IMG/VR virus record: IMGVR_UViG_3300032294_002710
Span: 1-64,000 of that record
Strand: one strand, 5' to 3'
Length of the DNA stretch: 64,000 bases
Source of the DNA: a virus
Shown: one piece after another, positions 1 to 64,000 of the stretch
Layout: each line of letters opens with the position of its first letter
Numbering within the stretch: the first letter of the stretch is position 1
Program-made: the position numbers and the translations under genes
Notes under the pieces: model-generated
What the model saw: only the letters and a program-made list of their open reading frames with translations
Database searches by the model: none
What the model was told of the DNA's origin: nothing

Positions 1-2
1 CT

Positions 3-3000
3 AAAGATTGGATCAATTCTTCTATTTCAATTATTGGTAAATTTTCACTAATGGCTATCGGTTTAGCATTCGCCTTGCCATTAATAATACTTGGTGGTGT
101 TTCAATTTTAGCGGTAGCTGGTATGATTTGGCTAATGGATAAAGTTTTCAGTAAAGGTGAATATAAAAAATGGCCATCTGACAAATGGATTAACGGAGTA
201 TCTCATGTTATTTCTAAGTTTTCAAAATTATTACAAACTATAAGAAAAGAACTCGGATTCGGAGACTTAGTACTAGGAGCTATCAAGTTACTCGGTACAG
301 TTTACACAATTAAGACAATAGATGATGTTTTGAAGAAAGGAGAGTTCGAGAAATTTCCTTCAAAGAAATGGAATGATGGTGTATCATATACTCTTAGAAG
401 CTTCATGGATCTTATGAAAGATAAGAGCTTCCTAACGGTTATAAGTGAGAAAATCGGTAGTCTTTTGGGTGGTGGTTTAGATGATGTTGCTGGTATTATT
501 GTAAAAATTGATAAAAAATTATCACAAGGAGAATTTAAAAAATTCCCTAGCTCTGAATGGAATAAGGGAATTTCATCATCATTAAAATCAGTAATGGATT
601 TAATGCAAAATAATAGCCTATTATCATCTATAGGTAATAAAATAGGTGATATGTTTGGCGGTGGATTAACTGGAACTGCAAAAACTATATTGGAGGTTGA
701 CAGAATATTAAGTCAAGGTACATATACAAAGTTTCCATCATCTGACTGGTCTAAGAATGTTTTGAATACCTTGATGGCATTTAAATCCGCTAGTGGTGGT
801 GGAGGAGTTGTGTCTAATATAGTATCCGCCGCTGGTAGTGCTATATCAGCTGGAATAGATTTTATTTCTTCACTGTTTGGTGGAGATCAGCCAAATCAAT
901 CAGCACCATCAAGTAGTAGAGGTTTGGTAGAAATTGCAGAAGAAGTTAAAAATGTATCTTTAAAAATATCTAGTGGTAAATATGATGTTTTCCCTAGTCA
1001 GTCTTGGTTGACATCAATTTTAAACACATTCTCAACTTTTAGAATGATTTCTAACCTTACTTCTAAATTAGATACAACTTCTATACTATTAGTTAGTGAT
1101 TCGATTGTATTGACATCACTAAAAATGTCTAGTGGTTCTTATACTAAATATCCAGACTCTAAATGGGTTAAAAGTGTTACCAAGGTATTCATCGACTTTA
1201 CATCCTTATTGAAAAAACTTTCTAGTTCAGCTTTATCTACATCGATAGGAATGATGATGGTTAATAACTTATCTAAGGTCATTCTTGGAGTTGATCAGAA
1301 TTTCAATAAGGGCAAATTCAATAAGTATCCATCTGATAAGTGGATTGTTTCAGTATTTAATGTCTACGACAAATTTTCAAAACTTCTTTCTAATGTTGGA
1401 AAGAATATAGTTTCAAATACAATAGGAATAAAATCACTATCACAGGTCACTAAAGCGATCATATCAATAGATACCGATTTGAGTAAAGGTAAGTTCAATA
1501 AGTATCCATCTGATAAATGGATTATGTCTATTCAAAGTACAGTGAAAAAATTCACAGATTTATTATCAACCACCTCAAAGAATATAGGAGTCTTATTATT
1601 GGGCTCAACATCTATAAAAATGTTGATTAAATCAATATTAGATACCGATAAGAGTATCTCATCTGGGAAATACTTAAAATATCCTGATATTAAATGGATC
1701 AATGGTATTAAAAAAGTTTTTTCTGATTTTATTTCTTTACTTAATAATATAAATAAGAGTATTTCTCTTCCTACTTTGTATATAAGTCAGTCTAAGATAA
1801 AATCAATTGTTGACTTTATATTATTGATAGATAAAAAGCTAGGACTTGGTAAGTTCCAAAAGTGGCCAAGTGATAATTGGATTAAAAAAACAATTTCATC
1901 TATACAGTCATACGGTGATCTTATTATGAATGTTGATAAAAAGTATCCTATATCGAAAATTTTTACCGGAACAAAAAAGGGTAAAATGATAGTAGAAATG
2001 ATATTATGGGTTGATAAGACAATAGATAAAGGATCTTATAAGAAGTGGCCAGAGCAAATTTGGTTGAATAAAACTTCAAATGCTATACTAAAGTTTGGTG
2101 ATTTAGCAGTAGCGGCGGATAAGAGGTTTAGTTCATTGAGATTAATGTTTGGACTTAAAAAAGTTAGAGATATATCTGATACCATTAGACATGTATCTTT
2201 AGCACTTGATAAGGGTAAATATACGAAATATCCAAGCTCTGAGTGGGCGAGTGCTGTTCCAAAGGCAATTTCTCAATTTATGTCAATTCCATTTAAAGGA
2301 TTAATAGGATCATTTATGGATTCTATGTTTGGACCTTCTGAAGATGATAAAAAGTCTCAATTGGGAAAAATCGTAGATCTAATGTTGTATGTTGATAAAA
2401 AGTTTCAAGCTGGAAATTGGACAAAGTTTCCAACTGTTCAGTGGGTAAATGGAACAATATTGGCACTTCAGAAGTTTAAAGATATAGTTGGATTACTTAG
2501 TTTTAGCTCATTAAAAGATAAGATGTTTTCATACTTTGGTGTTAAAAGTCCAATTATAAGTGCTGTTTCAAATATTGAAAAATTAGCAAATTCATTTAGT
2601 AAACTTTCTTCATCAATGAAGTCGTTTAGTGATACAATCAAAGAGATAGATAATGAGAAGTTGGCTGCTATAAGAAGTTTATCAACTAATGTTGTTATGT
2701 TGTCTTTAATGGATCCAGAACAGTTTGATCAAATGATGAATAAACTCGAAGAAAGAGCTGGTATATTTAATGATTTAATCAAGGATTTTGAGTATAAAAA
2801 GGAAGAAGCTCAAAAAACGACTGGAACTGCTGTTGGTCCGAATAATAAAGCTGCTAAATCAACTCCAATGAAATTAGATACTAAGGATTTATCACAAAAA
2901 ATGGATGTTATGAATGCGATACTTGGTGATATAGCTTCTGTAGTAGGATCTAGAGGTACATTAAAAACATATTTGAATAAAATAAAAGATGATACTACTA

Positions 3001-3260
3001 TTGGTGGTAGCTCAAATACTGTAACTAATAAGTCCGACTCAAGATTGAAGAAGATAATTAAGAAATTAGGAGTGTCAAGTTCAGGTATCAATATTTATCT
3101 ATTTAGTTATAATTTTGATCCTACTACTCTTTACCAAGGTGTAATAGCTCAAGAGTTATTAAATACTGAATTTGAAAGTGCCGTACATATCGATAAGAAT
3201 GGAATTTACTCTGTAGATTACTCTAAAATAGATGTCGAATTTAAAAAAACATTTGCATAA
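3..3260 (+). CDS. 5'-truncated giant repeat protein with C-terminal S74 self-cleaving chaperone
   Basis: The reading frame is open to the left window edge. Codons 3-50 read KDWINSS...GKFS, which is one more copy of the repeat, so the ATG at 51 is internal and the true start lies outside. About 13 further copies of a roughly 75-85 residue unit follow, each marked by G-x-[FYW]-x-K-[YFW]-P-x-x-x-W and then a helix ending in F..LL. Numbering from the ATG at 51, the C-terminus (995-1069) has the S74 signature SDSRLKKI...GVIAQEL...YSVDY. Ser995 and Lys1000 are spaced like the catalytic Ser-Lys dyad of intramolecular chaperones. Such domains trimerise fibres or spikes and then cut themselves off. 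The preceding hydrophobic helices would also suit a tape-measure-like role. It is a virion protein, but which organelle it belongs to is uncertain. Confidence 0.75.
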   Translation, partial: KDWINSSISIIGKFSLMAIGLAFALPLIILGGVSILAVAGMIWLMDKVFSKGEYKKWPSDKWINGVSHVISKFSKLLQTIRKELGFGDLVLGAIKLLGTVYTIKTIDDVLKKGEFEKFPSKKWNDGVSYTLRSFMDLMKDKSFLTVISEKIGSLLGGGLDDVAGIIVKIDKKLSQGEFKKFPSSEWNKGISSSLKSVMDLMQNNSLLSSIGNKIGDMFGGGLTGTAKTILEVDRILSQGTYTKFPSSDWSKNVLNTLMAFKSASGGGGVVSNIVSAAGSAISAGIDFISSLFGGDQPNQSAPSSSRGLVEIAEEVKNVSLKISSGKYDVFPSQSWLTSILNTFSTFRMISNLTSKLDTTSILLVSDSIVLTSLKMSSGSYTKYPDSKWVKSVTKVFIDFTSLLKKLSSSALSTSIGMMMVNNLSKVILGVDQNFNKGKFNKYPSDKWIVSVFNVYDKFSKLLSNVGKNIVSNTIGIKSLSQVTKAIISIDTDLSKGKFNKYPSDKWIMSIQSTVKKFTDLLSTTSKNIGVLLLGSTSIKMLIKSILDTDKSISSGKYLKYPDIKWINGIKKVFSDFISLLNNINKSISLPTLYISQSKIKSIVDFILLIDKKLGLGKFQKWPSDNWIKKTISSIQSYGDLIMNVDKKYPISKIFTGTKKGKMIVEMILWVDKTIDKGSYKKWPEQIWLNKTSNAILKFGDLAVAADKRFSSLRLMFGLKKVRDISDTIRHVSLALDKGKYTKYPSSEWASAVPKAISQFMSIPFKGLIGSFMDSMFGPSEDDKKSQLGKIVDLMLYVDKKFQAGNWTKFPTVQWVNGTILALQKFKDIVGLLSFSSLKDKMFSYFGVKSPIISAVSNIEKLANSFSKLSSSMKSFSDTIKEIDNEKLAAIRSLSTNVVMLSLMDPEQFDQMMNKLEERAGIFNDLIKDFEYKKEEAQKTTGTAVGPNNKAAKSTPMKLDTKDLSQKMDVMNAILGDIASVVGSRGTLKTYLNKIKDDTTIGGSSNTVTNKSDSRLKKIIKKLGVSSSGINIYLFSYNFDPTTLYQGVIAQELLNTEFESAVHIDKNGIYSVDYSKIDVEFKKTFA

Positions 3261-3278
3261 AAAATTCATATAATTTGC

Positions 3279-3707
3279 ATGAATATTTTTAAGAAAATAA
3301 GACTTTATAGAGAATATAAATCATTGATTAAAAAAAATCGAGTTAGGTTAGAGTCTGATTTTGGAATTAGAATTGATAGAGCTAACAGAATATATACTGT
3401 TCTAAATATTCCAGAAGAAAGCTTCGGAGAGCCATATAACTTGAGAAAGGGTGACATCGATATAATTTCTGAAAGATTTATTAGAGAATATGTATCTAAA
3501 CTTTCGATGTTTCTTAATGAGATAGGATTATCAGAACTATATGACTTTTATGAGCCCATAAAAAAAGTAGACAAATATTCTTATTTGATAATTTTTGGAT
3601 ATAAGCCTTTCAATTCGGTTGAATATAGTAGATTCATTTGGTTTAGACTAATTCCTATTTCTTTGGTTATTTCGTTAATATTAACTCTTCTTTTCATTTT
3701 AAATTAA
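3279..3707 (+). CDS. Small C-terminally anchored membrane protein, unknown function
   Basis: 142 residues with a basic N-terminal half (KKIRLYREYKSLIKKNRVR). A single strongly hydrophobic segment at the very C-terminus, about residues 119-141 (LIPISLVISLILTLLFIL), suggests a tail-anchored inner-membrane protein. It follows the repeat protein by only 18 bases and is probably co-transcribed with it. I recognise no family. A lysis-related or superinfection role is possible, but nothing in the sequence shows it. Confidence 0.6.
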   Translation: MNIFKKIRLYREYKSLIKKNRVRLESDFGIRIDRANRIYTVLNIPEESFGEPYNLRKGDIDIISERFIREYVSKLSMFLNEIGLSELYDFYEPIKKVDKYSYLIIFGYKPFNSVEYSRFIWFRLIPISLVISLILTLLFILN

Positions 3708-3752
3708 ACAAAGTATATAGATTCTTTTATAATAATAAAAATATATTATTGT

Positions 3753-4178
3753 ATGAGTAAGTTTTATGAAATATCAGAAGATACGAGGAAGGAATTTTTT
3801 GATATCTTTAATAAGAAAAGCTTTCCATTGTCTTTAAATTTTCAGTTTATCGGTAGTGAAAGTCAGAAAAATCTAATTAAAATATCTAAAATATCTGATC
3901 AGTTTTCATTCTTGATGAATAAAGATCTATTAGTATCAATTAATGAGGATTTGATGAGTGTGTTTGATAAAACATCAATCACGATTCTCATCGAACAAGA
4001 GATTGATAAGATTAACATGGATATTAAATCCGGTAAAATTAAAATGGTAAAGCCAGATTTAACAACATTTTCATCAATCATATCTAAGTATGGTGTTGAA
4101 AAAGTTGCTAAGGCAAATCAAGTAGAAGAATTATATCATCAACAAGTTAGTGATGGTAATGAAGAATTTATAGTATAA
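3753..4178 (+). CDS. Hypothetical protein, 141 aa
   Basis: A soluble, mixed alpha/beta-looking protein with no signal peptide, membrane segment or motif that I recognise. It starts after an AT-rich leader containing AATATATTATTGT directly before the ATG, a variant of the recurrent promoter-like element of this genome. Its stop is two bases from the next start at 4181, so the two genes are surely co-translated. Function unknown. Confidence 0.6.
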   Translation: MSKFYEISEDTRKEFFDIFNKKSFPLSLNFQFIGSESQKNLIKISKISDQFSFLMNKDLLVSINEDLMSVFDKTSITILIEQEIDKINMDIKSGKIKMVKPDLTTFSSIISKYGVEKVAKANQVEELYHQQVSDGNEEFIV

Positions 4179-4180
4179 TT

Positions 4181-4405
4181 ATGGATATTAAAAGTAACTA
4201 TTATAACGCCTTAGTTAAAAGATATGAGGCTCAAATAGAAGAAGCGAAGGCTAATTTGTCTTTGTATTTTTCAAATACACATCTTGCTGCTATCGGCGAA
4301 CATTCAGACCTTTTAGCTGAACATGATAAATGGATAGAGGTTATGGCAAATGCTCAAGATAAGCTCGATGTTCTAAAATCTTTTTATGAAAATCAAATCA
4401 AATAA
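4181..4405 (+). CDS. Hypothetical small helical protein, 74 aa
   Basis: A short, alanine- and glutamate-rich, wholly helical-looking protein (YEAQIEEAKANLSLYFSN...AQDKLDVLKSFYE), likely a two-helix hairpin. It sits two bases after the preceding stop and 14 bases before the next gene, in a row of small same-strand genes. No family recognised. Confidence 0.6.
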   Translation: MDIKSNYYNALVKRYEAQIEEAKANLSLYFSNTHLAAIGEHSDLLAEHDKWIEVMANAQDKLDVLKSFYENQIK

Positions 4406-4419
4406 AAAATAAAATAAAT

Positions 4420-5064
4420 ATGAATCAAAAAATTGAAGTTTCAACAATAAAACCTGAATTGACCTTACTCAATGAGGATCAATCATACCGTATATTGGAC
4501 ATCATCGATGAATCTAGACTAGATCTCAAAATAGATGATATTCAAAAATATATGAGTAAAACCAACGGCATCGGTAAAAACGACGATCAAAAAGATGCTG
4601 ATTATGCATATGCACAAAAACTTTGGAAAGAGTTTCAAAATGATTTAAGAGATGTTAAATTTAATTTCTATTTAGATAGATCCCAATTTACGCTTTTAAC
4701 TGATATTCTTCTAAAGAAATTAGAATATGATTCCAACACAGTTTTCATAGCAATCGAACTTACAGAACTTTTAGGTGGGATGCATGGTACTAAATTTAGT
4801 AATGATAAAGAGGTAAAATCATTTAATGTTACCGCAACAGAGATAACTTATATTTATCATCTAATTCAGAATTTTAAAATTAAAGGTCTTTCAAAAGACG
4901 CATATACTTTCTCTAAAATATTGAGAAGAATTGGTGAGATCTCAAAGATTGTTAATTACTATGATGCACATGCTAAAAATCTTACCGAGGAGATATCTAA
5001 ATGGGCTCTTACACTTGATGGTAATGAGTCAATAATGGATGAGCTACCTGAGATTAATTCATAA
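4420..5064 (+). CDS. Hypothetical protein, 214 aa, last gene of its transcript
   Basis: A charged soluble protein, mainly helical by composition, with no recognisable catalytic motif. It is the fourth of four closely spaced plus-strand genes. The stop codon runs straight into a strong hairpin followed by T residues (5064-5092), which marks the end of the transcription unit. Function unknown; the position behind virion genes is compatible with an accessory or assembly role (inference). Confidence 0.6.
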   Translation: MNQKIEVSTIKPELTLLNEDQSYRILDIIDESRLDLKIDDIQKYMSKTNGIGKNDDQKDADYAYAQKLWKEFQNDLRDVKFNFYLDRSQFTLLTDILLKKLEYDSNTVFIAIELTELLGGMHGTKFSNDKEVKSFNVTATEITYIYHLIQNFKIKGLSKDAYTFSKILRRIGEISKIVNYYDAHAKNLTEEISKWALTLDGNESIMDELPEINS

Positions 5065-5092
5065 AAAAAGAGGAGTTTAACTCCTCTTTTTT
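5064..5092. terminator. Bidirectional intrinsic terminator
   Basis: GAGGAGT at 5070-5076 pairs with ACTCCTC at 5080-5086 around a 3-base loop, flanked by an A tract on the left and a T tract on the right. It lies between two convergent genes (stops at 5064 and 5091), so it can serve both strands. Confidence 0.85.
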
Positions 5093-5711
5093 ATTTTATA
5101 GGACAGTGGTTAGCCGACCAAATATACTTGTGATTTCTTTTTATCTTCACACCTAACGATTCTGCAGTTGTGAATATATCATCTAAGCATTCTGAATCAG
5201 AACCTCCAACTATTTCTATACTTTTACCGTTTAATCCATTCAATATATTGTAAAGTTTTTTCGGACAGTGAAACCATTTGTGTTTGTTTCCAATATATGT
5301 TATTATTGTACCTTCTTTTGTTTTATAAACATCTCCTTTCTTTAGGAGACCTTTGTCTTCCTTATTAGAAATTTCATTGTATATTTTTTTATCTAGAATT
5401 TTTTTATAAAAATCAGCATCCACATCATAATTATATCTTTTTTCGATAATATCTATTTGATTGGGAAATGAATATAGATCTGGATGAATAGGTATTTCAG
5501 GATTTTCATCATACAGATAATCTACACCTACATTCTTACCATCTATATGATTATCAAAGATTTGATATACATTTGTAAAGTTTTTACAATAATTTTTCAA
5601 CTCGTTTAAATACATTTCTGTGAAAAATTTTCTAAAACTTTTTTGCACATCTACTATTATTAGTACATTATCCTTTCGATTAAAGTTTTCAAATGTTAGT
5701 AGATTATTCAT
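5091..5711 (-). CDS. Isochorismatase-like cysteine hydrolase
   Basis: The N-terminus VLIIVDVQKSF (Asp21) is the hallmark first strand of isochorismatase-like hydrolases. Near the C-terminus, IEIVGGSDSECLDDIFTTAESLGVKI matches the family's cysteine strand and following helix, so the nucleophile Asp and Cys are both present. The Lys of the triad is not certain; a Lys in the IIEKRY segment is a candidate. The middle is longer than in compact family members. Members act on small amides or isochorismate (nicotinamidase, carbamoylases), and the substrate here cannot be told. The first residues, MNNLLTFENF, resemble the short N-terminal signature shared by many proteins of this window. Confidence 0.65.
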   Translation of the reverse strand: MNNLLTFENFNRKDNVLIIVDVQKSFRKFFTEMYLNELKNYCKNFTNVYQIFDNHIDGKNVGVDYLYDENPEIPIHPDLYSFPNQIDIIEKRYNYDVDADFYKKILDKKIYNEISNKEDKGLLKKGDVYKTKEGTIITYIGNKHKWFHCPKKLYNILNGLNGKSIEIVGGSDSECLDDIFTTAESLGVKIKRNHKYIWSANHCPIK

Positions 5712-5716
5712 TATTA

Positions 5717-5727
5717 TTATATATTAA
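5717..5727 (-). promoter_or_regulatory. AATATATAA-type promoter-like element, short spacing
   Basis: The minus strand reads TTAATATATAA, ending 5 bases before the ATG of the isochorismatase-like gene. It is one of many copies of the same element in front of genes in this window. Confidence 0.5.
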
Positions 5728-5756
5728 AAAACCCATCAATTAATTGATGGGTTTTA
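5725..5756 (-). terminator. Intrinsic terminator after the QAQP-repeat gene
   Basis: ACCCATCAAT (5731-5740) pairs with ATTGATGGGT (5743-5752). On the minus strand a T tract follows (plus-strand A residues 5726-5730). It lies 25 bases after the stop of the gene ending at 5781. Confidence 0.75.
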
Positions 5757-5780
5757 GTTATTTAAACATTTTTTATTCTA

Positions 5781-6380
5781 TTAAATTGGTAATTCTTCAG
5801 TACCTTCTTCACCTTCTTCCTTTTCCTCTTCACCTTCACCTTCTTCACCTACTTCTTCAAACTCACCTTGTGCTTGAGGTTGAGCTTCTGTTTGTACCTG
5901 TACTTGCGGTTGAGCTTCTGTTTGAGCTTGTGGTTGAGCTTGTGGTTGAGCCTGTACCGGTTCTGGCTGAGCTTGTGGTTGAGCTTGTGGTTGAGCCTGT
6001 GGTTGAGCCTGTGCTTGAGCCTGTGCTTGAGGTTGAGCCTGTGATTGAGCTTGTACTTCAGAAGGCGCTTGTGTTTCACCACCAGTTTGTGCTTGAGCAT
6101 CTCCCATAAGTGCTCCAGCTGGAATTTGATCAACATTTAAGAAATTTGTGTTGATATATTTAACAACTTCCTCAGCTATATCAACATCTCCGAAAAATTG
6201 ACGAAGATTTTTACCAGTTGTGTCTTTTACTTTTTTAACATAAGCATTTATTAAAGATTGTGGAATGTCTATAAATGTTCTAACTTTATAAATATCATTT
6301 ACTTGAAGAACAGATTCCTTGATTATTTCATCTCTTTTTCTGAGATTAGTGTACTTTCCAAATTTTCTAAGATGTTTCAT
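5781..6380 (-). CDS. Capsid-targeting-like N-terminus plus long QAQP-repeat acidic tail, unknown function
   Basis: 199 residues in three parts. An N-terminus (MKHLRKFGKYTN) matches the short signature found on many small proteins here. A folded-looking domain of about 85 residues follows (YKVRTFIDIPQSL...DVDIAEEVVKYINTNF). The rest is a disordered tail of QAQP/QAQA repeats (about residues 107-170) ending in a very acidic EEGEGEEE stretch. The repeat is built on a 12-base unit and gives long spurious reading frames in other phases. The tail composition resembles disordered virion or internal-head proteins. Function unknown. Confidence 0.6.
   Translation of the reverse strand: MKHLRKFGKYTNLRKRDEIIKESVLQVNDIYKVRTFIDIPQSLINAYVKKVKDTTGKNLRQFFGDVDIAEEVVKYINTNFLNVDQIPAGALMGDAQAQTGGETQAPSEVQAQSQAQPQAQAQAQAQPQAQPQAQPQAQPEPVQAQPQAQPQAQTEAQPQVQVQTEAQPQAQGEFEEVGEEGEGEEEKEEGEEGTEELPI
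5868..6056 (-). repeat. Degenerate 12-base tandem repeat encoding QAQP units
   Basis: Repeats of the plus-strand unit ggttgagcttgt and variants encode Pro-Gln-Ala-Gln on the minus strand. Synonymous and Pro/Ala/Thr/Val variation between copies shows slippage followed by drift. Confidence 0.85.
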
Positions 6381-6422
6381 CTTCTATTATTAATTTTTTT
6401 ATATTGTATATATTAAACTTTT

Positions 6423-6926
6423 TTAACGGCTTTTTATTATTAATATAGTGGTGACAATCCCTAAGGCAATATTTCCACTAATACTTATGACTTTCTTAAC
6501 TTTTTGTCTAAAAATCTCTTTTTTAAGTACTTTTATTTCCTCATCTTTTATTTCAAGTTGATCTTCACACAATCTATTGTTTTTTTGACAATTGCCTAAG
6601 GCTGATCGTAATTGATCAATAACTATATCTTTCTCTTGTCCTTGTTTTATAAGATCTTTTTTCTGTATCTCTAATAGTGCAACCTTCTCCTCAAGTGAGT
6701 TTATAATCTGTACATAGATTGTGTCAATCATATCGCAATTAATACTCATTTGTTTAAATAGATTTAACAACTCAGCACTATTATCAAGAGATTGTGCTTG
6801 CTCTACAGACATTACTATACCAATAGTATCATTATTTTCCACTAAATATCTTGGTAGATCTTGATCCTGTGCTTGACAAAAAAATGTAGATAAGATTGTT
6901 GTTATTGTAAAAATTATTTTTTTCAT
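6423..6926 (-). CDS. Exported coiled-coil protein with C-terminal membrane segment, spanin-like
   Basis: The N-terminus MKKIIFTITTILSTFFCQAQ is a Sec signal peptide, with a cleavage point probably after the CQAQ region. The body (about residues 60-140) is a coiled coil (LEEKVALLEIQKKDLIKQ, QLEIKDEEIKVLKKEI). A hydrophobic C-terminal segment (ISGNIALGIVTTILII) can span a membrane. The gene directly downstream of another membrane-anchored coiled-coil gene (6928-7338, one base apart) makes a spanin-type pair plausible. In phages of Gram-negative hosts such pairs disrupt the outer membrane at lysis. The Cys near the cleavage point does not fit a standard lipobox, so a lipoprotein is uncertain. 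Confidence 0.55.
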   Translation of the reverse strand: MKKIIFTITTILSTFFCQAQDQDLPRYLVENNDTIGIVMSVEQAQSLDNSAELLNLFKQMSINCDMIDTIYVQIINSLEEKVALLEIQKKDLIKQGQEKDIVIDQLRSALGNCQKNNRLCEDQLEIKDEEIKVLKKEIFRQKVKKVISISGNIALGIVTTILIIKSR

Positions 6927-6927
6927 A

Positions 6928-7338
6928 TTATTTTGTTTTTTCTTTTAAAGAGTTAATTAGATCATCGCCAACTCTTTTAATTGGATTATTTTCTAGCTTT
7001 TCTATCTCTTTTCTAATTCTTTCATTTTCTTTCTTATATTTACTCATATTGGATTTCAATCTACTAATCTCTTTATTTTTATTAATGATTACCGATTCTA
7101 CCGAGTCTATTCTATTCTGAAGTAATTCTATCTTTTTTAAGTGAGTGTCTACTTCACCTAAGATCTTTTTATTCAGTTTATCTAAAGAATCTCTTTTATT
7201 TTGAAGTTCATCACTACTAATTTCTAATTTTTTTATTGTCTCTTTATACCCAGACGATGAAAAAAAGTAGCTAATTGATAGTGATGTTACAGCTAAAAAC
7301 AATATGATTATTGCCCAATCTTTTATTCCAAGTTTCAT
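6928..7338 (-). CDS. N-terminally anchored coiled-coil protein, candidate inner-membrane spanin
   Basis: I place the start at the ATG ending at 7338 (MKLGIKDWAIIILFLAVTSL), because an upstream ATG at 7377 would only add a polar leader before the membrane segment. One transmembrane helix (residues 8-25) is followed by a long coiled coil (about 30-125) of KLEISSDELQNKRDSLDKLNKK type. This is the layout of Rz-like inner-membrane spanins, and the gene downstream encodes an exported coiled-coil partner. No endolysin or holin is adjacent in the window, so the lysis role is inferred only from architecture. Confidence 0.55.
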   Translation of the reverse strand: MKLGIKDWAIIILFLAVTSLSISYFFSSSGYKETIKKLEISSDELQNKRDSLDKLNKKILGEVDTHLKKIELLQNRIDSVESVIINKNKEISRLKSNMSKYKKENERIRKEIEKLENNPIKRVGDDLINSLKEKTK

Positions 7339-7407
7339 TTTGTGCGTTTGAATTTTTTTTGTATATTTACAATTCAATATATATATTCAATAAAAAAACC
7401 AATTTTT

Positions 7408-7917
7408 GTGAAAAAATTAATATCTTTTGATTTCGATAAAACACTTTGCTTCACTCCTGAGCCAGAAGAGGGTAAGGTTATTTTTAAAAATGTTACCGGT
7501 TTAGACTGGCCATATAGAGGATGGTGGGGTCGAGGCGAAACATTGAACCTGGAAATATTTCCAGTTCCTGTTAATCCATATGTGTATAAAGAGTACTTGA
7601 AGTATTCTGATGATTCAGATGCTTATATTATTCTAGCAACAGGCAGACTCTCAAAATTGAGAAAAGAGGTTGAAGATGTTCTTATGTCTCATAATTTTTC
7701 ATTTGATGAGGTACATTTGAACCCTGGTATGGATACTTATCTATTCAAAACACAACTTTTTGAAAGGTTAATTTCAAAACAAAGGCCTGATATTTTTGTA
7801 ATGTATGATGATAGATTTGAACATCTTTCCAAATTTGTACATTGGGCTAAAACTCAACCTTGTGAAATTCATATAATTGATGTTATAAATAAAACAACTA
7901 AAATCGTAAATAAATAA
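7408..7917 (+). CDS. HAD-superfamily phosphatase, RNA-repair-type (SAK-like)
   Basis: I choose the GTG at 7408, because translation from there begins KKLISFDFDKTL, the HAD motif I (DxD) at the right distance from the start. The 22 extra codons from the ATG at 7342 are low-complexity. Motif II is seen as ILATGR and motif IV as VMYDDR. The stretch GWWGRGETLN resembles the W-W-x-x-x-x-S/TL insert of the HAD domain in Swiss-army-knife RNA repair proteins. Likely activity is phosphate removal from a nucleic acid end or nucleotide. The gene is followed after one base by clpS, so the two form an operon. Confidence 0.65.
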   Translation: MKKLISFDFDKTLCFTPEPEEGKVIFKNVTGLDWPYRGWWGRGETLNLEIFPVPVNPYVYKEYLKYSDDSDAYIILATGRLSKLRKEVEDVLMSHNFSFDEVHLNPGMDTYLFKTQLFERLISKQRPDIFVMYDDRFEHLSKFVHWAKTQPCEIHIIDVINKTTKIVNK

Positions 7918-7918
7918 T

Positions 7919-8200
7919 ATGGCGACTATTACAGAAAAGAAATCTCAATCTAAAGCAGATGAAATCCTATCTAAACCATTTAAACTGATTCTTCACAATG
8001 ACGACTATAACACATTTGATTGGGTTATAACCTGTCTAATGAAGGTTTGCAATCATGAGTATGAGCAGGCTAGTCAGTGTGCTCATATTGTTCACTTTAA
8101 AGGTGAATGTGATGTTAAATATGGTGATTATGATAAGATCTCGGCTATGAAAGATAAACTTTCAAATGCTGGTCTCTCAGTTACAATTGAGGCTAATTAA
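7919..8200 (+). CDS. clpS: ClpS N-degron adaptor
   Basis: 93 residues, the normal size of ClpS. The core KLILHNDDYNTFDWVI is the ClpS signature. Asn27, Asp28 and His59 (in HIVHFKGEC) have the same 32-residue spacing as Asn34 and His66 of E. coli ClpS, the residues that hold the alpha-amino group of an N-degron. A flexible N-terminal extension (MATITEKKSQSKADEIL) is present, which in bacteria inserts into the ClpA pore. ClpS delivers proteins with destabilising N-terminal residues to ClpAP. A phage copy could redirect or inhibit host proteolysis, or help remove N-terminally processed phage proteins (inference). Confidence 0.9.
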   Translation: MATITEKKSQSKADEILSKPFKLILHNDDYNTFDWVITCLMKVCNHEYEQASQCAHIVHFKGECDVKYGDYDKISAMKDKLSNAGLSVTIEAN

Positions 8201-9000
8201 AATTTATTAACATTTCCAGACTGAATCAAATTCTTGATTTGAAGTAAATCATCTTTGGTTAATTTATCCATTGTGTGGTTTACTTCAAATCTTTTTTCAT
8301 GATCAGATTCCTTTTCCTTTACATTATTAATCATTTTTCTAATATCTTTTACAGATAGATTAGTCGATTTAATAAATTCTGGCATAACTGTTAGGTTTTC
8401 AGATTCTTTTTCAAATTTATCCCACTCCTCTTTATAGTTAGGAATTTCCTCTACAAATTCCTCTTTTTCTTCATCCGAAAAATCATTTATTATCGATACG
8501 ATTCTCCAATCGAGTTTATCTTTATTTTTTCTAATAAAATCTGTTGGTAAATTATTAGCACTTATTAACTTCCATAAGTTATATTTTTCTATTATCCATT
8601 CGTACTTTGATATGTCTTCAATTTTTTCAGAAGAACTTAGATATAATATCATTCTTTCCCAGTTAATATATTTATCAAATATTTTGATGAACTTCTCTGA
8701 AAGATTTGAATATGTTTTCATATTTAAATTAAAAATATCTTCGGGTAATAAATAGTCTATTTCAATCGCTTCTTTAATAAATTTTTCTGATAAATTCATT
8801 ATTGATATGACAATATCTTTTGACATACCATCAAATTCTACACTAGGATTGCCCCATTTTAATATAAATTCCTCAGGTACATCATAATTTGTTAGTACTG
8901 AAATTAATCCATCTTCTTTTATCATTTTAAGTAAATCAGTTTCAGTTAATTTTAAAACCTCATCAGTTTTTACTTCATTTACTATTTCAATTTTTCTCAT
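8197..9000 (-). CDS. Phage LSEKFI-repeat protein, unknown function
   Basis: 267 residues with degenerate repeats of the form LSEKFI....DxINWE and LPTDFIRKNKDKLDWRIVS, a repeat type common in large phages and viruses whose function is not established. The N-terminus MRKIEIVNEVK is weakly like the shared short signature. Its ATG overlaps the TGA of the terminase gene upstream (ATGA), so it is translationally coupled to it. Its 3' end overlaps the clpS stop from the other strand by 4 bases. Confidence 0.6.
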   Translation of the reverse strand: MRKIEIVNEVKTDEVLKLTETDLLKMIKEDGLISVLTNYDVPEEFILKWGNPSVEFDGMSKDIVISIMNLSEKFIKEAIEIDYLLPEDIFNLNMKTYSNLSEKFIKIFDKYINWERMILYLSSSEKIEDISKYEWIIEKYNLWKLISANNLPTDFIRKNKDKLDWRIVSIINDFSDEEKEEFVEEIPNYKEEWDKFEKESENLTVMPEFIKSTNLSVKDIRKMINNVKEKESDHEKRFEVNHTMDKLTKDDLLQIKNLIQSGNVNKF

Positions 9001-11111
9001 ATTTTATTGTTATTTTTAAAAGGATTATTCCAATTTGAAAGAACATCATTTTTGTATCTATTTTGATATATCTTTTTCCTCCTTATATCTAATAATTGTG
9101 AATAATCAACACCTTCAACATATTCTAAACTTGTAAGTACTTCATTTATTTTACTTCTGAAATATTCATCTGTTGTTTCATAATATTCCTCAACCATCTG
9201 TTTGAATTCATTTTTTTGAAAAATAGCACACATATCTATTATAGTCATAACTGTATCATCATGTGAGGATCCATCAGCTGCATATCTTACATTTCCAGCA
9301 TTTGTGGTGTGTTTTATGAATGTTGTCATCTCAGATATATTTGTCTCATTTGTTATTATTATCGATCTTTCTTCCATTTTATCCTGGTACTCTTTGACCA
9401 ATAGATTTTTATTTTCACCTACTTTAAGACCTATTTTTTCCTCTAATGCGTCAGATCTATGCTTAAATCTAAAGAAAATTGAAGAACCGTAGTCATTCCT
9501 ACCATCAAATACATGTGGAAGATGTGCTAACAATTCATTTCCGTAGGTATTAATTTCTAATACAATTTTAACATTATCCGGATTTAGATATTCAAATGAT
9601 ATTAGGTAGAGTAGTTCAGCCAGTTGTTGAACAGAAATTAAGTTACTTCTAAAAATGCCTATTTGTTCTAGTCTAAAAAGATCAATTATAGACTTATACT
9701 TATGTTTCTGCTTTTCTATTAGATCTAATGGTTTTTGTGATATTTTAAAAATATTTATAACTGTTGAGTCTTGTCCAAGTCCTTCCGCGACATCAACTGA
9801 TATTATTATTTTATAATTTTTTCTATTTAATGGGATAAATGTATCATCATCTTGAATCCATTTTAAGTCTTGATATGAGAATTTTAGCTTTCCTTCTAAT
9901 TCATCTAAAAGCTCCCATTCGTAATTCTTTTTATTTTTAGTTAGTTCGTCGATTAGTGGCTCACTCAATAGACTTCTAGAAGAATTAATAAATCTCAAGT
10001 CATATTCTTGGTTAAATGCTTCTTCACCACCTATATCCTTTATCGTTTCTTTTTTCCATGTTGTTATGTCGGAAAATTCTAAAAATCTAATATCATTAAA
10101 TGACTCTGCTAAAATATCTTCTTCAGTACAATCTGAATTATTAAGTGTTGTTATAACCCATTTTTTTAATTCATCATTATATTTTAATGAGTGTTCATTT
10201 TTAGAATATTTTGATTTTAAATATTCTAAAACATCTTCTTTTTTAATATTAAATTCTTCTAATTTTTTACTATTCAATCGAATAAAGGTTGCGAATCTCT
10301 TAGGAACTTGCCACCAATACACTCTCTTTGCGCAGTATGATGATTTTTCACCTTCCGGTTTTTCTGCATCACTTAATAATTTGTGAAATAAATTAAATCC
10401 GTTAGGTGTCGATGTTATAATAATTTTTGAATTCTCAATGTTTGATACGGTTGGAAAAACCGATTTATAAAACTTATCAGCTATATTATCTGGAAGATAA
10501 GCAAACTCATCTAAGTAAAGAAAGTCAGCAGTTTGACCTATTGAGGATGTCTTTGTTGTTGCGAATCCTTTAATTCTACTTTTATTTTCAAATACCATGA
10601 ATTTTTGATTCCAGTTTATTATTCCCTGTTGTAAAAAGAACGGTAGCCTTTGATATATCTCTCTTATTTTATCTAATACTTCAACTGCGGTATCCAATTT
10701 ATTGGCTGTTACTAAAACATTCTTATTATTGTTAAAAAGAACATAGTGTAACATCATTATCGATGAGCATATTGTTTTACCTATCTGGCGACTAGCCATT
10801 AGTATGTTAAATCTATTATTGAAAAAGTTATCAAGAATTTCATTTTGATAATCTCTTAGTGGTATTATTATTGGTTGTCCTTCTTCTCCTTTTATATAAC
10901 AATAAGTTGCTGCGAAATAGTGTATATCTAAAGCGCACTTTATATACTCTTCTTGTTCATCTGGTGACATTTTAAATGTTAATCCAGATGTTCTAAGTCC
11001 AACAACTTTTTCAAAGAACGGATTTTCTAATCTACTTAATATGAATCCGTTATTAATTTTTTCTGTCGCTTCTTCTACCATTTTGGTAGTCCATATAATC
11101 TGCCTTGACAT
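8997..11111 (-). CDS. terL: Terminase large subunit (T4 gp17-like ATPase-nuclease)
   Basis: Start set at the ATG ending at 11111 (MSRQIIWTTKMVEE), since the frame further upstream is a hydrophobic, AT-rich leader unlike terminases. That gives 704 residues. Walker A is ASRQIGKT (about 106-113). Walker B with catalytic acid is FLYLDEFAYL, followed by the coupling motif IITSTPNG. The C-terminal RNase-H-like nuclease shows its acidic residues in ISVDVAEGLGQDST, VLEINTYG and DGSSHDDTVM. It translocates DNA into the prohead through the portal and cuts it at headful. It ends in TGA, showing that UGA is a normal stop in this phage. Confidence 0.95.
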   Translation of the reverse strand: MSRQIIWTTKMVEEATEKINNGFILSRLENPFFEKVVGLRTSGLTFKMSPDEQEEYIKCALDIHYFAATYCYIKGEEGQPIIIPLRDYQNEILDNFFNNRFNILMASRQIGKTICSSIMMLHYVLFNNNKNVLVTANKLDTAVEVLDKIREIYQRLPFFLQQGIINWNQKFMVFENKSRIKGFATTKTSSIGQTADFLYLDEFAYLPDNIADKFYKSVFPTVSNIENSKIIITSTPNGFNLFHKLLSDAEKPEGEKSSYCAKRVYWWQVPKRFATFIRLNSKKLEEFNIKKEDVLEYLKSKYSKNEHSLKYNDELKKWVITTLNNSDCTEEDILAESFNDIRFLEFSDITTWKKETIKDIGGEEAFNQEYDLRFINSSRSLLSEPLIDELTKNKKNYEWELLDELEGKLKFSYQDLKWIQDDDTFIPLNRKNYKIIISVDVAEGLGQDSTVINIFKISQKPLDLIEKQKHKYKSIIDLFRLEQIGIFRSNLISVQQLAELLYLISFEYLNPDNVKIVLEINTYGNELLAHLPHVFDGRNDYGSSIFFRFKHRSDALEEKIGLKVGENKNLLVKEYQDKMEERSIIITNETNISEMTTFIKHTTNAGNVRYAADGSSHDDTVMTIIDMCAIFQKNEFKQMVEEYYETTDEYFRSKINEVLTSLEYVEGVDYSQLLDIRRKKIYQNRYKNDVLSNWNNPFKNNNKI

Positions 11112-11169
11112 AATTTTTAATTTTTTTAAAAAAATCCACAAAGAGTGAATTTTTAGTATATATAGTACT

Positions 11170-11781
11170 ATGAGTGCTACGATGTCTAAAGTTGAAAAAG
11201 AACACAATAGAATAAACGACGAATTTGACTTAATACAAGAGGAAAATAGAGAGTTTGATATATCAAGTCATTTGGCTAAAATTGACGATCTTCCAGATCT
11301 AGGTCAGATAGAGTTATATGATTATGATTCCGATCTAACTGTAGTTACACAAAAGGGTATGGAAGTAATAGAGTCACTTGTTGACCTCTATCTAAGTGAG
11401 TTTGGTGATCTTAAAAGCCATCCTTATATAAGAAATAAGGTTAGAGAGGATGCTATGGTCTATGCAGAGACTCTTTTCCTTTCAAAAATGACTAGAAAGA
11501 ACTTTTTAACTCAAATGAGACAAGTTGATAATGGTGATAACTCAGCTAGAATGCACGAAGTCATTAATCAAACCATAAGGGAGATAAGAGAGAATTCTAA
11601 ATTTTCATCTTCACAGAGAACAGAACTCGAAGAATATTATAAAAAGTTCAGACAAGACCTTAGTGAGGTGGCCTCTTCTATGAAGATGGAAGCTGGTTGT
11701 AAAGAAGATGATGGTCAAATTGTTGATAATAAAAAGCTAAATGATCTAATTAGCGAGGCGATGAAGAAGAAAAGGGGTTAA
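11170..11781 (+). CDS. Probable small terminase subunit (T4 gp16-like)
   Basis: 203 residues, divergent from and directly upstream of the large terminase. An N-terminal acidic part containing DDLPDLGQIELYDY recalls the start of T4 gp16 (ISDLPGI...IKVYEP). A long helical core suitable for the central coiled-coil oligomerisation domain follows, then a variable charged C-terminus. No helix-turn-helix is evident. The call rests on layout and gene position. Alternatively it is another small virion protein. The element TTAGTATATATAG lies just before the ATG. The 3' end overlaps the convergent HAD-like gene by 32 bases. Confidence 0.5.
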   Translation: MSATMSKVEKEHNRINDEFDLIQEENREFDISSHLAKIDDLPDLGQIELYDYDSDLTVVTQKGMEVIESLVDLYLSEFGDLKSHPYIRNKVREDAMVYAETLFLSKMTRKNFLTQMRQVDNGDNSARMHEVINQTIREIRENSKFSSSQRTELEEYYKKFRQDLSEVASSMKMEAGCKEDDGQIVDNKKLNDLISEAMKKKRG

Positions 11782-12613
11782 AGTTTTCAAAGCTTTTTAT
11801 TAAATTAGAAAATTCTAATTGTACAGAAGACTCTTTAAACTTATTAGCCTTATTGTTTGTAAACTCTTTAATGTTTAAAATCTTGTCACTATTTTGAACT
11901 TTTAATTTTATTGATTCTTTAATAGACTTTTCAGTATTCATTGTGAACTTTTCAAAAATTTCATTTATATCTAATGATAGTTTTGTTGATAGCGAGCTAT
12001 CATCATAATAAAATATCTCTGAATACTCATCAATATTCTCATCAATGAACTTATCACCATCTACTTTAAGACCAACAAGATGTTGTAGTATTATTTTATT
12101 CTTTATGAACGCCATTTTATCTTCATCTTTATTAAAGAATGTCTCCGATAAATAGTAGAAGTTTTTAATTTTTAAACCAATTTTCTCAAATTCTTCTTCA
12201 AGCTTTAAAATCTGACTTTTAAAGTTTTCTTTAGTATTTTTTGAGCAAAAGATATAAATATCATCATTGGTATTTACGATGTTTTTTAAAATAGATAAAT
12301 CTATTTCAAATTTAACATTTTCAATTAACTCTGGGTTTAAAAATTCCTGGAATGATATTCCTAAATTTGAAATATCAGACTTGTGCTTCTTTACTTTTGA
12401 CTTTAATTTGTTCATAAAGTCATTTGATAGATAAAAAGTTTTACCATTAAATGACATTTTATTGTTTTGACTTTTTAGTATGCCGGATTTAAATACTGAT
12501 AAGTCCGAATTATCAATTTTCAATATTGGAATATTGGGATTACTTTTATCTACAATCCAGGCTTTTGAATCGTTCTTAATTAGAATATCTAAGTCAATAA
12601 AGTGAGATTTCAT
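11750..12613 (-). CDS. HAD-like hydrolase of a phage family, 287 aa
   Basis: The N-terminus MKSHFIDLDILIK carries a DxD motif at residues 7-9. A later strand IYIFCSKNTKENFKSQI is where HAD motif II (S/T) is expected, followed by a helix and FYYLSETFF. The part after the first strand (AWIVDKSNPNIPILKI...FNGKTFYLS) resembles a conserved insert in phage HAD-like proteins. A dimetal or motif IV acid is not clear, so activity is uncertain. The C-terminal 80 residues are helical and end in a Ser-rich stretch. Confidence 0.45.
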   Translation of the reverse strand: MKSHFIDLDILIKNDSKAWIVDKSNPNIPILKIDNSDLSVFKSGILKSQNNKMSFNGKTFYLSNDFMNKLKSKVKKHKSDISNLGISFQEFLNPELIENVKFEIDLSILKNIVNTNDDIYIFCSKNTKENFKSQILKLEEEFEKIGLKIKNFYYLSETFFNKDEDKMAFIKNKIILQHLVGLKVDGDKFIDENIDEYSEIFYYDDSSLSTKLSLDINEIFEKFTMNTEKSIKESIKLKVQNSDKILNIKEFTNNKANKFKESSVQLEFSNLIKSFENFNPFSSSSPR

Positions 12614-12617
12614 AAAC

Positions 12618-12628
12618 TTATATATTAA
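12618..12628 (-). promoter_or_regulatory. TTAATATATAA promoter-like element, short spacing
   Basis: Exact minus-strand TTAATATATAA ending 4 bases before the ATG at 12613. The same element with the same GTTT spacer precedes the gene starting at 54211. Confidence 0.55.
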
Positions 12629-12657
12629 AAAACCCGTTTGAAAACAAACGGGTTTTT
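12627..12657 (-). terminator. Intrinsic terminator
   Basis: AACCCGTTTG (12631-12640) pairs with CAAACGGGTT (12645-12654) around AAAA, with T residues on both outer sides. It ends the transcript of the minus-strand gene stopping at 12662. Confidence 0.8.
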
Positions 12658-12661
12658 AATT

Positions 12662-13111
12662 TTAGGCTATATTTTTATCAAGTGCAAACTCATATAAGAT
12701 GGGTAAACTAATATATTTTAGAAATCCTTCTCTAATATCGTTCATAGTTTTTGACTTTTTTATAATATTAAATACTGTTATTCCAAATTCTTCCTGAAAG
12801 TCTAAACTACACTCCATCCATTGTTTTTTATAATTATTCATAACTTTCCATTCGTAGTCACCTCCTGTTAGCCAATAAAGTGCTAATTCCGGTTTTATAT
12901 TATAATAGTCAATTTCTTTTAGTTCCAATTGCCAAAATTTATCATTATTTTTATTTTTATAAGTCATCATAATAGCAACAGCCTCTGAGATATCTGTAGT
13001 TATATCACTACCTATTTCAAAATAATACTGATCACCTTCTTTGTCTATTTTGATAAAACTATCAGACCAGAAGTTGAATTTTCTCATAAGGTCTACTTTT
13101 TTTCTTTTCAT
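12662..13111 (-). CDS. Hypothetical protein, 149 aa
   Basis: A soluble protein rich in aromatic residues (YWLTGGDYEWKVMNNYKKQW). An internal ATG (MRKFNFWSDSFIK) eight codons later is an alternative start. No motif recognised. It is the last gene before a strong terminator and lies 22 bases downstream of the MORN-like gene on the same strand, so they probably form an operon. Confidence 0.55.
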   Translation of the reverse strand: MKRKKVDLMRKFNFWSDSFIKIDKEGDQYYFEIGSDITTDISEAVAIMMTYKNKNNDKFWQLELKEIDYYNIKPELALYWLTGGDYEWKVMNNYKKQWMECSLDFQEEFGITVFNIIKKSKTMNDIREGFLKYISLPILYEFALDKNIA

Positions 13112-13133
13112 AAATGAAAAATTATTTTTTATA

Positions 13134-13424
13134 TCAATTTTGATTAATCTTTAAACCGCTTTTCCAATTTCCTTTAAAATCACCTCCTTCAAATATTCCA
13201 TTATTCCAATTACCGTGAAATTCACCATCTTTAAAGATGCCATATTTCCAATTGCCAAAAAAATATCCAGAATGCCATATAATAGTATTATTTTTTAATT
13301 CTATTTTAGCATTCTCTATTTCAGAATCAATTATCCAGTAAAATTTATTTGAGCTTAATATTTGATCTATTTTATTCTGATCCTTTATAGACTTACCATC
13401 TATCAATAATTCTTTGTACCTCAT
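13134..13424 (-). CDS. Small MORN-like repeat protein
   Basis: 96 residues. The C-terminal half consists of repeated beta-hairpin units: GYFFGNWKYGIFKDGEFHG, then NWNNGIFEGGDFKGNWKSG. The periodic Gly, Phe and Trp pattern is that of MORN-like repeats, which are common in large phage genomes and usually form an elongated beta ribbon. The N-terminal 45 residues are unrelated. Binding partner unknown. Confidence 0.6.
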   Translation of the reverse strand: MRYKELLIDGKSIKDQNKIDQILSSNKFYWIIDSEIENAKIELKNNTIIWHSGYFFGNWKYGIFKDGEFHGNWNNGIFEGGDFKGNWKSGLKINQN

Positions 13425-13495
13425 ATGTTAAATTAAAACTTGAGGTATATATTCAGTCTAAATTTACAATTAAATATCTTGGTGGATTTTTTAGC

Positions 13496-13522
13496 AAAAA
13501 AAAACCCTGACAGGGTTTTTTA
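13496..13522 (-). terminator. Intrinsic terminator
   Basis: ACCCT (13504-13508) and AGGGT (13512-13516) with long A and T flanks that extend the pairing. On the minus strand it directly follows the stop of the gene ending at 13520. Confidence 0.75.
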
Positions 13523-13870
13523 TTTTAAGTTGTCAAGAAATTCTTTTTCATTGGGTTTCAATGATTCGATTCCATATGTTGAGATTTTCTCAAGAATGGT
13601 ATCTAAATCCAATACTTTTGGTTGTTTAGGTACATCAACTGAAACCATCTCTGATAAGTCTTTTGAAAATTCGTCTGTGAAGCGAACTGTATCATCCTTC
13701 TTCATTGTGAAGGCAAATATTTTCATAGTGTCTTTGTTAATCCAGATTTTTGCAAATCCTTGATTTTTTGTCGATAAGAGAACTTGATATTCAAATCCAT
13801 GAATATCACAAACTTCTTTCAACTTAATATGATTAAACATTCTTAAATCTATACAAATGGTGTTGTTCAT
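13520..13870 (-). CDS. Hypothetical protein with Bacteroidota-type C-terminal helix motif
   Basis: 116 residues. The C-terminus LDTILEKISTYGIESLKPNEKEFLDNL closely follows the ILdKIsxxGxxSLtxxEkxFL motif that ends many Bacteroidota proteins such as rhomboid-family members. This is a useful host hint. The N-terminal 80 residues form a small beta-rich domain (YQVLLSTKNQGFAKIWINKDTMKIFAF). Function unknown. Confidence 0.6.
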   Translation of the reverse strand: MNNTICIDLRMFNHIKLKEVCDIHGFEYQVLLSTKNQGFAKIWINKDTMKIFAFTMKKDDTVRFTDEFSKDLSEMVSVDVPKQPKVLDLDTILEKISTYGIESLKPNEKEFLDNLK

Positions 13871-13924
13871 ATCTCTTATTTTATATAAATATACGAATAA
13901 TATATTGATTTGTCAAATTTATTT

Positions 13925-13935
13925 TTTATATATAA
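13925..13935 (+). promoter_or_regulatory. TATATATAA promoter-like element, long spacing
   Basis: TTTATATATAA ending 20 bases before the ATG at 13956. Its position supports that ATG over the one at 13857, which lies upstream of the element. Confidence 0.5.
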
Positions 13936-13955
13936 GAAAAGTTTTAAAAATATTT

Positions 13956-16900
13956 ATGAGAAAAATATTAACAAGAAAGGAGTATTTATCTGAATTAACT
14001 GAAAAGTATTATACCAGTCATACTGGATATAGTGTAATAAATGAAGAAGCTCCTATGGCTAATGATATTCCTTGGGGTGACTCACTTGTTGGTAGATTAA
14101 TAAACTCATTCGCTAGAAAATCTAAAATAGCCTTTAATAAAAGAAGAATAAGTGGACTAGTTACTGGATTGAAGGCTTTATTTGAGGAGATGTTAGTAAC
14201 TGGAACCATTCAAATGCCTGAAGAAAGTCTTAGAAGAATTGAGACATCAAACTTACTAGGTATTTTAGTAGAACAAGTTGAATCTGGAGAAGATGTTAAT
14301 GTCTTGATTGACACATCAACACAAATAAGAGAAAAGGTAATAGATTGGAACCCTGATAATAAAGATGTGATGATTAAGGCAATTGATGACTTTTTGGAGT
14401 ATCTAAGAGGACTTAAAACAGGTGATTCTGTAGATGATGAGACACCTGAAGAAGAAGGTGAGAGTCAAGATCCAAATAAGATATTTTATCAAAATTCTAG
14501 AAACCTATTACAATCGGTAGTTGATTTGCATATGATGATCTCACAAAATGTTGTTAGAATTGGTGGTGGTCAAGAATCCTATGATAATAAAATTAATGCT
14601 GCCAAATCTAGGTTAAAAGTTGGTAGTGAATATATTTATACGAATTCTAAGGGAGAAAAGATTAGATGTATGCTATTGAGTTTGAAAAATCAGATTCAAA
14701 GAAGTGCTGATAAAAAATGGTTAACTAAAGACGATATTATAGGAGATAAATTGAACTCTGATCAAGCTTGTGTTGTTTATAAGAGAGATAAAGATGGTAA
14801 TGATGTTCAAGACTATAATAAGGTATATAATAGTCAGGTTGTTGAATTATTAAAACTTTACCCTATTGGTGGTAAAGAGCCTGGTAAAGTAGAAAAGCCT
14901 GGTGAGAATGTATCTACAAATTTTAATAAAGAAAAGTATTTAGATTTAGAAAAGAAATACCTTTCTTCTAAAAACTATGAGATTCTTAAAAATCTTATAA
15001 AAATGGGTGGACAAGCTGTTAATGTATTTAATGCTAAAGATGATAAGCAGAATGTTAAGTTTTATACAGATAAGACAAATAACTATTTATCTTCATTGAT
15101 TAAAATGCAGGCGAAGAGCTACGGTATAAGCACTCAAGTTACTAAAGATATTAAGCAGCCAAATGGTACTACTATAAAGAAAAATACTGGTCAAAGTAAA
15201 GACATAAAGACTTTAAAGGATGAAATATCAAAAGCTTCAAAAGGTTCTTGGTCTGTAGATCTTCCTTTAGGTAAGTCATCTGGTAAAGTATCACAACCAC
15301 CTTCTGGGGTTGGAACTATGCAAAAGGCTAGTTATGATATCGAGTTCGACTTCGATTATATTTTTGAAGCAGAGGCTAATTTACAAAAAGAGGAATCTCA
15401 AGCAAAAAATGCTTGGAAAAAAATTGTAAATTCTTATAATCAATCAAAAATATCTTCTTTAATTCCAGAAATTGAAAAATTATTGAAAGTCTCTATTAAG
15501 GACGGTAAAGATGAGTATAAAAAGGCTAAGAGTTTAATAACCACACTTTGTAAGCAAATAGTTCTTAATAAATCTACTGTTGGTAAGCCTATATCATTTG
15601 AAGATTTAGTTAAAGAAGATTTAAATATTAATGATACCTCTAAGTCTATATCACTTATGGGAAGAGTTATTTTATCTCTTAAAGAAGATATGGGACTTGT
15701 CGGTTCATTTGGTAGTGCTATTAAGCCTTTAAAAACTTTTATAACATCTTTTGGAGAACTTGAAAAAAATATTTCAAAAATATCAACTGAAAAGAAGGAA
15801 TCGCTTCATAGATATACAGATTTTTCTATAATATTGGAAAGAAATGAATTTTCTGAAGATATTAAAAACAAATTTGATGAGATATTTACTAATGATATTA
15901 AGACTTACTTCGAAATACAAACTAGTGAAGTAGATGAAATAAAAAATTCAGCTAAGGAAACACCTGGTGGTGAGTTGTTATTTACAACAAGTGATCCTAT
16001 AATTGAGATTGTTAGATTATTTCACAGAGCAAATAGAATACACACTCCTGGTGTTATACCTTCTGGTAGAACAGGTGGTAAAGTATCAAACTCAGTTTTT
16101 AGAGAATATGAAGACTTAGGAGCTGGTGGTGGTACACCTGAGGCACCTGGTAGAGGACCTTATAGAAATATTGAACTATATGATTCGTGGTTTAATGCCG
16201 TTCAAGATATTTTATCAGATACAAAGTATCGTCCAATTTTTAGTGAAAAAACCGTTTTCCAGTTTAAGAATGAAGAGACTGGAGGAGAAGGTGATAAAAT
16301 TGAAAAAGGTGGTAAAATATTATTAAGATTTATTAATAATTTACTCTCAGATTCTAAGATGTATAATGGTGGTGCTATTAATACTTTTATAGAGGAGTAT
16401 TTTAAATTAAAAGGTGGAATTTCTAAAGAGAAACAAGCATATCCTTCATATAAAAAAGATATAGATGTAAACGAAGACAATTCCGAAGGTGTTGTTCTTA
16501 CTGATGTTAAGTATGTTAAGTCATCGCCTGCTGGGTCTATTAAAGATATCAATACCGATGATTTATATAAGTTATTTATTGGACCAGAAAGTGGTGATAA
16601 TGAAAATTTGGCATTCAAATTGGTTGGTAAGACCGATGAGGGTAAAGATTTTCAATGGTATTGTATATTTAAGGAATATATAAATCAATATCCAGTATTT
16701 ATTTTCTCATTGGGTAATTTTCCTTCTGATCTATCAAGGATAAATGGAATACCAAAATCAACAATACCAACAACTGCTTATCTAGCTTCGTTGCCGAAAT
16801 TCACCGGAGCTACTCAAAGACTAAAGGTTGGTGAGAAAATTGCAATAAGAATGGTCGATTTAAAGACACCACAGCAAGAAAAAGTAAATTCTGGTAAGGG

Positions 16901-17054
16901 TAAAGATCGAATAGAAGTATCTATTACTAAACTGGAAATACTATGTAATAACAATTCTGAAAAATATTTAGAACTAACAAACTATTCTCCAAGTTTGAAG
17001 TCGGTTATATCTAGTGGATACGATGCTGCTAAAAATTTAGTTACAAGAAAGTGA
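13956..17054 (+). CDS. Large phage protein of unknown function, 1032 aa
   Basis: Start set at 13956 (MRKILTRKEYLSEL), because the upstream 33 codons are hydrophobic low-complexity and contain the promoter-like element. The N-terminus, with charged residues, YLSE and later VINEEAPM, is similar to the capsid-targeting-like signature of other proteins here. The protein has a helical first third with acidic and Gly-containing linkers (ETPEEEGE, GGKEPGKVEKPGE, GAGGGTPEAPGRGP) and no obvious enzymatic motif. It heads a three-gene unit: its TGA overlaps the GTG of the next gene. The size and linkers suggest a virion or internal-head protein (inference). Confidence 0.6.
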   Translation: MRKILTRKEYLSELTEKYYTSHTGYSVINEEAPMANDIPWGDSLVGRLINSFARKSKIAFNKRRISGLVTGLKALFEEMLVTGTIQMPEESLRRIETSNLLGILVEQVESGEDVNVLIDTSTQIREKVIDWNPDNKDVMIKAIDDFLEYLRGLKTGDSVDDETPEEEGESQDPNKIFYQNSRNLLQSVVDLHMMISQNVVRIGGGQESYDNKINAAKSRLKVGSEYIYTNSKGEKIRCMLLSLKNQIQRSADKKWLTKDDIIGDKLNSDQACVVYKRDKDGNDVQDYNKVYNSQVVELLKLYPIGGKEPGKVEKPGENVSTNFNKEKYLDLEKKYLSSKNYEILKNLIKMGGQAVNVFNAKDDKQNVKFYTDKTNNYLSSLIKMQAKSYGISTQVTKDIKQPNGTTIKKNTGQSKDIKTLKDEISKASKGSWSVDLPLGKSSGKVSQPPSGVGTMQKASYDIEFDFDYIFEAEANLQKEESQAKNAWKKIVNSYNQSKISSLIPEIEKLLKVSIKDGKDEYKKAKSLITTLCKQIVLNKSTVGKPISFEDLVKEDLNINDTSKSISLMGRVILSLKEDMGLVGSFGSAIKPLKTFITSFGELEKNISKISTEKKESLHRYTDFSIILERNEFSEDIKNKFDEIFTNDIKTYFEIQTSEVDEIKNSAKETPGGELLFTTSDPIIEIVRLFHRANRIHTPGVIPSGRTGGKVSNSVFREYEDLGAGGGTPEAPGRGPYRNIELYDSWFNAVQDILSDTKYRPIFSEKTVFQFKNEETGGEGDKIEKGGKILLRFINNLLSDSKMYNGGAINTFIEEYFKLKGGISKEKQAYPSYKKDIDVNEDNSEGVVLTDVKYVKSSPAGSIKDINTDDLYKLFIGPESGDNENLAFKLVGKTDEGKDFQWYCIFKEYINQYPVFIFSLGNFPSDLSRINGIPKSTIPTTAYLASLPKFTGATQRLKVGEKIAIRMVDLKTPQQEKVNSGKGKDRIEVSITKLEILCNNNSEKYLELTNYSPSLKSVISSGYDAAKNLVTRK

Positions 17055-17536
17055 AAAATTTAAAAACATACGAGAGTTTTTTTTCGGGCTTATTTGGAAA
17101 AAATAAGAACAGAAAGAGTAATGGATCTATTTTATCTAATATTTTTAATAAGGAGGATGATGATCTAGCAAAAAAAGTTTTGAAATCATTGGAGGATAGT
17201 ATTGAATCTACAGATAATAATTCTGGAATTATTGGTGATGTACAGAGATATGCCGACTATAAAAGATCCGTTAAGTTTAAATCTAAAGATGGTAAGATAC
17301 ATACTATCTCAATTCAGAAAAGCAAGCATCCTAGAAGGTTTACAACAAAATCATTTATAGGACTTAACTCCGGTGAGAATTATATATTGATCATAGATGG
17401 TAAACATTTTATAGATAGAAACTCAAATAAAAGTACTGTATCTCAAAGTGTATCAAAAAAGATTTGGAATTTGTTAGATCAACATTCCGATAAAAAGTTG
17501 ATTGATAAGGAAAACCTTATGAAAAGTTTCGACTAA
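17051..17536 (+). CDS. Small protein with capsid-targeting-like N-terminus, GTG start
   Basis: 161 residues starting with GTG that overlaps the preceding TGA (GTGA), a coupled start. The first residues, MKNLKTYESFFSGLFGKN, fit the shared M-K-x-L-K-x-Y-x-x-F pattern. The rest is basic and has a beta-rich middle (YADYKRSVKFKSKDGKIHTI). No family recognised. As a neighbour of two other proteins with similar N-termini, it may be packaged with them (inference). Confidence 0.55.
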   Translation: MKNLKTYESFFSGLFGKNKNRKSNGSILSNIFNKEDDDLAKKVLKSLEDSIESTDNNSGIIGDVQRYADYKRSVKFKSKDGKIHTISIQKSKHPRRFTTKSFIGLNSGENYILIIDGKHFIDRNSNKSTVSQSVSKKIWNLLDQHSDKKLIDKENLMKSFD

Positions 17537-17554
17537 TTTTTTGATATATAGAGT

Positions 17555-18178
17555 ATGAGATATCTTAAAAAGTTTCAATTATTTTTAGAAGCAGAAGAAT
17601 TAGAGAGATCTGATGATATTAAGTCGGTCCCTGATGATAAAACCTTAGACTCATCCACTGATAATGCTCAAAAAAATGCCTTAATGGAGGTTGAAAAGAA
17701 TTTAAAAGACTTTCAAAATAGAAGGCAGAAAATGGAAAATATTTTCAATGATAAAAAAATAGTTTCAGATTCTGACTTGGAAAAAGAGCTAATGAATGGG
17801 GTCTATGATAATAAAAAAAATAATAGAGAAAGAAATAGATTTTTGAAAGACTTTGAATCTGTTCTTAGAAGTGAGAGAAGAAAGAAAAATCTTGAACAAT
17901 CTATTTCCAAAGATCAAGATAGCCTTAAATCCACTAATGATGAGATAAGCAGATTAAATGATGAGATGAAGATGGATTTGAGTGATAAAAGAAAAGAAGA
18001 ATTAATAATTAGTCTTAAAAAAAATGAGGATAGACTAAAAGAACTCAAGGATAATATACTTAAAAATCAGCAGATTCTAAAAAGAGACATTGTGGTCTGG
18101 CAAAAGAAAAGGGAAGATTTTAAAAAGGATATGAAAGATGAAGAGGAGAGAATAAAAAAACTGTCCACTAAAATATAA
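17555..18178 (+). CDS. Coiled-coil protein with capsid-targeting-like N-terminus
   Basis: 207 residues. MRYLKKFQLFLEAEELE matches the shared signature and contains a FLE/LEAE stretch suitable for T4-type protease cleavage. The rest is almost entirely charged coiled coil (DEISRLNDEMKMDLSDKRKEELI), very rich in Lys, Asp and Glu. An element TTGATATATAG ends 3 bases before the ATG. The layout (targeting peptide plus charged helical body) is that of an internal head or core protein. Unproven. Confidence 0.6.
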   Translation: MRYLKKFQLFLEAEELERSDDIKSVPDDKTLDSSTDNAQKNALMEVEKNLKDFQNRRQKMENIFNDKKIVSDSDLEKELMNGVYDNKKNNRERNRFLKDFESVLRSERRKKNLEQSISKDQDSLKSTNDEISRLNDEMKMDLSDKRKEELIISLKKNEDRLKELKDNILKNQQILKRDIVVWQKKREDFKKDMKDEEERIKKLSTKI

Positions 18179-18204
18179 AAATAGAAAAAAATTGATTTTT
18201 TCTT

Positions 18205-18215
18205 TTAATATATAA
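18205..18215 (+). promoter_or_regulatory. TTAATATATAA promoter-like element before the tail sheath gene
   Basis: Exact TTAATATATAA ending 28 bases upstream of the sheath ATG, in an AT-only leader. A strongly expressed late gene is a natural target for the gp55-like sigma factor. Confidence 0.55.
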
Positions 18216-18243
18216 AACATAAAATAAAAAATAATTAAAAAAT

Positions 18244-21200
18244 ATGGCAATTCAAATCGGTAAATACAAAAGACCAGGGATCTTCATAGAAGAGATTGAC
18301 AAATCGATTATTACCAGTCCAACAGTAGAAGGTTTTGCAAACCTTGTAATTGGTTTCTCTAAAAAAGGACCAGTTAACTCGGCTGTTCTTTTAAAAACGG
18401 TTGGTGACTTAGAGAGAATCTTTGGTTCTATTGATAGACAATTAGAAAGAAAGGGTTCATTCTTCCACAGAACAATTTCAAAAATGTTAGAAGCATCTCC
18501 AGTTTATGCAGTTAATTTATTACTTACAGATGACGCACTTGATACAATAGAATATCAGTCACTTTCAGCGTCTCCTGTTCATGGTAATGATTCTGAGAGA
18601 TTGGCGTCTTACAGAAAATTCTTTGATACTACTGGATTCTGGAAAAGAGATACTGACTCTTTTATAGACATCACAAAGGTTAACTCAGGATATGAAAATA
18701 GAGTTTTAAACTTTACTAACTTATCAGACAGATATATTACAGTATTCTGTGTTAAATCCGCGGTGTCTGGATTTGATAGACCATTACTTGAGTGGTATGG
18801 TTCTATAGAAAAATTACCACCATATCTCTACCCTACTGATTTGGCTTCTGATTATTTAGTTGATGTGGTTGTTGTTGGTGGCGACTGGTCAAATTATCAA
18901 GAGTTATCAGTTGATCCAAGATGGACAGCTTACTTCTCTGCAGATGGTCTTAAAAAATCTCAAATTAGAAACTTTGCTAATGATAGAAACGTGACTCTAT
19001 TGGGATATTATGAAGGACTTTCTTTGATTCCGTATTTTAGAGATTTAAATGGTAGAAATATTTTTATTGAAACAATTATAAATAGAGAAACAGATAGAAC
19101 TGGACTATTTTGCGCATTTAATAATGATTTATTTGAAACAGATTATCCAAAAGGTCTTGTTGATTTAGTTGGTAATGGTTTAGTTTCTGATGATCTATTA
19201 AGTAATCCTCCATCTTTAGATGAAACTTATTATCAGTCTTTAGATAAGAATGATGGTACAGTAGACGGTGAATTGTCAATTAACTTTTTATCATATAAAG
19301 AGCAAATTACTGAGACACTTACATTTGCTAATAGAGTATTAGATAGACCAGGTAACGTAGTTGCTTTATTCTCAGATTGGAATAACTCAGCATTAACTAA
19401 TAACGAATATGCTCACTCATTCAATGATAATAGTGGTACAGTGTTGGGTGGTATTTTATCAGGTGATAATTTAGGATATATCGCAAATCCTAACAGAACT
19501 TACTGGTTTGCAGAAGGTTATGTAAACGACCTTGAATCTTTAGGACCTGATGATAGTGGTACTCAGAGTTGGACATGGACATATAAAGTAGATAGTACTT
19601 CTAATAATGGATACGCTGTTATTGGTGGTAACTATGTTGCTTTATCTGGTACATATTCTATCGAATTAAAAGCTAGCTCATTCCCAAGTATTTCAGGAAC
19701 TAATTCATTTAATTGGGCTACAGTAATCGAATCGACTGGAAATATTACTTTTAAAGTATCTACTGCTACTTCATCAAATGCAACTGTTGCTCCTACTGAT
19801 ATAGTTTTACACTACGGTACAGCCGATTTAAATGGTGGTGTGTTTGTTACGAGTTCGATTAATGATACTGTTGTTACTGTTAATAGTGCCGGTGGCGGTG
19901 GTGCATTCTCTTATAATACACTAGAGTTAAATAGTGATTATATAATTAGTACAGCTTCAACTCCTCAATTAGTATTGAATGAGGGAGACTTCAAGGTTGA
20001 ATTCTTGAATACTAATTCCACACCAGATGTTAAAAACTATGAACAATATAGAAGATTTAAGATGTTTAATTCAATTTTATCTTATATTGACACAAGTACT
20101 GCATTTAGAGGACTTATGTTATTGGGTCCTGGTGGAACAGTAAATACAAACTACGAGACTGTTAAGAAAAGCTTATCAGAAATAAGAATTACAGATATTA
20201 AAACTGGAACAACTGCTAATAAGTCATTCGTTGTTAGAACTGGTTTACCATATGCTGATATTCAAGATGTTGTTGAAAACGGAGAACTTGTATTCTACAA
20301 ATTAGATGATGAATTCTTAGTTGACTACGCTGGATTTGAGACTAAAAACACTTTGCCAGTATTGGATGGAAGTACAGCATCATTTGGTGTTGTAGGAAAG
20401 TACTCACAATTCTATACAAGATATGATCAAGGTTTAATAGGAACTGGAGATGTATTTTATCAGAATGAACTTTGGGATGGTGTTCAAGTACAATTTGTAC
20501 CTGGTGCTAGTGCTACTGCATCATTGACTGGATATAATTACATTGTATTTAGAGTTGATGAGAGTGGAAATTATGCAACTGAAAATAATGCATTCTTTGG
20601 AGAATTGAACAATTATCAAGGAGATAGATCTTCTGATGTTTTGGGTTATCAGTTCTTAATAGGTGGTGTTAATAACAGTGGAGCATTTGAAATAAAGTAT
20701 GACGAAGGTATGACTGTAGAAAATGGATTAGATTTACCGGGTGATGCTACAGGGGATTCACTTATTCCAGGTAGAGCAGCTTTACTATCATCTTATAGTA
20801 ATGGTATTATCGACTCTCTTAATACTGCTTCTTATAGCTTCTATGCTTATGAAGTTTACGAAACAATTGTTGATGAAACAATTAACATAACTAAATTATA
20901 TGGATTTAATAATCAATTTAACGGTAGTCCAATATATTTAGCACCTTACCAAAAAGATAATGGTGATTTGGTTGTAACATTCCAAAACTACAACTTAGGA
21001 ACACAGTCGGTATTAAATTCTGTTAATACTACTGCTGATAGTGCACTTGCAACTAATGGAACAATCTATGTTAAGTCTGCTAGAAGCAATTTCAAACAAA
21101 CTCTTGAAGTTGAAAGTCCATCTGGATGGGTAGAAGTTCCAAATAAAGTGTTGGTTAAGAGAAACAGATACGCTGAGGTTAAAGTTGGTGATTATCTTGA

Positions 21201-22440
21201 AGCATCTTACGACCCATCTTTATTGAAGTCCGATCAAATGCCTAAGAAGCTTACAAGAATACAAACTAAGAAGGTTTGGTCTGGTAACAGTGATTATGTA
21301 GAGTTGTCTTGTGATTCTTCTATTAAATTGAGAACATTTAATGGTGATAAGCAAACCAATAGATATACTAAAATTGATGATTATGTTTCAACTTATAAAG
21401 CAATATCTCTTAAAGGATTTAGAATAAGAGAAGCATCTATACCAGATGGTACTGAGGCAAAACAGTCAGCTATACTTGATGTTGTTGCTAAAGGAACACC
21501 ATTGTTCAAGGCTCTTGCGAACAAAGAAGCATTTGACTTTAGATACTTAATTGACTCGTTTGGTTTGGGATTAACACCAGACTCAAAACAACAATTAGTT
21601 GATATTTGTGGTGATAGATTGGACGCTTTTGGTATATTAAATATGCCTTCATTGAAGACATTCAAAAATTCAGTATCTCCTACATTTAAAGATGGTAATG
21701 GTACTTTACAATTGGAGTATGTTGCTAAGGGTGGTGATCCTGAGAGTAATCCAGAGTTCCTTTATTCATTTGGTAAGGGAGTCGGTGTAACTTCAGTTGG
21801 ATATTTCTTACCGTATGTTACAATAGATGACTTTGGTAGACCAATTGATGTGCCACCAGCATCTTATGTTGGATTAACATTTATGAGAAAGCACAACAGC
21901 ACAACAACAAGTATAGTTCCTTGGACTATCGCTGCTGGTGTTACAAATGGTAGAATTACTGGTATACAAGATCTTGAGCAGATATTCACACCATCTGACC
22001 TTGAATTCTTAAACCAAGCACAAATGAACCCATTAACATTCAAGAGAAACAGAGGATTCGTAATTGAGACTGAAAATACGGCACAGGTTCTTTATAAGTC
22101 AGCATTATCTTTCATACACGTAAGAGAGGTGTTGATTGAATTAGAAAGAGAACTTTCAAGAATGTTGTTAGACTTCCAATGGAGATTTAACACCGCTGAA
22201 ATCAGAGCTCAGATTAAATTACAAGCTGATGTTATCTGTGAAAAGTATGTTGCGCAAAATGGTCTATTTAACTACTTTAATAAGATAGACGAGGAAAATA
22301 ACACAGCAGAGATTATCGATAATCAAATCGGTGTGTTAGATACTTATGTTGAACCAATCAAGGGTATGGGTATTATTGTAAATAATATCACAATTCTTAG
22401 AACAGGCGCTATCTCAGCAGGTGGATTTATAAATTCATAA
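18244..22440 (+). CDS. gp18: Tail sheath protein (T4 gp18-like), unusually large
   Basis: 1398 residues, about twice T4 gp18 (659). The N-terminus YKRPGIFIEEIDKSIITSPT is typical of sheath proteins that form the handshake strands. The C-terminal 300 residues are the conserved sheath core (GKGVGVTSVGYFLPYVTIDD, WTIAAGVTNGRITGI, LSFIHVREVLIELERELSRM, ending in a strand before GGFINS). The extra length lies in the middle (about residues 330-950), is rich in Ser, Thr, Gly and Asn, and looks like inserted surface beta domains. Sheath subunits contract to drive the tube through the host envelope. The gene is followed by a strong terminator. Confidence 0.95.
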   Translation: MAIQIGKYKRPGIFIEEIDKSIITSPTVEGFANLVIGFSKKGPVNSAVLLKTVGDLERIFGSIDRQLERKGSFFHRTISKMLEASPVYAVNLLLTDDALDTIEYQSLSASPVHGNDSERLASYRKFFDTTGFWKRDTDSFIDITKVNSGYENRVLNFTNLSDRYITVFCVKSAVSGFDRPLLEWYGSIEKLPPYLYPTDLASDYLVDVVVVGGDWSNYQELSVDPRWTAYFSADGLKKSQIRNFANDRNVTLLGYYEGLSLIPYFRDLNGRNIFIETIINRETDRTGLFCAFNNDLFETDYPKGLVDLVGNGLVSDDLLSNPPSLDETYYQSLDKNDGTVDGELSINFLSYKEQITETLTFANRVLDRPGNVVALFSDWNNSALTNNEYAHSFNDNSGTVLGGILSGDNLGYIANPNRTYWFAEGYVNDLESLGPDDSGTQSWTWTYKVDSTSNNGYAVIGGNYVALSGTYSIELKASSFPSISGTNSFNWATVIESTGNITFKVSTATSSNATVAPTDIVLHYGTADLNGGVFVTSSINDTVVTVNSAGGGGAFSYNTLELNSDYIISTASTPQLVLNEGDFKVEFLNTNSTPDVKNYEQYRRFKMFNSILSYIDTSTAFRGLMLLGPGGTVNTNYETVKKSLSEIRITDIKTGTTANKSFVVRTGLPYADIQDVVENGELVFYKLDDEFLVDYAGFETKNTLPVLDGSTASFGVVGKYSQFYTRYDQGLIGTGDVFYQNELWDGVQVQFVPGASATASLTGYNYIVFRVDESGNYATENNAFFGELNNYQGDRSSDVLGYQFLIGGVNNSGAFEIKYDEGMTVENGLDLPGDATGDSLIPGRAALLSSYSNGIIDSLNTASYSFYAYEVYETIVDETINITKLYGFNNQFNGSPIYLAPYQKDNGDLVVTFQNYNLGTQSVLNSVNTTADSALATNGTIYVKSARSNFKQTLEVESPSGWVEVPNKVLVKRNRYAEVKVGDYLEASYDPSLLKSDQMPKKLTRIQTKKVWSGNSDYVELSCDSSIKLRTFNGDKQTNRYTKIDDYVSTYKAISLKGFRIREASIPDGTEAKQSAILDVVAKGTPLFKALANKEAFDFRYLIDSFGLGLTPDSKQQLVDICGDRLDAFGILNMPSLKTFKNSVSPTFKDGNGTLQLEYVAKGGDPESNPEFLYSFGKGVGVTSVGYFLPYVTIDDFGRPIDVPPASYVGLTFMRKHNSTTTSIVPWTIAAGVTNGRITGIQDLEQIFTPSDLEFLNQAQMNPLTFKRNRGFVIETENTAQVLYKSALSFIHVREVLIELERELSRMLLDFQWRFNTAEIRAQIKLQADVICEKYVAQNGLFNYFNKIDEENNTAEIIDNQIGVLDTYVEPIKGMGIIVNNITILRTGAISAGGFINS

Positions 22441-22457
22441 TAGAATTTGATAATATT

Positions 22458-22488
22458 AAAAAACCCAGAATTAAATTCTGGGTTTTTT
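22458..22488 (+). terminator. Intrinsic terminator of the tail sheath gene
   Basis: ACCCAGAATT (22463-22472) pairs with AATTCTGGGT (22474-22483), followed by TTTTT. It lies 18 bases after the sheath stop codon. Confidence 0.85.
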
Positions 22489-22512
22489 ATTTTGCTGCTG
22501 AAGATGTAGAAT

Positions 22513-22547
22513 AAAAAATCCGAATCAATTTGATTCGGATTTTTTTA
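22513..22547 (-). terminator. Intrinsic terminator for the minus-strand tail-assembly genes
   Basis: ATCCGAATCA (22518-22527) pairs with TGATTCGGAT (22531-22540), with A residues to the left (T residues on the minus strand). It overlaps the stop of the gene ending at 22545. Confidence 0.8.
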
Positions 22548-22805
22548 TATTCCTATATTTCCAAGATTTGAGCCTATATTTCCAATATTATTCATCATAG
22601 AACCTGGATTAAAGTTAGGCATCGATTTCTGTTGCTGATCTTCTTCCTGTTTTCTTTGTTTTTCTTCTTCTTCGTTTAGTTCGTTTATTATTTTAATATT
22701 CTCTTCTAACATCCAGAATGGCCACTCATCTATACAAAATTCATTTATATGAAAGTGCTTTTGTAAAAGAAGTTTATTTTTTAATAAAGGCCTCAAAGGC
22801 ATCAT
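22545..22805 (-). CDS. Small tail-assembly-chaperone-like protein in a shifted overlapping frame
   Basis: A frame 86 residues long from the ATG-ATG pair at 22805/22802, or reached by frameshifting from the upstream gene. It reads MMPLRPLLKNKLLLQKHFHINEFCIDEWPFWMLEENIKIINELNEEEEKQRKQEEDQQQ and then an Asn/Gly-rich end. The conserved-looking part lies after the upstream gene's stop. In T4, the small gp51 and gp26 are baseplate-hub assembly proteins, and tail chaperone pairs of other phages use a frameshift. The 32-base overlap, the shifted frame and an A6 run at the upstream stop fit that scheme. Confidence 0.6.
   Translation of the reverse strand: MMPLRPLLKNKLLLQKHFHINEFCIDEWPFWMLEENIKIINELNEEEEKQRKQEEDQQQKSMPNFNPGSMMNNIGNIGSNLGNIGI
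22774..22785 (-). other. Candidate programmed frameshift site
   Basis: On the minus strand the upstream gene ends ATT AAA AAA TAA. A lysyl-tRNA can slip two bases back on the six A residues with full pairing, or one base forward at the stop. Both place the ribosome in the frame of the small downstream gene and would give a fused long form. Confidence 0.4.
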
Positions 22806-23715
22806 GAACAACGAAAATACCTGACGCTCCGTTGGGAAATTGCATTTCAGCACGGACCTCCTGGCCGTCAATTATCTTGACGAGCTCCTTAATTCCAAAA
22901 GTCATTTTACCAACTGCTGCATTCAAAAACTGGAAAGATATATCATCAAGTTGCTCGAATTCTTTTAATTTAGCTTTAATTCCATCATATGTTATTGATG
23001 TTCTACCCTCTAACATAAAAGGAATTATTTTTAAGAATGCTAAATTTGGTGTTCTATTTTCATTATTTTCTTTAATAATATAGTCAGTAAATGCTTTTTG
23101 AATTCCTATATTTGGAGGTGTTAATTCAAATTCCTTACCATTTATCGTTTGGAAAACATAGGAATTTTTTGATTTAGAAAAGTACCTTTCTAATTGTTCA
23201 TCTGATTCAAAGAATTTAAAATTCTCTCTAACTAGTTCAACCTGAACTTCACCTGATCCAGATTGTACAGTTACTGCTAAACTGTTTCCTTGTTGGAATG
23301 TTAATTCTCTTATAGTGAAAATTAAATATAATCTATCTTGGTCCTTAACATCTAAATAAGATGCTATATTTCCATTTGGATATTTTACTCTAACACAGGC
23401 TTGTAGCATATCATTCATTTTTTCGACAATATCATAGAAGTTATTGTCATCCACCATAGAATATGCTTGAATTTCTTTCACCTGAGCTGGTCTAATCATT
23501 AAAAGAGTTCCTTGTGGATAGAATTTTCCACATGGTAGGTCCTTTACATCAAAATTGAAATATTGCAAATCCGTAGTCCTTGTTGAGTCAACATTTTGAG
23601 TAGGAATTTGTTCCACCATACTCTTAGCTGGATTGAAATTTGAAGACTTACTTTCCCTTTCCTCTAAATGTTTTCTTAGGAAATCTTCTTCTGACATTTC
23701 TTTATTATTTGACAT
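22774..23715 (-). CDS. Tail/baseplate-hub assembly protein, T4 gp26-like
   Basis: 313 residues. The segment FDVKDLPCGKFYPQGTLLMIRPAQVKEIQAYSM is the characteristic start of gp26-like baseplate hub assembly proteins of T4-type phages (LPS.G.fYp.G....RP....EI). The remainder is helical and ends in AFEAFIKK directly at an A6 run and stop. It lies convergent to the sheath gene and divergent to the tail tube gene. Probable role is chaperoning the tape measure or hub during tail assembly. The hub-assembly label rests on the motif, and the chaperone role is inference from the overlapping downstream frame. Confidence 0.65.
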   Translation of the reverse strand: MSNNKEMSEEDFLRKHLEERESKSSNFNPAKSMVEQIPTQNVDSTRTTDLQYFNFDVKDLPCGKFYPQGTLLMIRPAQVKEIQAYSMVDDNNFYDIVEKMNDMLQACVRVKYPNGNIASYLDVKDQDRLYLIFTIRELTFQQGNSLAVTVQSGSGEVQVELVRENFKFFESDEQLERYFSKSKNSYVFQTINGKEFELTPPNIGIQKAFTDYIIKENNENRTPNLAFLKIIPFMLEGRTSITYDGIKAKLKEFEQLDDISFQFLNAAVGKMTFGIKELVKIIDGQEVRAEMQFPNGASGIFVVHDAFEAFIKK

Positions 23716-23902
23716 AGAATTTTTTTATTTTTTTAAGGTATATATACTTATATCTATGTTCTCCTTTTATGTTTTTTTAAAATAGAAAAAAGTTAGTTTT
23801 TTTAGTGAATATATATTATGAAAATTGTTAGGAACATATTAGATTAAAATATATAATCTATAATTGTTAAAGCAATTAAACAAAAAATAATAAAAAAAAA
23901 TT

Positions 23903-24529
23903 ATGCCGCTTCCACATTTTACCCAATTACAGGTTACTGGTAGTCCTGGTGGGCCTGGAACTCAACCACAGGAACCAGTATACTTGAACCTATTTGAGAT
24001 TAATTTTGTACTTCCAACAATATTACAAGCTCAAGGTAGAGATCCAGTATTGTTGTTACAACAGGCTCTTTCAGTTGATTTGAATACAACAAATAAAACA
24101 TTAGCTACTTCTAACCAAAGATGGAAGTATACAACTAGAGCATTCGTGAATGCTGGTCCTGCTGAAACTCACATAGATGATTTGGCTATAACTTTTAACG
24201 TAAATGTTAATAATAATGGTTCTATGGAAAGTTGGGCTGCATTGAGAGCATGGTATGATCTAGCTTGGAATTCTCAGAATGGTTATTTACATTATAAGGC
24301 TGATATGGTTGGTACTATCATCGTAAGTCAACACGATAAAAAAGGACTTGTATTGAGAAGAGTAACCTTCCAAAACGCTCAAATTAAAGCTGTTACTAGT
24401 CCAAGTTTAACTTATGAAGGACAAGGTATATTGCAAAATATCACCGCAAACTTTGTTTGTGACTACTGGGTTGATGAATACATTGATAACAACTTCACTA
24501 TTTCACCACCATTCGTTGAGGGTTACTAA
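23903..24529 (+). CDS. gp19: Tail tube protein (T4 gp19-like)
   Basis: 208 residues, close to T4 gp19 (163) plus a short extension. It has the alternating strand pattern of tube proteins: NLFEINFVLPTIL, TRAFVNAGPAETHIDDLAITF, a helix SMESWAALRAWYDLAWN, GLVLRRVTFQNAQI and a final ITANFVCDYWVDEY strand. It forms the hexameric inner tube under the sheath. The 187 bases upstream hold two AATATATA-type elements (near 23802 and 23850) and no gene beyond a 9-codon frame. A terminator follows. Confidence 0.9.
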   Translation: MPLPHFTQLQVTGSPGGPGTQPQEPVYLNLFEINFVLPTILQAQGRDPVLLLQQALSVDLNTTNKTLATSNQRWKYTTRAFVNAGPAETHIDDLAITFNVNVNNNGSMESWAALRAWYDLAWNSQNGYLHYKADMVGTIIVSQHDKKGLVLRRVTFQNAQIKAVTSPSLTYEGQGILQNITANFVCDYWVDEYIDNNFTISPPFVEGY

Positions 24530-24548
24530 TAGTAATTTAAAAATACTT

Positions 24549-24577
24549 AAAGTCGATAAGAAATTATCGACTTTTTT
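24549..24577 (+). terminator. Intrinsic terminator of the tail tube gene
   Basis: AGTCGATAA (24551-24559) pairs with TTATCGACT (24564-24572) around GAAA, followed by a run of T. Confidence 0.85.
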
Positions 24578-24629
24578 ATTTAAAACAAGTCTTAATCTAT
24601 TCATATAAATTACAAATATAATTATATGA

Positions 24630-25736
24630 ATGAAAGTTTTTATTACAACAGATTGGCATTTTGGTGTGTATGTCAATAATTTAGATAAATGGTTAAATAT
24701 GATGGAAGATTATTTCTATAACTTCTTCATCCCATTTCTTAAAGAAAATGCTAAAGAAGGTGATGTATTAATACATTGTGGTGACCTTTATGATAACAGA
24801 ACTTCTATTCCTATCATCGCATCATACAAAGCTGAAAAAATACTAACTGAAATATCTAAAATACTTCCAGTTCACTTGATTGTTGGTAATCATGATCTTT
24901 GGAATAAAGGATCTAATGATATTAATTCTGTGCGTCTTTTTAATTTTGTTGATAATATTAATGTCTATACTGATACAACCACCATTGAATTATTTGGAAA
25001 CAAATTGATATTGATGCCTTGGATTGAGAAGAGATTGGATATGATTAAACAGATTCAATCAAACTCTGGTGATTATCTATTCTGTCATAGTGATTTAAAT
25101 GGGTGTAGGATGCATTTAAATTCTGTCGCTCATAGAAATGCTGATAAAATAGATGTTGATGAGTTTAATCGATTTAAACATGTATTTTCTGGACATATAC
25201 ATATAAGACAAACTAATAAGAATTTTACATTTATTGGTTCACCATATCAAATGGATAGAAATGATATGGGTGATCAAAAGGGTATCACAGTATTAGACTT
25301 AATAAGTGGAAGTATTCATTTTGAACCAAATACATATTCTCCGGTATTTAAAAAAGTTCAAGTTGTTAATGAAGATGATGTTGAACTAATAGAGGGTTTA
25401 AAAAACTCAAAGGATTACATTGATCTTGTTATTTCCAATAATCTTCTTATAAATAATAGAAAGCTTAGAAGAAAGTTAGAAACTATTTTAGAGACTGGTA
25501 ATTTTGCATCTGTTGAATATTTAGATGATATAGTTAAAACTGAAAAAGAGAAGAAAGAAAAAGAATTAACCGAAGAAGAATTACAGATTTCTATTCAGTT
25601 AGAATATGAGGAATTCATCAAAGGTTATATTGAGAACCAAAAGTATGAAAATTCTGATTTCAGAGATGGTATGTTAGGTGAATTCAATGAGATTATAAGG
25701 ATTTATAATGAGAATTATAAGGTTAAAAGTGAATAA
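24630..25736 (+). CDS. gp47: Mre11/SbcD-type recombination nuclease subunit (T4 gp47-like)
   Basis: 368 residues. All calcineurin-type phosphoesterase motifs are present in order: DWHFG (residues 8-12), GDLYDNR, GNHD, CHSD and SGHIHIRQ, followed by FIGSPYQMDR. T4 gp47 with gp46 forms the Mre11-Rad50-like complex that resects DNA ends for recombination-dependent replication. The gp46 partner is not in this window. The C-terminal 100 residues are helical and charged, as expected for the Rad50-binding region. Confidence 0.9.
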   Translation: MKVFITTDWHFGVYVNNLDKWLNMMEDYFYNFFIPFLKENAKEGDVLIHCGDLYDNRTSIPIIASYKAEKILTEISKILPVHLIVGNHDLWNKGSNDINSVRLFNFVDNINVYTDTTTIELFGNKLILMPWIEKRLDMIKQIQSNSGDYLFCHSDLNGCRMHLNSVAHRNADKIDVDEFNRFKHVFSGHIHIRQTNKNFTFIGSPYQMDRNDMGDQKGITVLDLISGSIHFEPNTYSPVFKKVQVVNEDDVELIEGLKNSKDYIDLVISNNLLINNRKLRRKLETILETGNFASVEYLDDIVKTEKEKKEKELTEEELQISIQLEYEEFIKGYIENQKYENSDFRDGMLGEFNEIIRIYNENYKVKSE

Positions 25737-25754
25737 AATTATTATATTTGCTCA

Positions 25755-25765
25755 TTAATATATAA
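25755..25765 (+). promoter_or_regulatory. TTAATATATAA promoter-like element, short spacing
   Basis: Exact TTAATATATAA ending 4 bases before the ATG at 25770. A host-type TATATTTG lies just upstream at 25743-25750, but no TTTG is found 20 bases before it. Confidence 0.55.
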
Positions 25766-25769
25766 ATTA

Positions 25770-26621
25770 ATGAGACATTTAAGAAGGTTCGAAGAATTGG
25801 ACCTTGATAAATATAAAAATTTTCTTGATAAGTATCAAAAGACCGGATACATATCTACCTCTTCTATTAAGAAATTAAAAGAATGGGGTTTAGATATTAA
25901 AGACTTTTCTCATATCGAGAATCAAGTTGTAAAATCCCTTGATTTCTTTAGAGATGGTGATGTTCATTTGTTTAATGATTATTTCATGGAGGTAAAAGAT
26001 AAATATCCGTATATATCATCTTATTTTTATTACTCATTAGATGTTACTCCTAAGAGCGCAGTAAAGTGGTCTAGTTCATTAGATAAATTTAATATTGTTG
26101 TCTCGATGGATGAGAATAATTTACCATCTAAAGATTCTACTAAAATAGATACTAATACTAGTGTTATTGATAAAGTTATTTCTGGTATAGAGGGTGCTCG
26201 TCAAAAAGAAATTGAAAAGCGAAAAGAACAGATGGATTCTTTCATGAAAAGAAGACCCGGAGCAGATGATGATTGGGTTAAGGGTTCCTATTTAAGAGCA
26301 AAATCTGAAAATTTTATAGAAAATTGCACTATATCTACAATTATAAATCTTCAAGTATTTTTGAATTTAAATGATTATGATCATTATTATAATCTAGGCG
26401 AAGACGAATGGGAATCCTATGATAAATATCTTAGAGAATTGAGAAAAACGGTGGTTGATGATATCGAATTAAATTTAAATTCAATTCTTAAAACATATTT
26501 TTCATCAATTGGACATTCTAATATTAATTCTAAAATAGAAAAAGGAGGATTTGGATGGAGAGGATTTTACGATCCTTCAAGTGATATTGTTATTTTTAAT
26601 ATAAAATGTGAACTAAATTAG
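25770..26621 (+). CDS. Hypothetical protein with capsid-targeting-like N-terminus, 283 aa
   Basis: The N-terminus MRHLRRFEELDLDKYKNF is the shared signature in nearly its commonest form. The rest is a mixed domain with no recognised motif: an aromatic-rich first half, a Lys/Glu-rich helix (KEIEKRKEQMDSFMKRR), and a C-terminal GGFGWRGFYDPSSDIVIF strand. A single gene with its own promoter-like element, it converges on a minus-strand operon with an 8-base overlap. Function unknown. Confidence 0.55.
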   Translation: MRHLRRFEELDLDKYKNFLDKYQKTGYISTSSIKKLKEWGLDIKDFSHIENQVVKSLDFFRDGDVHLFNDYFMEVKDKYPYISSYFYYSLDVTPKSAVKWSSSLDKFNIVVSMDENNLPSKDSTKIDTNTSVIDKVISGIEGARQKEIEKRKEQMDSFMKRRPGADDDWVKGSYLRAKSENFIENCTISTIINLQVFLNLNDYDHYYNLGEDEWESYDKYLRELRKTVVDDIELNLNSILKTYFSSIGHSNINSKIEKGGFGWRGFYDPSSDIVIFNIKCELN

Positions 26622-26879
26622 TTTCTCTAATTTAATTTTTAAATCACCAGTTCCTTTTATTATTCTGTGATATACCCCTTTGTGTATAAAAACTTTACCT
26701 TCAATTTTTATTGGTAGTTCATTATCTAATTGAAATTTCCAATCAGTTTCTTCAATAGGTTCTATTATTCTATCCTCTCTGTCACGATGCCAAGTTAATT
26801 CACCAGATTCTATATCTTGATAGAATGTTCTAATAAAAGTATTTTCAGATATTTTTTCTTCTTTAAATGGTAGTGTCAT
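26613..26879 (-). CDS. Cupin-like small protein conserved in large phages
   Basis: 88 residues. GELTWHRDREDRIIEP, TDWKFQLDNELPI and FIHKGVYHRIIKGTGDL form the strands and metal-like His/Glu pattern of a small cupin (jelly-roll) fold that I associate with T4-like phage genomes. Its ATG overlaps the TGA of the gene before it, so it is the last member of a coupled four-gene operon. The biochemical role is not known. Confidence 0.55.
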   Translation of the reverse strand: MTLPFKEEKISENTFIRTFYQDIESGELTWHRDREDRIIEPIEETDWKFQLDNELPIKIEGKVFIHKGVYHRIIKGTGDLKIKLEKLI

Positions 26880-27238
26880 AATGTAAATGTTAAATGTATT
26901 TCTCTTTCTATTATTCCTTGGCGATCTACTTGAATATCTTCAAAATCAAACTCAATTTTAATATCTGGATATTCTTCTTTGACTTTATCAATACAGGACT
27001 TCAAATTATTTGAAAAATCGTATAACTCTTTTATATTTTCATCGTAATAATCAAACATTGTGGTTCTCTTTAAGACTGGTTCTTTTATAAAGATCTCATA
27101 ATAGTCTTCTATTTCATCTGATTCTCCATCACGATTAAATCCTTCAGCTCCCTCATCTAAAAATTCTGAGAATATAAATTTTAAATATTGAATATCTAGC
27201 TCATTAGAATTTGACTCGTTAAATTTTTTTATTTTCAT
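26876..27238 (-). CDS. Small acidic protein with capsid-targeting-like N-terminus
   Basis: 120 residues: MKIKKFNESNSNELD, then a very acidic domain (GESDEIEDYYEIF, EEYPDIKIEFDFEDIQ). Start and stop overlap the neighbours by ATGA on both sides. F-N-E at residues 6-8 is a possible T4-type protease site. No family recognised. Confidence 0.55.
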   Translation of the reverse strand: MKIKKFNESNSNELDIQYLKFIFSEFLDEGAEGFNRDGESDEIEDYYEIFIKEPVLKRTTMFDYYDENIKELYDFSNNLKSCIDKVKEEYPDIKIEFDFEDIQVDRQGIIEREIHLTFTL

Positions 27239-27813
27239 ATTTTTTCAAAATTTTTTATAGAATCTTCACTGAATATTGCAACATTTTTTGAACCTTTTTC
27301 AATCACAAAGAATCCATCATATCCAGATTCTTTTATCTTATTGATAATAGGTTCACATTCAATTATTCTCCAAGCTCCATTTTTTATTCTCCAAAGATAA
27401 AAACTCACACTTTGTGATTTATCTGTTATATCAAATTCTTTATCTGTATCATAATCATAACCTTTAAATCCAGTGCCAACTTCTATAAACTTCGTACCAT
27501 TAGTCTGATCAACATATTTATCATTAATCATACTCTGTAAAGTGGATTTTAGATTTAATTTTTTCATTGTTTCTTTTTCCATTGGGTTGCAAAGCTTTAA
27601 ATTATCTTTCAATGTAACTTCCCAAACTGCACCATTTGGAAATTCGTCTTTTTCATTGAATCCTGCAAAGTCTTTTGCAAATTCTAAATTAGATGTTAGA
27701 AATATAGCACCTGCAAATCTTTTTTTCTCTGGTGGAAAATCTCCTTTTCTATTTCCGTGATATAGTTTCTCAGAAATAGATTCAAATAGTTTATATGGTT
27801 TTAAATGTTTCAT
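27235..27813 (-). CDS. ADP-ribosyltransferase-like protein with capsid-targeting-like N-terminus
   Basis: 192 residues. After the N-terminus MKHLKPYKLFESISE comes KLYHGNRKGDFPPEKKRF, then AIFLTSNLEFAKDFAGF and AVWEVTLKDN. The order YHG, then a T/S-rich strand followed by a helix with A..FA, then a beta strand is the front half of the ART fold (H-Y-E or R-S-E families). No definite catalytic Glu is assigned. T4 packages its ART (Alt) in the head and injects it, and Alt is also processed by the prohead protease. That parallel makes this the best candidate for an injected host-modifying enzyme. The fold is inferred from motif resemblance only. Confidence 0.5.
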   Translation of the reverse strand: MKHLKPYKLFESISEKLYHGNRKGDFPPEKKRFAGAIFLTSNLEFAKDFAGFNEKDEFPNGAVWEVTLKDNLKLCNPMEKETMKKLNLKSTLQSMINDKYVDQTNGTKFIEVGTGFKGYDYDTDKEFDITDKSQSVSFYLWRIKNGAWRIIECEPIINKIKESGYDGFFVIEKGSKNVAIFSEDSIKNFEKI

Positions 27814-28298
27814 ATTTTTTCAAAAATTAGTTCTACTTGATACATTTCTGGTAAGTAATTTTTTATAGATTTTTTGTTTATTTTAAAATCAAATCCGCTT
27901 TTTTTGTATCCTCTGTAATAAATTTGATAAAATTTATAATCTTCATTTTCCAAAAAACTAATTAAGTGGTTGATTTCATTTTCTATATCATCGAATTGAA
28001 ACGGCGTCCTGTGCCAAATCTCATACGGACCATTGACTTCCACCGCATTTATTTCTACACAAATAAAATTTTTGACGTGTTTGGAACTTTTAAGTCTTTC
28101 CTCATATGCACTTTTATCTTTTTCTGAATAAAATTGGCCGTATGTTGATAAGCTCGGATCGTTTTTTGATTTTCCTACCTTAATTAGATTCGATATAGAA
28201 ATTAAAAAATCATCATCAACTATATTGATAAATATATCCTTAATAGGCAATTCCAAATCATGAGATTCAAAAATTTTATATGATTTTAAATATTTCAT
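27810..28298 (-). CDS. Hypothetical protein with capsid-targeting-like N-terminus, 162 aa
   Basis: MKYLKSYKIFESHDLE is almost identical in pattern to the neighbouring gene's MKHLKPYKLFESISE, though the rest is unrelated. The body is alpha/beta (KNFICVEINAVEVNGPYEIW, YKFYQIYYRGYKKSGF). It overlaps the next start by ATGA. The first gene of the coupled set lies 3 bases upstream. No family recognised. Confidence 0.55.
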   Translation of the reverse strand: MKYLKSYKIFESHDLELPIKDIFINIVDDDFLISISNLIKVGKSKNDPSLSTYGQFYSEKDKSAYEERLKSSKHVKNFICVEINAVEVNGPYEIWHRTPFQFDDIENEINHLISFLENEDYKFYQIYYRGYKKSGFDFKINKKSIKNYLPEMYQVELIFEKI

Positions 28299-28301
28299 AT
28301 T

Positions 28302-28877
28302 TTACCAATAACCGGGATATGTTTTTCCACCAAATAAATGTCCGAATTTATTCAGTCGGCATGCCCAGTAACCTGGTTTAGTTTTATCTTTTTTCAAATG
28401 ACATTGATGACGAGCTGCAAAAGATTTTCTCGATTTTGGATCTGAAACTTTAGCACTCAATCCACCAGAAACATCACCAAAGTGAACCACTTTAACTTTT
28501 CCTGTTTTTGGATTCTTGACAAATACCTTATATTTCTTTGGACCAGAACTTCTTGTCGGATAGTTTAATTTAACTTCACGACCTTTATATTCTGCTTCAT
28601 TAATTTCCTCTATTATTTCAAGAGGTAAATCTAAAGGTACTAATTCACCTTCGAACATTTCAAATCTACCAATATCTGAACCTTCAAAAAGTTCTTTATC
28701 GTGTCCTGATAGTTCTATTCTACCACTATCATATAACTCTCTGGATTCTTTTAATAGTTTAAAATATGAATCTGATCCATATCTAAATATATTTTCAGTA
28801 ACTGACATATTATTATCAATATGATATTGTAGATGTTCGGATACTAACTCCTCGTTGAACTTTTTGATGTATTTCAT
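28302..28877 (-). CDS. Phage protein with conserved basic C-terminal domain and targeting-like N-terminus
   Basis: I take the ATG ending at 28877 (MKYIKKFNEELVSE), since the frame beyond has only a TTG and the promoter-like element sits 18 bases before this ATG. The C-terminal 70 residues, with KYKVFVKNPKTGKVKVVHFG, SRKSFAARHQCHLKKD and KPGYWACRLNKFG, form a basic Cys/His-containing module that I recall from many large T4-like phages, where its role is unknown. It could bind nucleic acid or zinc (inference). Confidence 0.6.
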   Translation of the reverse strand: MKYIKKFNEELVSEHLQYHIDNNMSVTENIFRYGSDSYFKLLKESRELYDSGRIELSGHDKELFEGSDIGRFEMFEGELVPLDLPLEIIEEINEAEYKGREVKLNYPTRSSGPKKYKVFVKNPKTGKVKVVHFGDVSGGLSAKVSDPKSRKSFAARHQCHLKKDKTKPGYWACRLNKFGHLFGGKTYPGYW

Positions 28878-28895
28878 AAAGAAAATCAATTTTTA

Positions 28896-28906
28896 TTATA
28901 TATTAA
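28896..28906 (-). promoter_or_regulatory. TTAATATATAA promoter-like element heading the 28.9-26.6 kb operon
   Basis: Exact minus-strand TTAATATATAA, 18 bases upstream of the ATG at 28877. Five minus-strand genes follow without room for another promoter. Confidence 0.6.
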
Positions 28907-28961
28907 CTCTTCACCAAGAATTAAAGTTTTTATATATATTCAAAATGCTATTTGAATTTAG

Positions 28962-31900
28962 ATGCAAAATTTGATATTCTTTGATAAAGAGGGAAATCCA
29001 TTAAACTTTTATTATAATGAGACCGTTGAAAGATATGAGGGAGATATTTTATTTCCTGTTAGTTCAAGTGATACCTTTAAAACTCAATCACTCTATTTAT
29101 TTGAAAAGATACCTGCTTTTGAGTATGAGAACAATCCAGATTTGAGTCTAAGAAAATGGCAGTTGTTTAATGAATATGGATTTCATTTTTATCAGGGAGT
29201 TGCAACTCAGTCTGTAACTAAAATTGAGCCGGTTAATCAAGAGGCCGATTATTTTTCTAAGTGGATTTATGGTAAGAATATAGAGTCTAAGTTTAAATTA
29301 GGAACTTTTGTAAGAATAAACGGTAGTGTGTTTGAGTTTACTGACTCAAATAGAGTTTACTGCGTGGTTGGATCTAAAAAAAATGCAATATTAATTATTT
29401 CAAATGTTGATAACCAATCATTTCATAGTATGTACTCAGGATCATATGGTCTTACCTCAAGTTATGATGGTGTTAGTATAAAAGGAGTTAATATTCTTGG
29501 AATATACAATTACATAACTCCACAATTGAGAGATACACTTTCTATTTGGAATGAGCCAACTTTTTATGATAGATTATATGAGTTTAGAAAACTAAATATT
29601 ATAAATACTGAAAAAAATGATAGTTATAGAAAAACTGGAAGATTTGACGATGTTGATGTAGTTACAATTAAAAATCCTGAGTTGAAAGATAATATTCACT
29701 ATGAATATGATCTATCAAAAAACTCACTTCCCGATAATAGTACCCTCATAATAGAAGTTATAACAAAAACCGATTTGCCAAGAGTTTATAAAGGCGGATT
29801 GTCATTTGAGTCGTTGAGTAAAAGATTGAATTTTTTAGATCCTATTCCTGATATAATTAAACCAGGATTAGAATTTAAAGTTTCTAATTCTGCGCTTAAT
29901 ACTGACTTTTATAAAGTTAGTCCTATTAAATCATTTTTAGGAAATGTAAATCTTACATATTATGCTACTGGTAGTCAAGTCATTTATAATAATGATATTT
30001 ATCAATGTATTCAAGCATACACTTGGTCAGGTGCGACAGAATCTGTTGCTCCTATTGGATCATTACAATCTGACCTATATTGGGGACCGCCTACATATTT
30101 ACCAATAGATCCATCATCAATATCCGGTGGAATAGTCGATGAGTTTCTTGTTGGTGGTGAGGTTTACTTTACAAATGATAGATTATATTTTACACAATCT
30201 TTCACACAATCTTCTGAGGTAACTTTAGCTATAGCTGCTGAGAGATTTAAGAGTGAGTTTAAAGTTCTTAAAATGGATCTTTATTATGAAGATACAAAAT
30301 TAAAGGCTGATTTAATATATCCATCAAAGTATGCAATTGTTAATTACTATTATGATCAATTGAGTAGCACTTATAGTATAGGTGCGGTAAAAAATGTTTA
30401 TGAGAAGTGTATAGAAACATATGAACCACTAGTTAGGGAGTTTAATTATAATATTTCAAGTAATTGGAATTATAATATAGTATTTACAGATATTGATGAG
30501 TTTGGTATAATTGTAAAAATCAACAAACTGGTTTATAAAGAGAGAGTGGCTTGGATATACTCTTCTGGACTTGTTGATTTACAAAGAACTATTGATAGAA
30601 CACTTAGAAATTGGTTAACAAGACACTTTTTATCACTAAATACACTTGGTATTTTACCGACTTTAAATACAGTTGGATACTCATCTGTTTATTATAATTC
30701 TATTACTCTTAGTACTGACTTTCCGAATGTTCCTATAGATTTTTCCGTTCAGGTTGGAACGACTGCAAATTTTTACATCGAACACACAGTTGTAGTATTT
30801 AATACAATTGGAAAATACTTAACAGTTAATATTAATGGAAGATCTTATGAAGAAGCTGCGGTTATGGATTCGATAACTGGATTGACTGATATTGCTACTA
30901 CATTGGCAAATTGGACTGAAAGCTGGGCTGAAACTATAAATGACTTTGGAATCTATGTTTCTAATTCCGCAAGTTCATTAAAATTTAATGTTAAGAAGCA
31001 AACACAAAGGGTTAGTTTGGAAATAAATGTTGGAATATCCAGTCTTCCAGGAATTGAAAACTATCAAATAATTAAAAAGTATAGTGGTAATTTAGGAGCT
31101 TTGATAACTTCTAATGAGATTATTTTAGCAACACAGAGTGCATCATTAGAAGAGGTTGGTTTTGCAACCGGACAAGTAATTGGTATAAATAAGACATATT
31201 ATCCCCTACAAAATATTGAGTATAACTCATTATATTTAAATCCGGATGTTATAAATCTTAGTTACGAGGGTCCTTTTTGGGGATTAACAGATTCTTTATG
31301 CAATAGTTCGGCTTTCACAACAGTTGCTTTTACTATAGGATTCGGTCAAACAGGTTGTCCACCATCTTTCGCACCGAGTTTGATTAAAGGAATGTATGAT
31401 AAAATGGCCTTTACTGCTAGCTTTAGTATTGAGTACATATTTACAAATTCATATATACCATATACACATGATGGTGTGCCAGGAATGGTCGACTTGACTT
31501 ATGTTGAGCCTGTTAATTCAATTTATGTTCTTGGTGAGAAGTTAAGAGTTTACAATTCAAATTATGCAAATGTTTTAGGAGACATTGAAATACCTGGATT
31601 GACTAATAGTATTTCACTTTGTTATAATCATGTTTCAAGCTATTTATATGCTTTGAGTAAAAATGCATTATTTCAAATCGATCCATATATTAATTTACTT
31701 ATAGCATCATATTCTTTTGCTTCTAATGCTCATAGTATTCAATTGAATTCCGATAATGGTGATATTTACATATCATTTGAAAATTCAACTGATATGTATG
31801 TGTACCCTGTTAATCAGGATACACCTGAGACAATTAATGTTAGTCCATATTATACTTATAATATGGTATTTAATGATTTTGAAAAAGATATGTATGTTAC

Positions 31901-34900
31901 TACTAATGTTGCTTCTGTTCTTAGAATTGATGGTAGTAATAGAACAATAGATACAACATATCCAATTTTTGTTGCCACTCATTCAATCGCTTATGATCCT
32001 GAAAATGAGGCTGTTTATGTTATGGAATCTGGTGGTAATTTAAAGAAAATTGATAACAACTCGGTAGTTGACATACCATCTATTACAACTGGAACTTTTG
32101 ATAGTTTATTATTTAATAACTTAACAAGTACGATGAATGTATCAAGTGATTTAGGATTTAGTTCTATATTAGTTGATAATGATGTTATAAATTTCACATC
32201 ATCTCCAATTGGATATGGTAATCAATCTTTAAATCAATTTGATGGTGATATCTATTTAGGTATTGACTCTCAGATTTTAGTTATAGATTCAAATACAGGA
32301 CAGACTAAGAATCTTCAGCCTTTTTCTGGTGGTTATATAACTAGATTGATATATAATCCTGATAGAAGAAGCATTTGGGCTATTCAACCATCTACAAAAA
32401 ATGTAGTTGAAGTTCAAGTACAGTTAGGTAGTTATTTTACATTAGAAACTACAGTTGGCACACAATCTAATGATAATTTCTATGGCACTCTAAGTCCTGA
32501 ATATATTGATAGAGATTATCTTTGGTTAAATGTTAGAGAATATATTAGAAGACCAAGAGCTAATTTTAATGGTGGTGCTACAGTTAGCTTCTACTGGAAA
32601 TGGTTTTCAGATAATGTTCCTCAGTTTTTTATGTATGACTTTTCGGGTAGTCAACTAACCACAACAGGTTTACTTGCATATACTGGTCCTAAACCATTAC
32701 CAACAGTTCATTTAAATTCAAAACCAAATAGAGATATAACAAAGACGAGTCATCCAGAATATCAGCAAACAATTTTTAATACTATTGAATACGATCTTGA
32801 GTTTATAGACGATAATGATGACATTAGTATAGTTCCTGAGCCAATAGAATTATTTTTAGGATTTAATTCACCGGATGAAGGTGCTCTTAGAAGCGTCCTT
32901 CAGCTTTATAAAAAAGAAGATGTCGATTTCACTATATCAACCACTTCTATTAATAATGATGTTATAACATTTGAGACCATTGTTGATGAACTTACATCAG
33001 AAAGATATGGTAAAATAAGTTTAAGTGATGACTCTACGAGTCTTTTCACAACTAACTCATTTGGTGATTCGAGAGGTCTTAGAGTTGGTCAGCATATCGC
33101 TATTTTTATTAAAGATATAACAAATTCAAAAAAACAATATATTTCCAATAATAATGGATACTTATTAAAGATTAAGAGTGTTTTCTCAAGAGAGATTCTA
33201 GTTGATTTCTTTAAAGAGGTGGATAGTTTAGATTTTGAAAAAACAATAATTTCTAATTTTCCAAAAACTGGAGAAACCACTTATTTATCTACAAGGATAT
33301 TAGTTTGGAATCAAGAAATTGGTCGATTTAATGTATTTGGGCAAACAGAAATTGAGGATGTTAGATTTCATACTGAGTTAAATAATGTTGGTAAACTAGT
33401 TTCATCAGATGATGTCTATATTTTTAAAGAGTATGATATTAAAGAAGAAGGAATAGATTGGGACTATCTTAACATGAAGAGAAAGGAAATGTTAATGGTT
33501 AAGAATTTAATTTTTCCATATATTGGTAGTTATAAGTCTATTATTAATGCTATTAACTACTTCGGATATAACGATTTGGAGTTATATGAATATTATAGGA
33601 ATGTTGATATTGAGTCTGAGAACTACTATAAATTATTTAAAGTTGAGGTTCCTGATATATTTGATAATACTGTTGAAGGATGGAAAGACAATGATTTTAT
33701 AAAACATCTTTTTCCTAATGATAAGTATCAAGATACTAATCTTTTTAATTTAACTTATAGAATAACTGATAAAGAGGGTAATAATATATTATACTATACT
33801 CTAGAAGAGGTTCAGAAAAAATTACAAGGACTTAAATATTGGTTACAAAAGAATATTATACCAATAACACATAAGATACTCGATATAACGGGTAGAGCTG
33901 ATTTTGTAGGAGATACTGTAATAACACACCAAACAAGAGATGCCAGTATTTTCAATATAAAACAGAGTTACACACCAGTGACCTTTGATATGAATGAGGC
34001 TTATTTACTACCTGTTAATAGTGGATCTACTGTATACAATTGTGTTTTGGATTTTTATATACTAGGTACATCATCTGCTTTATTACCAGACTACTACACT
34101 GTGGATATAAGAAGTTATGAGATCTACAGAGAATGGTATGCTTTTAGAAACTATCAAATAGGTGAGAGAGTTGTTTACTATGATAAATTATATGAGTCTG
34201 TAATATCTAATAATAAGACAAACAATCCAAGAAAGTTTGAAAACGCTGAAACTTGGTCATTTGGAACATCTTATAAAATTGGTGATATTGTTAAGTATAA
34301 TAGACTAATTTATGTTTGGAGTGGACAATCTGGGGCTACATCATCAACAGTTTCTCCTGTTTTAGATGAAGGAGTTGGTAGTAATTGGTTAAATATAACA
34401 GAGTGGAAGGAAATTGATTTAGTGCCTGTGGATAGAATTTCTGAATATAGACATATTTCTAATCTTTATCCTTTTAACTTTACAATTGACTCAAACATCA
34501 CACCATATTTAGTTATTGAGGTCACCTCTGATAATGGATATGGACTTACTTATAGAGATAGAAAGAATTTTGAGATAAAGGGTATTTTAGATATTCAAGA
34601 AATTGAAGCCTTTTCAAACCTTACCACAAAGCAATATAGGGATGCTACTTTACCAGTTGTTTCAGTCGATCTTGATAAGGTTCCTAATTTAGAGCTTTTA
34701 AGATACTCATATACATCCGGATTCTTGGATCAATATGGTAATTATACTGATAGACCATATGTTACAAAATCGGGAGATGTTGTGTTTCCTCGTATTAAAC
34801 ATGGTTTCCCTTATAAAGTTGAGAATAATTCAAGTTTTGTGGTTAATAATTTTACTGTAGAACTTGATGGTGACTTCATTTATATGCAAAATCCATATGT

Positions 34901-35612
34901 AATAACTGATATTGGAAGTGCAAATATCATGGGTAAGAATCTTAATTGGTATGGTAATCTAATGCCAGGTGCGACTGTTTCATTTGAAGTTAGAGCTGAT
35001 GTTACAAGAGGTGGTAAGGCTAATTGGAGACAACCAACTAATACATCAAATAATGAGGCATTGGTACCTGTTAATTATAGAGTTGGTGCTAAATTAACTA
35101 CTGGTATTAATTATGGTGCTAGTTATTCAACAATTGGTAGCCTTAATCCTAGATATAGATATGTATATAATAGATTAGCTTCACTAAGTAGTAAGCCATT
35201 ATTTGCCACACAATCGTTTACTGCTATGTCAATTTATGGTGGTCCTGGATATGTTCATAAGTTTATTATGTCCACATTCTCACAAAATGGAGTTGATATT
35301 ATTAGAAGTAGTGATAATGTATTTGATGGATCTAATTTTGGTAGCTTGGCTGATACTTTAAATCGAGCAGTCGGTTCTTATGGATACTTCTACTATCAAT
35401 TAAGAACAAGTTCTACATTGCATGATCCTAGAATATTGTTTAGTACTTATTATCAAGCAATTAGTTCTACACAATCTTATCTATTAAGATATAGAGATGT
35501 TACATTACAGGAAACTGATGGTCCTAATTTGTTTGCTGATACTACTGGATTTGCATTGGGAACAAATTCAACAGTCGGTGCTTGGACAATAGATCAATAC
35601 TATTACCCATAA
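28962..35612 (+). CDS. Giant baseplate-type structural protein, 2216 aa
   Basis: One of the longest genes in the window. It lies just upstream of gp25, which in T4-type phages neighbours the baseplate wedge genes. The protein is beta-rich and modular. Residues about 850-1180 contain repeated units such as ISLCYNHVSSYLYALSKNAL, SIAYDPENEAVYVMESGG and RLIYNPDRRSIWAIQPS, the pattern of a seven-bladed beta-propeller of NHL/YncE type. Paired YxxGD-type motifs (IGERVVYYDKLYESV, IGDIVKYNRLIYVWSG) near residues 1730-1790 look like small carbohydrate-binding domains, and the C-terminus resembles fibre-like beta structure. Likely part of the baseplate or its fibres; no single T4 counterpart identified. 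Confidence 0.7.
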   Translation: MQNLIFFDKEGNPLNFYYNETVERYEGDILFPVSSSDTFKTQSLYLFEKIPAFEYENNPDLSLRKWQLFNEYGFHFYQGVATQSVTKIEPVNQEADYFSKWIYGKNIESKFKLGTFVRINGSVFEFTDSNRVYCVVGSKKNAILIISNVDNQSFHSMYSGSYGLTSSYDGVSIKGVNILGIYNYITPQLRDTLSIWNEPTFYDRLYEFRKLNIINTEKNDSYRKTGRFDDVDVVTIKNPELKDNIHYEYDLSKNSLPDNSTLIIEVITKTDLPRVYKGGLSFESLSKRLNFLDPIPDIIKPGLEFKVSNSALNTDFYKVSPIKSFLGNVNLTYYATGSQVIYNNDIYQCIQAYTWSGATESVAPIGSLQSDLYWGPPTYLPIDPSSISGGIVDEFLVGGEVYFTNDRLYFTQSFTQSSEVTLAIAAERFKSEFKVLKMDLYYEDTKLKADLIYPSKYAIVNYYYDQLSSTYSIGAVKNVYEKCIETYEPLVREFNYNISSNWNYNIVFTDIDEFGIIVKINKLVYKERVAWIYSSGLVDLQRTIDRTLRNWLTRHFLSLNTLGILPTLNTVGYSSVYYNSITLSTDFPNVPIDFSVQVGTTANFYIEHTVVVFNTIGKYLTVNINGRSYEEAAVMDSITGLTDIATTLANWTESWAETINDFGIYVSNSASSLKFNVKKQTQRVSLEINVGISSLPGIENYQIIKKYSGNLGALITSNEIILATQSASLEEVGFATGQVIGINKTYYPLQNIEYNSLYLNPDVINLSYEGPFWGLTDSLCNSSAFTTVAFTIGFGQTGCPPSFAPSLIKGMYDKMAFTASFSIEYIFTNSYIPYTHDGVPGMVDLTYVEPVNSIYVLGEKLRVYNSNYANVLGDIEIPGLTNSISLCYNHVSSYLYALSKNALFQIDPYINLLIASYSFASNAHSIQLNSDNGDIYISFENSTDMYVYPVNQDTPETINVSPYYTYNMVFNDFEKDMYVTTNVASVLRIDGSNRTIDTTYPIFVATHSIAYDPENEAVYVMESGGNLKKIDNNSVVDIPSITTGTFDSLLFNNLTSTMNVSSDLGFSSILVDNDVINFTSSPIGYGNQSLNQFDGDIYLGIDSQILVIDSNTGQTKNLQPFSGGYITRLIYNPDRRSIWAIQPSTKNVVEVQVQLGSYFTLETTVGTQSNDNFYGTLSPEYIDRDYLWLNVREYIRRPRANFNGGATVSFYWKWFSDNVPQFFMYDFSGSQLTTTGLLAYTGPKPLPTVHLNSKPNRDITKTSHPEYQQTIFNTIEYDLEFIDDNDDISIVPEPIELFLGFNSPDEGALRSVLQLYKKEDVDFTISTTSINNDVITFETIVDELTSERYGKISLSDDSTSLFTTNSFGDSRGLRVGQHIAIFIKDITNSKKQYISNNNGYLLKIKSVFSREILVDFFKEVDSLDFEKTIISNFPKTGETTYLSTRILVWNQEIGRFNVFGQTEIEDVRFHTELNNVGKLVSSDDVYIFKEYDIKEEGIDWDYLNMKRKEMLMVKNLIFPYIGSYKSIINAINYFGYNDLELYEYYRNVDIESENYYKLFKVEVPDIFDNTVEGWKDNDFIKHLFPNDKYQDTNLFNLTYRITDKEGNNILYYTLEEVQKKLQGLKYWLQKNIIPITHKILDITGRADFVGDTVITHQTRDASIFNIKQSYTPVTFDMNEAYLLPVNSGSTVYNCVLDFYILGTSSALLPDYYTVDIRSYEIYREWYAFRNYQIGERVVYYDKLYESVISNNKTNNPRKFENAETWSFGTSYKIGDIVKYNRLIYVWSGQSGATSSTVSPVLDEGVGSNWLNITEWKEIDLVPVDRISEYRHISNLYPFNFTIDSNITPYLVIEVTSDNGYGLTYRDRKNFEIKGILDIQEIEAFSNLTTKQYRDATLPVVSVDLDKVPNLELLRYSYTSGFLDQYGNYTDRPYVTKSGDVVFPRIKHGFPYKVENNSSFVVNNFTVELDGDFIYMQNPYVITDIGSANIMGKNLNWYGNLMPGATVSFEVRADVTRGGKANWRQPTNTSNNEALVPVNYRVGAKLTTGINYGASYSTIGSLNPRYRYVYNRLASLSSKPLFATQSFTAMSIYGGPGYVHKFIMSTFSQNGVDIIRSSDNVFDGSNFGSLADTLNRAVGSYGYFYYQLRTSSTLHDPRILFSTYYQAISSTQSYLLRYRDVTLQETDGPNLFADTTGFALGTNSTVGAWTIDQYYYP

Positions 35613-35614
35613 AA

Positions 35615-35625
35615 ATAATATATAA
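35615..35625 (+). promoter_or_regulatory. ATAATATATAA promoter-like element, short spacing
   Basis: Ends 3 bases before the ATG of the gp25-like gene, in the 16-base gap after the giant baseplate gene. Confidence 0.4.
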
Positions 35626-35628
35626 ATT

Positions 35629-36006
35629 ATGGCAGAATTAGATTTTAGAGATCATTATTTAGGATATCTTGGTCATCCAAGATTTGTTATAAATAAAATT
35701 GTTGAGGATGATGCAATAAGAGTTGTTATTCAAAAATACGAAATGCTCTTATTTACAAATAAAGGAGACCTGTTGGGTGATCCTGATTTTGGATGCGATC
35801 TACAGAGAATACTATTTCAAACAAAAGTTTCCTCACAAGGTGTTAAAAAAGTTATTTTACAACAAATAGAAAAGTATATACCAGAGCTATCAACCGCTAA
35901 TTTTACATTAGAGACAACTTTTTTCCAGGATCCTGAAAATTATCAAGATGTTTTACAAATTGATTTTACACTGGCTGACTATGAAGTATATGCTGTAATA
36001 TCTTAA
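35629..36006 (+). CDS. gp25: Baseplate wedge protein gp25-like
   Basis: 125 residues, the size of T4 gp25 (132). The core IQKYEMLLFTNKGDLLGDPDFGCDLQRIL is the gp25/GpW signature, with the glutamate and the G-x-x-x-x-D-P-x-x-G motif of this family. gp25 starts sheath polymerisation at the baseplate in all contractile systems. It overlaps the convergent clamp-loader gene by 4 bases. Confidence 0.9.
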   Translation: MAELDFRDHYLGYLGHPRFVINKIVEDDAIRVVIQKYEMLLFTNKGDLLGDPDFGCDLQRILFQTKVSSQGVKKVILQQIEKYIPELSTANFTLETTFFQDPENYQDVLQIDFTLADYEVYAVIS

Positions 36007-36971
36007 TTACCAATTAAAATATCTCGGAATTTACCGATTAGTGTCATTCCTAATATAATAGGATCTGTATTTGTTTCTAATTTAAAGTGTAGTTCCGATA
36101 TTATTGAGTTAAGTTCAAACAATTTTTCTATGTTTTCTTTTCTACTTGATATCGACCAGTTTATAAAATCTCTTCCAAGAAGTTTGAAAACAAGATCTAT
36201 TTTTTCAGGTCCGAAATTAGACATCAAAAAGTGATATATTTGTTCGTAGTCTAAAGATTTATCATATAAAATATTGTACAAATCTAATTTTAATTTATTC
36301 GAACTATTTGAATCAGAGATATAAATATCACCAGTCTCTTTATAGTTTTGAATTTCGACTAATATTGATCTGAAATCTGGAAATTTTTTTGTTATTAAAT
36401 TAACTAATTTATCTTTTGAAATTTCAAATCCTTCGTTTGGAGCTATTTTATTTATTACTCTTTTATATAACTCTTGTTTTATAAACTTCTCCTCATTGAT
36501 ATCCATACAATCAAAATTTATACAAGTAAATCTTGATTTTATACCATCTGAAATTTTGTTCAGATGATTTGTTGTTAATATGAATCTTACATTTTTGTGG
36601 TAATGTTCAATAAAGGCTTTTAATGCGTCTTGATAACTGGCAGATACTTTCTCAAACTCATCTAAGAAAACATATTTTTGAGAATCGGATGTTTCTAACA
36701 TGGGTTGAGTTTTGCAGAAGTTATCAACATCATTTCTAAGAGTTTCAATAGATGTATATAATGAACTATTAATCTCTAAGAATGCCTTGTCTTTTGAGTA
36801 TTTTCCAATAAGTATTCTAGCGAGTGTAGTTTTTCCTGTTCCGTAGTGGCCATGGAAGATGTAATTTTTAGTTACTCCATTTTCAAATTGCTTAAGTATT
36901 CTTTCTGGAAGAATTACATCTTCAATTTTTTTTGGTCTATATTTTTCCCAAAGTAAAAGATTTTTTGACAT
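36003..36971 (-). CDS. gp44: Sliding-clamp loader large subunit (T4 gp44-like AAA+ ATPase)
   Basis: Start set at the ATG ending at 36971 (MSKNLLLWEKYRPKKIEDV); the frame upstream starts with TTG. LWEKYRPKKIEDVILP is the canonical RFC/gp44 N-terminus. Walker A is GHYGTGKTT, Walker B is VFLDEFEK, sensor 1 is LTTNH and the SRC-like motif is IKSRFTCINF (the Cys is shifted). The C-terminal domain carries the oligomerisation helices. It loads the phage sliding clamp for replication and, in T4, for gp55-dependent late transcription. The clamp and gp62-like partner are not in this window. Confidence 0.93.
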   Translation of the reverse strand: MSKNLLLWEKYRPKKIEDVILPERILKQFENGVTKNYIFHGHYGTGKTTLARILIGKYSKDKAFLEINSSLYTSIETLRNDVDNFCKTQPMLETSDSQKYVFLDEFEKVSASYQDALKAFIEHYHKNVRFILTTNHLNKISDGIKSRFTCINFDCMDINEEKFIKQELYKRVINKIAPNEGFEISKDKLVNLITKKFPDFRSILVEIQNYKETGDIYISDSNSSNKLKLDLYNILYDKSLDYEQIYHFLMSNFGPEKIDLVFKLLGRDFINWSISSRKENIEKLFELNSIISELHFKLETNTDPIILGMTLIGKFRDILIGN

Positions 36972-37017
36972 AATCAATATATTCTAATCAAGATAAAATG
37001 TTTTTATATATACTAAC

Positions 37018-38058
37018 ATGATAGGACAAAAATTTAATTTTGATGAGGTATTCTTTAGAGATTTGACAGTTTGTGTTTTAGATACTTTAGAAGGTAGATT
37101 AAATTGGATAAATAGGTTCACTTCTGGTGATATTGAGGTTCAAGTTCCTATTTACTATTCTTTAACTGGTGATGAGAGATTTTTACTAGACTCATTTCAA
37201 GACGATATTGTTTCTGAAAATAGGTATGTTGAGTTAAATACTGATCAAATTCCTAGAGGACATTTGACCTTTAATAATTTTAACATTAGAAGTGATGAGT
37301 TTAGAAATCCGAATGTTTGGCTTAGATCAGTTGTTGAAGACAATTTAGAAGTCAAAAAGTTGCTAAAACAAGTTAGGGCCATTCCAATTACAGTAACCTA
37401 TGATTTAGGAATTATTCTAAAAACAGAAATTGATGTATTTAAGTGTGCTCAAGAGATAATGAATACACTATGGTTGTATAGATTTATCTACTTTGAGCAC
37501 AATTATATGAATATTGATGCGGTTTTGACTATGCCAGATACTAATGCTATTGAAATAGTTAGAGAAAAAAATTTAAAAAGTGATAATACGGTAAAATTAA
37601 CACTCTCGTTGGAGGTACAAACATACTATCCTGCATTTACTTCTACAAAGGATTGTAAAATTTCAACTATCTTCACACCAGTTTGTGGTGTTGGTGATAA
37701 ATCTACCACTGTTGTAAAAGTTGGACCTGTTTTTTTAAAAAATTGCTCGAGTGTGAAATCTGTCAATTCTAATCTTTCTGAAGTTAGCATTGGTAATTTA
37801 GCAATTGGTGATGGAGTTCCAACTGGAACAGTTGTTAGATCAATTGATATTAATAACTCTGAAGTAACTCTTAGTAGAAGTATTTCTTGTGATATTGAAG
37901 GTTCGCAAATAACTTTTATACAAGACTTATCAGATTTTGTACAACCTTATAGAACAAGATGGTTTGGAAATTTACAACCAATGTTAGTAAATAGTATTAA
38001 GAGTAATAATCCTAATGCCAATTTCAATAATCCAAATTTTAACTCTAATCAAAAATGA
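37018..38058 (+). CDS. gp15: Tail completion/sheath stabiliser, T4 gp15-like
   Basis: 346 residues. The order of segments follows T4 gp15: an N-terminal helix, GDIEVQVPIYYSLTGDERFL (T4: GDKFIRVPITYASKEHFM), IPRGHLTFNNFNI (T4: LPRINLHLVDFSY), PITVTYDLGIILKTEIDVFKCAQEI (T4: IKMIYELSIFTRYEDDMFQI) and a strand LTLSLEVQTYYPAF. An extra beta domain (residues about 215-310) is inserted before the C-terminus. gp15 caps the tail and holds the last sheath ring at the neck. It ends in TGA. Confidence 0.7.
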   Translation: MIGQKFNFDEVFFRDLTVCVLDTLEGRLNWINRFTSGDIEVQVPIYYSLTGDERFLLDSFQDDIVSENRYVELNTDQIPRGHLTFNNFNIRSDEFRNPNVWLRSVVEDNLEVKKLLKQVRAIPITVTYDLGIILKTEIDVFKCAQEIMNTLWLYRFIYFEHNYMNIDAVLTMPDTNAIEIVREKNLKSDNTVKLTLSLEVQTYYPAFTSTKDCKISTIFTPVCGVGDKSTTVVKVGPVFLKNCSSVKSVNSNLSEVSIGNLAIGDGVPTGTVVRSIDINNSEVTLSRSISCDIEGSQITFIQDLSDFVQPYRTRWFGNLQPMLVNSIKSNNPNANFNNPNFNSNQK

Positions 38059-38118
38059 GAAAAAAAGACTTTTTAATTGTAATATATAGTTTATATAAAA
38101 AAAATAAAATACAAAAGT

Positions 38119-39399
38119 ATGAAGAATCTTAAACTTGAGTTGTTTAACTTCAAAAAGTCATTGTCTATTGACCAAAGCGACATTGAATATGTAATAGAAG
38201 GACATTTGAATTCACAGGAACTATCTGAGAAACAAGTAATTATTTCATTAAATGAGAAATTGAAGCCATTCACCTATGATAAGGAAGTAAAATCTTTCTT
38301 AGAAAATTTGAATGATGATATGAAAAATTATGAGCTTTTATATGAATTGAAAAATTTATATAATGTTCTTAATTCAAAAAATCAGGGAGAACTATATCGT
38401 CATCCAATAAATGTTTTATTACAAACTATTAATTTAGAATCTGATCAAGATAGAATGTCTAAGATTTTAAATGAATTAGCTGTATATGATTGGGTTCCAG
38501 AAATTAAATTATTTGTACATAATTTATCAAAATCACCTCAGCAAAAAACCAACCTATTGAGTGGTGGTAAAGCAGATTCAGTTTATACTATAGTTGAACA
38601 AGTAGAGGAAGGTCATTTGGCATTTTTAAGAGATTCTTGGTTTTTATTAACAGAAAATTCTATTGAAAAAACGCTTTTAGAAAATCATATTAAAGATGAG
38701 GAGAAATTAAGAACACTTAGAACATTACAAACTGCTATGCAGTTTTCTAGTATTTCAGAAAGTAGAATTGACTTTAGAATCTCTGAATATTTAACAGTTG
38801 GATTGTCTGTTGGATCAAAGGGTGGAATATTTATCAATGATGATGAATTGAATGAAGAAACAACTTTAGAAAGTCTGTTTTCATCTCCTGTTGTTCCAAT
38901 TGTTAATAAGAATTTTTATCCACTTTTAGTCGAAGTTTCCAAGAATATAGATTCTTTTGTTGAATTGGATGTTGTAAAAAGAGTTACTAACTTAATCACA
39001 CCTACTTTAGAGGTTTATGCTTTTAACTATAAGAATAATACATTTGTATACCGTTGTGATGAGAGATATGGTAATTCTTTCTTTAAGTATGAGTCGGCTC
39101 TTGAATTAGTTAACGAAGTAAGAAATGAGTTAAATTTTGATTTGACATATTTTTATGAAAATAAGTTATCTAAAGAATTAGTAACTAAGAGAAAATTAGA
39201 AGATAAAGAGAGAGAAATTACATTAAAATTAGAAGATGTTCATTTTAATATTTCTAAAGTTCAAGGATCAATAAAAATGATAGGAGAGTCTGAAGTTTTA
39301 GCTCAAGCTCTTTCAAACTTGAAGAAAAGAGAAGAATCTCTTTCGTTGGAATTACAAGCTGTTAAAGAGCTTCAGTATAAGGAAAGAGTTAGAATTTAA
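38119..39399 (+). CDS. Late phage protein with C-terminal coiled coil, 426 aa
   Basis: The N-terminus MKNLKLELFNFKKS partly matches the shared short signature. The middle (about 150-330) is a mixed domain, including GLSVGSKGGIFINDDEL. The last 90 residues are a coiled coil (KLEDKEREITLKLEDVHFNI...LKKREESLSLELQAVKELQ). It stands alone between two clear AT-rich gaps and is followed by a strong terminator, so it is probably well expressed. A virion or core role is plausible; no family recognised. Confidence 0.55.
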   Translation: MKNLKLELFNFKKSLSIDQSDIEYVIEGHLNSQELSEKQVIISLNEKLKPFTYDKEVKSFLENLNDDMKNYELLYELKNLYNVLNSKNQGELYRHPINVLLQTINLESDQDRMSKILNELAVYDWVPEIKLFVHNLSKSPQQKTNLLSGGKADSVYTIVEQVEEGHLAFLRDSWFLLTENSIEKTLLENHIKDEEKLRTLRTLQTAMQFSSISESRIDFRISEYLTVGLSVGSKGGIFINDDELNEETTLESLFSSPVVPIVNKNFYPLLVEVSKNIDSFVELDVVKRVTNLITPTLEVYAFNYKNNTFVYRCDERYGNSFFKYESALELVNEVRNELNFDLTYFYENKLSKELVTKRKLEDKEREITLKLEDVHFNISKVQGSIKMIGESEVLAQALSNLKKREESLSLELQAVKELQYKERVRI

Positions 39400-39418
39400 T
39401 TTAAAATTAAATTAAAAA

Positions 39419-39451
39419 TAAAAAAGACGAACTTTGGAGTTCGTCTTTTTT
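39419..39451 (+). terminator. Intrinsic terminator
   Basis: AGACGAACT (39425-39433) pairs with AGTTCGTCT (39438-39446) around TTGG, flanked by A and T runs. Confidence 0.85.
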
Positions 39452-39520
39452 ATTTTTAATAGTATAATAAATACTGAAGCATTAGAAGAGTTTCGTACTC
39501 AAAAAATAAATGCTTAATGA

Positions 39521-39886
39521 ATGTATCTTAATAATAAAGATTTGTATGTTGAAATGATTGTATCTAAAGCCCAAGGTAGATTAACAAGAAAGGCTGAAAA
39601 AATGTTAGAGCTATTGGCTAAAGAAACAATAAAAAAAATGAGATATTGGTCCAATGATGATAAAATGGATTGTTACCAATCTGGTCTTTTAGATATGTTC
39701 CAAAATTGGTATAATTTTAATGAGGAAAAGTCAGTAAATGCTTTCGCTTATTTTACTGAGGTTTTTAAACGAGGTATAGCCAAAGGTTTCAATGAGTTAT
39801 ATAAAAAGAAAGGAGATAACGATAATCTAATTAAAGTTATATCTATTGAAGGTTCTAATGATGGTCAAGGACTACATAGTCTTTAA
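39521..39886 (+). CDS. gp55: Late-transcription sigma factor, T4 gp55-like
   Basis: 121 residues, shorter than T4 gp55 (185). MYLNNKDLYVEMIVSK matches the gp55 start (YVNNKELLQAIIDWK). The segment CYQSGLLDMFQNWYNFNEEKSVNAFAYFTEVFKRGIAKGFNELYKKKGD aligns with the sigma region-2 part of gp55 ([41 protein letters not shown]). The T4 C-terminal extension that contacts the sliding clamp is replaced by a short tail ending in GLHSL. It should direct host RNA polymerase to late promoters, for which the TTAATATATAA elements are the obvious candidates. Confidence 0.8.
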   Translation: MYLNNKDLYVEMIVSKAQGRLTRKAEKMLELLAKETIKKMRYWSNDDKMDCYQSGLLDMFQNWYNFNEEKSVNAFAYFTEVFKRGIAKGFNELYKKKGDNDNLIKVISIEGSNDGQGLHSL

Positions 39887-39918
39887 TTTTAAAATAAATC
39901 AGTATAAATATAGAAAAT

Positions 39919-40965
39919 ATGAATAAAAAAGTAGCTTTAATCACTGGAGTAACTGGTCAAGATGGATCATATCTATCCGAATTTCTATTAGATAAGAATT
40001 ATATAGTTCATGGTATAAAAAGGAGAAGTTCATCCTTCAATACAGAGAGAATTGATAGTTTATATGAAATAACAAGGAATAGTAAAAACTTTCACCTACA
40101 TTATGGTGATTTAACTGATTCTACTAATTTAATTAGAATTATACAAGAAGTTCAACCTGATGAGATTTATAATTTGGCTGCTCAGTCACATGTTAAAGTT
40201 TCGTTTGAAACACCAGAATATACTGCAAATGCTGATGGTATAGGCACACTTCGAATATTAGAAGCTATAAGAATTTTAGGTCTTGATAAAAAGACAAAAT
40301 TCTACCAAGCATCAACATCAGAGATGTTTGGACTAGTTCAAGAAGTTCCTCAAAAAGAAACAACTCCTTTTTACCCTCGAAGTCCTTATGGCGTTGCTAA
40401 ATTATATTCTCATTGGATAACTGTAAATTACAGAGAGGCTTATAATATCTTCGCTTGTTCTGGAATTTTATTTAATCATGAGAGTCCTGTTCGTGGAGAG
40501 ACATTTGTTACTAGAAAAATAACACAAGCAGCTTGTAAAATTAAATTAGGACTACAAGAAAAGCTACTAATCGGTAATTTAGATGCTGAAAGAGATTGGG
40601 GCCACGCTAAAGATTATGTCGAGGGTATGTGGTTGATGTTACAGCAGGATAAACCAGATGATTATGTTCTGTCTACCGGTGAAAAAATATCTGTAAGAGA
40701 TTTTTGTACTATGTCATTTAAAGAACTTGGAATTGATATAGATTGGATTGGATCCGGAATAAACGAGAAAGGAGTGGATAAAAATACTGGTAGAGTTATA
40801 GTTGAAATTGATGAGGAATATTTTAGACCAACAGAGGTAGATCAATTATTAGGAGACTCAACTAAAGCTCGAACTATTTTGGGATGGAGACCAAAATACA
40901 CTGTTTATGACTTATGTAAAGAGATGGTGTTCTCGGATTTTGAAAAAATCTCAAAAGGATTATAA
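39919..40965 (+). CDS. gmd: GDP-mannose 4,6-dehydratase
   Basis: 348 residues, full length. The NADP-binding motif [19 protein letters not shown] opens a Rossmann fold. [13 protein letters not shown] is the GMD-specific loop. The catalytic set is STSEMFG (Thr and Glu) and [15 protein letters not shown] (Tyr-x-x-x-Lys), followed by [16 protein letters not shown]. The enzyme makes GDP-4-keto-6-deoxy-mannose, precursor of GDP-fucose and related sugars. In a phage it may alter host surface glycans or supply sugars for glycosylation. No partner epimerase or transferase is in the window. Confidence 0.95.
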
Positions 40966-41037
40966 TGATATTTTATCAAACTTTTTAATGTTTAAAAAAT
41001 ACATTATTTTACTTGTTTAACTTTAAAAATATTAATT

Positions 41038-41331
41038 ATGAATAGATGTGTTTTTCAATTATGGGAAGAATCCGAAAAGGGGTGGGGAATTCGACCAGAT
41101 GGATGTTCAATTCACTTAGACGAACAAGAACTAAAAAGATATATTAGTAAAATCTATCAAAGTAGAACGGATGTCGTTCCTGATGAGTATGAAAGAGTTG
41201 TTGGTAGTAATGTAGATTGTTTTATTTCAGATACTTTATATGATAGGCTTTTAGAAAAGGGAACACTTAGACTTTTGGAAAATGAAAAAAATAACTTAGT
41301 TTCAATGGAGGAAATTATTTTTAAACCATGA
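41038..41331 (+). CDS. Hypothetical protein, 97 aa
   Basis: A compact acidic protein beginning MNRCVFQLWEESEKGWGIRPDG. Its TGA overlaps the ATG of the next gene (ATGA), so both are coupled. The family is not recognised, but the sequence looks like a genuine folded protein and not a shadow frame. Confidence 0.6.
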   Translation: MNRCVFQLWEESEKGWGIRPDGCSIHLDEQELKRYISKIYQSRTDVVPDEYERVVGSNVDCFISDTLYDRLLEKGTLRLLENEKNNLVSMEEIIFKP

Positions 41332-41654
41332 GTTTGTTTTTTATCATAATGAGTTTCTATTACCTAATTAATAGGACACAGCTACTCTACGATCCAGTGA
41401 ATTTGAGTTTTAAATTCAAAGATAGAAAATATAAATATAAAATATTTGTATTTACGGACATTTTATATTTTATATCTGAGCTAATTTACTACCCTTGGAT
41501 CTTAATACTACTCTTTTTTAATTTACATTTGTCGATATTTTTAATACTGTTGGTTTTACTTAGATGGGCCTTTTTAGATCCACAGAATGTAAAAACAGAT
41601 ACTACACATAGTATTATGAGGATAATGATATTGTCCTTATCTTTTATAAGTTAA
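41328..41654 (+). CDS. Small multi-spanning membrane protein
   Basis: 108 residues with hydrophobic segments at about 3-16, 45-70 and 70-85 (ILILLFFNLHLSIFLILLVLL) and a final short one. It is translationally coupled to the preceding gene. Possible roles include holin-like or exclusion functions, but no family motif is seen. Confidence 0.5.
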   Translation: MSLFFIIMSFYYLINRTQLLYDPVNLSFKFKDRKYKYKIFVFTDILYFISELIYYPWILILLFFNLHLSIFLILLVLLRWAFLDPQNVKTDTTHSIMRIMILSLSFIS

Positions 41655-42177
41655 ATTTCTTTAAGTGATCCTCAGTTATTACGATAAATTCCCATCCTTT
41701 CTTTTCACAGAATCTTATCATAGTATTCCATTTATCTCTATTTTTTTGAGCCATTTTTAAATCATACTCAAAATTTTTAAGTTTTTTCATTTTTGATGAA
41801 GAATCTGGTACTTGAAGTCTTTTTTCCTGTAAGGCAACAACCATTTCAAATTCTTTTTTTGGTTTAACTTCAGCTATTACTTTTTTTGTTAGACCATTTT
41901 CAAGTTTCATTTCGTAATAAAAGTCAGGATAATAATTGTGTGTTTTTACTCTGACATCACCATTATCAAAATGTGTCATTTGATATGGTATTGTTATGCA
42001 CTCTGCTCCCCACATAGATACTTTCTCACTTAAATCGAGCCAATTCATTATTTTAAATTCCCAAGAACTTCTATAATAGATCCCACCCTGTGAGTTCAAT
42101 TTTAATACCTTATCTTTATTTTTAGGTATAAAGTTACCTTGATGATAGTTACTATTTTTCGGAGCATTATTTAACAT
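41644..42177 (-). CDS. gp4: Head-completion nuclease, T4 gp4-like
   Basis: 177 residues. GGIYYRSSWEFKIMNWLDLS, SMWGAECITIPY, YYPDFYYEMKLENG and VIAEVKPKKE match the phage gp4 head-completion nuclease family, a PD-(D/E)xK-like fold with Glu in the SSWE helix, Asp in YPDF and E-x-K in AEVKP. T4 gp4 acts after packaging to finish the head before tail joining. The C-terminal KWNTMIRFCEKKGWEFIVITE is also typical. Confidence 0.85.
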   Translation of the reverse strand: MLNNAPKNSNYHQGNFIPKNKDKVLKLNSQGGIYYRSSWEFKIMNWLDLSEKVSMWGAECITIPYQMTHFDNGDVRVKTHNYYPDFYYEMKLENGLTKKVIAEVKPKKEFEMVVALQEKRLQVPDSSSKMKKLKNFEYDLKMAQKNRDKWNTMIRFCEKKGWEFIVITEDHLKKFNL

Positions 42178-42193
42178 AATAATATATATTGTT

Positions 42194-42889
42194 ATGGGTG
42201 CTTTACAAGAAAGAGTTAATTTAAATCAAAAGGTTTATGGAACAGATATAGTTGATTTCTATAAAAAAAATTCAATCTATATGGTTGATAAATATTCAAA
42301 AAGTGATGATATGTGTGAGGCTATACCCTTGAGTGACATATCTATGGGTAGGTTTTATTTCTTTCACTATGAGGATCCATCAAATTGGATGAGATATTCT
42401 CCAGTTTTTACTATAGAGTATAAACAGCTGAAGGATTTTAAAATTTTAATTTGTTTGAATTTTAATTTTATTCCTTTAGAGATTAGATCAGGCATTTTTG
42501 ATAAGTTTATATCTGAAAAAATGTTTGAAAGTAATTCACCACTAGAAGTTAATTTCCAAGGTATTTATACAGAGCTATTAAAATATGGATTTGAGTATAG
42601 TATTGTGGAATATAATGCTATTCAGTTGAAAATGGCACATAGAATAAATTTAGATCTCCTTCCTAGATTTCTCTACTCTTCGCATCCAAAAAATATTTAT
42701 GATCCAAATAAACTAATGCAAATTTGGACTGCTAAATTAGAAACGAGAAAAGAAAGACATGATGAACTCAATACATCAACATTGTCAGATTTTTATGATG
42801 CAAATTCACTTATTAATAATAAATATGATGTTTTATTAGGACATGTTAAAAGACTACAAGAAAGCTACGATAAGTTTAAAAACAAATAA
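42194..42889 (+). CDS. Conserved T4-like phage protein, 231 aa, probable virion-associated
   Basis: The region GRFYFFHYEDPSN, YSPVFTIEYKQLKDFKILICLNFNFIPLEIRSGIFDKF follows the pattern G-x-x-Y-F-x-Y-x-P ... P-x-x-x ... LNxxxxPxxxR that I recall from a conserved protein of T4-like phages. There it is usually read as a LGLNLHYLP motif. The C-terminal 50 residues are helical. It is divergent from the gp4-like gene, with an ATATATATT element just before the ATG. Confidence 0.5.
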   Translation: MGALQERVNLNQKVYGTDIVDFYKKNSIYMVDKYSKSDDMCEAIPLSDISMGRFYFFHYEDPSNWMRYSPVFTIEYKQLKDFKILICLNFNFIPLEIRSGIFDKFISEKMFESNSPLEVNFQGIYTELLKYGFEYSIVEYNAIQLKMAHRINLDLLPRFLYSSHPKNIYDPNKLMQIWTAKLETRKERHDELNTSTLSDFYDANSLINNKYDVLLGHVKRLQESYDKFKNK

Positions 42890-42924
42890 TTATAATTTCA
42901 TATAATTTGTAAAAAAAACTTTAT

Positions 42925-43962
42925 ATGAAAACTTTCTTTCTTGAGTACATTTGGTTGGATGGTAATACTCCTCAAAAACTTAGATCTAAAACAAAAATCG
43001 TAAAGGCTAAAAACGAAGATAAAATTAAATTGTCTAATTGGGGTTTTGATGGATCTTCTACAAATCAGGCCGAGACTTCAAAGTCTGAAATGGTTTTAGT
43101 TCCTGTTAATAAATTTAAAGATCCTTTTCGTGAAAACGGATTTTTAGTTATGTGTGAAGTGTATAATACTGACATGACTCCACATTCTTCTAATAAGAGA
43201 TACCAACTTTCAGAAACTTTAAAAGTTTCTGATGAAAAAACTATGTATGGATTTGAGCAAGAGTATATAATTTATGATAGAGAAACAGATAAACCATTAG
43301 GGTGGCCAAAAGATGGTTATCCTCGTCCTCAGGGGGACTATTATTGTGGTGTTGGTGGTAGTAATGTTTCTGGTAGAAAGTTTGTAGACAGACACGCTGA
43401 TCTTTGTTTAGAGGCTGGTCTCTCTTTTACTGGTATAAATGCTGAGGTTATGTTGGGTCAATGGGAGTATCAAATTGGACCGGTTTATGCCTTAGATGGA
43501 TCAGATCAACTTTGGATATCAAGATGGATTTTAGAAAGAGTTTCTGAAGAGTTTAACTATTTTATAGAGTTTCATCCTAAACCATTTAGAGGAAATGATT
43601 GGAATGGTAGTGGAATGCATGTTAACTTCTCTACTGAGTCTATGAGAGAAGATATGAATAATAAAAAACAATTAGTATTTGATGCTTGTGAAAAACTTGG
43701 AAAGTCAATAGACGATCACATAGATGTTTATGGTATTGATAACGAATTTAGATTAACTGGTGCTAATGAAACATGTTCTATAAGTCAGTTTAAATTTGGA
43801 ATCGGTGATAGAACAGCTTCTATACGAATTCCTTTTTCTATAAATGATGATGAAACACCAGGCTATTTAGAAGATCGAAGACCAGCTTCAAACGCTAATC
43901 CATATGAAATATGTGATGTGATGATTAAGACAATATGTGTTGGTGTTGAGGTTGAAAGTTAA
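42925..43962 (+). CDS. glnA: Glutamine synthetase, type II (GSII)
   Basis: 345 residues, full length for the compact eukaryotic-type GSII. Motifs in order are WGFDGSSTNQAET, MYGFEQEYIIYD (metal-binding Glu), YCGVGGSNVSGR, INAEVMLGQWEYQIGP, NGSGMHVNFST (ATP-side loop) and IRIPFSINDDETPGYLEDRRPASNANPY. All catalytic strands look intact. It condenses glutamate and ammonia to glutamine using ATP. A phage copy could sustain nitrogen supply for nucleotide synthesis. GSII is common in Bacteroidota, so host origin by transfer is likely (inference). A single gene with its own terminator. Confidence 0.96.
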   Translation: MKTFFLEYIWLDGNTPQKLRSKTKIVKAKNEDKIKLSNWGFDGSSTNQAETSKSEMVLVPVNKFKDPFRENGFLVMCEVYNTDMTPHSSNKRYQLSETLKVSDEKTMYGFEQEYIIYDRETDKPLGWPKDGYPRPQGDYYCGVGGSNVSGRKFVDRHADLCLEAGLSFTGINAEVMLGQWEYQIGPVYALDGSDQLWISRWILERVSEEFNYFIEFHPKPFRGNDWNGSGMHVNFSTESMREDMNNKKQLVFDACEKLGKSIDDHIDVYGIDNEFRLTGANETCSISQFKFGIGDRTASIRIPFSINDDETPGYLEDRRPASNANPYEICDVMIKTICVGVEVES

Positions 43963-43966
43963 TATT

Positions 43967-43995
43967 AAGTCCGATATAAATATCGGACTTTTTAT
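43967..43995 (+). terminator. Intrinsic terminator of the glutamine synthetase gene
   Basis: AAGTCCGATA (43967-43976) pairs with TATCGGACTT (43981-43990), loop TAAA, then TTTTATTTT. Confidence 0.85.
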
Positions 43996-43996
43996 T

Positions 43997-44007
43997 TTAA
44001 TATATAA
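43997..44007 (+). promoter_or_regulatory. TTAATATATAA promoter-like element, long spacing
   Basis: Exact TTAATATATAA directly behind the terminator, 19 bases before the ATG at 44027. Confidence 0.6.
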
Positions 44008-44026
44008 CTAAAACTTATCTGTAAAT

Positions 44027-44374
44027 ATGAGACATTTAAAAAAGTTTGAAGATCTTGACTATAAAGATATACTAGCTCAACAGGCTAAATTTAGAGAAGA
44101 GATTGAAAAATCTCGACTTGAAGAAATAGAAAGAAGAAGACAGGAATTATCTGGAAAGCATTTGTCAAAGCTATCATCAGAGTCTGAGAGAAAGAGTAAG
44201 ATGGAAACAATGATACAAGAACGACAAGAACTTACCCATTTAGTCATTCAAGCTTTAATTTATTCAGAACAGAATAAAGATGGATTTGATAATTTTAAAA
44301 ATGATTTAAAAGAACTATTGGATAAATATCCATTAGATAAGCTTCCTAGAAGTGGGTCATCAATTTATAGATAA
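44027..44374 (+). CDS. Small charged helical protein with capsid-targeting-like N-terminus
   Basis: 115 residues starting MRHLKKFEDLDYKD, which shares its first eight residues with the gene at 54211 but uses different codons for them. The rest is a charged helix (KFREEIEKSRLEEIERRRQEL) and a short helical domain. It sits directly upstream of the portal gene, among head genes, as expected for an internal head or core protein. Function unproven. Confidence 0.6.
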   Translation: MRHLKKFEDLDYKDILAQQAKFREEIEKSRLEEIERRRQELSGKHLSKLSSESERKSKMETMIQERQELTHLVIQALIYSEQNKDGFDNFKNDLKELLDKYPLDKLPRSGSSIYR

Positions 44375-44383
44375 ATTTAGGGA

Positions 44384-44409
44384 AAAGGTATAGTTAAATA
44401 TATACCTTT
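44384..44409 (+). terminator. Hairpin between small head gene and portal gene
   Basis: AAAGGTATA (44384-44392) pairs with TATACCTTT (44401-44409). A weak AT-rich stem followed by AAAATTTTT. It may be an attenuating terminator or an mRNA processing/stability hairpin. Confidence 0.4.
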
Positions 44410-44427
44410 AAAATTTTTAAAAATTTA

Positions 44428-46137
44428 ATGGCATCAACTTATAATCCTCTTGGGCAAAATACAACTCAGTTTAACAGCGCTATTGAAAATCGAGGACTTT
44501 TTAGTAGAATTTTAAGAAACTTATCATCATGGGGTATGAACTATGATGATATGATTATGAGAAACCAAGTCGGTGTTGGTATAAACGAAGATCCTTATAC
44601 TATACAAGGTAACTCAATGTATGACTTCTTTAGTAGAAGAGCTGTTGCCTCTGTTTTAAATAGAAAGTCAATTCCTTATTTAGATAGATCTTATGCTGAT
44701 AAAAGAAGAATTTTAAGAGAATATTCTATAAAGGATGAAATAAGAGATTTCGTATCAACAGTTTGTGATGAATGTGTTATTTACTCTGATAAAGATTTTT
44801 GCAGACCTAAAAACTTATCTAATGACTATACACAAGATGTTACGGATAAATATCAGGAATTCTTTGAGAAAATTTATAATAGATACGGTTTTTCAGATTC
44901 TGTTACCGCTTGGAACTTCATGAAAGATTTCTTGATTGATGGATATTTGGCAATGGAGATAGTTTGGGATGATAAAAAAAAGAATATTATACACTTTAAT
45001 AGATTAAGACCTGAGACTTTGGTTCCAGCTTTTGAACCATCTATAGGTAATATTTGGATTCAGTACCCGGAAGATCCACAATTAAGAAGAATATTTCTTG
45101 ATTCACAAATTATTTTTATTTCTTACTCTACTCAAAATGACTATTCTGAAACTTCATATGTGGAGGGCTTGATAAAACCATATAATCAGTTGAAGATAAT
45201 TGAGCAGACTAAAATTATGTTTAACATAATAAATGCCACTGTTTATCAAAAATTTACTATACCTGTTAAAGGTTTATCTAGACAAAAGGCTGAGGAGCAA
45301 ATAGGTCAATTAATAAATGATTACTCAGAGGAAGTTGAGTGGGATGACTCGTTAGGTACACTTCAAATAAATGGTACTAAACACCTACCATATAATAAAC
45401 AAATTTGGTTTCCAGAGGGTGATGCGGGTACTCCAAATATGGAGTTAGTCTCACCACAAGGACATAACCTAAATGAAGACGATATATTAAAGTGGTTTTA
45501 TAATATTTTAAAAAGAGCTTCAAAAATTCCAGTTCAAAGATTTGAAGGTGATAATGGTGGTGGTAATGTATTTACCGATGCTGCTGAGATGACAAGAGAT
45601 GAGGCTAAGTTTAGTAATTTTATTGGTAGATTAAGAGCGAATTTCAAAGAATTACTTGTTAAACCATTGAAATTGCAAATGTTGGTGGAATTTCCAGAAT
45701 TTAAAGATGATGAGGTTATTTTAAATCAAATTGATGTTGATTTTATTTCAAATCAATTGTTTGAGGAGTGGAAAAAATTAGGAAATATGTCTAAGAAAAT
45801 TGAAATACTTGGTAGTTATACTGGAATTCAGAAGGCTGATGGTACACCTTATTTCCACATAGAATATTTAATAGATCACGTGTTGAAATTATCATCTGAA
45901 GAAAAAGAGGAAAATAAAAGATACTGGGTTAAAGATGCTGCAGGAGCTGGATCTTCAGAGGCAACTCCTGGTGAGGCTGGTGCTGGTGAGGCTGGTGCTG
46001 AATTCGGTGGAGAAGAGGCCGGTGGCGCTCAAGCTACTCCTGAGACCCCTGAAGCTCCCGCTCCTGAGACAGGTGGTGGAGAAGCTGGTGGTGAGGCAGG
46101 TGGTGGAGAAGCTGGTGGTGGAGAATTTGAATTCTAA
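44428..46137 (+). CDS. gp20: Portal protein (T4 gp20-like)
   Basis: 569 residues. The N-terminal part (SMYDFFSRRAVASVLNRKSIPYLDRSY...KRRILREYSIKDEI) and the body (DGYLAMEIVWDDKKKNII, NRLRPETLVPAFEP, VEGLIKPYNQLKIIEQT, WFYNILKRASKIPVQRFEGD) follow the gp20-type portal. The last 75 residues are a low-complexity Gly/Ala/Glu/Pro tail, unusual for a portal. The dodecameric portal is the packaging vertex and head-assembly initiator. The gene order portal, protease-scaffold, capsid matches T4 (20-21-22-23). Confidence 0.93.
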   Translation: MASTYNPLGQNTTQFNSAIENRGLFSRILRNLSSWGMNYDDMIMRNQVGVGINEDPYTIQGNSMYDFFSRRAVASVLNRKSIPYLDRSYADKRRILREYSIKDEIRDFVSTVCDECVIYSDKDFCRPKNLSNDYTQDVTDKYQEFFEKIYNRYGFSDSVTAWNFMKDFLIDGYLAMEIVWDDKKKNIIHFNRLRPETLVPAFEPSIGNIWIQYPEDPQLRRIFLDSQIIFISYSTQNDYSETSYVEGLIKPYNQLKIIEQTKIMFNIINATVYQKFTIPVKGLSRQKAEEQIGQLINDYSEEVEWDDSLGTLQINGTKHLPYNKQIWFPEGDAGTPNMELVSPQGHNLNEDDILKWFYNILKRASKIPVQRFEGDNGGGNVFTDAAEMTRDEAKFSNFIGRLRANFKELLVKPLKLQMLVEFPEFKDDEVILNQIDVDFISNQLFEEWKKLGNMSKKIEILGSYTGIQKADGTPYFHIEYLIDHVLKLSSEEKEENKRYWVKDAAGAGSSEATPGEAGAGEAGAEFGGEEAGGAQATPETPEAPAPETGGGEAGGEAGGGEAGGGEFEF

Positions 46138-46577
46138 GCAGCTTCATTATATTCATAATACGCGTAGAATCCAATTATGAATTTTTGTTTTACCTTTACT
46201 CCCATTATTATTGGATTTATTTGTAAATCTATTCCAGAATTAATTAAACTTTTTAATAGTTTACCATTTGGTGTTTCTAATATCTCAATATTGAGTATTA
46301 TCTCATTTACTTCTAAATGACTATCAATAATAAATGATATTTCATTTATTCTAAAGGCCACATTTTTAAGATTAGTTGTTGATGAAAATATTTCAGAAAT
46401 TCCTAATTCGCACAAGAGTGGTGGATTAATTTCAGTTATATCAAACTGACATTTTTTACCTAAAATAGAGTTTATTTTTATTTCTCTGTATATTGATTTA
46501 TAGTCTCTATACTTTTCAAGTAAATATTTAAAACATTCAAGATTATATCTTTCCTTTAGATTAACATTAGTTATCAT
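46134..46577 (-). CDS. Hypothetical protein, 147 aa, inserted in the head cluster
   Basis: On the opposite strand between portal and protease. The stretch IEILETPNGKLLKSLINSGIDLQINPIIMGVKV resembles the T-P-x-G-x-x-L-x-x-L-I-x-x-G segment of prohead proteases, but the following Ser-Ser-Arg catalytic motif is absent (NPII instead). It could be a decayed or repurposed protease paralogue; alternatively the likeness is chance. It overlaps the end of the gene before it by 11 bases. Confidence 0.45.
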   Translation of the reverse strand: MITNVNLKERYNLECFKYLLEKYRDYKSIYREIKINSILGKKCQFDITEINPPLLCELGISEIFSSTTNLKNVAFRINEISFIIDSHLEVNEIILNIEILETPNGKLLKSLINSGIDLQINPIIMGVKVKQKFIIGFYAYYEYNEAA

Positions 46578-46935
46578 TTTGTGACTTTTTCTTTTCAGAA
46601 ATTGTTAGTTTCATTTTCTTGAAAAGTTTTTTATTCTGAATTGGATATTCTACTCCATAGTTTTTCTGAAGTGTCTCTTTTCTTTTCGATTCTGAGCACT
46701 TTCTACAGTAGTAGATGCCCCAGATATTTCCATACTTAATATAATTCTTGTAGATTACATCTTTTTTAATTCCACATCCGTCACATTCACAGAGTATTTT
46801 ATAGTGAGATCCTTTTGATAGCAATTCTGTTGGTATTATTAAATCATCTCCAATAGAAATATCATATCCTAAATTTTCAAAATATGAAAAATTAGACTCA
46901 TTGATTTTGATTTTAATTTCTCTAGTTATGATCAT
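46567..46935 (-). CDS. Zinc-finger fragment of a homing-endonuclease-type protein
   Basis: 122 residues. Two CxxC pairs (CECDGCG and YYCRKCS) are followed by KRKETLQKNYGVEYPIQN. This N-terminal module usually precedes a nuclease domain in phage homing endonucleases and related proteins (K..T...KYGV..P.Q...). No catalytic domain follows, since the frame ends in a Lys-rich tail, so it is either a truncated mobile gene or a stand-alone DNA-binding module. Confidence 0.5.
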   Translation of the reverse strand: MIITREIKIKINESNFSYFENLGYDISIGDDLIIPTELLSKGSHYKILCECDGCGIKKDVIYKNYIKYGNIWGIYYCRKCSESKRKETLQKNYGVEYPIQNKKLFKKMKLTISEKKKSQNDN

Positions 46936-46944
46936 AAAAAACCG

Positions 46945-47061
46945 TTAATTTTTAATGTATATATCTATTTTATCATGTCTCTGTGAGATTTTATAGATTA
47001 AAGTTTTTCTAAATCCTATAAAAAATCCACCTTTAATTTTTTTTGGTTTTTTAATACCCAT
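46945..47061 (-). CDS. Possible 38-codon basic peptide
   Basis: An ATG ending at 47061 opens a frame MGIKKPKKIKGGFFIGFRK... with stop at 46945-46947, 10 bases before the next minus-strand gene. It fills most of the 153-base gap. It is basic and could be chance in an AT-rich gap, though gap-filling and strand agreement favour a real small gene slightly. Confidence 0.3.
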   Translation of the reverse strand: MGIKKPKKIKGGFFIGFRKTLIYKISQRHDKIDIYIKN

Positions 47062-47088
47062 ATATAACTAAAATTAACGTTAAATTTC

Positions 47089-49275
47089 ATGAAATCTATT
47101 CTTATTGTTGAAAATTCAACAAACTCTCTCTCAAAGATTAACGAGAGCAATAATAAGTCCCAAAATATTTTAGGTGGTATTTTCACAGAATTCGATATTA
47201 AAAATCGTAATGAGAGAATTTATACTGCTGATAAATTTCTTCCTTGTTTAGAGGAAATGAATGAAAGGATTACAAACATGGGTTCTGTTTATGGTGAGTT
47301 TGATCATCCAGATGTATTTGATACATCTTTGGCTAGAGCATCACACTTAGTTACAAAAGCGGAATTCGTTAAAGAAAATAATAGAGTCGAAGGTGAAATT
47401 AGATTACTCAACACTCATTGGGGTAAAGAAGCTCAAGCATTGGTTAACGATGGTTGTCCAGTTTTTGTTTCTTCACGCGCTGCTGGTATTACAGAGTCAG
47501 ACGGTACTGTTACATTGAAAAAGTTATTTACTTATGATATTGTGGCTGACCCTGGTTTTGCATCAGCAAAAATGAATGTTAAGACACTTAATGAATCGTT
47601 CGGCTTCTCTAATAAAGCTAACTTTAGGATATATGAAATGTCCGATGAGTCAAAAATAAATGATTTATTTAATATGAACACTAATGATTTAGTTACTAAA
47701 GAACAGTTAACTGATTATTCTAAATATCTTATTAATGAGTTGGCTTCTACTAAGAAAGAAGTTCGTGACGCAATTAAGAAAGGTAATCTTAACCCAAAGA
47801 AATTAGAACAGTTACTTGAGTACTATGAAAACTTAAACGAGACAAATTCTCAAATTGTTAAGTACTTAGACTATTTGGCTGAAAAAGTTCAAGTTGTTGT
47901 TAATGAGAACACAAGTCTTAAAACAACTGCTGAAAAACTTATCAAGCACAATGATTATTTGGCAGAAAACCTTGAAAAGGCAATAAATTACACTGAGTAT
48001 GTTGCTGAAAATCTTGATAAGAATATTGAGTATTCAGAATACTTAGCAGAAAATCTTGACAAGAACATCTCTTACTCAGAATACATCGCTGAAAATCTTG
48101 ATAAGAACATTTCTTATTCTGAATATTTGGCTGAAAATCTTGATAAGAATATAGCTTATTCTGAATATTTGGCTGAAAATCTTGATAAGAACATTGCATA
48201 CGCAGAATACATCGCTGAAAATCTTGATAAGAACATTTCTTATTCAGAATATTTAGCAGAACATCTTGATAATTCTATCGCTTACTCAGAATATTTGGCT
48301 GAGCATGTTGAGGGAAATATCGCATACTCAGAGTACATCGCAGAAAATCTTGATGATAACATTGCATACTCTGAATATATTGCAGAAAACCTTGATAAGT
48401 CAATCTCTTATCAAAGTTTGATTGTTGAAAAATTAAATGGTGGTAAGTTATTTGAAAGTAACGAAGAAGAAGATAGATTACCATCTTTAAATGTCGTTGG
48501 TATTGATTCATACGAAGAAGAGGCCGATGATAAATATGAAGAGGAAGAAGAAAATGCATGGAATGATAACTCAGAAGCTCCTTCTGCTGAAGAAACTCCA
48601 GGCGTATCTGAATCTAATGAGGCTGAAGAAACATCTTCTGAAGCTGATGAGGCTGAAGAAACATCTTCTGAAGCTGATGAAATGTCATCTGAATCTGAGG
48701 AAACACCTTCTGAATCTGATGAATATAATGAGTCACCTGCTTATGAAGGTAACTCTGATACTGAATTATCTAAATCTATTGATAAATTGATCGAAGAAGC
48801 TAAAAAACGTAAAGCTATTGAAACATCCGATCTACACTTTTTAAAATTCTTAAACAAATCTCAGGTTGATAGTTACTACTCTTTAACTAATGAAGAGCAG
48901 GAAGCTGTTACACTTTACATAAGCGAAAAAAGTTTCTTTACACAACAAGATGTGTTGAGATTAATCTCTGAGGCTTTGACATCTAAGAATGAAACTCTTG
49001 AAGAAAGAGTAATCAGATTGATGCCTGAAAACATCAAGCCAATCTGGAATCAATTAAATGAGAGTGCTAGAAAATCCATTTTATCTCAAGCTAGATTATA
49101 TCCAGCTGAGGTTATGTCAACTGATTCACAAGTTGAACATTTCTGGATGACTAGAAATCTCAAGAAAAATGAATCTGTTACTAAGAAATTAGTTTCACAT
49201 GAGAGTATGATTCAAGAAGATAAAATATCTGAAAAGGAATTGAATGCAATCATGGAAAGATTTAAAAACCTTTAA
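47089..49275 (+). CDS. gp21: Prohead protease fused to a scaffold-like repeat and helical domain
   Basis: 728 residues against about 212 for T4 gp21. Residues 1-190 are the S80-type prohead protease: GSVYGEFDHPD gives the catalytic His, VFVSSRAAG the Ser, and LFTYDIVADPGF follows. Residues about 288-440 hold ten 14-residue repeats of the type Y-x-E-Y-[LIV]-A-E-N-L-D-K-N-I-x. An acidic Ser/Glu linker (about 460-560) and a helical C-terminal domain follow. T4 has a separate protease (gp21) and scaffold (gp22), and here both functions seem joined (inference). The repeats contain [LIV]-A-E, matching the T4 protease preference for L/I-x-E, so the core may be digested by its own head. Confidence 0.85.
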   Translation: MKSILIVENSTNSLSKINESNNKSQNILGGIFTEFDIKNRNERIYTADKFLPCLEEMNERITNMGSVYGEFDHPDVFDTSLARASHLVTKAEFVKENNRVEGEIRLLNTHWGKEAQALVNDGCPVFVSSRAAGITESDGTVTLKKLFTYDIVADPGFASAKMNVKTLNESFGFSNKANFRIYEMSDESKINDLFNMNTNDLVTKEQLTDYSKYLINELASTKKEVRDAIKKGNLNPKKLEQLLEYYENLNETNSQIVKYLDYLAEKVQVVVNENTSLKTTAEKLIKHNDYLAENLEKAINYTEYVAENLDKNIEYSEYLAENLDKNISYSEYIAENLDKNISYSEYLAENLDKNIAYSEYLAENLDKNIAYAEYIAENLDKNISYSEYLAEHLDNSIAYSEYLAEHVEGNIAYSEYIAENLDDNIAYSEYIAENLDKSISYQSLIVEKLNGGKLFESNEEEDRLPSLNVVGIDSYEEEADDKYEEEEENAWNDNSEAPSAEETPGVSESNEAEETSSEADEAEETSSEADEMSSESEETPSESDEYNESPAYEGNSDTELSKSIDKLIEEAKKRKAIETSDLHFLKFLNKSQVDSYYSLTNEEQEAVTLYISEKSFFTQQDVLRLISEALTSKNETLEERVIRLMPENIKPIWNQLNESARKSILSQARLYPAEVMSTDSQVEHFWMTRNLKKNESVTKKLVSHESMIQEDKISEKELNAIMERFKNL
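47950..48420 (+). repeat. Tandem 42-base repeat encoding 14-residue scaffold units
   Basis: About eleven head-to-tail 42-base units in frame, encoding YSEYLAENLDKNI and variants. Several neighbouring units are nearly identical in DNA (CTTGATAAGAACATT), others have synonymous changes. Antisense frames over this block are repeat artefacts. Confidence 0.9.
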
Positions 49276-49314
49276 TCTCAGGTAGAAAGAGATAAAAATT
49301 AAAAAGAAAAAATT

Positions 49315-51045
49315 ATGTCACACATTAGAATAGACAAACAAAAAGCAGTCAAGAAGTGGTCTCCAGTTCTTGAAAACATGGGTGTTACTGGTGATAGAGT
49401 AGAATGGATGTCAGAATATGCTGAGTTCCACTCAATTAACGAGAACGCTTATGCTAACACAGCTATCGCTGGTATGGGAGCTGTTTTAAATCCAGTTATT
49501 GGTGCTAACACACCAGCTGGTGCTTTGACTACAGGTCAAGGTTTCGCTGGAGTTGCTGGTTCTGGAGATTTAGGTCAAAACCTTCTTCCAGTAGCTATGA
49601 AAATTGCAGCTCAAACAATAGGTCTTGACCTTGTTGCTGTTAAACCTTCTCCAGGTCCAAAAATCGATTTACTTTATATTGACTTTCAGTACGATGATAC
49701 TGATTTGACTTTTAACGGTAGACCACAAGTTTTCAAAGTTACTGCACTTAACGGTACTGCATGGTCAGCAGCTAACACTGCAACTGTAACAGCAGCTTTA
49801 TCAGCAGCTACTACATTGACTTCAGGTGGTCTTAGAGGTGGTAGATTATTCTGTACTGGCTCAACAACTGCTGGTGCTACTGGTGCTTTCACTACAACTG
49901 TACCAAGTGATAACGCTTCTAAAGCAGGTGTTCTTGAATTCTTAGGTTTCTCTCGTGTAGATGGTTACCCAATGTTCAGAGCATGGAGACAATCAAACTC
50001 TCAATCAACAGGTGGTGTTTTCAACTCATTACATGCTGGTTACCCATACACTTTTGACCAAACTCAAAACACATTTGGACCAACTGGTTCAATCGTTTCT
50101 CAATTGAACTTCATTGGTACAATCGTTGCATCAGCTTCTTCAGTTGATTTAGTATCAGCTCTTGAAGATCACCTTCCAGGTTTCTCAACTAACTGGACTT
50201 CTTCATCTGCTTCAGGTGATTATCCAATGAGTCGTCAAACTGATGATAATACTTATGCTGGTATTATCGGACCAAAAGTTTCTTCTAAAACTGTAGCTGT
50301 AGGTACTATTGAAGTATCAACTGCTCTTAGAAGAACAGAAATTGAAGATATCAAGGCTAACACAGGTATGGATATCGTTCAAAAGATGGAATCTATCCTT
50401 GTTAACGAATTGTCTCAGACAATCTCTAGACAAATTGTTGATAGAATCTTCTCATTAGGTACTGCTAACAGAAACACTTCTCCATTATCTTATGGTTGTG
50501 CTACTATCCAAGCTACTGCTTCTACAATCTTCGACCTTAACACAGTTTACGCTGGTTCAAGTATCGTTGGTGGTGAAACTACTCACGCTGTTCAACGTAA
50601 GTTGATCACTAAGATGGTTCACGCTTCTAACTACATTGCAACTGAAGGTCGTGTTGGTCCAGCTCAATTCGCTGTAACTAACGGAGGTCTTGCAGCAGCT
50701 CTTATGGATATCGCTGGTTATACAATTAACCCAGTTAAATCTAAGATTACTGGTCAAGGTCAATTATACCCAGTTGGTCAAATCGGTGATATTTCTATCT
50801 ATGTTGATCCTTATATGAAGTATAACGACAACAGAATCGTTCTTGGTAGAAAGAATAACCCAGATCAACCAGGTCTTATCTTCATTCCTTACTTGATGGC
50901 TCAGTCTATCAGTGTAATTTCTGAAGCGACTTTCGCACCAAGAATGTTGTTACGTTCAAGATACGCAATTGCAGATGTTGGATTCTTCCCAGAAAAACAA
51001 TATATGACAATTGTTGTTACAGACATTAACCAATTATTGAACTAA
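49315..51045 (+). CDS. gp23: Major capsid protein (T4 gp23-like)
   Basis: 576 residues. The helical N-terminus (KKWSPVLENMGVTGDRVEWMSEYAEFHSINE) is like the gp23 pro-region. NTAIAGMGAVLNPVIGANTPAGAL, KIAAQTIGLDLVAVKPSPGPKIDLLYIDFQY, RTEIEDIKANTGMDIVQKMESILVNELSQTISRQIVDRIF and GFFPEKQYMTIVVTDINQLL follow T4 gp23 closely. The pro-region would be cut by the protease encoded upstream. Codon use is richer in GCT, AAC and CTT than in its neighbours, as expected for the most highly expressed gene. Confidence 0.96.
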   Translation: MSHIRIDKQKAVKKWSPVLENMGVTGDRVEWMSEYAEFHSINENAYANTAIAGMGAVLNPVIGANTPAGALTTGQGFAGVAGSGDLGQNLLPVAMKIAAQTIGLDLVAVKPSPGPKIDLLYIDFQYDDTDLTFNGRPQVFKVTALNGTAWSAANTATVTAALSAATTLTSGGLRGGRLFCTGSTTAGATGAFTTTVPSDNASKAGVLEFLGFSRVDGYPMFRAWRQSNSQSTGGVFNSLHAGYPYTFDQTQNTFGPTGSIVSQLNFIGTIVASASSVDLVSALEDHLPGFSTNWTSSSASGDYPMSRQTDDNTYAGIIGPKVSSKTVAVGTIEVSTALRRTEIEDIKANTGMDIVQKMESILVNELSQTISRQIVDRIFSLGTANRNTSPLSYGCATIQATASTIFDLNTVYAGSSIVGGETTHAVQRKLITKMVHASNYIATEGRVGPAQFAVTNGGLAAALMDIAGYTINPVKSKITGQGQLYPVGQIGDISIYVDPYMKYNDNRIVLGRKNNPDQPGLIFIPYLMAQSISVISEATFAPRMLLRSRYAIADVGFFPEKQYMTIVVTDINQLLN

Positions 51046-51064
51046 TAATTAGTTTCATATTAAC

Positions 51065-51092
51065 AAAAACCCTCCAATTGGAGGGTTTTTTG
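51065..51092 (+). terminator. Intrinsic terminator of the capsid gene
   Basis: AACCCTCC (51068-51075) pairs with GGAGGGTT (51080-51087) around AATT, followed by a T run. Confidence 0.88.
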
Positions 51093-51102
51093 TTTTATAT
51101 AA

Positions 51103-51113
51103 GTAATATATAA
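51103..51113 (+). promoter_or_regulatory. GTAATATATAA promoter-like element, short spacing
   Basis: Directly behind the capsid terminator and ending 3 bases before the ATG at 51117. Confidence 0.5.
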
Positions 51114-51116
51114 CAT

Positions 51117-51512
51117 ATGATAAATAAATACGAGAAGTTTTTAGAATCTAAAAAAGATAAATTTCCTAATATCCAGACAAAAAAATTAGATGATTTTAGT
51201 ATTTTAATAGGTAAAGATGCTGTATCAAATGATTTTTTGACAACTAATATGGCGAATGATGATGACTTGTGGTTTCATGCAGCTGGTGTTCCGGGAAGTC
51301 ATATTGTTATAAAGGTAAGTGATAAGTTACCTATGGAAAAACATATTGAAGAAGTCGCAAAGTTGGCGGCTAAAAACTCGAAAGCACCAAAAGGTGTTAA
51401 AGTTAAGGTAGTCTATTGTAAAGCTAAGTTTGTTAAGAAAAATTCAGATATGAAACCTGGTCAAGTTAGTGTAGATTATAAAAACGCTCAAGAAATAGTT
51501 GTAGAAAATTAA
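51117..51512 (+). CDS. Stand-alone NFACT-R (RqcH/NEMF-type) domain protein with targeting-like N-terminus
   Basis: 131 residues. After MINKYEKFLESKKDKF comes a complete NFACT-R domain: SILIGKDAVSNDFLTTNMANDDDLWFHAAGVPGSHIVIKV, with the hallmark D-x-W-F-H and GSH motifs, then a helix EVAKLAAKNSKAPKGVKV and a final strand. In RqcH/NEMF proteins this domain sits beside NFACT-N and the coiled coil that bind stalled 60S/50S-tRNA complexes and promote alanine tailing. Here it is alone, as in some small bacterial proteins. The function is presumably in ribosome or RNA quality control, and the N-terminal FLE signature suggests it could be packaged (inference). Confidence 0.8.
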   Translation: MINKYEKFLESKKDKFPNIQTKKLDDFSILIGKDAVSNDFLTTNMANDDDLWFHAAGVPGSHIVIKVSDKLPMEKHIEEVAKLAAKNSKAPKGVKVKVVYCKAKFVKKNSDMKPGQVSVDYKNAQEIVVEN

Positions 51513-51519
51513 TATATAA
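51509..51519 (+). promoter_or_regulatory. TTAATATATAA promoter-like element, long spacing
   Basis: Exact TTAATATATAA overlapping the stop of the NFACT-R gene, 18 bases before the ATG at 51538. Confidence 0.6.
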
Positions 51520-51537
51520 CAAAACGAATTAAATTAT

Positions 51538-52896
51538 ATGGCAGATCCAATTATCTGGTTTAGTGATAAATTACATGATATAATAGATGATATAAATGGT
51601 CCAGTTGCTGAAGCAATGCTTAAGATGTTAGATGGAAACTATTTAACAAAAAATGAATTAAAAATTAAAAAAGTAGATGTTTCTGTTACCGATTGGAATT
51701 TTGATGTTACTGTTGGTAGTGATGGCCAAGTTCCTGTAAAGCAGCGAATGAAAGTTGGTAAGTTTATAAGACATTTCTTTGGTAGTACATTTACCGATAA
51801 ACAGATTTATGACTTTACAATGGCTTATAATAATTTGAAGAAGGGAATTCCTGCTTCTACTCAAACGGCTAAAGTTAGCTATAAAAAGGTAGAAGTTCCA
51901 GAATTTTCATATAATCCAAAAGATGTTAGATCTACATTTTTATCTCTAACAACTAAGACATATCCACACGGACATGAAGAAGAAGTTTTAAAGTTCTTAC
52001 CAAGCCTTGAAAAGGATCAGTTTGGAAATTATTATAAAATAATTGGCAAATCAGAAACAATGTTTACATCACACTTAGATACAGCTGATAGACAACAAAA
52101 AAATGTTAATGTCTATAGTACAATATTAGCAGATGGTGATGAAATGTTCGTTACTGATAATAAATCTATATTGGGTGCAGATGATAAATCAGGTGTATCT
52201 GTTATGTTGTATATGATGGCTCATAATATTCCAGGTGTTTACTACTTCTTTATTGGAGAAGAGAGAGGAGGAATAGGTTCGCATCAGGTTGCTGGTGTTT
52301 TTGAAACAGTTGAACATTTAAAAGGCATGAAGAGATGTGTATCTTTTGATAGAAGAAATTATTTTTCAATAATAACACATCAATTAGGTAGACAATGTTG
52401 TTCAGATCAGTTTGCTCAAGCTTTAGCAAACGAATTGAATAAAGGTGGATTATCCATCGCTTTAGATCCAACAGGTGTTTATACTGACTCCGCTTCTTTT
52501 ATAGATGAGATACCAGAGTGTACGAATATCTCAGTTGGATATTTTTCAGAACATACTGATAGAGAAAGTCAAAACATTTCATATTTAGAAAGATTAGCAA
52601 AATCTTGTCTAAATGTTAAATGGGAAGAACTTCCAACTGTTAAAAAAGTTGGATTTGATGAGGAAATAATGAGAAAGTATAAGCCATTTATTTCAGATTT
52701 TAAATCAACTATATTTAATCTTGAAACAAAGATGGTTAGTGAGTATGGAAGAGCATTTATTAAAATTGATGTTGATGATCCAGATCCTGCTATTGTTTTT
52801 CAAGATTTAAAATCAGTAGAATCATTATTATCTAAGCATAAAATGGATCCAGATATTCAATTTGATGATAATTATATAAAAATAGAACTAAAATAA
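51538..52896 (+). CDS. Zinc metallopeptidase of the M20/M28/M42 type
   Basis: 452 residues: an unrelated N-terminal domain of about 130 residues, then a peptidase domain. Metal-site motifs occur in order: TSHLDTA (His, Asp), ILGADDKSG (bridging Asp), GEERGGIGSHQ (catalytic Glu and metal Glu), SFDRRNYF (Asp) and a late His in SEHTDRE. This is the co-catalytic zinc aminopeptidase arrangement. It directly follows the NFACT-R gene, and its stop overlaps the next ATG. Possible roles are trimming tagged or released peptides or digesting host proteins. The target is unknown. Confidence 0.8.
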   Translation: MADPIIWFSDKLHDIIDDINGPVAEAMLKMLDGNYLTKNELKIKKVDVSVTDWNFDVTVGSDGQVPVKQRMKVGKFIRHFFGSTFTDKQIYDFTMAYNNLKKGIPASTQTAKVSYKKVEVPEFSYNPKDVRSTFLSLTTKTYPHGHEEEVLKFLPSLEKDQFGNYYKIIGKSETMFTSHLDTADRQQKNVNVYSTILADGDEMFVTDNKSILGADDKSGVSVMLYMMAHNIPGVYYFFIGEERGGIGSHQVAGVFETVEHLKGMKRCVSFDRRNYFSIITHQLGRQCCSDQFAQALANELNKGGLSIALDPTGVYTDSASFIDEIPECTNISVGYFSEHTDRESQNISYLERLAKSCLNVKWEELPTVKKVGFDEEIMRKYKPFISDFKSTIFNLETKMVSEYGRAFIKIDVDDPDPAIVFQDLKSVESLLSKHKMDPDIQFDDNYIKIELK

Positions 52897-53363
52897 TGAT
52901 AAAGAATGTTAAATTACAAAATATAATTCTTGAAACAAACAGAACTTTTCAAGACGGATATGAAGACGACTATGAGGATGACTATTTTGATCAGTATGGT
53001 AAAGAAGACTTTATTGATGATGATGAGATATCTGAAGAGGAAGAAGAGGATAATCTTGGTTATCTTATAAGAACATTTTTAAGTGCTAGAGGAATTCGTT
53101 CCTATGTTGAAACTGATGGTAAGGATGTTATTATATATGTTTATTTAAATAAAAAAGAGAAAATAAAAAATCTAACTAAAATTTTTGACGTTGTAGTTAA
53201 TAATATGAAGGTACAAATGTTTGAAGATTATGATTTAGAAACTGAGTTGTATGAAACAAAAGAAGGTGAGCATATATTCTCTTTTACTTTCTATGCTGAT
53301 GGAAGTATAGATAAAGATGATTATTCGGATCAAGAAGATTTTACTTCAAGGATACCTTTTTAA
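52896..53363 (+). CDS. Small very acidic protein, 155 aa
   Basis: MIKNVKLQNIILETNRTF is followed by a dense acidic stretch (YEDDYEDDYFDQYGKEDFIDDDEISEEEEED) and a small alpha/beta domain with a KKEKIKNL basic helix. The start overlaps the peptidase stop, so the two are coupled. The IILE segment near the N-terminus is a weak version of the shared signature. Function unknown; the acidic part suggests a nucleic-acid mimic or scaffold-like role (inference). Confidence 0.55.
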   Translation: MIKNVKLQNIILETNRTFQDGYEDDYEDDYFDQYGKEDFIDDDEISEEEEEDNLGYLIRTFLSARGIRSYVETDGKDVIIYVYLNKKEKIKNLTKIFDVVVNNMKVQMFEDYDLETELYETKEGEHIFSFTFYADGSIDKDDYSDQEDFTSRIPF

Positions 53364-53380
53364 AAATAGAAAATAAACTA

Positions 53381-53412
53381 TTTGGTGGTTTAATATATAA
53401 TGTGTATATTTG
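53381..53412 (+). promoter_or_regulatory. Bacteroidota-type promoter of the tmRNA gene
   Basis: TTTG at 53381-53384, a 20-base spacer, and TATATTTG at 53405-53412 match the Bacteroidota -33/-7 consensus. The RNA 5' end (GGGGATG at 53426) is 14 bases downstream. The same arrangement with the same spacing precedes the release-factor gene. Confidence 0.75.
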
Positions 53413-53425
53413 TTAAATCTTATTC

Positions 53426-53799
53426 GGGGATGATATGAATTGATTCGCAGAGTAGAGATGATTAAGCAGGCATCGGTTTGGTAAAGTCCGATTAAAATAA
53501 ATTATCAAAATCGTAAACGGAAACGTTACAAATGAAGTAGGAACCAGTGAAGATTTAGTAGCTGCTCTACAAAACAACTTGCTCACTGTGAATGAGCTTG
53601 AAGTAGCCTAATCTTAGGATACATTCTAAAAATTCACACTGAATCACAACAGTATAAATAGTGATAGTTTTTTGTTAGAGTGTTTTTGAGTCGAAACAAC
53701 TATCTATTTTGTAAGTTACAGAAAAACTTTCTAAGCTTGTGAACGATTAACCGTTTTTAACTGAGGAAGACTCCGGTTCGTTACCGGACATCTCCACTA
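53426..53799 (+). ncRNA. ssrA: Transfer-messenger RNA (tmRNA) with an unusually long tag frame
   Basis: About 370 bases, the usual tmRNA length. The ends pair as a 7-bp acceptor stem, GGGGATG (53426-53432) with CATCTCC (53789-53795), including the third-position G-U that marks alanine charging. The 3' end is A-CTA, so CCA is not encoded. A T-arm (TCCGG, loop TTCGTTA, CCGGA at 53772-53788) precedes it; the loop lacks the usual A58. The 5' part (GATTAAGCAGGCATCGG...CCGATTAA) resembles bacterial tmRNA. After an upstream TAA at 53498, an open frame runs to TAA at 53609-53611. If resumption is at GTA 53513, the tag has 32 residues, beginning VNGNV, containing LVAA, and ending NELEVA. It frees stalled ribosomes and marks the product for proteolysis. 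Confidence 0.85.
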
Positions 53800-53828
53800 A
53801 CCACTCCAAAGATAGTATTTTTGGACTG

Positions 53829-53860
53829 ACACCAACTCAAAAGGTTGGTGTTTCTTTTTA
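53829..53860. terminator. Terminator after the tmRNA gene
   Basis: ACACCAAC (53829-53836) pairs with GTTGGTGT (53844-53851), followed by TTCTTTTT. It is also close to the stop of the convergent gene at 53858. Confidence 0.8.
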
Positions 53861-54211
53861 TACAATATTGATTTGAATTTTATTTTCTTGGCCACAATCC
53901 CAAATGTTTATAACTTTACATTTTTTATTTAGAGCCTTTTCTATTCTTTCTAAGACTTCTAAAATAGATTTTATTAATTCTAATTTTAGCTTTGAGTATT
54001 CAATTGAATATATGTCTCCCGATATTAATTTGTAGGTATTTATCATTAATGATATCCCTTTTACACTCTTATCAAGAGAGTTGAATGGATATAATTCACC
54101 AGTAATTTCGGGGTAATCATCTTTTAGTTCTTTTAAAATATCTTTAATTTCTGAAATGTCATTTTGATAATCCTCATATTCTGAGTTTTCAAATTTTTTA
54201 AGGTGTCTCAT
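53858..54211 (-). CDS. Small protein with capsid-targeting-like N-terminus, 117 aa
   Basis: Begins MRHLKKFENSEYEDYQ, identical in its first eight residues to the protein at 44027 but with other codons (CAC CTT against CAT TTA). The rest is an acidic helical domain and a C-terminal strand with CKVINIWDCGQEN. A single gene with its own short-spaced TTAATATATAA. Function unknown. Confidence 0.6.
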   Translation of the reverse strand: MRHLKKFENSEYEDYQNDISEIKDILKELKDDYPEITGELYPFNSLDKSVKGISLMINTYKLISGDIYSIEYSKLKLELIKSILEVLERIEKALNKKCKVINIWDCGQENKIQINIV

Positions 54212-54215
54212 AAAC

Positions 54216-54226
54216 TTATATATTAA
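54216..54226 (-). promoter_or_regulatory. TTAATATATAA promoter-like element, short spacing
   Basis: Exact minus-strand TTAATATATAA followed by GTTT and the ATG at 54211, the same 18-base string as before the gene at 12613. Confidence 0.6.
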
Positions 54227-54242
54227 TAAACATATATTAATT

Positions 54243-54743
54243 ATGATAAACTCTTTTACAGGAAGATATAGATTTCTTTCAAATTTCTATCCAGTTGAAA
54301 TAGAACACCAAGGTATTAAATACCCATCAGTTGAACATTATTATGTTGCTATGAAGATTAAAAATGATCAACAAATTGATGGTAAATTTATAACCATGAT
54401 AGATTGTAGAGAAATGATTGCTAAAATACCCGATGCTGGTAAAGCGAAACAATTTGGTAAATTTCTTAAATTGAGAAAAGATTGGGAAGATGTCAAATTA
54501 GATGTTATGCTTTGGGGAATTAGAGAAAAGTTTAAAAATGAAGAACTTAAACAATTGTTAAATGAAACAGGAGATGAGGAATTAGTTGAAGGTAATTTTT
54601 GGGGTGATAAATTTTGGGGCGTTAGTTCTGGTGAAGGTGAGAATCATCTTGGTAAAATTTTAATGAGAGTTAGAGAAGAGGTTAGACAAGTAAATAAGAA
54701 GCCCTCACTTGAAGAGTTTCTAAAAAATAGAAATAAAGAATGA
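54243..54743 (+). CDS. NADAR (YbiA-like) ADP-ribose glycosidase-family protein
   Basis: 166 residues. FLSNFYPVEIEHQGIKYPSVEHYYVAMK, IPDAGKAKQFGKFLKLRKDW, VMLWGIREKF and NFWGDKFWGVSSGEGENHLGKILMRVR are all hallmarks of the NADAR fold, including the conserved Glu in SVEH and the WGD...WG motif. Family members cleave N-glycosidic bonds of riboflavin intermediates or of ADP-ribosylated guanine in DNA, and some counter DarT-type toxins. In a phage it may undo anti-phage ADP-ribosylation of its DNA. Its TGA overlaps the next ATG, so it is coupled to the DNA methylase. Confidence 0.88.
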   Translation: MINSFTGRYRFLSNFYPVEIEHQGIKYPSVEHYYVAMKIKNDQQIDGKFITMIDCREMIAKIPDAGKAKQFGKFLKLRKDWEDVKLDVMLWGIREKFKNEELKQLLNETGDEELVEGNFWGDKFWGVSSGEGENHLGKILMRVREEVRQVNKKPSLEEFLKNRNKE

Positions 54744-55693
54744 GTATTATAAGTTATTTTGGAGGTAAATCCTCTAACACATTTATTGATTTTATCAATA
54801 AACAAATTCCAAAAGATGGTTCTGTAAAAACCTATTTAGAACCGTTCTCTGGTTCTATGGGGACTTATATGGATGATGATAATATGACATTTGATACTGT
54901 CATCTATAATGATAAAAATCGTCACCAGGTGAATCTTTTTAAGTGTTGTTCAGAACCTGAAAAATTTGTTACATATTTAGAAAATTTATCAAAACCATTT
55001 AATCTACTTTATACAGATTTAAAAGATCCATTAAAGAAATGGGATTTCTATAAAGGTATCTATAAAGAGTATATTAAAAACTCATTTTTAGATGATATGA
55101 ATTTTGAAATTGGTGATTTTGAAAAGGCTGCTATTTATGCTTTTCTTATCACATCGGCTCATAATTCTGTTTATCCAAGAGGAGCTGGGTTTAATGGATA
55201 TAAGAAAGATAAAGATAGATTGAAGTTAGAAGTTTTAATTAAGAAGTTGAAACAAAACACATATACTAAAAAACTGCAATCAATTACAGAGTTCAATAAT
55301 ATCGACTTTGAAGAACTTATTTTAAAATATGATTCTGAAGACACTTATCTTTATTTAGATCCACCATATGCTCGTTTTGATGAGACTAAGGGAGAAGATG
55401 ATGCTAAAAGATTGTTTTGGTATGGCGCTGATAAAGATGGTGTTTTTGGACCGGCTTCTCATAGAAGATTATTGGAATTATTAAAGACAACTAAATGTAG
55501 ATGGTCACTTTCATACTATTATTTTCCACTTTTAGAGGAATTATTACCAAGAGACAAATATCGTTGGACACAAAAAGAAGTTTTTAGAAGCTCTGCACAA
55601 GGTGGTAATAATTCAGATCTTAAAAAAGAACAGGCTAAAGGTGTTGAATTACTTATCATGAACTATGATGAGAATTTTAAAAAATTAAGTTAA
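54740..55693 (+). CDS. DNA N6-adenine methyltransferase, D12/Dam class
   Basis: 317 residues. ISYFGGKSSNTFIDFI is the N-terminal Dam motif (FxGxK, AdoMet binding), YLEPFSGSMGTYM the FxGxG-like motif I, YLYLDPPYARFD the catalytic DPPY motif IV, and AFLITSAHNSVYPRGAGFNGY the N-terminal-side recognition segment. It is likely to methylate adenine in the phage's own DNA, protecting it from restriction. The coupled NADAR gene upstream suggests a shared DNA-protection theme. The specificity (GATC or other) is not visible. Confidence 0.85.
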   Translation: MSIISYFGGKSSNTFIDFINKQIPKDGSVKTYLEPFSGSMGTYMDDDNMTFDTVIYNDKNRHQVNLFKCCSEPEKFVTYLENLSKPFNLLYTDLKDPLKKWDFYKGIYKEYIKNSFLDDMNFEIGDFEKAAIYAFLITSAHNSVYPRGAGFNGYKKDKDRLKLEVLIKKLKQNTYTKKLQSITEFNNIDFEELILKYDSEDTYLYLDPPYARFDETKGEDDAKRLFWYGADKDGVFGPASHRRLLELLKTTKCRWSLSYYYFPLLEELLPRDKYRWTQKEVFRSSAQGGNNSDLKKEQAKGVELLIMNYDENFKKLS

Positions 55694-55697
55694 TTAA

Positions 55698-56447
55698 ATG
55701 GACTTTCAAGGATATTTTAATACCGTTTTTAAAAATGTAAAATTTGAAGGATTAGAAAATTTTAATCTATCATCATTTGATCTTTATGAAAAAAGTTCAA
55801 TACAAATTTCTTTACCACCATCTGTGTCTGAGAATGAGGAGTTTTATTTAAACTCTCTATTTGAGACTATTAGAAATCAGATCTCATTAGATGCTCAAAA
55901 AAGGATTTTAGAATCTATTCATAAAAATCCATCAATGTATTTTATTGATATTATGAATTCGCAAGAGAAGTCTAAAAGTAATTTACTTACAGACTATGAT
56001 ACACATGTGTCTTTAGTTAGAGGAATAACATCTCAAATATTGAGACTTAATATTAAAAATATAGTTTCTAATGGTAAGATTCTATCTGAGTATATTGTAG
56101 ATTCTCCGGCTTTTTCACAAGAACCATTAAGTAATAAATTATCAACATCTAATACATTTACTAAGTATGGTAAATTAATTAATATTAATGTCTATATGGA
56201 TTCATTTATGAAATGGAATGATGATTTTATACTTTCTTATGATGATATCTATTATCATATAAAAGATCTGAGTCTTGATATTATTAGTGATTCAAGATTT
56301 GCTCCTCTTTTAAAGGTTAGTTTTAATTTTGCATTTAGAGTAGATAATCCGGGTAAAATATGGGTAATTGATAGTATTAGTTCTGGCGGTTATGTTCATT
56401 ATAAGTCAACTTTAAGAGATAAAAAGATTGATAGTCTATTGGATTAG
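55698..56447 (+). CDS. Hypothetical protein, 249 aa
   Basis: A soluble protein, four bases behind the methylase gene, with alternating strands and helices (DFQGYFNTVFKNVKFEGLENF, GKLININVYMDSFMKWNDDF, LLKVSFNFAFRVDNPGKIWV). It has the look of a virion assembly protein, but I find no specific family motif. The stop is followed by an AT-rich gap with a new promoter-like element. Confidence 0.55.
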   Translation: MDFQGYFNTVFKNVKFEGLENFNLSSFDLYEKSSIQISLPPSVSENEEFYLNSLFETIRNQISLDAQKRILESIHKNPSMYFIDIMNSQEKSKSNLLTDYDTHVSLVRGITSQILRLNIKNIVSNGKILSEYIVDSPAFSQEPLSNKLSTSNTFTKYGKLININVYMDSFMKWNDDFILSYDDIYYHIKDLSLDIISDSRFAPLLKVSFNFAFRVDNPGKIWVIDSISSGGYVHYKSTLRDKKIDSLLD

Positions 56448-56467
56448 CAATATTCTTATTTTTAGAA

Positions 56468-56478
56468 TTAATATATAA
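56468..56478 (+). promoter_or_regulatory. TTAATATATAA promoter-like element, long spacing
   Basis: Exact TTAATATATAA, 18 bases before the ATG at 56497. Confidence 0.6.
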
Positions 56479-56496
56479 AAAAATAAAATTACTAAA

Positions 56497-56784
56497 ATGA
56501 TAATTAAGAAGTTTAACGAGTCACAAGATAGTGGAAATGAACTCGAAATGTATTTAGCAGATCTAAAAAAATTAGGATTTGAGGTTAAATATCGTGTTTT
56601 ACAAGGACTTAATGGCACATCAATAAGAGCTACTAAAAGAGATTGTGATTTTAATGCATCTGTTGATGCTTATAAATCTTTATATAACAAATTAGAAAGT
56701 AGTGATAAATATAGTTTTATAAATAATTCTATTAATTTTAATTATGGAACATGCCGTATCTCAATGGATATGAAAAATAAATAA
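56497..56784 (+). CDS. Small protein with capsid-targeting-like N-terminus, 95 aa
   Basis: MIIKKFNESQDSGNELE matches the signature, with F-N-E as the candidate cleavage site. It is followed by a compact alpha/beta domain (YLADLKKLGFEVKYRVLQGL...INFNYGTCRISMDM). A single gene between its own promoter-like element and a terminator. Function unknown. Confidence 0.55.
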   Translation: MIIKKFNESQDSGNELEMYLADLKKLGFEVKYRVLQGLNGTSIRATKRDCDFNASVDAYKSLYNKLESSDKYSFINNSINFNYGTCRISMDMKNK

Positions 56785-56811
56785 CCACCTTAGAGTTTTA
56801 TTACTAAATAT

Positions 56812-56842
56812 AAAAAAAGGGAGATGAAAATCTCCCTTTTTT
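56812..56842. terminator. Bidirectional intrinsic terminator
   Basis: AAAGGGAGAT (56816-56825) pairs with ATCTCCCTTT (56830-56839) around GAAA, with A and T flanks, between convergent genes. Confidence 0.88.
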
Positions 56843-56865
56843 GTATAATAACTTTGTATTTAATA

Positions 56866-57306
56866 TTAGAATCCATTTTCATTTAAAGCCTCTTGTATTG
56901 CAGCTCTAAGAGATGCATGGTGATCATTATCACCTTCATCAAATCCAATTGATTTATCATTGTTTATATCATCGATAAATTCTTGTATAGCCACTTTTAG
57001 AGTTTCTGAGAACTTCTCATAGGCTACAGACTCTTTGATACCACTAAGTACACTTTCCTCAATATGTGATTCCTCGATTGCGTCAATTTTATCTTCGATA
57101 TATCCAGGATTTAAATAATCTATTTTATGAGTTACTTTATTATACTTAGCTCTTGGATTACCAATTAGTTGTTGTCTTTCAGAATTTGGCTTATTCTGTC
57201 TTTTAATTTTCTTTAATTCTGCTTCTTCAGCGTCTTTATTGAAGTCTTTAAAATTAACTACTTTTCTGTTAACATTAAATGTTGGTGTATTATCTTTGTA
57301 AGTCAT
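56866..57306 (-). CDS. Hypothetical acidic helical protein, 146 aa
   Basis: Start set at the ATG ending at 57306 (MTYKDNTPTFNVNRK), 18 bases after a promoter-like element; the two further codons begin with TTG. A Lys-rich, then Glu-rich helical protein (DAIEESHIEESVLSGIKES) ending SLRAAIQEALNENGF. No family recognised. The composition is like core or internal proteins. Confidence 0.55.
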   Translation of the reverse strand: MTYKDNTPTFNVNRKVVNFKDFNKDAEEAELKKIKRQNKPNSERQQLIGNPRAKYNKVTHKIDYLNPGYIEDKIDAIEESHIEESVLSGIKESVAYEKFSETLKVAIQEFIDDINNDKSIGFDEGDNDHHASLRAAIQEALNENGF

Positions 57307-57324
57307 AATCAATATTAGATTTTT

Positions 57325-57335
57325 TTATATATTAA
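57325..57335 (-). promoter_or_regulatory. TTAATATATAA promoter-like element, long spacing
   Basis: Exact minus-strand TTAATATATAA, 18 bases before the ATG at 57306. Confidence 0.6.
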
Positions 57336-57351
57336 ATTTTAATACTATTTT

Positions 57352-58557
57352 TTAATAGTCATCATCTTCCCAATGTTCATCATCATCTCCATCACCGTCA
57401 TCATCCCATATTATAGTTTCACATCCTGTGAAGCTACTATTGCTTATTTTTCCAGTATTTCTATCCCAGTATCTCATAGTGTCAACTGATGGGTATGAAT
57501 CATATCCACTTGGTTTTACTTTTGTATAGGCTACCCAGGTATCTCTATGTGATTCTTCTCTTACAATGAATCCTTTAGCTTTTGCATACTCTTTAAATAC
57601 ATTTTTATCAGAGTCTTTACTCACATATATGTAGTCCATTAGTTTTTTACCATCTTCTAAGTTCCAAAGTAGTGCACGACCAATAATTTTATTAGGTTGA
57701 TCAAATGATTTAAGTATTAATAGACTAACAGTATCTGGATTGTCGATATAGATTTCCAACCAATCTCTTCTACCAACTGCCTGACAAGATGATCCTAAAT
57801 TACCCATTCTTGGGAACTCATAATTTTCTCTTTTATACCAGAAGTATAGTTCCTCACCGTTTACTATTTCAAATCTTGAGAAAACATCGTTCATAACTGA
57901 TAATATTCCTCTAAATTCGTTTACAAAAACCTCGATTTCAGCATCTGTAAACTTTAAACTCTTCGCATTTAATAGTGATCTAATGGCTCTACCAACTCTA
58001 ATTTCTTGTCTACTAGTTGTGAATATTTTTTTCTTAATTTCTTCACGAGCATCTTTTAACCTTTCTGCATTATACACACCTTCACCATTTTCAAACTTAA
58101 CATAACACCAGGTTTTATTAGTTTTAACTGATAGCCATTTTGAAATAACTTCACCGACTTCTGTTCTATTTGGTTGGTATACCGGTGTTCCGATTGGTGG
58201 CGCCTCATATCCAAGTCTTTTGAAAATATTTTGATTACCTTCTGTGTTTGTTAACCAAGCTCCTCTATTTCCTGTCCAATTTACTAATTCTTTATCATTT
58301 CTTAAAAGTGCTTGAGCTGCTCTATCATTCGTAAATGTTACTATATTATCATTATCTATTTTAACATCAAAGAAGTTAGCTGTTACATCCAAATCTTGAT
58401 TTTCGATTTCTATTAGAGATTTAGCGATGTTGTTATCTTTCATTTTAGAAAGTACATTCTTAAACTTAGGCGAGTAAACAACATTCGACTCAAGAAGTAA
58501 ATTTTCTAATAGTATTCTTTCGGATATAAATTCTCTGTATTCTAAAACTAATTTCAT
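57352..58557 (-). CDS. Conserved phage protein with capsid-targeting-like N-terminus, 401 aa
   Basis: The N-terminus MKLVLEYREFISERILLEN is the closest in this window to the T4 sequence MKTYQEFIAE, with FISE in place of FIAE. In the C-terminal half, FPRMGNLGSSCQAVGRRDWLEIYIDNPDTVSLLIL, KIIGRALLWNLEDGKKLMDYIYV and VFKEYAKAKGFIVREES form a module that I associate with large DNA phages and viruses (SCM..Y..NP..LLil....GRALLW..FMDRIY), without known activity. It ends in a dense Asp/Glu tail. The module and targeting-like start make it a candidate injected protein (inference). Confidence 0.6.
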   Translation of the reverse strand: MKLVLEYREFISERILLENLLLESNVVYSPKFKNVLSKMKDNNIAKSLIEIENQDLDVTANFFDVKIDNDNIVTFTNDRAAQALLRNDKELVNWTGNRGAWLTNTEGNQNIFKRLGYEAPPIGTPVYQPNRTEVGEVISKWLSVKTNKTWCYVKFENGEGVYNAERLKDAREEIKKKIFTTSRQEIRVGRAIRSLLNAKSLKFTDAEIEVFVNEFRGILSVMNDVFSRFEIVNGEELYFWYKRENYEFPRMGNLGSSCQAVGRRDWLEIYIDNPDTVSLLILKSFDQPNKIIGRALLWNLEDGKKLMDYIYVSKDSDKNVFKEYAKAKGFIVREESHRDTWVAYTKVKPSGYDSYPSVDTMRYWDRNTGKISNSSFTGCETIIWDDDGDGDDDEHWEDDDY

Positions 58558-58588
58558 ATAGATATATATTATTTTTATATTTGCATTT

Positions 58589-59047
58589 ATGAACGCTCAT
58601 AAAAAATTACGAGAACTTGGTTTTAAAAAGACCAATTTTTATAAGCCAGGTTATGACCCTGAGACTTATGAATCTTGTATGCTTTTAGATGAGTATGATA
58701 CTAAATGGGAAACAGTTAATGGTAAAAGAGTTTCAGTAAAAGTTAATAAGATACATCCTAAATCAGATTCATTTTGGGTTTTAAAGTATAATGAAAATTA
58801 TATACTTTGGTGTTATGTGAAGTCACATCAAATAGACAAAATATGGGTAGAGAATAAATTAGGAAAGAGTCGAAGTAAAAGTAGGTTGTTATATTATGGT
58901 GTTGGTTCGGGTGATGATAGGTTAAAAATGGTTTTTGATTATAATAACAGGGAATCAAATCCATTACAAGGTAAAAATCAAATTATGAATTTACTACCTA
59001 AAGAAGTAAAAAGAGATTTCTTACTTGAACAACTTTTTGGATTTTAA
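58589..59047 (+). CDS. Hypothetical protein, 152 aa
   Basis: A soluble protein starting MNAHKKLRELGFKKTNFYKPG, with a basic end. TATATTTG at 58576-58583 lies just before the ATG, but without a TTTG 20 bases upstream. It is divergent from the gene at 58557. The stop is 116 bases before the release-factor gene, whose promoter overlaps the end of this gene. No family recognised. Confidence 0.55.
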   Translation: MNAHKKLRELGFKKTNFYKPGYDPETYESCMLLDEYDTKWETVNGKRVSVKVNKIHPKSDSFWVLKYNENYILWCYVKSHQIDKIWVENKLGKSRSKSRLLYYGVGSGDDRLKMVFDYNNRESNPLQGKNQIMNLLPKEVKRDFLLEQLFGF

Positions 59048-59067
59048 TATATAATATTGTATATTTG
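59036..59067 (+). promoter_or_regulatory. Bacteroidota-type promoter of the release-factor gene
   Basis: TTTG at 59036-59039, 20 bases, TATATTTG at 59060-59067: the same boxes and the same spacing as for the tmRNA gene. A phage-type AATATATAA (59046-59054) overlaps it, as it does upstream of the tmRNA. The leader to the ATG is about 90 bases. Confidence 0.7.
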
Positions 59068-59105
59068 TACTATGTTTAAAATTTGACTACATAATTATTA
59101 GCGTC

Positions 59106-59127
59106 TGTGAGTAAAAATCTACTCACA
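59106..59127 (+). promoter_or_regulatory. Leader hairpin upstream of the release-factor gene
   Basis: TGTGAGT (59106-59112) pairs with ACTCACA (59121-59127), 8-base loop. It is not followed by a clean T run, so it may be a regulatory leader hairpin instead of a terminator. Confidence 0.45.
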
Positions 59128-59163
59128 AACAATTTTATTGTCTAAAAAATAAAAATAATAATT

Positions 59164-59841
59164 ATGGAACAAATCATTATAGAAATAAGAGCCGCTGAAG
59201 GTGGACAAGATTCAAAACTACTTGTTGAAGATTTAAGAGATATCTATCTCAAAACTGCTAGAGTTAATAACTTTGATTATAAAGTTACTAATCGTGATGG
59301 ATTTACATCAATTTGACTGACTGGTCAGGGAGTTAAATCACTTTTTAAAAACGAAAGTGGTCCTCATCGTTGGTTAAGAATTCCACCAACTGAGAAGAGA
59401 GGTCGAACACAAACTTCAATTATCACTGTTGCACTAACCGATCCTAATGATAAATTAGATTTCAGGTTTAATCGAAATGAGGTTATAAAACAATATACTC
59501 GTAGTAGCGGAAAAGGTGGACAGAATGTTAATCGTAGATCTACCTGTGTTCAATTAACCCATGTACCAACTGGTATTCAAGTTAAATGTCAGGATCAAAG
59601 AGATCAAAGTAAAAATGAGGAATTAGCTTGGATTCGTATTGAAGAGAAACTTAGAATAATACATGATGATTCTCAAAGTAAGACTATTTATCAAAATCGT
59701 TTTGATCAAGTTGGTACTGGTTCAAGATCGGATAAAAAAAGATCATATAGGATCAAAGAGAATTTGGTAGTTGATCATGAGACTGGTAAAACCTGCACAT
59801 TTACTGACTTCTTAAAGGGAAGAATTGATTTATTGTCCTAA
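59164..59841 (+). CDS. Peptide chain release factor lacking domain 1, interrupted by an in-frame UGA
   Basis: From ATG 59164 one frame gives MEQIIIEIRAAEGGQDSKLLVEDL..., the start of release-factor domain 2. TGA occurs at codon 51 (59314-59316). The same frame then continues LTGQGVKSLFKNESGPHRW, RIPPTEKRGRTQTS, SSGKGGQNVNRRST and so on to TAA. GGQ is residues 118-120 and the P-x-T tripeptide (RF1-type, UAA/UAG reading) is 74-76. Total 225 residues including the UGA position, with no room for N-terminal domain 1. Against RF1/RF2 the UGA replaces one strand residue (Lys of IAKISG), so nothing else is missing. Neither a +1 nor a -1 shift bypasses it. Readthrough, editing or a pseudogene are the options. 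Sequence conservation on both sides favours function. Confidence 0.85.
59311..59338 (+). other. Hairpin containing the in-frame UGA
   Basis: AUUUGACU (59311-59318) can pair with AGUUAAAU (59331-59338) in eight pairs (one G-U), placing the UGA codon inside the 5' arm. GA-UC adds two inner pairs around CUGG. Alternatively CUGA (59317-59320) pairs with UCAG (59325-59328) right behind the UGA. The UGA is followed by C, the leakiest context. Confidence 0.45.
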
Positions 59842-60582
59842 TATTAATTTAAACTCCTCTTCATTTTTAAAACTTTTTTTGGTATTATTTTTCCTTTTGG
59901 TTATACAAAGGTTATCAAGTGATGATATTTCTTCTACTTGATAACCTTTTTTAAATCCTTCAAAGATAGAAATCTTGTGGTCTATTGTTGGATATCTTTC
60001 ATCGTTATAGTTAAGATTGAAGTTTATTTTTATATCTTCTCCGTCATAATAATCAAGTCCGTTCCATTCTTCTATTAGTTTCTTCTTATTTCTTTTGGTT
60101 AGATTGTCAATTAGTTTTCTGTATCTGATGTATTCACTCTTTTCGTCTTCAGATATAAAAATATTATTAATTTGAAAGTAATTATTTACAGACTTTGATA
60201 TTTTATCTTTAATTTCTGGATTATCCTCATAGAGTTTTAAAATAGAGTTTCTTATTTTTTCTCTAACTTCTGGTTTTTTTGCGGGATTTTTACCTCCAAT
60301 TTTTGAATCAGAGTATCTCTTTTTCGACTCATCACTTCTTACTTTACCTTTACAAGATAGACCGATTTTATCTTTATGTTCTTTAGATAATTTTTTTCCT
60401 TTGTGTGACTCAGATAGATTTTTCTTATGATCATCAGAAAAAATTTGTCCTTTTTTTACTTCTGATTGCTTTTTGTAGCCACATTTTCTACAAGAGGAGT
60501 TTTTATCATTTGCTATATTTAAAGAGTCCTTTGACTTATAAGTTATCTCGACAAAACATAATGGACAATTTCTTTTATACAT
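59830..60582 (-). CDS. HNH homing endonuclease with NUMOD3-type repeats
   Basis: 250 residues. An N-terminal zinc finger (CPLCFVEI...CRKCGYKK) is followed by NUMOD3-like DNA-binding repeats (FSDDHKKNLSESHKGKKLSKEHKDKIG, KGKVRSDESKKRYSDSKIG). The C-terminal HNH domain is YPTIDHKISIFEGF...EISSLDNLCITKRKNNTKK with its His and Asn residues. It converges on the release-factor gene and overlaps its last 12 bases, a typical placement for a free-standing homing endonuclease beside a conserved target gene. Confidence 0.85.
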   Translation of the reverse strand: MYKRNCPLCFVEITYKSKDSLNIANDKNSSCRKCGYKKQSEVKKGQIFSDDHKKNLSESHKGKKLSKEHKDKIGLSCKGKVRSDESKKRYSDSKIGGKNPAKKPEVREKIRNSILKLYEDNPEIKDKISKSVNNYFQINNIFISEDEKSEYIRYRKLIDNLTKRNKKKLIEEWNGLDYYDGEDIKINFNLNYNDERYPTIDHKISIFEGFKKGYQVEEISSLDNLCITKRKNNTKKSFKNEEEFKLILGQ

Positions 60583-60601
60583 AAAAATTATTGATTTATT
60601 T

Positions 60602-60612
60602 TTATATATTAA
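60602..60612 (-). promoter_or_regulatory. TTAATATATAA promoter-like element, long spacing
   Basis: Exact minus-strand TTAATATATAA, 19 bases before the ATG of the homing endonuclease gene. Confidence 0.5.
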
Positions 60613-60644
60613 AATAATTAGGTCAAAAAGTGAATAAAGTCAAA

Positions 60645-61334
60645 TTATTTTTTACTTATTGTGTTTATAATATCTCTCTCACTTTCGGTTTTTTGAATAT
60701 TAAAATCAGTTAAATCAATGTCTCTAATTAGATTTCTGAATTTTCTATCGGTATATGACCAACTATTTGATTTTATAACAATATTGTTGTCTACTAGTCT
60801 AACAGTTGTGTCATTACTAAAATCACTTTTTGCTGCTGAATTTCTACTTTTAATTTCTTTAAAAGTCTGCATTAATTTAATATCACTTCTATCTACTTCG
60901 GTTTCTAATAATATGAATAGGTATATTGCTGGGTTATAGGTTATTGTTCCAACATTTATGTGTAAAAAGCAATTATCGTATCTTTCTGATATTTGATAAA
61001 GCTCTCTAAAAATACTGAATATCTTTTTATCTTTTATAAGATTTCTTTTTCCGAATCTATCTCCTAATTTTACAGTATCTTGAAGTTGGTCTAATTTAAT
61101 TTCTATGCAGAAACAATATTTATCATCATCATAAATTGGCTTATTGTGTAAAATATTTAATACCTTCTCACCAATTTGTCCTCTATCTAAAGCTTGTTTA
61201 CTAAAATACCCTTTATGTAGTTCGTAATTAATTAGTTCATCTCTTAGATCTAATAGTACATCACTAAGATCTTGCTCGTCTTCTTCATGTGCCTCTCTTA
61301 GTAACTCTATGAACTTTAATATTTTATTTTTCAT
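60645..61334 (-). CDS. Hypothetical protein, 229 aa
   Basis: The N-terminus MKNKILKFIELLREAHEE is a longer version of the shared signature (KFIELLRE). The body is alpha/beta (IYDDDKYCFCIEIKLDQL, YDNCFLHINVGTITYNPAIYLFILL) and ends in a basic helix. It overlaps the gene before it by 11 bases and is the last of four minus-strand genes. No motif recognised. Confidence 0.55.
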   Translation of the reverse strand: MKNKILKFIELLREAHEEDEQDLSDVLLDLRDELINYELHKGYFSKQALDRGQIGEKVLNILHNKPIYDDDKYCFCIEIKLDQLQDTVKLGDRFGKRNLIKDKKIFSIFRELYQISERYDNCFLHINVGTITYNPAIYLFILLETEVDRSDIKLMQTFKEIKSRNSAAKSDFSNDTTVRLVDNNIVIKSNSWSYTDRKFRNLIRDIDLTDFNIQKTESERDIINTISKK

Positions 61335-62118
61335 AGATATTTACTAAAAATTTAACTTTTATTTCACCTCTCATTGTCGGTGAATTTTTACTTGTTACTG
61401 TTTCAATGTCAAAAAAATGTTTAACTTGATAGATATCTGGTAAATTAAATAATTCTTCAGTTAATTTTATAAAAATCGATTTAATTTTTGATAACTCATC
61501 AATCATCTCTAATTCAATTTTATATGTTTTTTCTAAAGTCATATAGTACATTGGTAAAGATCCAGTTGTGTGCATTAGATTCATTTTAGAATCTTTTAAA
61601 AAAACTCTACTAACATTACATTCATATTTATTTGCTCTAAAATCTTTTAGAAGATCGTTAAAAGATCTAGCTGATTTTTTGTGATATAATGCTTTTGTTT
61701 CTAGACTATTTTCGTCAAATTTCAATCTTAGTTTTAAATATCCATCACCTCTTTTTAAATCAAATAATGAATAGTCTTCTATGTGATATAAAGATTCAAT
61801 TGCATAAGAGTGCATTCTTCTATCTTTTTCTTTACTCTCATTCGATTTAATATAGACTTCGATACATGGTGTTAGTCCAGCTGCTGCGTATGCTTCAGTC
61901 TTTTCCTCAACTTCCAATTTGTTCTCATATACATATTCAAAATTCTTTCCTTTTAGATAAAACTTTACCTCGATTGAAACATCTATCCCATCATGTAGTT
62001 CAGCAAATGATTCAAATATTTCATCTTCTGTGATAAACCAAATAGATTTTATAAAATTTTCATTTCTATCGTGTCTTCTGACGTATGTACTTTCAAAAAG
62101 ATATTTTAGACTTCTCAT
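61324..62118 (-). CDS. Hypothetical protein, 264 aa, related to its upstream neighbour
   Basis: MRSLKYLFESTYVRRHD gives a clear L-F-E-S targeting-like start. The middle contains IEDYSLFDLKRGDGYLKLRLKF, paralleled by ITDYSIFDVKYEPKF in the next gene upstream (62120-62809). Similar overall strand order suggests the two are distant paralogues. Beta-rich, no catalytic motif seen. Function unknown. Confidence 0.55.
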   Translation of the reverse strand: MRSLKYLFESTYVRRHDRNENFIKSIWFITEDEIFESFAELHDGIDVSIEVKFYLKGKNFEYVYENKLEVEEKTEAYAAAGLTPCIEVYIKSNESKEKDRRMHSYAIESLYHIEDYSLFDLKRGDGYLKLRLKFDENSLETKALYHKKSARSFNDLLKDFRANKYECNVSRVFLKDSKMNLMHTTGSLPMYYMTLEKTYKIELEMIDELSKIKSIFIKLTEELFNLPDIYQVKHFFDIETVTSKNSPTMRGEIKVKFLVNIYEK

Positions 62119-62119
62119 T

Positions 62120-62809
62120 TTATTTAAGTTTTTTATCTAATATTCTAGCGATATTTGAACCTATTGTGAAGTGTATGTTTCTAAGTGTATCTGTTTCAAT
62201 TGTCTCGAATTCTCCCATAAATTCAAATTGATATCTGTAAGTATCTGATTCATCATCATCAGTTTTTTTATCAATTTTATAAATTGATACAGATATTTTA
62301 TAGTTATTATTTACATCAATTTCAAAATCGAAAGTCACTTCATCACAAGGTGTAGTCTTGAATTTTGGTTCATACTTAACATCAAAAATACTATAGTCTG
62401 TTATTTTAGCTCTTCTCATATAGTAGTTCAAAAACATAGCTGGTGCCTCTATAAAATCTGATAAAATTTGAATATCCTCTCCAAAGTCATTTGATTGTAT
62501 GATATCTTCAATTTTATTTTTCATATCAACTATTGTATTTATATCTACTTTTCTATAATTACAATTTATATCGTATAGATATATGAATGAATTATCAATT
62601 AACTGTTTTTTATCTAAATCAACTTTAAATATAAATTTAGTGTGTATAATAAGTGTGTCTTCGATTGAAAGACCATGTATTGATATTACTAATTTATAGA
62701 ATTTTTCATCCTCCGACATTTCATATACTGTGTCTATGGATTGTACTAATCCTTCTTCTTCCTCAAATATATCTTTAAATGTTTGTTCTATTTCTGCAAT
62801 TCTTATCAT
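62120..62809 (-). CDS. Hypothetical protein, 229 aa, paralogue-like partner of the next gene
   Basis: A beta-rich acidic protein with ITDYSIFDVKYEPKFK and a long antiparallel strand region (VTFDFEIDVNNNYKISVSIYKI). It lacks the basic targeting-like N-terminus of its partner (MIRIAEIEQTFKDIFEEE), although IFE at 14-16 is similar. One base separates it from each neighbour, so the operon is tightly coupled. Confidence 0.55.
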   Translation of the reverse strand: MIRIAEIEQTFKDIFEEEEGLVQSIDTVYEMSEDEKFYKLVISIHGLSIEDTLIIHTKFIFKVDLDKKQLIDNSFIYLYDINCNYRKVDINTIVDMKNKIEDIIQSNDFGEDIQILSDFIEAPAMFLNYYMRRAKITDYSIFDVKYEPKFKTTPCDEVTFDFEIDVNNNYKISVSIYKIDKKTDDDESDTYRYQFEFMGEFETIETDTLRNIHFTIGSNIARILDKKLK

Positions 62810-62810
62810 A

Positions 62811-63905
62811 TTAAAAATTTTCTTTTATTTCTTGTAATAATTCTTCAAACGATGAGAATTTCATATCATATTCATTTTCTCCATCACCATATGGTCCAGA
62901 ATGACTCTCAGATCTTTTGACAAGTATTTCTTCTAAATCATTGAAGTCTATATTCCAATCTTCGTGAAATCCTTCTGAATATCCACTGGCACCAAAACCA
63001 ATATGAATTGTGTTATTTTCTTCATTGTATTCATAATCTAACCATTTTCCCCAACTCTCATCACTTTCCTCGTTGAGCTTTTTGGATATTTCATCCAGTT
63101 CATAGAAGAAATTTAAAAGAGTATCATCGTACCATTCATAAACTCTTTCAAATTGTTTATCATATGCGTATTTTTTTAACTCCATTACTTTACCAACATA
63201 TCCGTTTCTTCTCAATAATTTGAATACTAAGTTGCCGGTCGAATACTCACCACCTTCTTCTAATCCTGATTGTCTAGATTTTTTTATTTTCTTCCAGATT
63301 TTATCAATTTTTTCCTTAAATGCAGAATATTTATCTTCATCTACCTGAGATTCAATCTCGTCTACAACGTCCATTATTGCAGTTGCCTTTTTGGCTAGAA
63401 CTTCTTCATCTGGTACAAATTCTACTTTTTCTGGTTTCTTAATCCATTTATTTTTCATTAATGAAAATACACCACCCATTCTACCAGTTGATATACCTTC
63501 TTTAAGACTCTTAACATCTTGAAGAGCTACTTCAACTTCATATCCCTTTAGTGTGATATCGTGTTGCATATTCCATTGTTTTTTGGCATAATCGCAAAGT
63601 TTTTCTACAAGCTCTTCATTTTCATCTATTTCTTTATAATCAATAATTATATGTAGGTCATAGTCAGAATATTTTTCGGACCAGTTGTAATTACAAAGAG
63701 ATCCGCAGAATGCGATGTCTTTAACTTCACAGTTTAGTTCAACAGACTCAAAAAAATCTCTACCAATTTGAAGAAGATCTTCTCTTACTTTTGAGTCAAT
63801 TTCAAAATTGTCCCAAATTTTTGGATTTAGATCATCTTTTAAATAAAATGATTTAATTGGCTCAAGATCTTTTTGTTGAAATTCTTCAAATTTTTTGAAT
63901 CTCAT
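62811..63905 (-). CDS. Nucleotidyltransferase-fold protein with capsid-targeting-like N-terminus
   Basis: 364 residues: MRFKKFEEFQQKDLEP (signature), then a Pol-beta-type nucleotidyltransferase domain. FCGSLCNYNWSEKYSDYDLHIIIDY gives the G-S and D-x-D motifs, and YEVEVALQD the third acid. The family is widespread in phages without a settled substrate. A Lys-rich helical middle and an acidic C-terminal domain (HIGFGASGYSEGFHEDWNIDF...) follow. First gene of the four-gene minus-strand operon. The product could modify a nucleotide, RNA or protein of the host (inference). Confidence 0.7.
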   Translation of the reverse strand: MRFKKFEEFQQKDLEPIKSFYLKDDLNPKIWDNFEIDSKVREDLLQIGRDFFESVELNCEVKDIAFCGSLCNYNWSEKYSDYDLHIIIDYKEIDENEELVEKLCDYAKKQWNMQHDITLKGYEVEVALQDVKSLKEGISTGRMGGVFSLMKNKWIKKPEKVEFVPDEEVLAKKATAIMDVVDEIESQVDEDKYSAFKEKIDKIWKKIKKSRQSGLEEGGEYSTGNLVFKLLRRNGYVGKVMELKKYAYDKQFERVYEWYDDTLLNFFYELDEISKKLNEESDESWGKWLDYEYNEENNTIHIGFGASGYSEGFHEDWNIDFNDLEEILVKRSESHSGPYGDGENEYDMKFSSFEELLQEIKENF

Positions 63906-63922
63906 TATCGCAGTTCATTTTT

Positions 63923-63935
63923 TTATATATATTAA
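63923..63935 (-). promoter_or_regulatory. TTAATATATATAA promoter-like element for the last operon
   Basis: The minus strand has the recurrent element with one extra TA, 17 bases before the ATG at 63905. The remaining 65 bases to the window end are AT-rich and show no further feature. Confidence 0.5.
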
Positions 63936-64000
63936 AAATCACTTCTGAAATTATAAGTGAATAGTTAAAAACAAAAAACTAAAAGTGGATTATAATAATA

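What the first reader, a model, noticed from the sequence alone, without database searches (positions are those of the whole stretch)
27235..28877. Coupled operon of targeting-tagged proteins including an ADP-ribosyltransferase-like enzyme
Five minus-strand genes follow one promoter-like element. Four junction-sharing genes (28298 to 26613) overlap by ATGA, and the first four genes have the targeting-like start. One contains an ART-like front half (KLYHGN, FLTSNLEFAKDFAG). T4 Alt is precisely an injected, protease-processed ART, so this looks like a cassette of injected host-takeover proteins.
Basis: partly seen in the sequence, partly recalled or inferred. Interest (0 to 1): 0.7.

Follow-up and report, generated by a model that had tools for sequence, protein, structure and literature searches.

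The report
Huge-phage capsid tags on ADP-ribosyltransferase operon
This fragment of a huge bacterial virus carries a run of genes, one of them an ADP-ribosyltransferase-fold enzyme, whose proteins begin with a short tag resembling the one phage T4 uses to load proteins into its head, and the same kind of tag sits on many of this virus's other proteins.

Summary
In detail: five minus-strand genes (28877-26613), three ATGA overlaps, the first four with a shared N-terminal tag. The protein at 27235-27813 has the ADP-ribosyltransferase (ART) fold, nearest to phage polyvalent-protein ARTs, not T4 Alt.

The bigger result is the tag. The window belongs to a Mahaphage-like huge phage. Tags start 11 of 65 window ORFs (shuffles 0.5); a tight DNA pattern for the tag occurs 98 times in a 642-kb relative (reversed control 11). 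The tag layout matches T4's capsid targeting sequence. The window encodes a gp21-like protease fused to a scaffold-like region repeating YxxY[LIV]AE.

In some phages the same ART carries another tag, EQxxKMKKLMG. A close variant, scanned in IMG/VR, sits at 32 N-termini (20 families) and 14 C-termini, 11 of these homologues of one T4-like scaffold.

I read the cassette as head-packaged, protease-trimmed, injected proteins. Fold and tag statistics are shown; packaging, cleavage, injection and enzyme activity are inferred.

The parts
28899..28906 (-). TTAATATA box, candidate promoter element 29 nt before the first ATG
   Evidence: enriched before tagged genes, Fisher
28302..28877 (-). gene 1: tag MKYIKKFNE + body with DUF5754-like / phrog_7595 region; homologue in cultured Flavobacterium phage immuto aligns only from residue 16
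27810..28298 (-). gene 2: tag MKYLKSYKIFES + member of a multi-copy family (36 of 117 tagged proteins)
27235..27813 (-). gene 3: tag MKHLKPYKLFES + ADP-ribosyltransferase-fold domain (residues 15-192)
27781..27813 (-). tag of the ART, residues 1-11 (MKHLKPYKLFE), predicted disordered
   Evidence: (residues 1-14 pLDDT < 50)
26876..27238 (-). gene 4: tag MKIKKFNES + unknown body
26613..26879 (-). gene 5: untagged 88-aa protein, adjacent to the gene-1 homologue in phage immuto and often near the ART in other contigs
44027..44374 (+). tagged gene (MRHLKKFEDLD) directly upstream of the portal gene
44428..46137 (+). portal protein, phrog_213
47089..49275 (+). head maturation protease (T4 gp21-like, phrog_207) fused to a long scaffold-like C-terminal part
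47863..48387 (+). 11 copies of Y-x-x-Y-[LIV]-A-E in the protease-scaffold fusion, the last ten spaced exactly 14 residues
49315..51045 (+). major capsid protein, phrog_138; candidate cleavage site SINE43|N
5091..5711 (-). enzyme-like ORF whose N-terminus (MNNLLTFENFN) differs from its homologues in two other huge phages while the bodies align
5781..6380 (-). tagged ORF MKHLRKFGKY
17555..18178 (+). tagged ORF MRYLKKFQLFLEAEE, upstream of the tail sheath gene
25770..26621 (+). tagged ORF MRHLRRFEE
53858..54211 (-). tagged ORF MRHLKKFENSEY, same family as gene 2
56497..56784 (+). tagged ORF MIIKKFNES
57352..58557 (-). tagged ORF MKLVLEYREFISE (same form as T4 YQEFIAE)
61324..62118 (-). tagged ORF MRSLKYLFES
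62811..63905 (-). tagged ORF MRFKKFEEFQ

Best explanation
The N-terminal tag is the huge-phage counterpart of the T4 capsid targeting sequence. Proposed steps: the operon is transcribed with virion genes; the tag binds the prohead core formed by the protease-scaffold fusion; the gp21-like protease cuts after the Glu of the hydrophobic-x-Glu site (for the ART after FE11 or SE15); the mature proteins stay in the head and enter the host with the DNA. The ART then modifies a host molecule using NAD+. Shown here: operon, tag enrichment, tag form, T4-type head module with repeated cleavage-like sites, ART fold, exchange of the ART's tag between phage lineages. Inferred: core binding, cleavage, packaging, injection, catalysis, target.
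For: Tag statistics: 11 of 65 starts vs 0.49 in shuffles; tag DNA pattern vs reversed control: LR756502 98 vs 11, G005 39 vs 2, G006 18 vs 0, G000 16 vs 1. The enriched positions in 462 ORFs (K2, H/Y3, L/I4, K5, Y/F7, then F/E) include residues 4 and 7, which control targeting in T4 IPIII, while residues 8 and 10 control processing (PMC9026906, passages); T4 IPII and IPIII begin MKTYQEFIAE. Hydrophobic-x-E follows in 92 of 117 tagged ORFs vs shuffle mean 45, max 60. Tags of T4's own form: 16 of 185 ORFs of the 735-kb phage vs 0.89 in shuffles. The protease-scaffold fusion repeats that form 11 times (background 0.21 per 1000 residues). Tagged bodies are diverse: 36 of 117 in one family, 81 outside it. 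Pfam families: 11 in 117 tagged, 44 in 117 untagged, the latter including RecA, clamp loader, tRNA synthetase, ClpP. The ART body keeps at least 62% identity while its start differs: 20 of 22 distinct homologues have the MK/MR-type tag, 2 have MNLQEQTYKMKKLMGLKELTLEN. A close variant of the latter, EQxx[RK]M[QK]KLAG, sits at 32 N-termini (20 families, hydrophobic-x-E following in 32 of 32) and 14 C-termini, of which 11 match the immuto scaffold, several beside portal, protease or MCP genes. ART fold: model pLDDT 91.2, BFVD E down to 1.8e-6 with ART-PolyVal names.
Against: No virion proteomics was available for these phages and no cleavage was shown. The tag type of this operon (L-K-x-Y...FES/NES) does not match its own scaffold better than other proteins (window scaffold ranks 13-22 of 397), so core binding is inferred from T4. 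The MCP site SINE43 aligns with T4 FEN, not with FLTE65 where T4 gp23 is cut. Stretches of LR756504, LR756500 and Lak-B5 show almost no tags of these forms, so it is not general to Mahaphages. The matrix also picks what I judge false tags (D12 methyltransferase, cytidylyltransferase, ORF 38119). The ART has Phe at the strand-2 position where polyvalent ARTs are described with Tyr.
Confidence: 0.68

Rival explanations
1. The N-terminal peptide is a localisation or partner-binding tag for something other than the capsid (host membrane, a phage-made compartment, a chaperone), and the proteins act inside the infected cell.
For: Tags are short, basic and amphipathic; no virion data; this operon's tag type is not found in its own scaffold; some tagged ORFs are not near head genes.
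Against: Layout equals the T4 capsid targeting sequence; a protease-like site follows the tag; tagged genes sit just upstream of the portal gene in two phages; in other phages the ART carries a tag whose close variant is shared with the scaffold C-terminus.
Confidence: 0.17
2. Shared ancestry: the tagged genes are paralogues from tandem duplication and the common start is a remnant without function.
For: One family holds 36 of 117 tagged proteins and lies in tandem arrays; gene 2 of the operon belongs to it.
Against: 81 of 117 lie outside the family; SET, NUDIX, exonuclease, HNH and ART bodies are tagged; the 81 strict tags are written with 79 different 21-mers of DNA and 63 different heptapeptides, so the form and not the DNA is kept.
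Confidence: 0.08
3. The ART works as a toxin-like or regulatory partner of the untagged small gene 5 within the phage lytic programme, without being packaged.
For: Gene 5 homologues lie close to the ART in many contigs, and a gene-5-like ORF lies on a contig of the L010 lineage.
Against: Gene 5 pairs with gene 1, without an ART between them, in immuto and Melnitz, so it is not a dedicated ART partner; 22 of 22 distinct ARTs carry an N-terminal extension of one of the two tag types.
Confidence: 0.07

Closest known systems
T4 capsid targeting sequence of internal proteins IPII/IPIII and Alt, cut by gp21
   Same: 10-15 residue N-terminal tag, hydrophobic/aromatic residues 4 and 7, hydrophobic-x-Glu end, gp21-like protease and T4-like portal and MCP in the same genome; unrelated bodies behind one tag
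   Different: A handful of proteins in T4; here 11 of 65 window ORFs by strict regex and 98 pattern hits in a 642-kb relative. Protease and scaffold-like region are one fused protein here, separate gp21 and gp22 in T4. Tag sequence differs between lineages.
T4 Alt, injected ADP-ribosyltransferase
   Same: ART fold with an N-terminal propeptide-like tag in a phage with a T4-type head
   Different: Alt is of the R-S-E clade (PMC5512222, passages); this one has H in strand 1 and D in strand 5, is about 190 aa, and aligns with polyvalent-protein ARTs
ART-PolyVal domain (Pfam PF18760) of phage polyvalent proteins
   Same: Fold, H and D positions, phage setting, predicted virion delivery of the known members
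   Different: Single-domain protein with a cleavable-looking tag instead of a large multidomain virion protein; Phe for Tyr in strand 2; Pfam score below the curated cut-off
Propeptides of phiKZ-like giant phages (SPN3US)
   Same: Head protease removes N-terminal propeptides from injected proteins
   Different: Several of those propeptides are over 100 residues (PMC5694885, passages), not one short shared tag

Membership tests
ADP-ribosyltransferase superfamily | ART fold | tested here: met
   Model pLDDT 91.2; VIA: 59 of 717 chains Z >= 5, the listed rows being almost all ART-fold, best Z 7.0; Foldseek against PDB alone only E 0.06 or weaker; BFVD E to 1.8e-6
ADP-ribosyltransferase superfamily | NAD+-dependent transfer | not testable with these tools
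   needs an assay
ART-PolyVal / H-Y-D clade | His in strand 1 | tested here: met
   H19 in 19 of 19, strand 16-20
ART-PolyVal / H-Y-D clade | Tyr in strand 2 | tested here: inconclusive
   F38 in 19 of 19 at the end of strand 34-38; position assigned by strand order, no superposition available
ART-PolyVal / H-Y-D clade | Asp in strand 5 | tested here: met
   D166 in 18 of 19, Ser in L047, assigned by order of the motifs
ART-PolyVal / H-Y-D clade | Pfam PF18760 above curated cut-off | tested here: not met
   Best 19.6 bits, E 0.0016, cut-off 31.2; 2 of 9 members of A1 match at E <= 10
T4 Alt family | R-S-E active site | tested here: not met
   Strand-1 residue is His, invariant in 19 of 19; clade definition from PMC5512222 passages
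T4-type capsid targeting sequence | about 10 N-terminal residues with hydrophobic/aromatic residues 4 and 7 | tested here: met
   Position enrichment over 462 ORFs; T4 mapping in PMC9026906 passages
T4-type capsid targeting sequence | hydrophobic-x-Glu site at the end of the tag | tested here: met
   92 of 117 vs shuffle mean 45; 32 of 32 for the EQ type; cleavage itself not tested
T4-type capsid targeting sequence | directs proteins into the head | not testable with these tools
   needs virion proteomics or a fusion assay
Mahaphage clade | clusters with the largest phages by MCP or terminase tree | tested here: inconclusive
   Best MCP matches are LR756502 and LR745206 at about 71% identity; no tree built; the link of these records to the clade rests on genome size and PMC7162821 passages

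The most novel reading that the evidence does not exclude
Capsid tags of T4-type phages are cut-away copies of the phage's own scaffold peptides: N-terminal tags imitate scaffold segments (the scaffold C-terminus EQxxRMQKLAGI in immuto-like phages; the 14-residue scaffold repeat YSEYIAE, like T4's YQEFIAE, in huge phages), so any gene that gains the peptide plus a protease site becomes virion cargo. Huge phages have used this to load on the order of a hundred different proteins, including ADP-ribosyltransferases, into one head for injection.
Probability: 0.5. Interest if true: 0.88.

Novelty: new variant of a known kind. Interest (0 to 1): 0.77.

Why it matters
If right, a sequence tag lets one list from DNA alone which proteins of uncultured huge phages travel in the virion and act first in the host, turning many 'hypothetical proteins' into predicted injected effectors. 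It offers a simple evolutionary route (copy a scaffold peptide) for recruiting cargo and makes the role of T4's tag directly testable in other phages. The ART becomes a candidate early host-modifying enzyme of Mahaphage-like viruses, outside the Alt family.

Tried and rejected
Sigma-70 promoter scan: not above chance. Pfam/PHROG on the five genes: only gene 1 gave a clear hit, phrog_7595 of unknown function. tblastn of the ART against 50,697 phage records: none; genome contigs: 210 stretches matched a pattern, none a relative. Profile search of PDB sequences: only weak hits, best E 0.061. PF18760 search of five genomes, Moabite included: 0 of 5, so no reference ART could be fetched to place the catalytic residues. 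Short-peptide tblastn of the tags: EQ-type none; a composite of the MK type 2 records, both already known relatives. Scaffold mimicry for this operon's own tag type: not supported; the motif inside proteins was rare (6 cases) and none was in the scaffold. Idea that the 206-aa ORF at 5091 is an isochorismatase-type hydrolase: recalled motif only; Pfam and PDB gave nothing. MNLQEQ as a common tag of the L010 lineage: only one per contig. Lak tags: not demonstrated. Paper searches, listings only: searches gave known T4, SPN3US, P1 and related papers; searches listed none whose title or abstract start describes such tags in huge phages (open-licence PMC only; most subscription papers are not covered). 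One search (cyanophage A4 ejectosome) found no paper.
Full report
WHAT IS THERE. Searches confirm five minus-strand ORFs between 28877 and 26613. Genes 2 to 5 share three ATGA overlaps; gene 1 ends 3 nt before gene 2. The first four start MKYIKKFNE, MKYLKSYKIFES, MKHLKPYKLFES and MKIKKFNES; gene 5 does not. A box TTAATATA lies 29 nt before the first ATG. The same box stands 30 nt before the tagged gene 44027, which precedes the portal gene, 39 nt before the tail sheath gene, and before 20 of 43 tagged against 25 of 146 untagged genes with an upstream gap of at least 40 nt in the window and the LR756502 sample. Window portal, protease and MCP genes lack an exact copy. Sigma-70-like sites are not above chance.

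WHICH VIRUS. The window is 64 kb of a 134,852-base virus record. It holds tail sheath, tail tube, portal (phrog_213), head maturation protease (phrog_207, the T4 gp21 type) and MCP (phrog_138). The MCP is about 71% identical to those of the 642-kb LR756502 and the 634-kb LR745206, and 49% to the 735-kb LR756501. The huge-phage paper places its genomes above 634 kb in the Mahaphage clade, predicted to infect Bacteroidetes (PMC7162821, passages). I built no tree.

THE TAG IS GENOME-WIDE. A strict regex fits 11 of 65 ORF starts in the window; 2000 shuffles give 0.49 on average and 4 at most; 2 of 334 internal Met fit. A DNA pattern for the tag against its reversed control: LR756502 98 vs 11, G005 39 vs 2, G006 18 vs 0, G000 16 vs 1, LR756501 14 vs 10, four contigs of the L008-L011 lineage 0. 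A position matrix cut at 1% of internal Met gives 12 of 65 in the window and 105 of 397 ORFs in 242 kb of LR756502; three of those five stretches were picked for density and the matrix was trained on that phage. Stretches of LR756501, LR756500, Lak-B5 and LR756504 give 1 of 45, 2 of 38, 0 of 32 and 1 of 42. A second form, [FYW]xx[FY][ILVM]xE, the form of T4's MKTYQEFIAE, fits 16 of 185 ORFs in 142 kb of LR756501 (shuffles 0.89, max 4); in T4 itself it fits 2 of 111 ORFs examined, exactly IPII and IPIII. The window's own phage has MKLQKYQEFINE and MKLVLEYREFISE.

WHY A CAPSID TAG. In T4 the first 10 residues of IPIII suffice for packaging; residues 4 and 7 matter for targeting, 8 and 10 for processing (PMC9026906, passages); that gp21 prefers a (L/I)-x-E site is partly recalled. 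Over 462 ORFs, the strongest enrichments are K2, H/Y3, L/I4, K/R5, Y/F7, then F and E at 9-11. A hydrophobic-x-E follows in 92 of 117 tagged ORFs (shuffle mean 45, max 60). The protease ORF 47089 is a fusion: after the protease comes a scaffold-like region with 11 copies of Y-x-x-Y-[LIV]-A-E, the last ten spaced 14 residues. Cleavage-like motifs reach 31 per 1000 residues there against 1.9 in other ORFs. Among 397 proteins of the two phages, the T4 tag matches the two fusion proteins best (ranks 1 and 2). Against this: the operon's own tag form does not match the scaffold better than other proteins (window scaffold ranks 13-22 of 397), and the MCP's SINE43, conserved as E-N in 5 of 5 huge-phage MCPs, aligns with T4 FEN and not with the T4 cut at 65.

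WHAT CARRIES IT. After removing 16 residues, 117 tagged proteins form 90 clusters by phmmer; a profile joins 36 into one family that includes gene 2 and ORF 53858, leaving 81 outside. Pfam families: 11 in 117 tagged proteins (SET, NUDIX, PQ-loop, HNH, RNase_T and others, with a D12 methyltransferase and a cytidylyltransferase that I judge chance fits of the matrix) and 44 in a random 117 untagged ones (RecA, clamp loader, tRNA synthetase, ClpP and others; 25 shown). The same body can carry different starts: the ORF at 5091 is 66% identical to its LR756502 homologue and 31% to that of LR756501, the latter alignment beginning near the ends of the tags.

THE ART. Twelve, then 33 IMG/VR loci encode it, none in the GTDB contig set of 84,980 species with the patterns used and none in 50,697 phage records. 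Foldseek against BFVD: 12 matches at E <= 0.001, best 1.8e-6, several named ART-PolyVal. VIA: 59 of 717 chains at Z >= 5, best 7.0; the listed rows are RES toxins, ParT, MbcT, PARPs, Tpt1, diphtheria-type toxins and 6kyf (which I recall as AcrIF11), plus a cyanophage A4 pre-ejectosome chain at the top. Foldseek against the PDB alone is weak, E 0.06 at best. Pfam ART-PolyVal matches one homologue over nearly its full length at E 0.0016, below the cut-off. The polyvalent clade is defined by H in strand 1, Y in strand 2, D in strand 5, and Alt by R-S-E (PMC5512222, passages). Here H19 is in 19 of 19, F38 in 19 of 19, D166 in 18 of 19. So it is an ART-fold protein nearest the polyvalent clade, with an open question at strand 2. 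About 44% of phage ARTs in a survey lie in contexts that suggest packaging (PMC9503650, passages).

THE TAG EXCHANGE. Of 22 distinct ART homologues, 20 begin with the MK/MR-type tag and 2 (L008, L010) with MNLQEQTYKMKKLMGLKELTLEN. The cultured Flavobacterium phage immuto holds homologues of genes 1 and 5 side by side; its gene-1 homologue aligns only from residue 16, so the window's tag is an addition or replacement there. Immuto also has MKKQILSEQFRRMQKLAGIITES at the start of one protein and EQVSRWQKLAGIIK at the end of its scaffold-position protein, just upstream of the MCP gene. These are the only two matches of the motif pattern in its 160 kb. An IMG/VR scan for EQxx[RK]M[QK]KLAG found 59 stretches, 58 ORFs with the motif were classed as 32 N-terminal, 14 C-terminal and 12 internal or with unclear start (an earlier classing by open segments gave 39, 14 and 8). 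Eleven of the 14 C-terminal ones match the immuto scaffold, several beside portal, protease or MCP genes. The N-terminal ones have 23 distinct bodies in 20 families, and a hydrophobic-x-E follows within 7 residues in 32 of 32. The KLMG variant was found only on the four contigs already known to carry this ART. Thus in that group the tag looks like the scaffold's own end plus a protease site.

VERDICT. Its ART is real by fold, though not of the Alt family. The cassette is one small part of a proteome-wide tagging that most likely serves head packaging and injection. Packaging, cleavage, injection and catalysis are not shown.

Noticed in passing
L067:30370-30834 and L069:5627-6868 (Flavobacterium phage immuto); L080-L138: EQxx[RK]M[QK]KLAG-type motif at N-termini of unrelated proteins and at the C-terminus of the T4-like scaffold.
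   Followed up: yes
window 47089-49275: Head maturation protease and scaffold-like region are one fused protein with a 14-residue repeat, unlike separate gp21/gp22 of T4.
   Followed up: partly
L023 (LR756502.1 1-50000): Long arrays of tagged genes, many of one family with consensus IKDILLDLIDDGFEV of unknown function.
   Followed up: partly
L014:848-1291: Tagged SET-domain protein in a phage.
   Followed up: partly
L067:20989-22054, 22501-23049, 31883-32641, 37327-37626; L069:3356-3577, 5242-5469: Further shared starts in immuto (MKKSQLRxIIKEAL; MENxFDLKKFLVENK); genes with related starts (MKKSQIVKAVQEVL; MENNFDIHKWQ) sit between portal and protease and next to the protease.
   Followed up: no
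window 26613-26879 and neighbours: Small untagged gene 5 stays next to gene 1 in immuto and next to a large gene-1-domain protein in Methylophilales phage Melnitz; function unknown.
   Followed up: partly
L054:4001-4861, L056:194-1054: ART homologues with an extra C-terminal domain of about 90 residues.
   Followed up: no
upstream regions of window and LR756502 stretches: Two enriched upstream motifs, TTAATATA and TATATTTG; the latter resembles the Bacteroidetes -7 element as I recall it.
   Followed up: partly

What the first reader, a model, noticed from the sequence alone, without database searches (positions are those of the whole stretch)
47089..49275. Prohead protease fused to a self-digestible repeat scaffold
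The protease domain continues into ten 14-residue repeats, each carrying [LIV]-A-E, then an acidic linker and a helical domain. T4-type proteases cut after L/I-x-E. A repeat that offers one cut site every 14 residues, in the same chain as the protease, would be a core that shreds itself into small peptides on maturation. T4 uses separate genes 21 and 22.
Basis: partly seen in the sequence, partly recalled or inferred. Interest (0 to 1): 0.75.

Follow-up and report, generated by a model that had tools for sequence, protein, structure and literature searches.

The report
Capsid protease fused to self-cutting scaffold
A giant bacteria-infecting virus makes its head-maturation protease and what is very probably its temporary inner scaffold as one protein chain, and the scaffold part carries a probable cut site about every 14 amino acids, so the core could digest itself when the head matures; this is a new variant of an arrangement known from other viruses rather than a new kind of system.

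Summary
Window 47089-49275 encodes a 728-aa chain: a T4 gp21-type (S77) protease, a long helix with eleven clean 14-residue Y-[LIV]-A-E repeats (degenerate copies flank them), an acidic linker, and a helical C-terminal domain. It lies between a T4-type portal gene and the gp23-type capsid gene of a Mahaphage-type huge phage.

The same fused gene occurs in every complete relative examined (huge phages, Lak, two Tenacibaculum phages). T4, cyanophages, a pelagiphage, PAU and Campylobacter phages keep separate genes. No gp22-type scaffold gene was found in the fused-gene genomes.

Self-digestion is supported but not shown. [LI]xE is about twofold enriched in every scaffold tested, including T4-like gp22. 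The repeat's Glu is invariant in 603 repeats from 54 proteins. A cut-like site follows the protease fold in all 22 gp21s aligned. The capsid protein keeps a conserved SINE|N site.

Dense cut sites are normal for such scaffolds (T4 gp22 is denser). Protease-scaffold fusion is known in phage P2 and herpesviruses.

Side finding: 19 of 159 genes share a leader resembling T4's capsid-targeting peptide.

The parts
47089..49275 (+). fused prohead protease-scaffold gene, 728 aa
   Evidence: homologous fused gene in IMG/VR relatives and in complete phages of 225-735 kb
47104..47112 (+). predicted N-terminal self-cleavage site I-V-E8|N
   Evidence: aligns with T4 LLIE9|T; similar site in most fused and split gp21s
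47089..47595 (+). S77/gp21-type protease domain (residues 1-169); H73 47305-47307, S128 47470-47472, D150 47536-47538
   Evidence: phrog_207; fold match 5jbl; triad alignment
47587..47595 (+). predicted release site L-N-E169|S between protease and scaffold
   Evidence: x-E|[SAG] site after the last strand of the fold in the 22 aligned gp21s, T4 ITE187|S; E169 invariant in alignment A2
47617..47658 (+). stretch with unusually low synonymous variation (codons 177-190), cause unknown
47674..47676 (+). M196, candidate internal start of a scaffold-only product (suggestive only)
   Evidence: start-like upstream context, 98.5th percentile of internal Mets, mostly explained by the amino acids (p 0.053)
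47698..48438 (+). predicted long helix, residues 204-450
   Evidence: AlphaFold2 model, moderate confidence
47947..48408 (+). eleven clean 14-residue repeats Y-x-E-Y-[LIV]-A-E-[NH]-L-D-K-N-I-x (residues 287-440)
48457..48783 (+). acidic, predicted disordered linker (residues 457-565) without any [LI]xE
48784..49272 (+). C-terminal helical domain (residues 566-728), shared by all fused proteins
   Evidence: hhalign: 462-kb clade E 2.6e-25, PTm1/pT24 E 3.9e-9, Lak E 2.5e-5 with the combined profile
44428..46137 (+). T4 gp20-type portal protein
   Evidence: Pfam Portal_T4 E 1.8e-56
49315..51045 (+). T4 gp23-type major capsid protein; predicted maturation site S-I-N-E43|N at 49435-49443
   Evidence: Pfam Gp23 E 6.8e-28; [ILM]-x-E|N in the capsid proteins of all three huge-phage clades

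Best explanation
The gene encodes the prohead protease and the internal assembly scaffold of a Mahaphage-type huge phage as one polypeptide. Inferred mechanism: the chains assemble through the long repeat helix and the C-terminal domain into a core on which the gp23-type shell grows. On completion the protease activates by cutting its own N-terminus (LIVE8|N), frees itself from the scaffold at LNE169|S, cuts the scaffold helix at the Glu of each Y-[LIV]-A-E|N repeat into about 14-residue peptides, cuts the C-terminal domain at further [LI]xE sites, and trims the capsid protein at SINE43|N. The acidic linker lacks [LI]xE sites and may survive as one roughly 110-residue peptide. Shown by sequence or model: the fusion, the protease fold and catalytic residues, the repeats, the conserved candidate sites, the gene order, and the absence of a gp22-type gene in complete relatives. 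Inferred: scaffold function, cleavage at these sites, order of events.
For: Fold and aligned triad of T4 gp21. Same fused gene, followed by the capsid gene, in the complete huge-phage relatives and both Tenacibaculum phages, and no gp22-type gene in any of them, while the same profile finds T4 and HTVC008M gp22. [LI]xE is about twofold enriched over shuffling in every scaffold tested: window clade 1.93 (C-terminal domain alone 2.09), 735-kb clade 2.00, 462-kb clade 2.42, PTm1/pT24 2.54, Lak 1.96, T4-like gp22 2.17; mature capsid proteins 1.12. P1 Glu is 100% in 603 repeats of 54 proteins and 96% of 161 repeats in the 735-kb clade, found with that position masked; Lys at +4, its possible salt-bridge partner, is only 71%. 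Candidate release site in the 22 aligned gp21s. Conserved capsid-protein site. T4 gp21 cuts after L/I-X-E and degrades gp22 (PMC9026906, PMC9958956).
Against: No cleavage data. The scaffold part shows no detectable sequence homology to gp22 (hhalign probability below 3%). In the 462-kb clade the repeats decay and P1 Glu drops to 75%, so the array is not required for function across the group. The proteins compared are related, so invariance counts sequences, not independent events. Val occurs at P3 in 8% of repeats and is outside T4's L/I consensus. The model of the helix is of moderate confidence only. The gp22 profile also fails to find PAU's annotated scaffold, so a divergent extra scaffold gene is not excluded. 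In Lak the capsid gene does not directly follow the fused gene.
Confidence: 0.75

Rival explanations
1. The repeat helix is a structural coiled-coil core or internal protein that is released whole (cut only at LNE169|S and near the linker). Y-[LIV]-A-E is conserved for helix packing, not as protease sites.
For: 14 residues equal two heptads; the model shows one long helix that resembles coiled-coil bundles. Tyr at the P4 position is as invariant as Glu. The repeat motif decays in the 462-kb clade.
Against: [LI]xE is enriched at exactly that spacing in all scaffolds, including ones without the repeats and the non-repeat C-terminal domain, and not in mature capsid proteins. Glu stays invariant when the possible salt-bridge partner at +4 changes. 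Other helix-rich ORFs in the record average 1.23-fold, although one of five reaches 2.21.
Confidence: 0.17
2. As in herpesvirus UL26/UL26.5 and, from memory, lambda C/Nu3, most scaffold is made from a nested start at M196, so the full-length fusion is the minority species and the protease cuts mainly in trans.
For: T4 uses about 580 gp22 but only 55-100 gp21 copies (PMC9958956, PMC5694885), a ratio that a 1:1 fusion cannot give. M196 lies 27 residues behind the candidate release site, has the most start-like context of the 11 internal Mets in the gene (score 4.4; true starts median 4.3), and synonymous variation dips just upstream.
Against: The context is largely dictated by the amino acids (p 0.053 in the window, median p 0.17 in relatives), and 17 of 110 relatives lack a Met at this place by the pattern used. 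P2 gpO is described as one chain with both functions (PMC7552001). Compatible with the main explanation rather than opposed to it.
Confidence: 0.25
3. The C-terminal part is not the scaffold but a long propeptide or ejected internal protein, as giant phages related to phiKZ have, and an unrecognised gene supplies the scaffold.
For: phiKZ-type giant phages cut long propeptides at several sites (PMC10052503). The C-terminal part has no detectable homology to gp22.
Against: In the window, PTm1 and pT24 no other ORF stands between the fused gene and the capsid gene, the slot that gp22 fills in T4, cyanophage and pelagiphage. PTm1's protein is deposited as 'prohead core scaffolding protein and protease' (annotation only).
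Confidence: 0.1

Closest known systems
T4 gp21 protease plus gp22 scaffold
   Same: Protease fold, catalytic triad positions, N- and C-terminal candidate self-cleavage sites, gene position before gp23, scaffold rich in L/I-x-E
   Different: Here one gene and one chain; scaffold without detectable gp22 homology; sites in a 14-residue tandem array
Tenacibaculum phages PTm1 and pT24 (annotated 'prohead core scaffolding protein and protease' and 'prohead core scaffold'), and the fused genes of uncultured huge phages LR756500-LR756504, LR745206 and of Lak
   Same: Same fused architecture and same C-terminal domain; same gene order where seen, except Lak
   Different: PTm1, pT24 and Lak lack the 14-residue repeat; the 462-kb clade has a degenerate version
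Phage P2 gpO
   Same: N-terminal serine protease and C-terminal scaffold in one protein that cleaves itself and the capsid protein (PMC7552001)
   Different: Homology not tested here; from general knowledge the protease families are only distantly related; no repeat array described
Herpesvirus UL26/UL26.5 maturational protease-scaffold
   Same: Protease, release (R) site, helical scaffold, C-terminal region; possibly a nested scaffold-only product (PMC12474303)
   Different: Two main sites (R and M) rather than many; nested product established there, only suggestive here

Membership tests
Peptidase S77 (T4 gp21 prohead protease) | catalytic His, Ser and Asp | tested here: met
   H73, S128, D150 align with T4 H85, S140, D168 and are invariant in 22 sequences; that T4 gp21 has an H/S/D triad is from PMC5694885
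Peptidase S77 (T4 gp21 prohead protease) | gp21 fold | tested here: met
   Foldseek 5jbl E 5.6e-6, TM-score 0.72 on the target; profile search also finds 5jbl, E 2.2e-5
Peptidase S77 (T4 gp21 prohead protease) | profile match above curated cut-off | tested here: inconclusive
   Pfam 22.9 bits against a cut-off of 27; phrog_207 E 2.5e-28; Lak, PTm1 and LR756500 homologues are above the Pfam cut-off
Peptidase S77 (T4 gp21 prohead protease) | cleaves after L/I-X-E | not testable with these tools
   candidate sites conserved only
T4 gp22 scaffold family | sequence homology to gp22 | tested here: not met
   hhalign probability below 3% in all comparisons; gp22 profile finds nothing in fused-gene genomes
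T4 gp22 scaffold family | gene slot immediately before gp23 | tested here: met
T4 gp22 scaffold family | rich in L/I-X-E sites | tested here: met
   1.93-fold over shuffled here against 2.17-fold in gp22
fused protease-scaffold arrangement (P2 gpO, herpesvirus UL26) | protease and scaffold in one chain with a release site between | tested here: inconclusive
   protease and helical part are one ORF, candidate release site LNE169|S; scaffold function and cleavage not tested
fused protease-scaffold arrangement (P2 gpO, herpesvirus UL26) | nested scaffold-only product (herpesvirus) | tested here: inconclusive
   M196 context and synonymous constraint suggestive only
fused protease-scaffold arrangement (P2 gpO, herpesvirus UL26) | C-terminal domain binds the capsid protein | not testable with these tools
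   domain is conserved; binding unknown

The most novel reading that the evidence does not exclude
A tandem array of near-identical protease sites has been built and kept by selection as the backbone of the scaffold itself, so that one gene gives a core that assembles and then erases itself into uniform 14-residue peptides, with extra scaffold supplied from a nested start behind the protease release site.
Probability: 0.25. Interest if true: 0.65.

Novelty: new variant of a known kind. Interest (0 to 1): 0.45.

Why it matters
The largest known phages belong to this group, and I found no study of how their heads are assembled. If right, one gene supplies both maturation protease and scaffold, which fixes the protease's position and dose inside the core. 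The regular site array gives a clean prediction (14-residue peptides ending in AE) that mass spectrometry of maturing heads could test even on enriched environmental virions. It also predicts the cut motif for other head proteins, including many genes with a capsid-targeting-like leader.

Tried and rejected
1. Homology of the scaffold part to gp22: hhalign and hmmsearch, with and without the repeats, gave nothing. 2. M184 as an internal start on account of its upstream AGGA: rejected, because none of 57 gene starts in the window has AGGA at start spacing and its context score is ordinary. 3. Repeat number as a capsid-size ruler: not supported, because Lak (541 kb) has no repeats and the 642-kb and 735-kb clades carry similar numbers. 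4. Glu conserved as salt-bridge partner of Lys at +4: unlikely, since Lys varies while Glu does not. 6. Literature search found no paper discussing the fusion; [quoted passage not shown] Papers outside the open library were not seen.

Full report
What is there. The window is the first 64,000 bases of a 134,852-base virus record. ORF 47089-49275 (+) encodes 728 residues. Upstream is a T4-type portal (44428-46137) and downstream a gp23-type capsid protein (49315-51045). The closest complete genomes are uncultured phages of 642 and 635 kb, 79% and 76% identical over the protein. PMC7162821 places all of its largest genomes in its Mahaphage clade with the Lak phages, and predicts Bacteroidetes hosts for the five over 634 kb; its largest genome is 735 kb. 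That these particular records are in that clade is inferred from their sizes.

Protease. Pfam S77 matches weakly, phrog_207 strongly. AlphaFold2 on 27 sequences gives a protease fold (residues 4-153), a disordered segment (155-187), a long helix (204-450, with small breaks), a disordered acidic stretch (about 450-555) and a helical C-terminus. Mean pLDDT is 59.7, so only the protease and the C-terminal helices are moderately reliable. The best solved match is T4 gp21 (5jbl). Sixteen positions, including the start Met, are invariant between window, relatives, T4, cyanophage, pelagiphage, PAU, PA5oct and others; H73, S128 and D150 are among them.

Fused or split. The protease and scaffold parts are one ORF in the window, in the intact IMG/VR relatives, in LR756500, LR756501, LR756502 and LR756504, Lak-A1, PTm1 and pT24. 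They are separate genes in T4, S-CRM01, S-SCSM2R, HTVC008M, PAU, PA5oct and Campylobacter phage F357. A gp22 profile finds T4 and HTVC008M but none of the seven fused-gene genomes; it also misses PAU's annotated scaffold, so the absence applies to gp22-type genes only. The C-terminal domain is shared by all fused proteins, for Lak weakly, and was not seen without the protease in the phage collection.

Repeats and sites. The 14-residue unit reads Y-x-E-Y-[LIV]-A-E-[NH]-L-D-K-N-I-x. With the Glu masked during detection, Glu is 100% in 603 repeats of 54 non-identical proteins of the window clade, 96% of 161 repeats in the 735-kb clade, and 75% of 48 in the 462-kb clade, where the unit is degenerate. 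Repeat number varies from 10 to 15 in the window clade. Across all scaffolds [LI]xE is about twofold above shuffled sequence, while E one residue to either side is mostly not (the repeats also raise +8); T4-like gp22 behaves the same way and mature capsid proteins do not. In the window's own record the fused scaffold ranks second of 71 long ORFs. In-silico digestion after [LI]xE gives nine consecutive 14-residue peptides (more if Val at P3 is accepted) and leaves a 113-residue acidic piece; T4 gp22 digested the same way gives pieces of 4-41 residues, so shredding as such is ordinary.

Conserved candidate sites elsewhere. The N-terminus LIVE8|N corresponds to T4 LLIE9|T, where removal of nine residues is proposed to activate gp21 (PMC9958956). 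Directly behind the last strand of the fold, the 22 aligned gp21s, fused or split, carry a site of the form hydrophobic-x-E|[SAG] (loosely aligned in pT24): window LNE169|S, T4 ITE187|S. C-terminal autocleavage of T4 gp21 has been suggested (cited in PMC5694885). The fused scaffold therefore starts just behind a site that the split proteins also have. Capsid proteins of the three huge-phage clades have an almost invariant [ILM]-x-E|N near residue 43. Asn at P1' is shared by the N-terminal site, the capsid site and most repeats in the window.

Stoichiometry. T4 uses about 580 gp22 and 55-100 gp21 (PMC9958956, PMC5694885). A fusion gives one to one unless a nested product exists. Codons 177-190 show low synonymous variation, and M196 has the most start-like context in the gene, but the amino acids explain most of it. 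This is a lead only.

Judgement. The anatomy is confirmed, the protease assignment is firm, the scaffold assignment is likely, and self-digestion is likely but undemonstrated. The system works like T4 gp21/gp22 and is arranged like P2 gpO (PMC7552001) and herpesvirus UL26 (PMC12474303). It is not shown to belong to the gp22 family.

Noticed in passing
window 25770-26621(+), 26876-28877(-, four genes), 44027-44374(+), 53858-54211(-), 56497-56784(+), 61324-62118(-); further in the same record up to 130822: 19 of 159 non-overlapping ORFs start with a shared leader such as MKHLKPYKLFE|S, MKYLKSYKIFE|S, MRHLKKFEDL or MIIKKFNES (0.06 expected by shuffling); 30 of 435 in the first 300 kb of LR756502 and none in PTm1 or T4 by the same pattern. 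It resembles PAU's MKT..QLYEA and, from memory, T4's capsid-targeting peptide, and may mark head-internal cargo cut by this protease. Of ten leader-type proteins scanned, none passed a Pfam cut-off.
   Followed up: partly
L264 (LR756501 10600-12600, - strand) and L265 (LR756500 154300-155900, - strand): Two huge phages carry a second, short S77-like ORF in which the catalytic His and Ser positions are replaced (GELGYP...FRPRAAG; GELYNP...), apparently inactive paralogues of the prohead protease. SPN3US has a comparable divergent paralogue, gp117 (PMC5694885).
   Followed up: partly
window 47617-47658: Codons 177-190 of the fused gene are almost unchanged at synonymous positions in many relatives, including most of the 735-kb clade, where the proteins are only about 50-55% identical. 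A promoter, RNA element or homing target are possible causes.
   Followed up: partly
window 51538-52896: A PepT-like peptidase gene (phrog_4191, E 4.4e-68) lies behind the capsid gene; LR756502 has a gene of similar length in the same place. It could process the released peptides (speculation).
   Followed up: no
window 42925-43962: Phage-encoded GlnII-type glutamine synthetase (NF041605, E 2.6e-119, below the equivalog cut-off).
   Followed up: no
window, gene starts: None of 57 gene starts has an AGGA-type Shine-Dalgarno motif; upstream regions are A/T-rich, as expected for phages of Bacteroidota.
   Followed up: no
window 46134-46935(-): Two short minus-strand ORFs interrupt the portal-protease interval; the second resembles the zinc-ribbon part of homing-endonuclease-like ORFs near head genes in relatives (by eye only).
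   Followed up: no

What the first reader, a model, noticed from the sequence alone, without database searches (positions are those of the whole stretch)
51117..51512. Stand-alone NFACT-R protein with a targeting-like N-terminus behind the capsid gene
The domain is complete (DLWFHAAGVPGSH) but has none of the other RqcH parts. It is placed just after the capsid terminator with its own element and starts MINKYEKFLES. A ribosome-quality-control domain delivered with the virion would be a new kind of injected effector.
Basis: partly seen in the sequence, partly recalled or inferred. Interest (0 to 1): 0.7.

Follow-up and report, generated by a model that had tools for sequence, protein, structure and literature searches.

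The report
Giant-phage ribosome-rescue protein beside hidden tmRNA
A giant bacterial virus carries, right behind its main shell gene, a small RNA-binding protein otherwise known from ribosome quality control, with a front-end signal that may load it into the virus head, and next to it an overlooked ribosome-rescue RNA with an unusual tag, suggesting that these viruses bring their own ribosome-rescue kit.

Summary
ORF 51117-51512 is a complete stand-alone NFACT-R (PF05670, 62.9 bits; AlphaFold model matches RqcH on the 50S), directly behind gp23, after a terminator, with its own TAATATATA element. It is conserved: one phage clade keeps it behind gp23 in 57 IMG/VR loci and two complete 634/642-kb Mahaphages. 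The larger find lies 1.9 kb downstream (53426-53799): a one-piece tmRNA that ARAGORN misses and Rfam scores below cut-off. Its Ala-type G3-U70 acceptor stem pairs in 37/37 distinct copies, and its conserved 27-30 aa tag never ends in LAA. NFACT-R and this tmRNA occur together in 33 of 42 distinct capsid loci; the others are truncated, diverged or lack both nearby. SmpB is elsewhere in 5 of 5 cassette records of 385 kb or more. The N-terminus does resemble a T4-type capsid-targeting leader: 28 of 148 ORFs of this phage share the pattern, against 3 of 504 bacterial ones, and they favour the late-promoter-like element. Packaging and injection are plausible but unproven. Best reading: a late-made, probably head-packaged RNA-binding accessory of a phage ribosome-rescue cassette. 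New variant of known kinds; function untested.

The parts
44428..46137 (+). portal protein gp20, T4 type
   Evidence: PF07230 192 bits
47089..49275 (+). prohead protease fused to long scaffold-like repeats
   Evidence: phrog_207 head maturation protease 100 bits; PF03420 22.9 bits, below its cut-off of 27
49315..51045 (+). major capsid protein gp23
   Evidence: PF07068 98.6 bits
51065..51090 (+). terminator-like hairpin between gp23 and NFACT-R
   Evidence: 11 pairs then T run
51104..51112 (+). TAATATATA element, 4 nt before the NFACT-R start; proposed late-promoter core
   Evidence: 21 in window vs 5.05 expected, 0 of 100 shuffles as many; 31 ORFs of the record have one within 60 nt upstream; same or similar stretch before NFACT-R in most loci
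51117..51146 (+). residues 1-10 (MINKYEKFLE), capsid-targeting-like leader
   Evidence: pattern statistics; disordered in the model; conserved pattern in A4
51117..51512 (+). stand-alone NFACT-R protein, 131 aa
51510..51518 (+). TAATATATA element before the peptidase gene
51538..52896 (+). peptidase, PepT-like, conserved neighbour
   Evidence: phrog_4191 230.8 bits; TIGR01883 29.5 bits, below its cut-off
52896..53363 (+). acidic ORF, conserved neighbour, function unknown
53381..53412 (+). promoter-like TTTG-N20-TATATTTG (Bacteroidetes sigma type, consensus recalled) before the tmRNA
   Evidence: similar stretch in most loci
53426..53799 (+). one-piece tmRNA (ssrA)
   Evidence: RF00023 38.2 bits, E 1e-13, gathering score 47; acceptor stem and tag conserved; fold z -3.7; ARAGORN calls the homolog in L059
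53519..53611 (+). tag reading frame GNVTNEVGTSEDLVAALQNNLLTVNELEVA plus stop
   Evidence: frame start by analogy with the ARAGORN call in L059
53828..53852 (+). terminator-like hairpin after the tmRNA

Best explanation
The gene is a phage-lineage NFACT-R protein, made late with the virion parts and probably loaded into the prohead by its N-terminal leader, which the phage's own gp21-type protease would cut. It belongs to a conserved ribosome-rescue cassette behind gp23 together with a phage tmRNA, which would work with SmpB. Delivered at the next infection and made again late, it most likely binds large-subunit or tRNA-like RNA at stalled ribosomes. There it would assist phage trans-translation and/or keep host RQC (RqcH) off the complexes. 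Shown: identity, fold, cassette conservation, tmRNA anatomy, SmpB in long records, leader statistics. Inferred: late timing, packaging, injection, RNA or ribosome binding, link to trans-translation.
For: NFACT-R identity and fold. tmRNA in 50 of 57 NFACT-R loci; the other 7 contigs end before its place. 33 of 42 distinct gp23 loci with at least 5 kb downstream have both; the 3 with tmRNA only hold a diverged NFACT-R in the slot. Acceptor stem paired in 37 of 37. SmpB in 5 of 5 cassette records of 385 kb or more. Leader pattern 28 of 148 vs 3 of 504. Element-leader association, Fisher p 6e-4. The leader also starts two N-terminally extended forms, L084 and L055.
Against: No direct evidence of virion presence, cleavage or RNA binding. 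Linkage to tmRNA may be clade synteny. NFACT-R and tmRNA have different upstream elements, so need not be co-expressed. SmpB is also in relatives where no cassette was found near gp23: LR756504, LR756501, Lak-B5, so it is not specific to the pair. The leader regular expressions were written after seeing the list of N-termini. L006 and L021 have N-terminal extensions without the leader at the start. L091, L094 and L096 have lost the DWH and PGSH motifs.
Confidence: 0.4

Rival explanations
1. Decoy of host RQC: NFACT-R without NFACT-N occupies the RqcH site near the A-site finger, blocks poly-alanine tailing and leaves stalled ribosomes to the phage tmRNA.
For: Fold match to RqcH on the 50S; no catalytic parts; 187 of 247 sampled Bacteroidota genomes have an NFACT-R match, mostly in frames of RqcH length.
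Against: A published HMM survey finds rqcH in only 404 of 1,956 FCB genomes (PMC11633108, section 5), so many hosts may lack the target. No binding data.
Confidence: 0.2
2. Internal head protein that binds the packaged DNA or scaffold; the translation link is incidental.
For: Fold match to CCDC25 bound to DNA; place in the head cluster; leader-like N-terminus.
Against: The gene keeps a tmRNA close by across divergent loci, also where the tmRNA is inverted.
Confidence: 0.17
3. Not packaged: a late cytoplasmic translation factor; the shared N-terminus is a translation-start or other sorting signal, not a capsid leader.
For: The element sits 4-5 nt before many starts, so the first codons may serve initiation on near-leaderless mRNAs.
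Against: The pattern is seen at amino-acid level, ends in an acidic residue as a prohead-protease site would, and is kept in divergent orthologs.
Confidence: 0.18
4. Chance neighbours kept by synteny: NFACT-R, peptidase and tmRNA have unrelated roles.
For: All loci belong to one capsid clade; one block; separate upstream elements.
Against: Linkage survives an inversion and distances from 1.9 to over 4 kb, and both parts are missing together near gp23 in three outgroup phages.
Confidence: 0.25

Closest known systems
RqcH / Rqc2 / NEMF (FbpA), C-terminal NFACT-R domain
   Same: Domain fold and motif (91 bits to B. subtilis RqcH; rmsd 1.3 over 104 columns with 8s1u).
   Different: No NFACT-N, HhH or coiled-coil/M parts; separate clade on a long branch.
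Stand-alone cellular NFACT-R: CCDC25 and bacterial ~130-aa proteins (L163, L213, L190, L210, L176, L182)
   Same: Single-domain architecture; the bacterial ones include the best-scoring cellular sequence; L213 lies beside an ORF that looks like YhbY (by eye).
   Different: Phage clade is separate (100/100); cellular stand-alone forms group elsewhere; no leader seen.
Mahaphages LR745206 (634 kb) and LR756502 (642 kb)
   Same: NFACT-R 59 and 55% identical, nearly the same gene order, and the tmRNA, SmpB.
   Different: Published account (PMC7162821, passages) reports tmRNA and SmpB in huge phages in general, with tmRNA found by ARAGORN, which misses this one; the word NFACT does not occur in its main text.
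T4 internal proteins IPI-III with capsid targeting sequences
   Same: Short N-terminal leader with aromatic residues and a terminal Glu (T4 letters recalled), in a phage with gp20, gp21-type protease and gp23.
   Different: T4 leaders are tested; here none is. Cargo domain differs.
Phage-encoded tmRNAs (mycobacteriophages, Bacillus phage G, Melnitz)
   Same: Phage carries its own ssrA (PMC4131195, PMC9004378, passages).
   Different: Here a tag family of 27-30 aa ending in A or V, linked to NFACT-R; eight sampled Bacteroidota tmRNAs have 9-10 aa tags ending in AA.

Membership tests
NFACT-R domain (PF05670) | profile score above curated cut-off over the whole domain | tested here: met
   62.9 bits, 7-110 of 112
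NFACT-R domain (PF05670) | fold | tested here: met
   pLDDT 91; 15 PDB matches at E <= 0.001, all RqcH, FbpS, CCDC25 or NEMF/yeast RQC complexes
RqcH / NEMF | NFACT-N, HhH and coiled-coil/M parts in the same protein | tested here: not met
   131 aa, only NFACT-R matched
RqcH / NEMF | tRNA-Ala recognition and alanine tailing | not testable with these tools
   needs biochemistry
Stand-alone cellular NFACT-R | common clade with cellular stand-alone proteins | tested here: inconclusive
   phage clade 100/100 but its neighbour fork is weak, 62/81
T4-type capsid-targeted internal protein | N-terminal leader with targeting and cleavage residues | tested here: inconclusive
   pattern enriched in this phage; post hoc regular expression; spacing to Glu is one residue shorter in the window protein than in the T4 leader as recalled, equal in L041, L101, L111
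T4-type capsid-targeted internal protein | gp21-type prohead protease in the genome | tested here: met
   phrog_207 100 bits
T4-type capsid-targeted internal protein | presence in virion, leader removed | not testable with these tools
   needs proteomics
tmRNA (RF00023) | covariance-model score | tested here: inconclusive
   window 38.2 bits vs gathering 47; relative in G011 58 bits
tmRNA (RF00023) | 7-bp acceptor stem with G3-U70 | tested here: met
   37 of 37 with intact 3' end; pairs 5-68 and 6-67 covary
tmRNA (RF00023) | tag reading frame with stop | tested here: met
   37 tags of 27-30 aa; the two other frames are closed in 37 and 36 of 37; ARAGORN tag in L059
tmRNA (RF00023) | LAA-type C-terminal degron, common but not universal | tested here: not met
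   0 of 37 end in LAA; all end in A or V
tmRNA (RF00023) | SmpB partner | tested here: met
   5 of 5 cassette records of 385 kb or more; not in the 134.9-kb window record, a likely fragment

The most novel reading that the evidence does not exclude
Mahaphages inject an NFACT-R protein from the head and run a private ribosome-rescue system (NFACT-R + phage tmRNA + SmpB). Its long tag is not the host LAA degron, so rescued phage polypeptides are spared or routed to a phage-chosen fate, while NFACT-R keeps host RQC away.
Probability: 0.13. Interest if true: 0.9.

Novelty: new variant of a known kind. Interest (0 to 1): 0.62.

Why it matters
It would show that some of the largest phages carry ribosome rescue as a linked, partly virion-borne module, and that a tmRNA tag can be long, conserved and non-LAA. 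It gives a test case for what an NFACT-R domain does without the rest of RqcH, and a tmRNA family that ARAGORN overlooks in 27 of 28 stretches scanned here.

Tried and rejected
Tag homology: the tag was aligned to all own ORFs; the best score (40, the neighbouring peptidase) lies within shuffled tags (mean 37, max 50), so it was rejected. Origin from host RqcH: not supported, the phage family is one clade on a long branch. SmpB as a specific partner of the cassette: weakened, since SmpB also occurs in LR756504, LR756501, Lak-B5 and G019, in whose loci no cassette was found near gp23. The L091/L094/L096 slot gene as an unrelated replacement: rejected, it is a diverged NFACT-R by profile chain A4-A7-A6 (99.8 and 99.6% probability). 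First reading of the tag start as GTA was replaced by GGN after the ARAGORN call in L059. In one search the L054 tag was misparsed; corrected. Listeria, Enterococcus and Helicobacter 'phage' hits were not followed; they look like host RqcH. A covariance model of the phage tmRNA was not built (length); nhmmer was used instead.

Full report
The observation. ORF 51117-51512 is a 131-aa protein with a complete NFACT-R domain (PF05670 62.9 bits, positions 7-110 of 112) and nothing else of RqcH. It is the only PF05670 match in the 134,852-base record. The predicted fold is confident from residue ~18 on (mean pLDDT 91, pTM 0.82). Foldseek puts RqcH on the 50S first (8s1u, rmsd 1.3 over 104 columns, 41% identity), then FbpS and, further down, DNA-bound CCDC25. 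The gene follows gp23 (ends 51045) after a terminator-like hairpin at 51065-51090.

A conserved phage family. IMG/VR gives 57 loci, and the phage collection gives two genomes of 634,780 and 642,428 bases, LR745206 and LR756502, at 59 and 55% identity. The Nature 2020 huge-phage paper (PMC7162821, passages) describes circular genomes of 634 and 642 kb, places its largest genomes in the Mahaphage clade and predicts Bacteroidetes hosts for those over 634 kb; I match the records to it by length. The order protease/scaffold, gp23, NFACT-R, peptidase, acidic ORF, gap, NADAR, Dam methylase is shared by the window, L003 and L004 and nearly so by L005 and L006; L002 ends before NADAR. In a few loci (L097, L105, L134, L147, L090, L084, L111) NFACT-R lies 2-4 kb behind gp23. 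PF05670 occurs once in each of 14 records searched. In a tree of 114 rows the 31 phage proteins form one clade (100/100) on a long branch; its nearest cellular neighbour is unresolved. PHROGs has no family for it.

A hidden tmRNA. The gap at 53364-53857 holds an RNA that ARAGORN does not call in the window and Rfam scores at 38.2 bits, E 1e-13, under the gathering score of 47. All six first loci keep it. A nucleotide profile finds it in 50 of the 57 IMG/VR loci; the seven others (L021, L025, L027, L029, L039, L044, L051) end before its place. ARAGORN was run on 28 stretches and calls one, L059, with the tag GNTNEVASKEELVFALRNNQLKVNEVASVA; L002 and L011 are the same stretch. One relative, G011, passes the Rfam cut-off at 58 bits; L005 and L006 give no Rfam match. 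Of 39 distinct tmRNAs, 37 have an intact 3' end: all seven acceptor pairs form in 37 of 37, G3-U70 is invariant, and pairs 5-68 (AT 25, GT 6, GC 6) and 6-67 (TA 33, CG 3, AT 1) vary together. The window copy folds with z -3.7 and shows the acceptor stem and T arm. The CCA end is encoded in only 2 of 37.

The tag. The window tag reads GNVTNEVGTSEDLVAALQNNLLTVNELEVA. 37 tags were parsed (L019 missed by the pattern but read; L063 cut). They are 27-30 aa, end in A (19) or V (18), and none ends in LAA. Synonymous codon differences make up 25% of differences in this frame against 15 and 7% in the two others, which are closed by stops in 37 and 36 of 37. Eight Bacteroidota tmRNAs have tags such as GENNYALAA, all ending in AA. 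The recent tmRNA database paper gives 10 aa as the commonest length (PMC11915505, passages).

Linkage. To avoid selecting on NFACT-R, I took gp23 relatives (best 80 of 227). 30 had under 5 kb downstream and 8 were duplicates. Of the 42 left, 33 have NFACT-R and tmRNA, 1 has NFACT-R only (L090, whose contig ends there), 3 have tmRNA only, 5 have neither. The three tmRNA-only loci hold in the NFACT-R slot an ORF with a leader-like start, linked to NFACT-R by two profile comparisons; it has lost the DWH and PGSH motifs. One of the five with neither (L109) has NFACT-R elsewhere in its record. In LR756504 (636 kb), LR756501 (735 kb) and Lak-B5, neither NFACT-R nor tmRNA is found within 10 kb of gp23. 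All of this is one capsid clade, so shared descent may explain part of the linkage.

SmpB. Present in 5 of 5 cassette records of 385 kb or more and in 0 of 9 shorter ones, absent from the window record, which is probably a fragment. It is also in LR756504, LR756501, Lak-B5 and G019, and not in G013, so it is not specific to the cassette.

The N-terminus. A leader pattern ([KR].?[YFLIVW]..[FY].{0,2}E within residues 2-15) is on 28 of 148 ORFs of this record, against 5, 2 and 2 in three internal windows, a shuffle mean of 4.6 (max 11 of 500), and 3 of 504 ORFs of bacterial loci. The pattern was written after seeing the N-termini, so the internal and bacterial controls matter more than the number itself. 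Of 51 NFACT-R orthologs, 34 match it and 46 match a looser form with E[SGA]; 16 divergent rows were dropped before that count because the script could not place their start. Two forms with N-terminal extensions, L084 and L055, again begin with a leader, while L006 and L021 do not. In T4, ten N-terminal residues suffice for capsid targeting, residues 4 and 7 matter for targeting and 8 and 10 for cleavage (PMC9026906, passages).

The element. TAATATATA occurs 21 times in the window against 5.05 expected. In the record there are 38 sites on both strands, and 31 ORFs have one within 60 nt upstream, mostly at 4-5 or 18-22 nt, including a tail sheath and a baseplate wedge subunit. Leader-bearing ORFs have it more often (13 of 28 vs 18 of 120, Fisher p 6e-4; two other pattern choices gave 0.02 and 0.003). 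I read it as a late-promoter core. The tmRNA instead has TTTG-N20-TATATTTG, although a TAATATATA lies inside that stretch at 53391-53399.

Mechanism. In RqcH-50S structures the NFACT-R domain lies near the A-site finger and is poorly resolved, while NFACT-N and HhH hold the tRNA (PMC8012679, passages). A lone NFACT-R cannot be an alanine-tailing enzyme by that scheme, but could bind the same RNA site. Together with the tmRNA this favours a rescue accessory or an RQC decoy. Whether hosts have RqcH is unclear: 187 of 247 sampled Bacteroidota genomes match PF05670, but a published survey finds rqcH in 404 of 1,956 FCB genomes (PMC11633108, section 5).

Print. NFACT-R plus phage returned one review; NFACT/DUF814 returned a prasinovirus paper that reports NFACT domains in algal viruses; huge phage, Lak, tmRNA and rescue searches gave nothing on this pair in their listings. 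The library holds open-licence PMC papers only, so absence is weak evidence.

Noticed in passing
window 59164-59841 (+); L247, L248: Release factor of RF1 type (PCRF 62.7 and RF-1 90 bits; motif PPT where RF1 has PxT, recalled) with an in-frame TGA at 59314-59316. Both 634/642-kb Mahaphage homologs keep a TGA at the same place in the same context (TGA CTR), and one has a second: likely programmed UGA readthrough or a code-linked switch. TGA is an ordinary stop elsewhere in the record (17 of 148 ORFs). Not found in the 14 other records searched.
   Followed up: partly
window 59036-59067 and 53381-53412: The release-factor gene and the tmRNA are preceded by near-identical promoter-like stretches (TTTG..TAATATATAA..TATATTTG).
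   Followed up: partly
38 sites in the 134.9-kb record, e.g. 51104-51112: TAATATATA stands 4-5 or 18-22 nt before many starts; if it is a promoter core, many late mRNAs may be leaderless.
   Followed up: partly
whole record, e.g. 44027-44374, 53858-54211, and record positions 105921, 126079-128725: At least 28 of 148 ORFs carry the capsid-targeting-like N-terminus: a possible list of head-packaged proteins of this phage.
   Followed up: partly
L006:14668-15381, L021:5674-6384, L084:10837-12135, L055:5530-6363: NFACT-R with N-terminal extensions in frame; in two of them a leader-like start is at the new N-terminus.
   Followed up: no
window 54243-54743: NADAR domain protein (PF08719, 93.8 bits) near the cassette in many loci; possibly linked to ADP-ribose based defence.
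   Followed up: no
L213:3944-4336: Bacterial stand-alone NFACT-R lies directly before an ORF that looks like YhbY, a ribosome-associated protein (by eye).
   Followed up: no
window 47089-49275: Prohead protease continues into many near-identical repeats of the type SEYLAENLDKNIAY, perhaps a fused scaffold.
   Followed up: no
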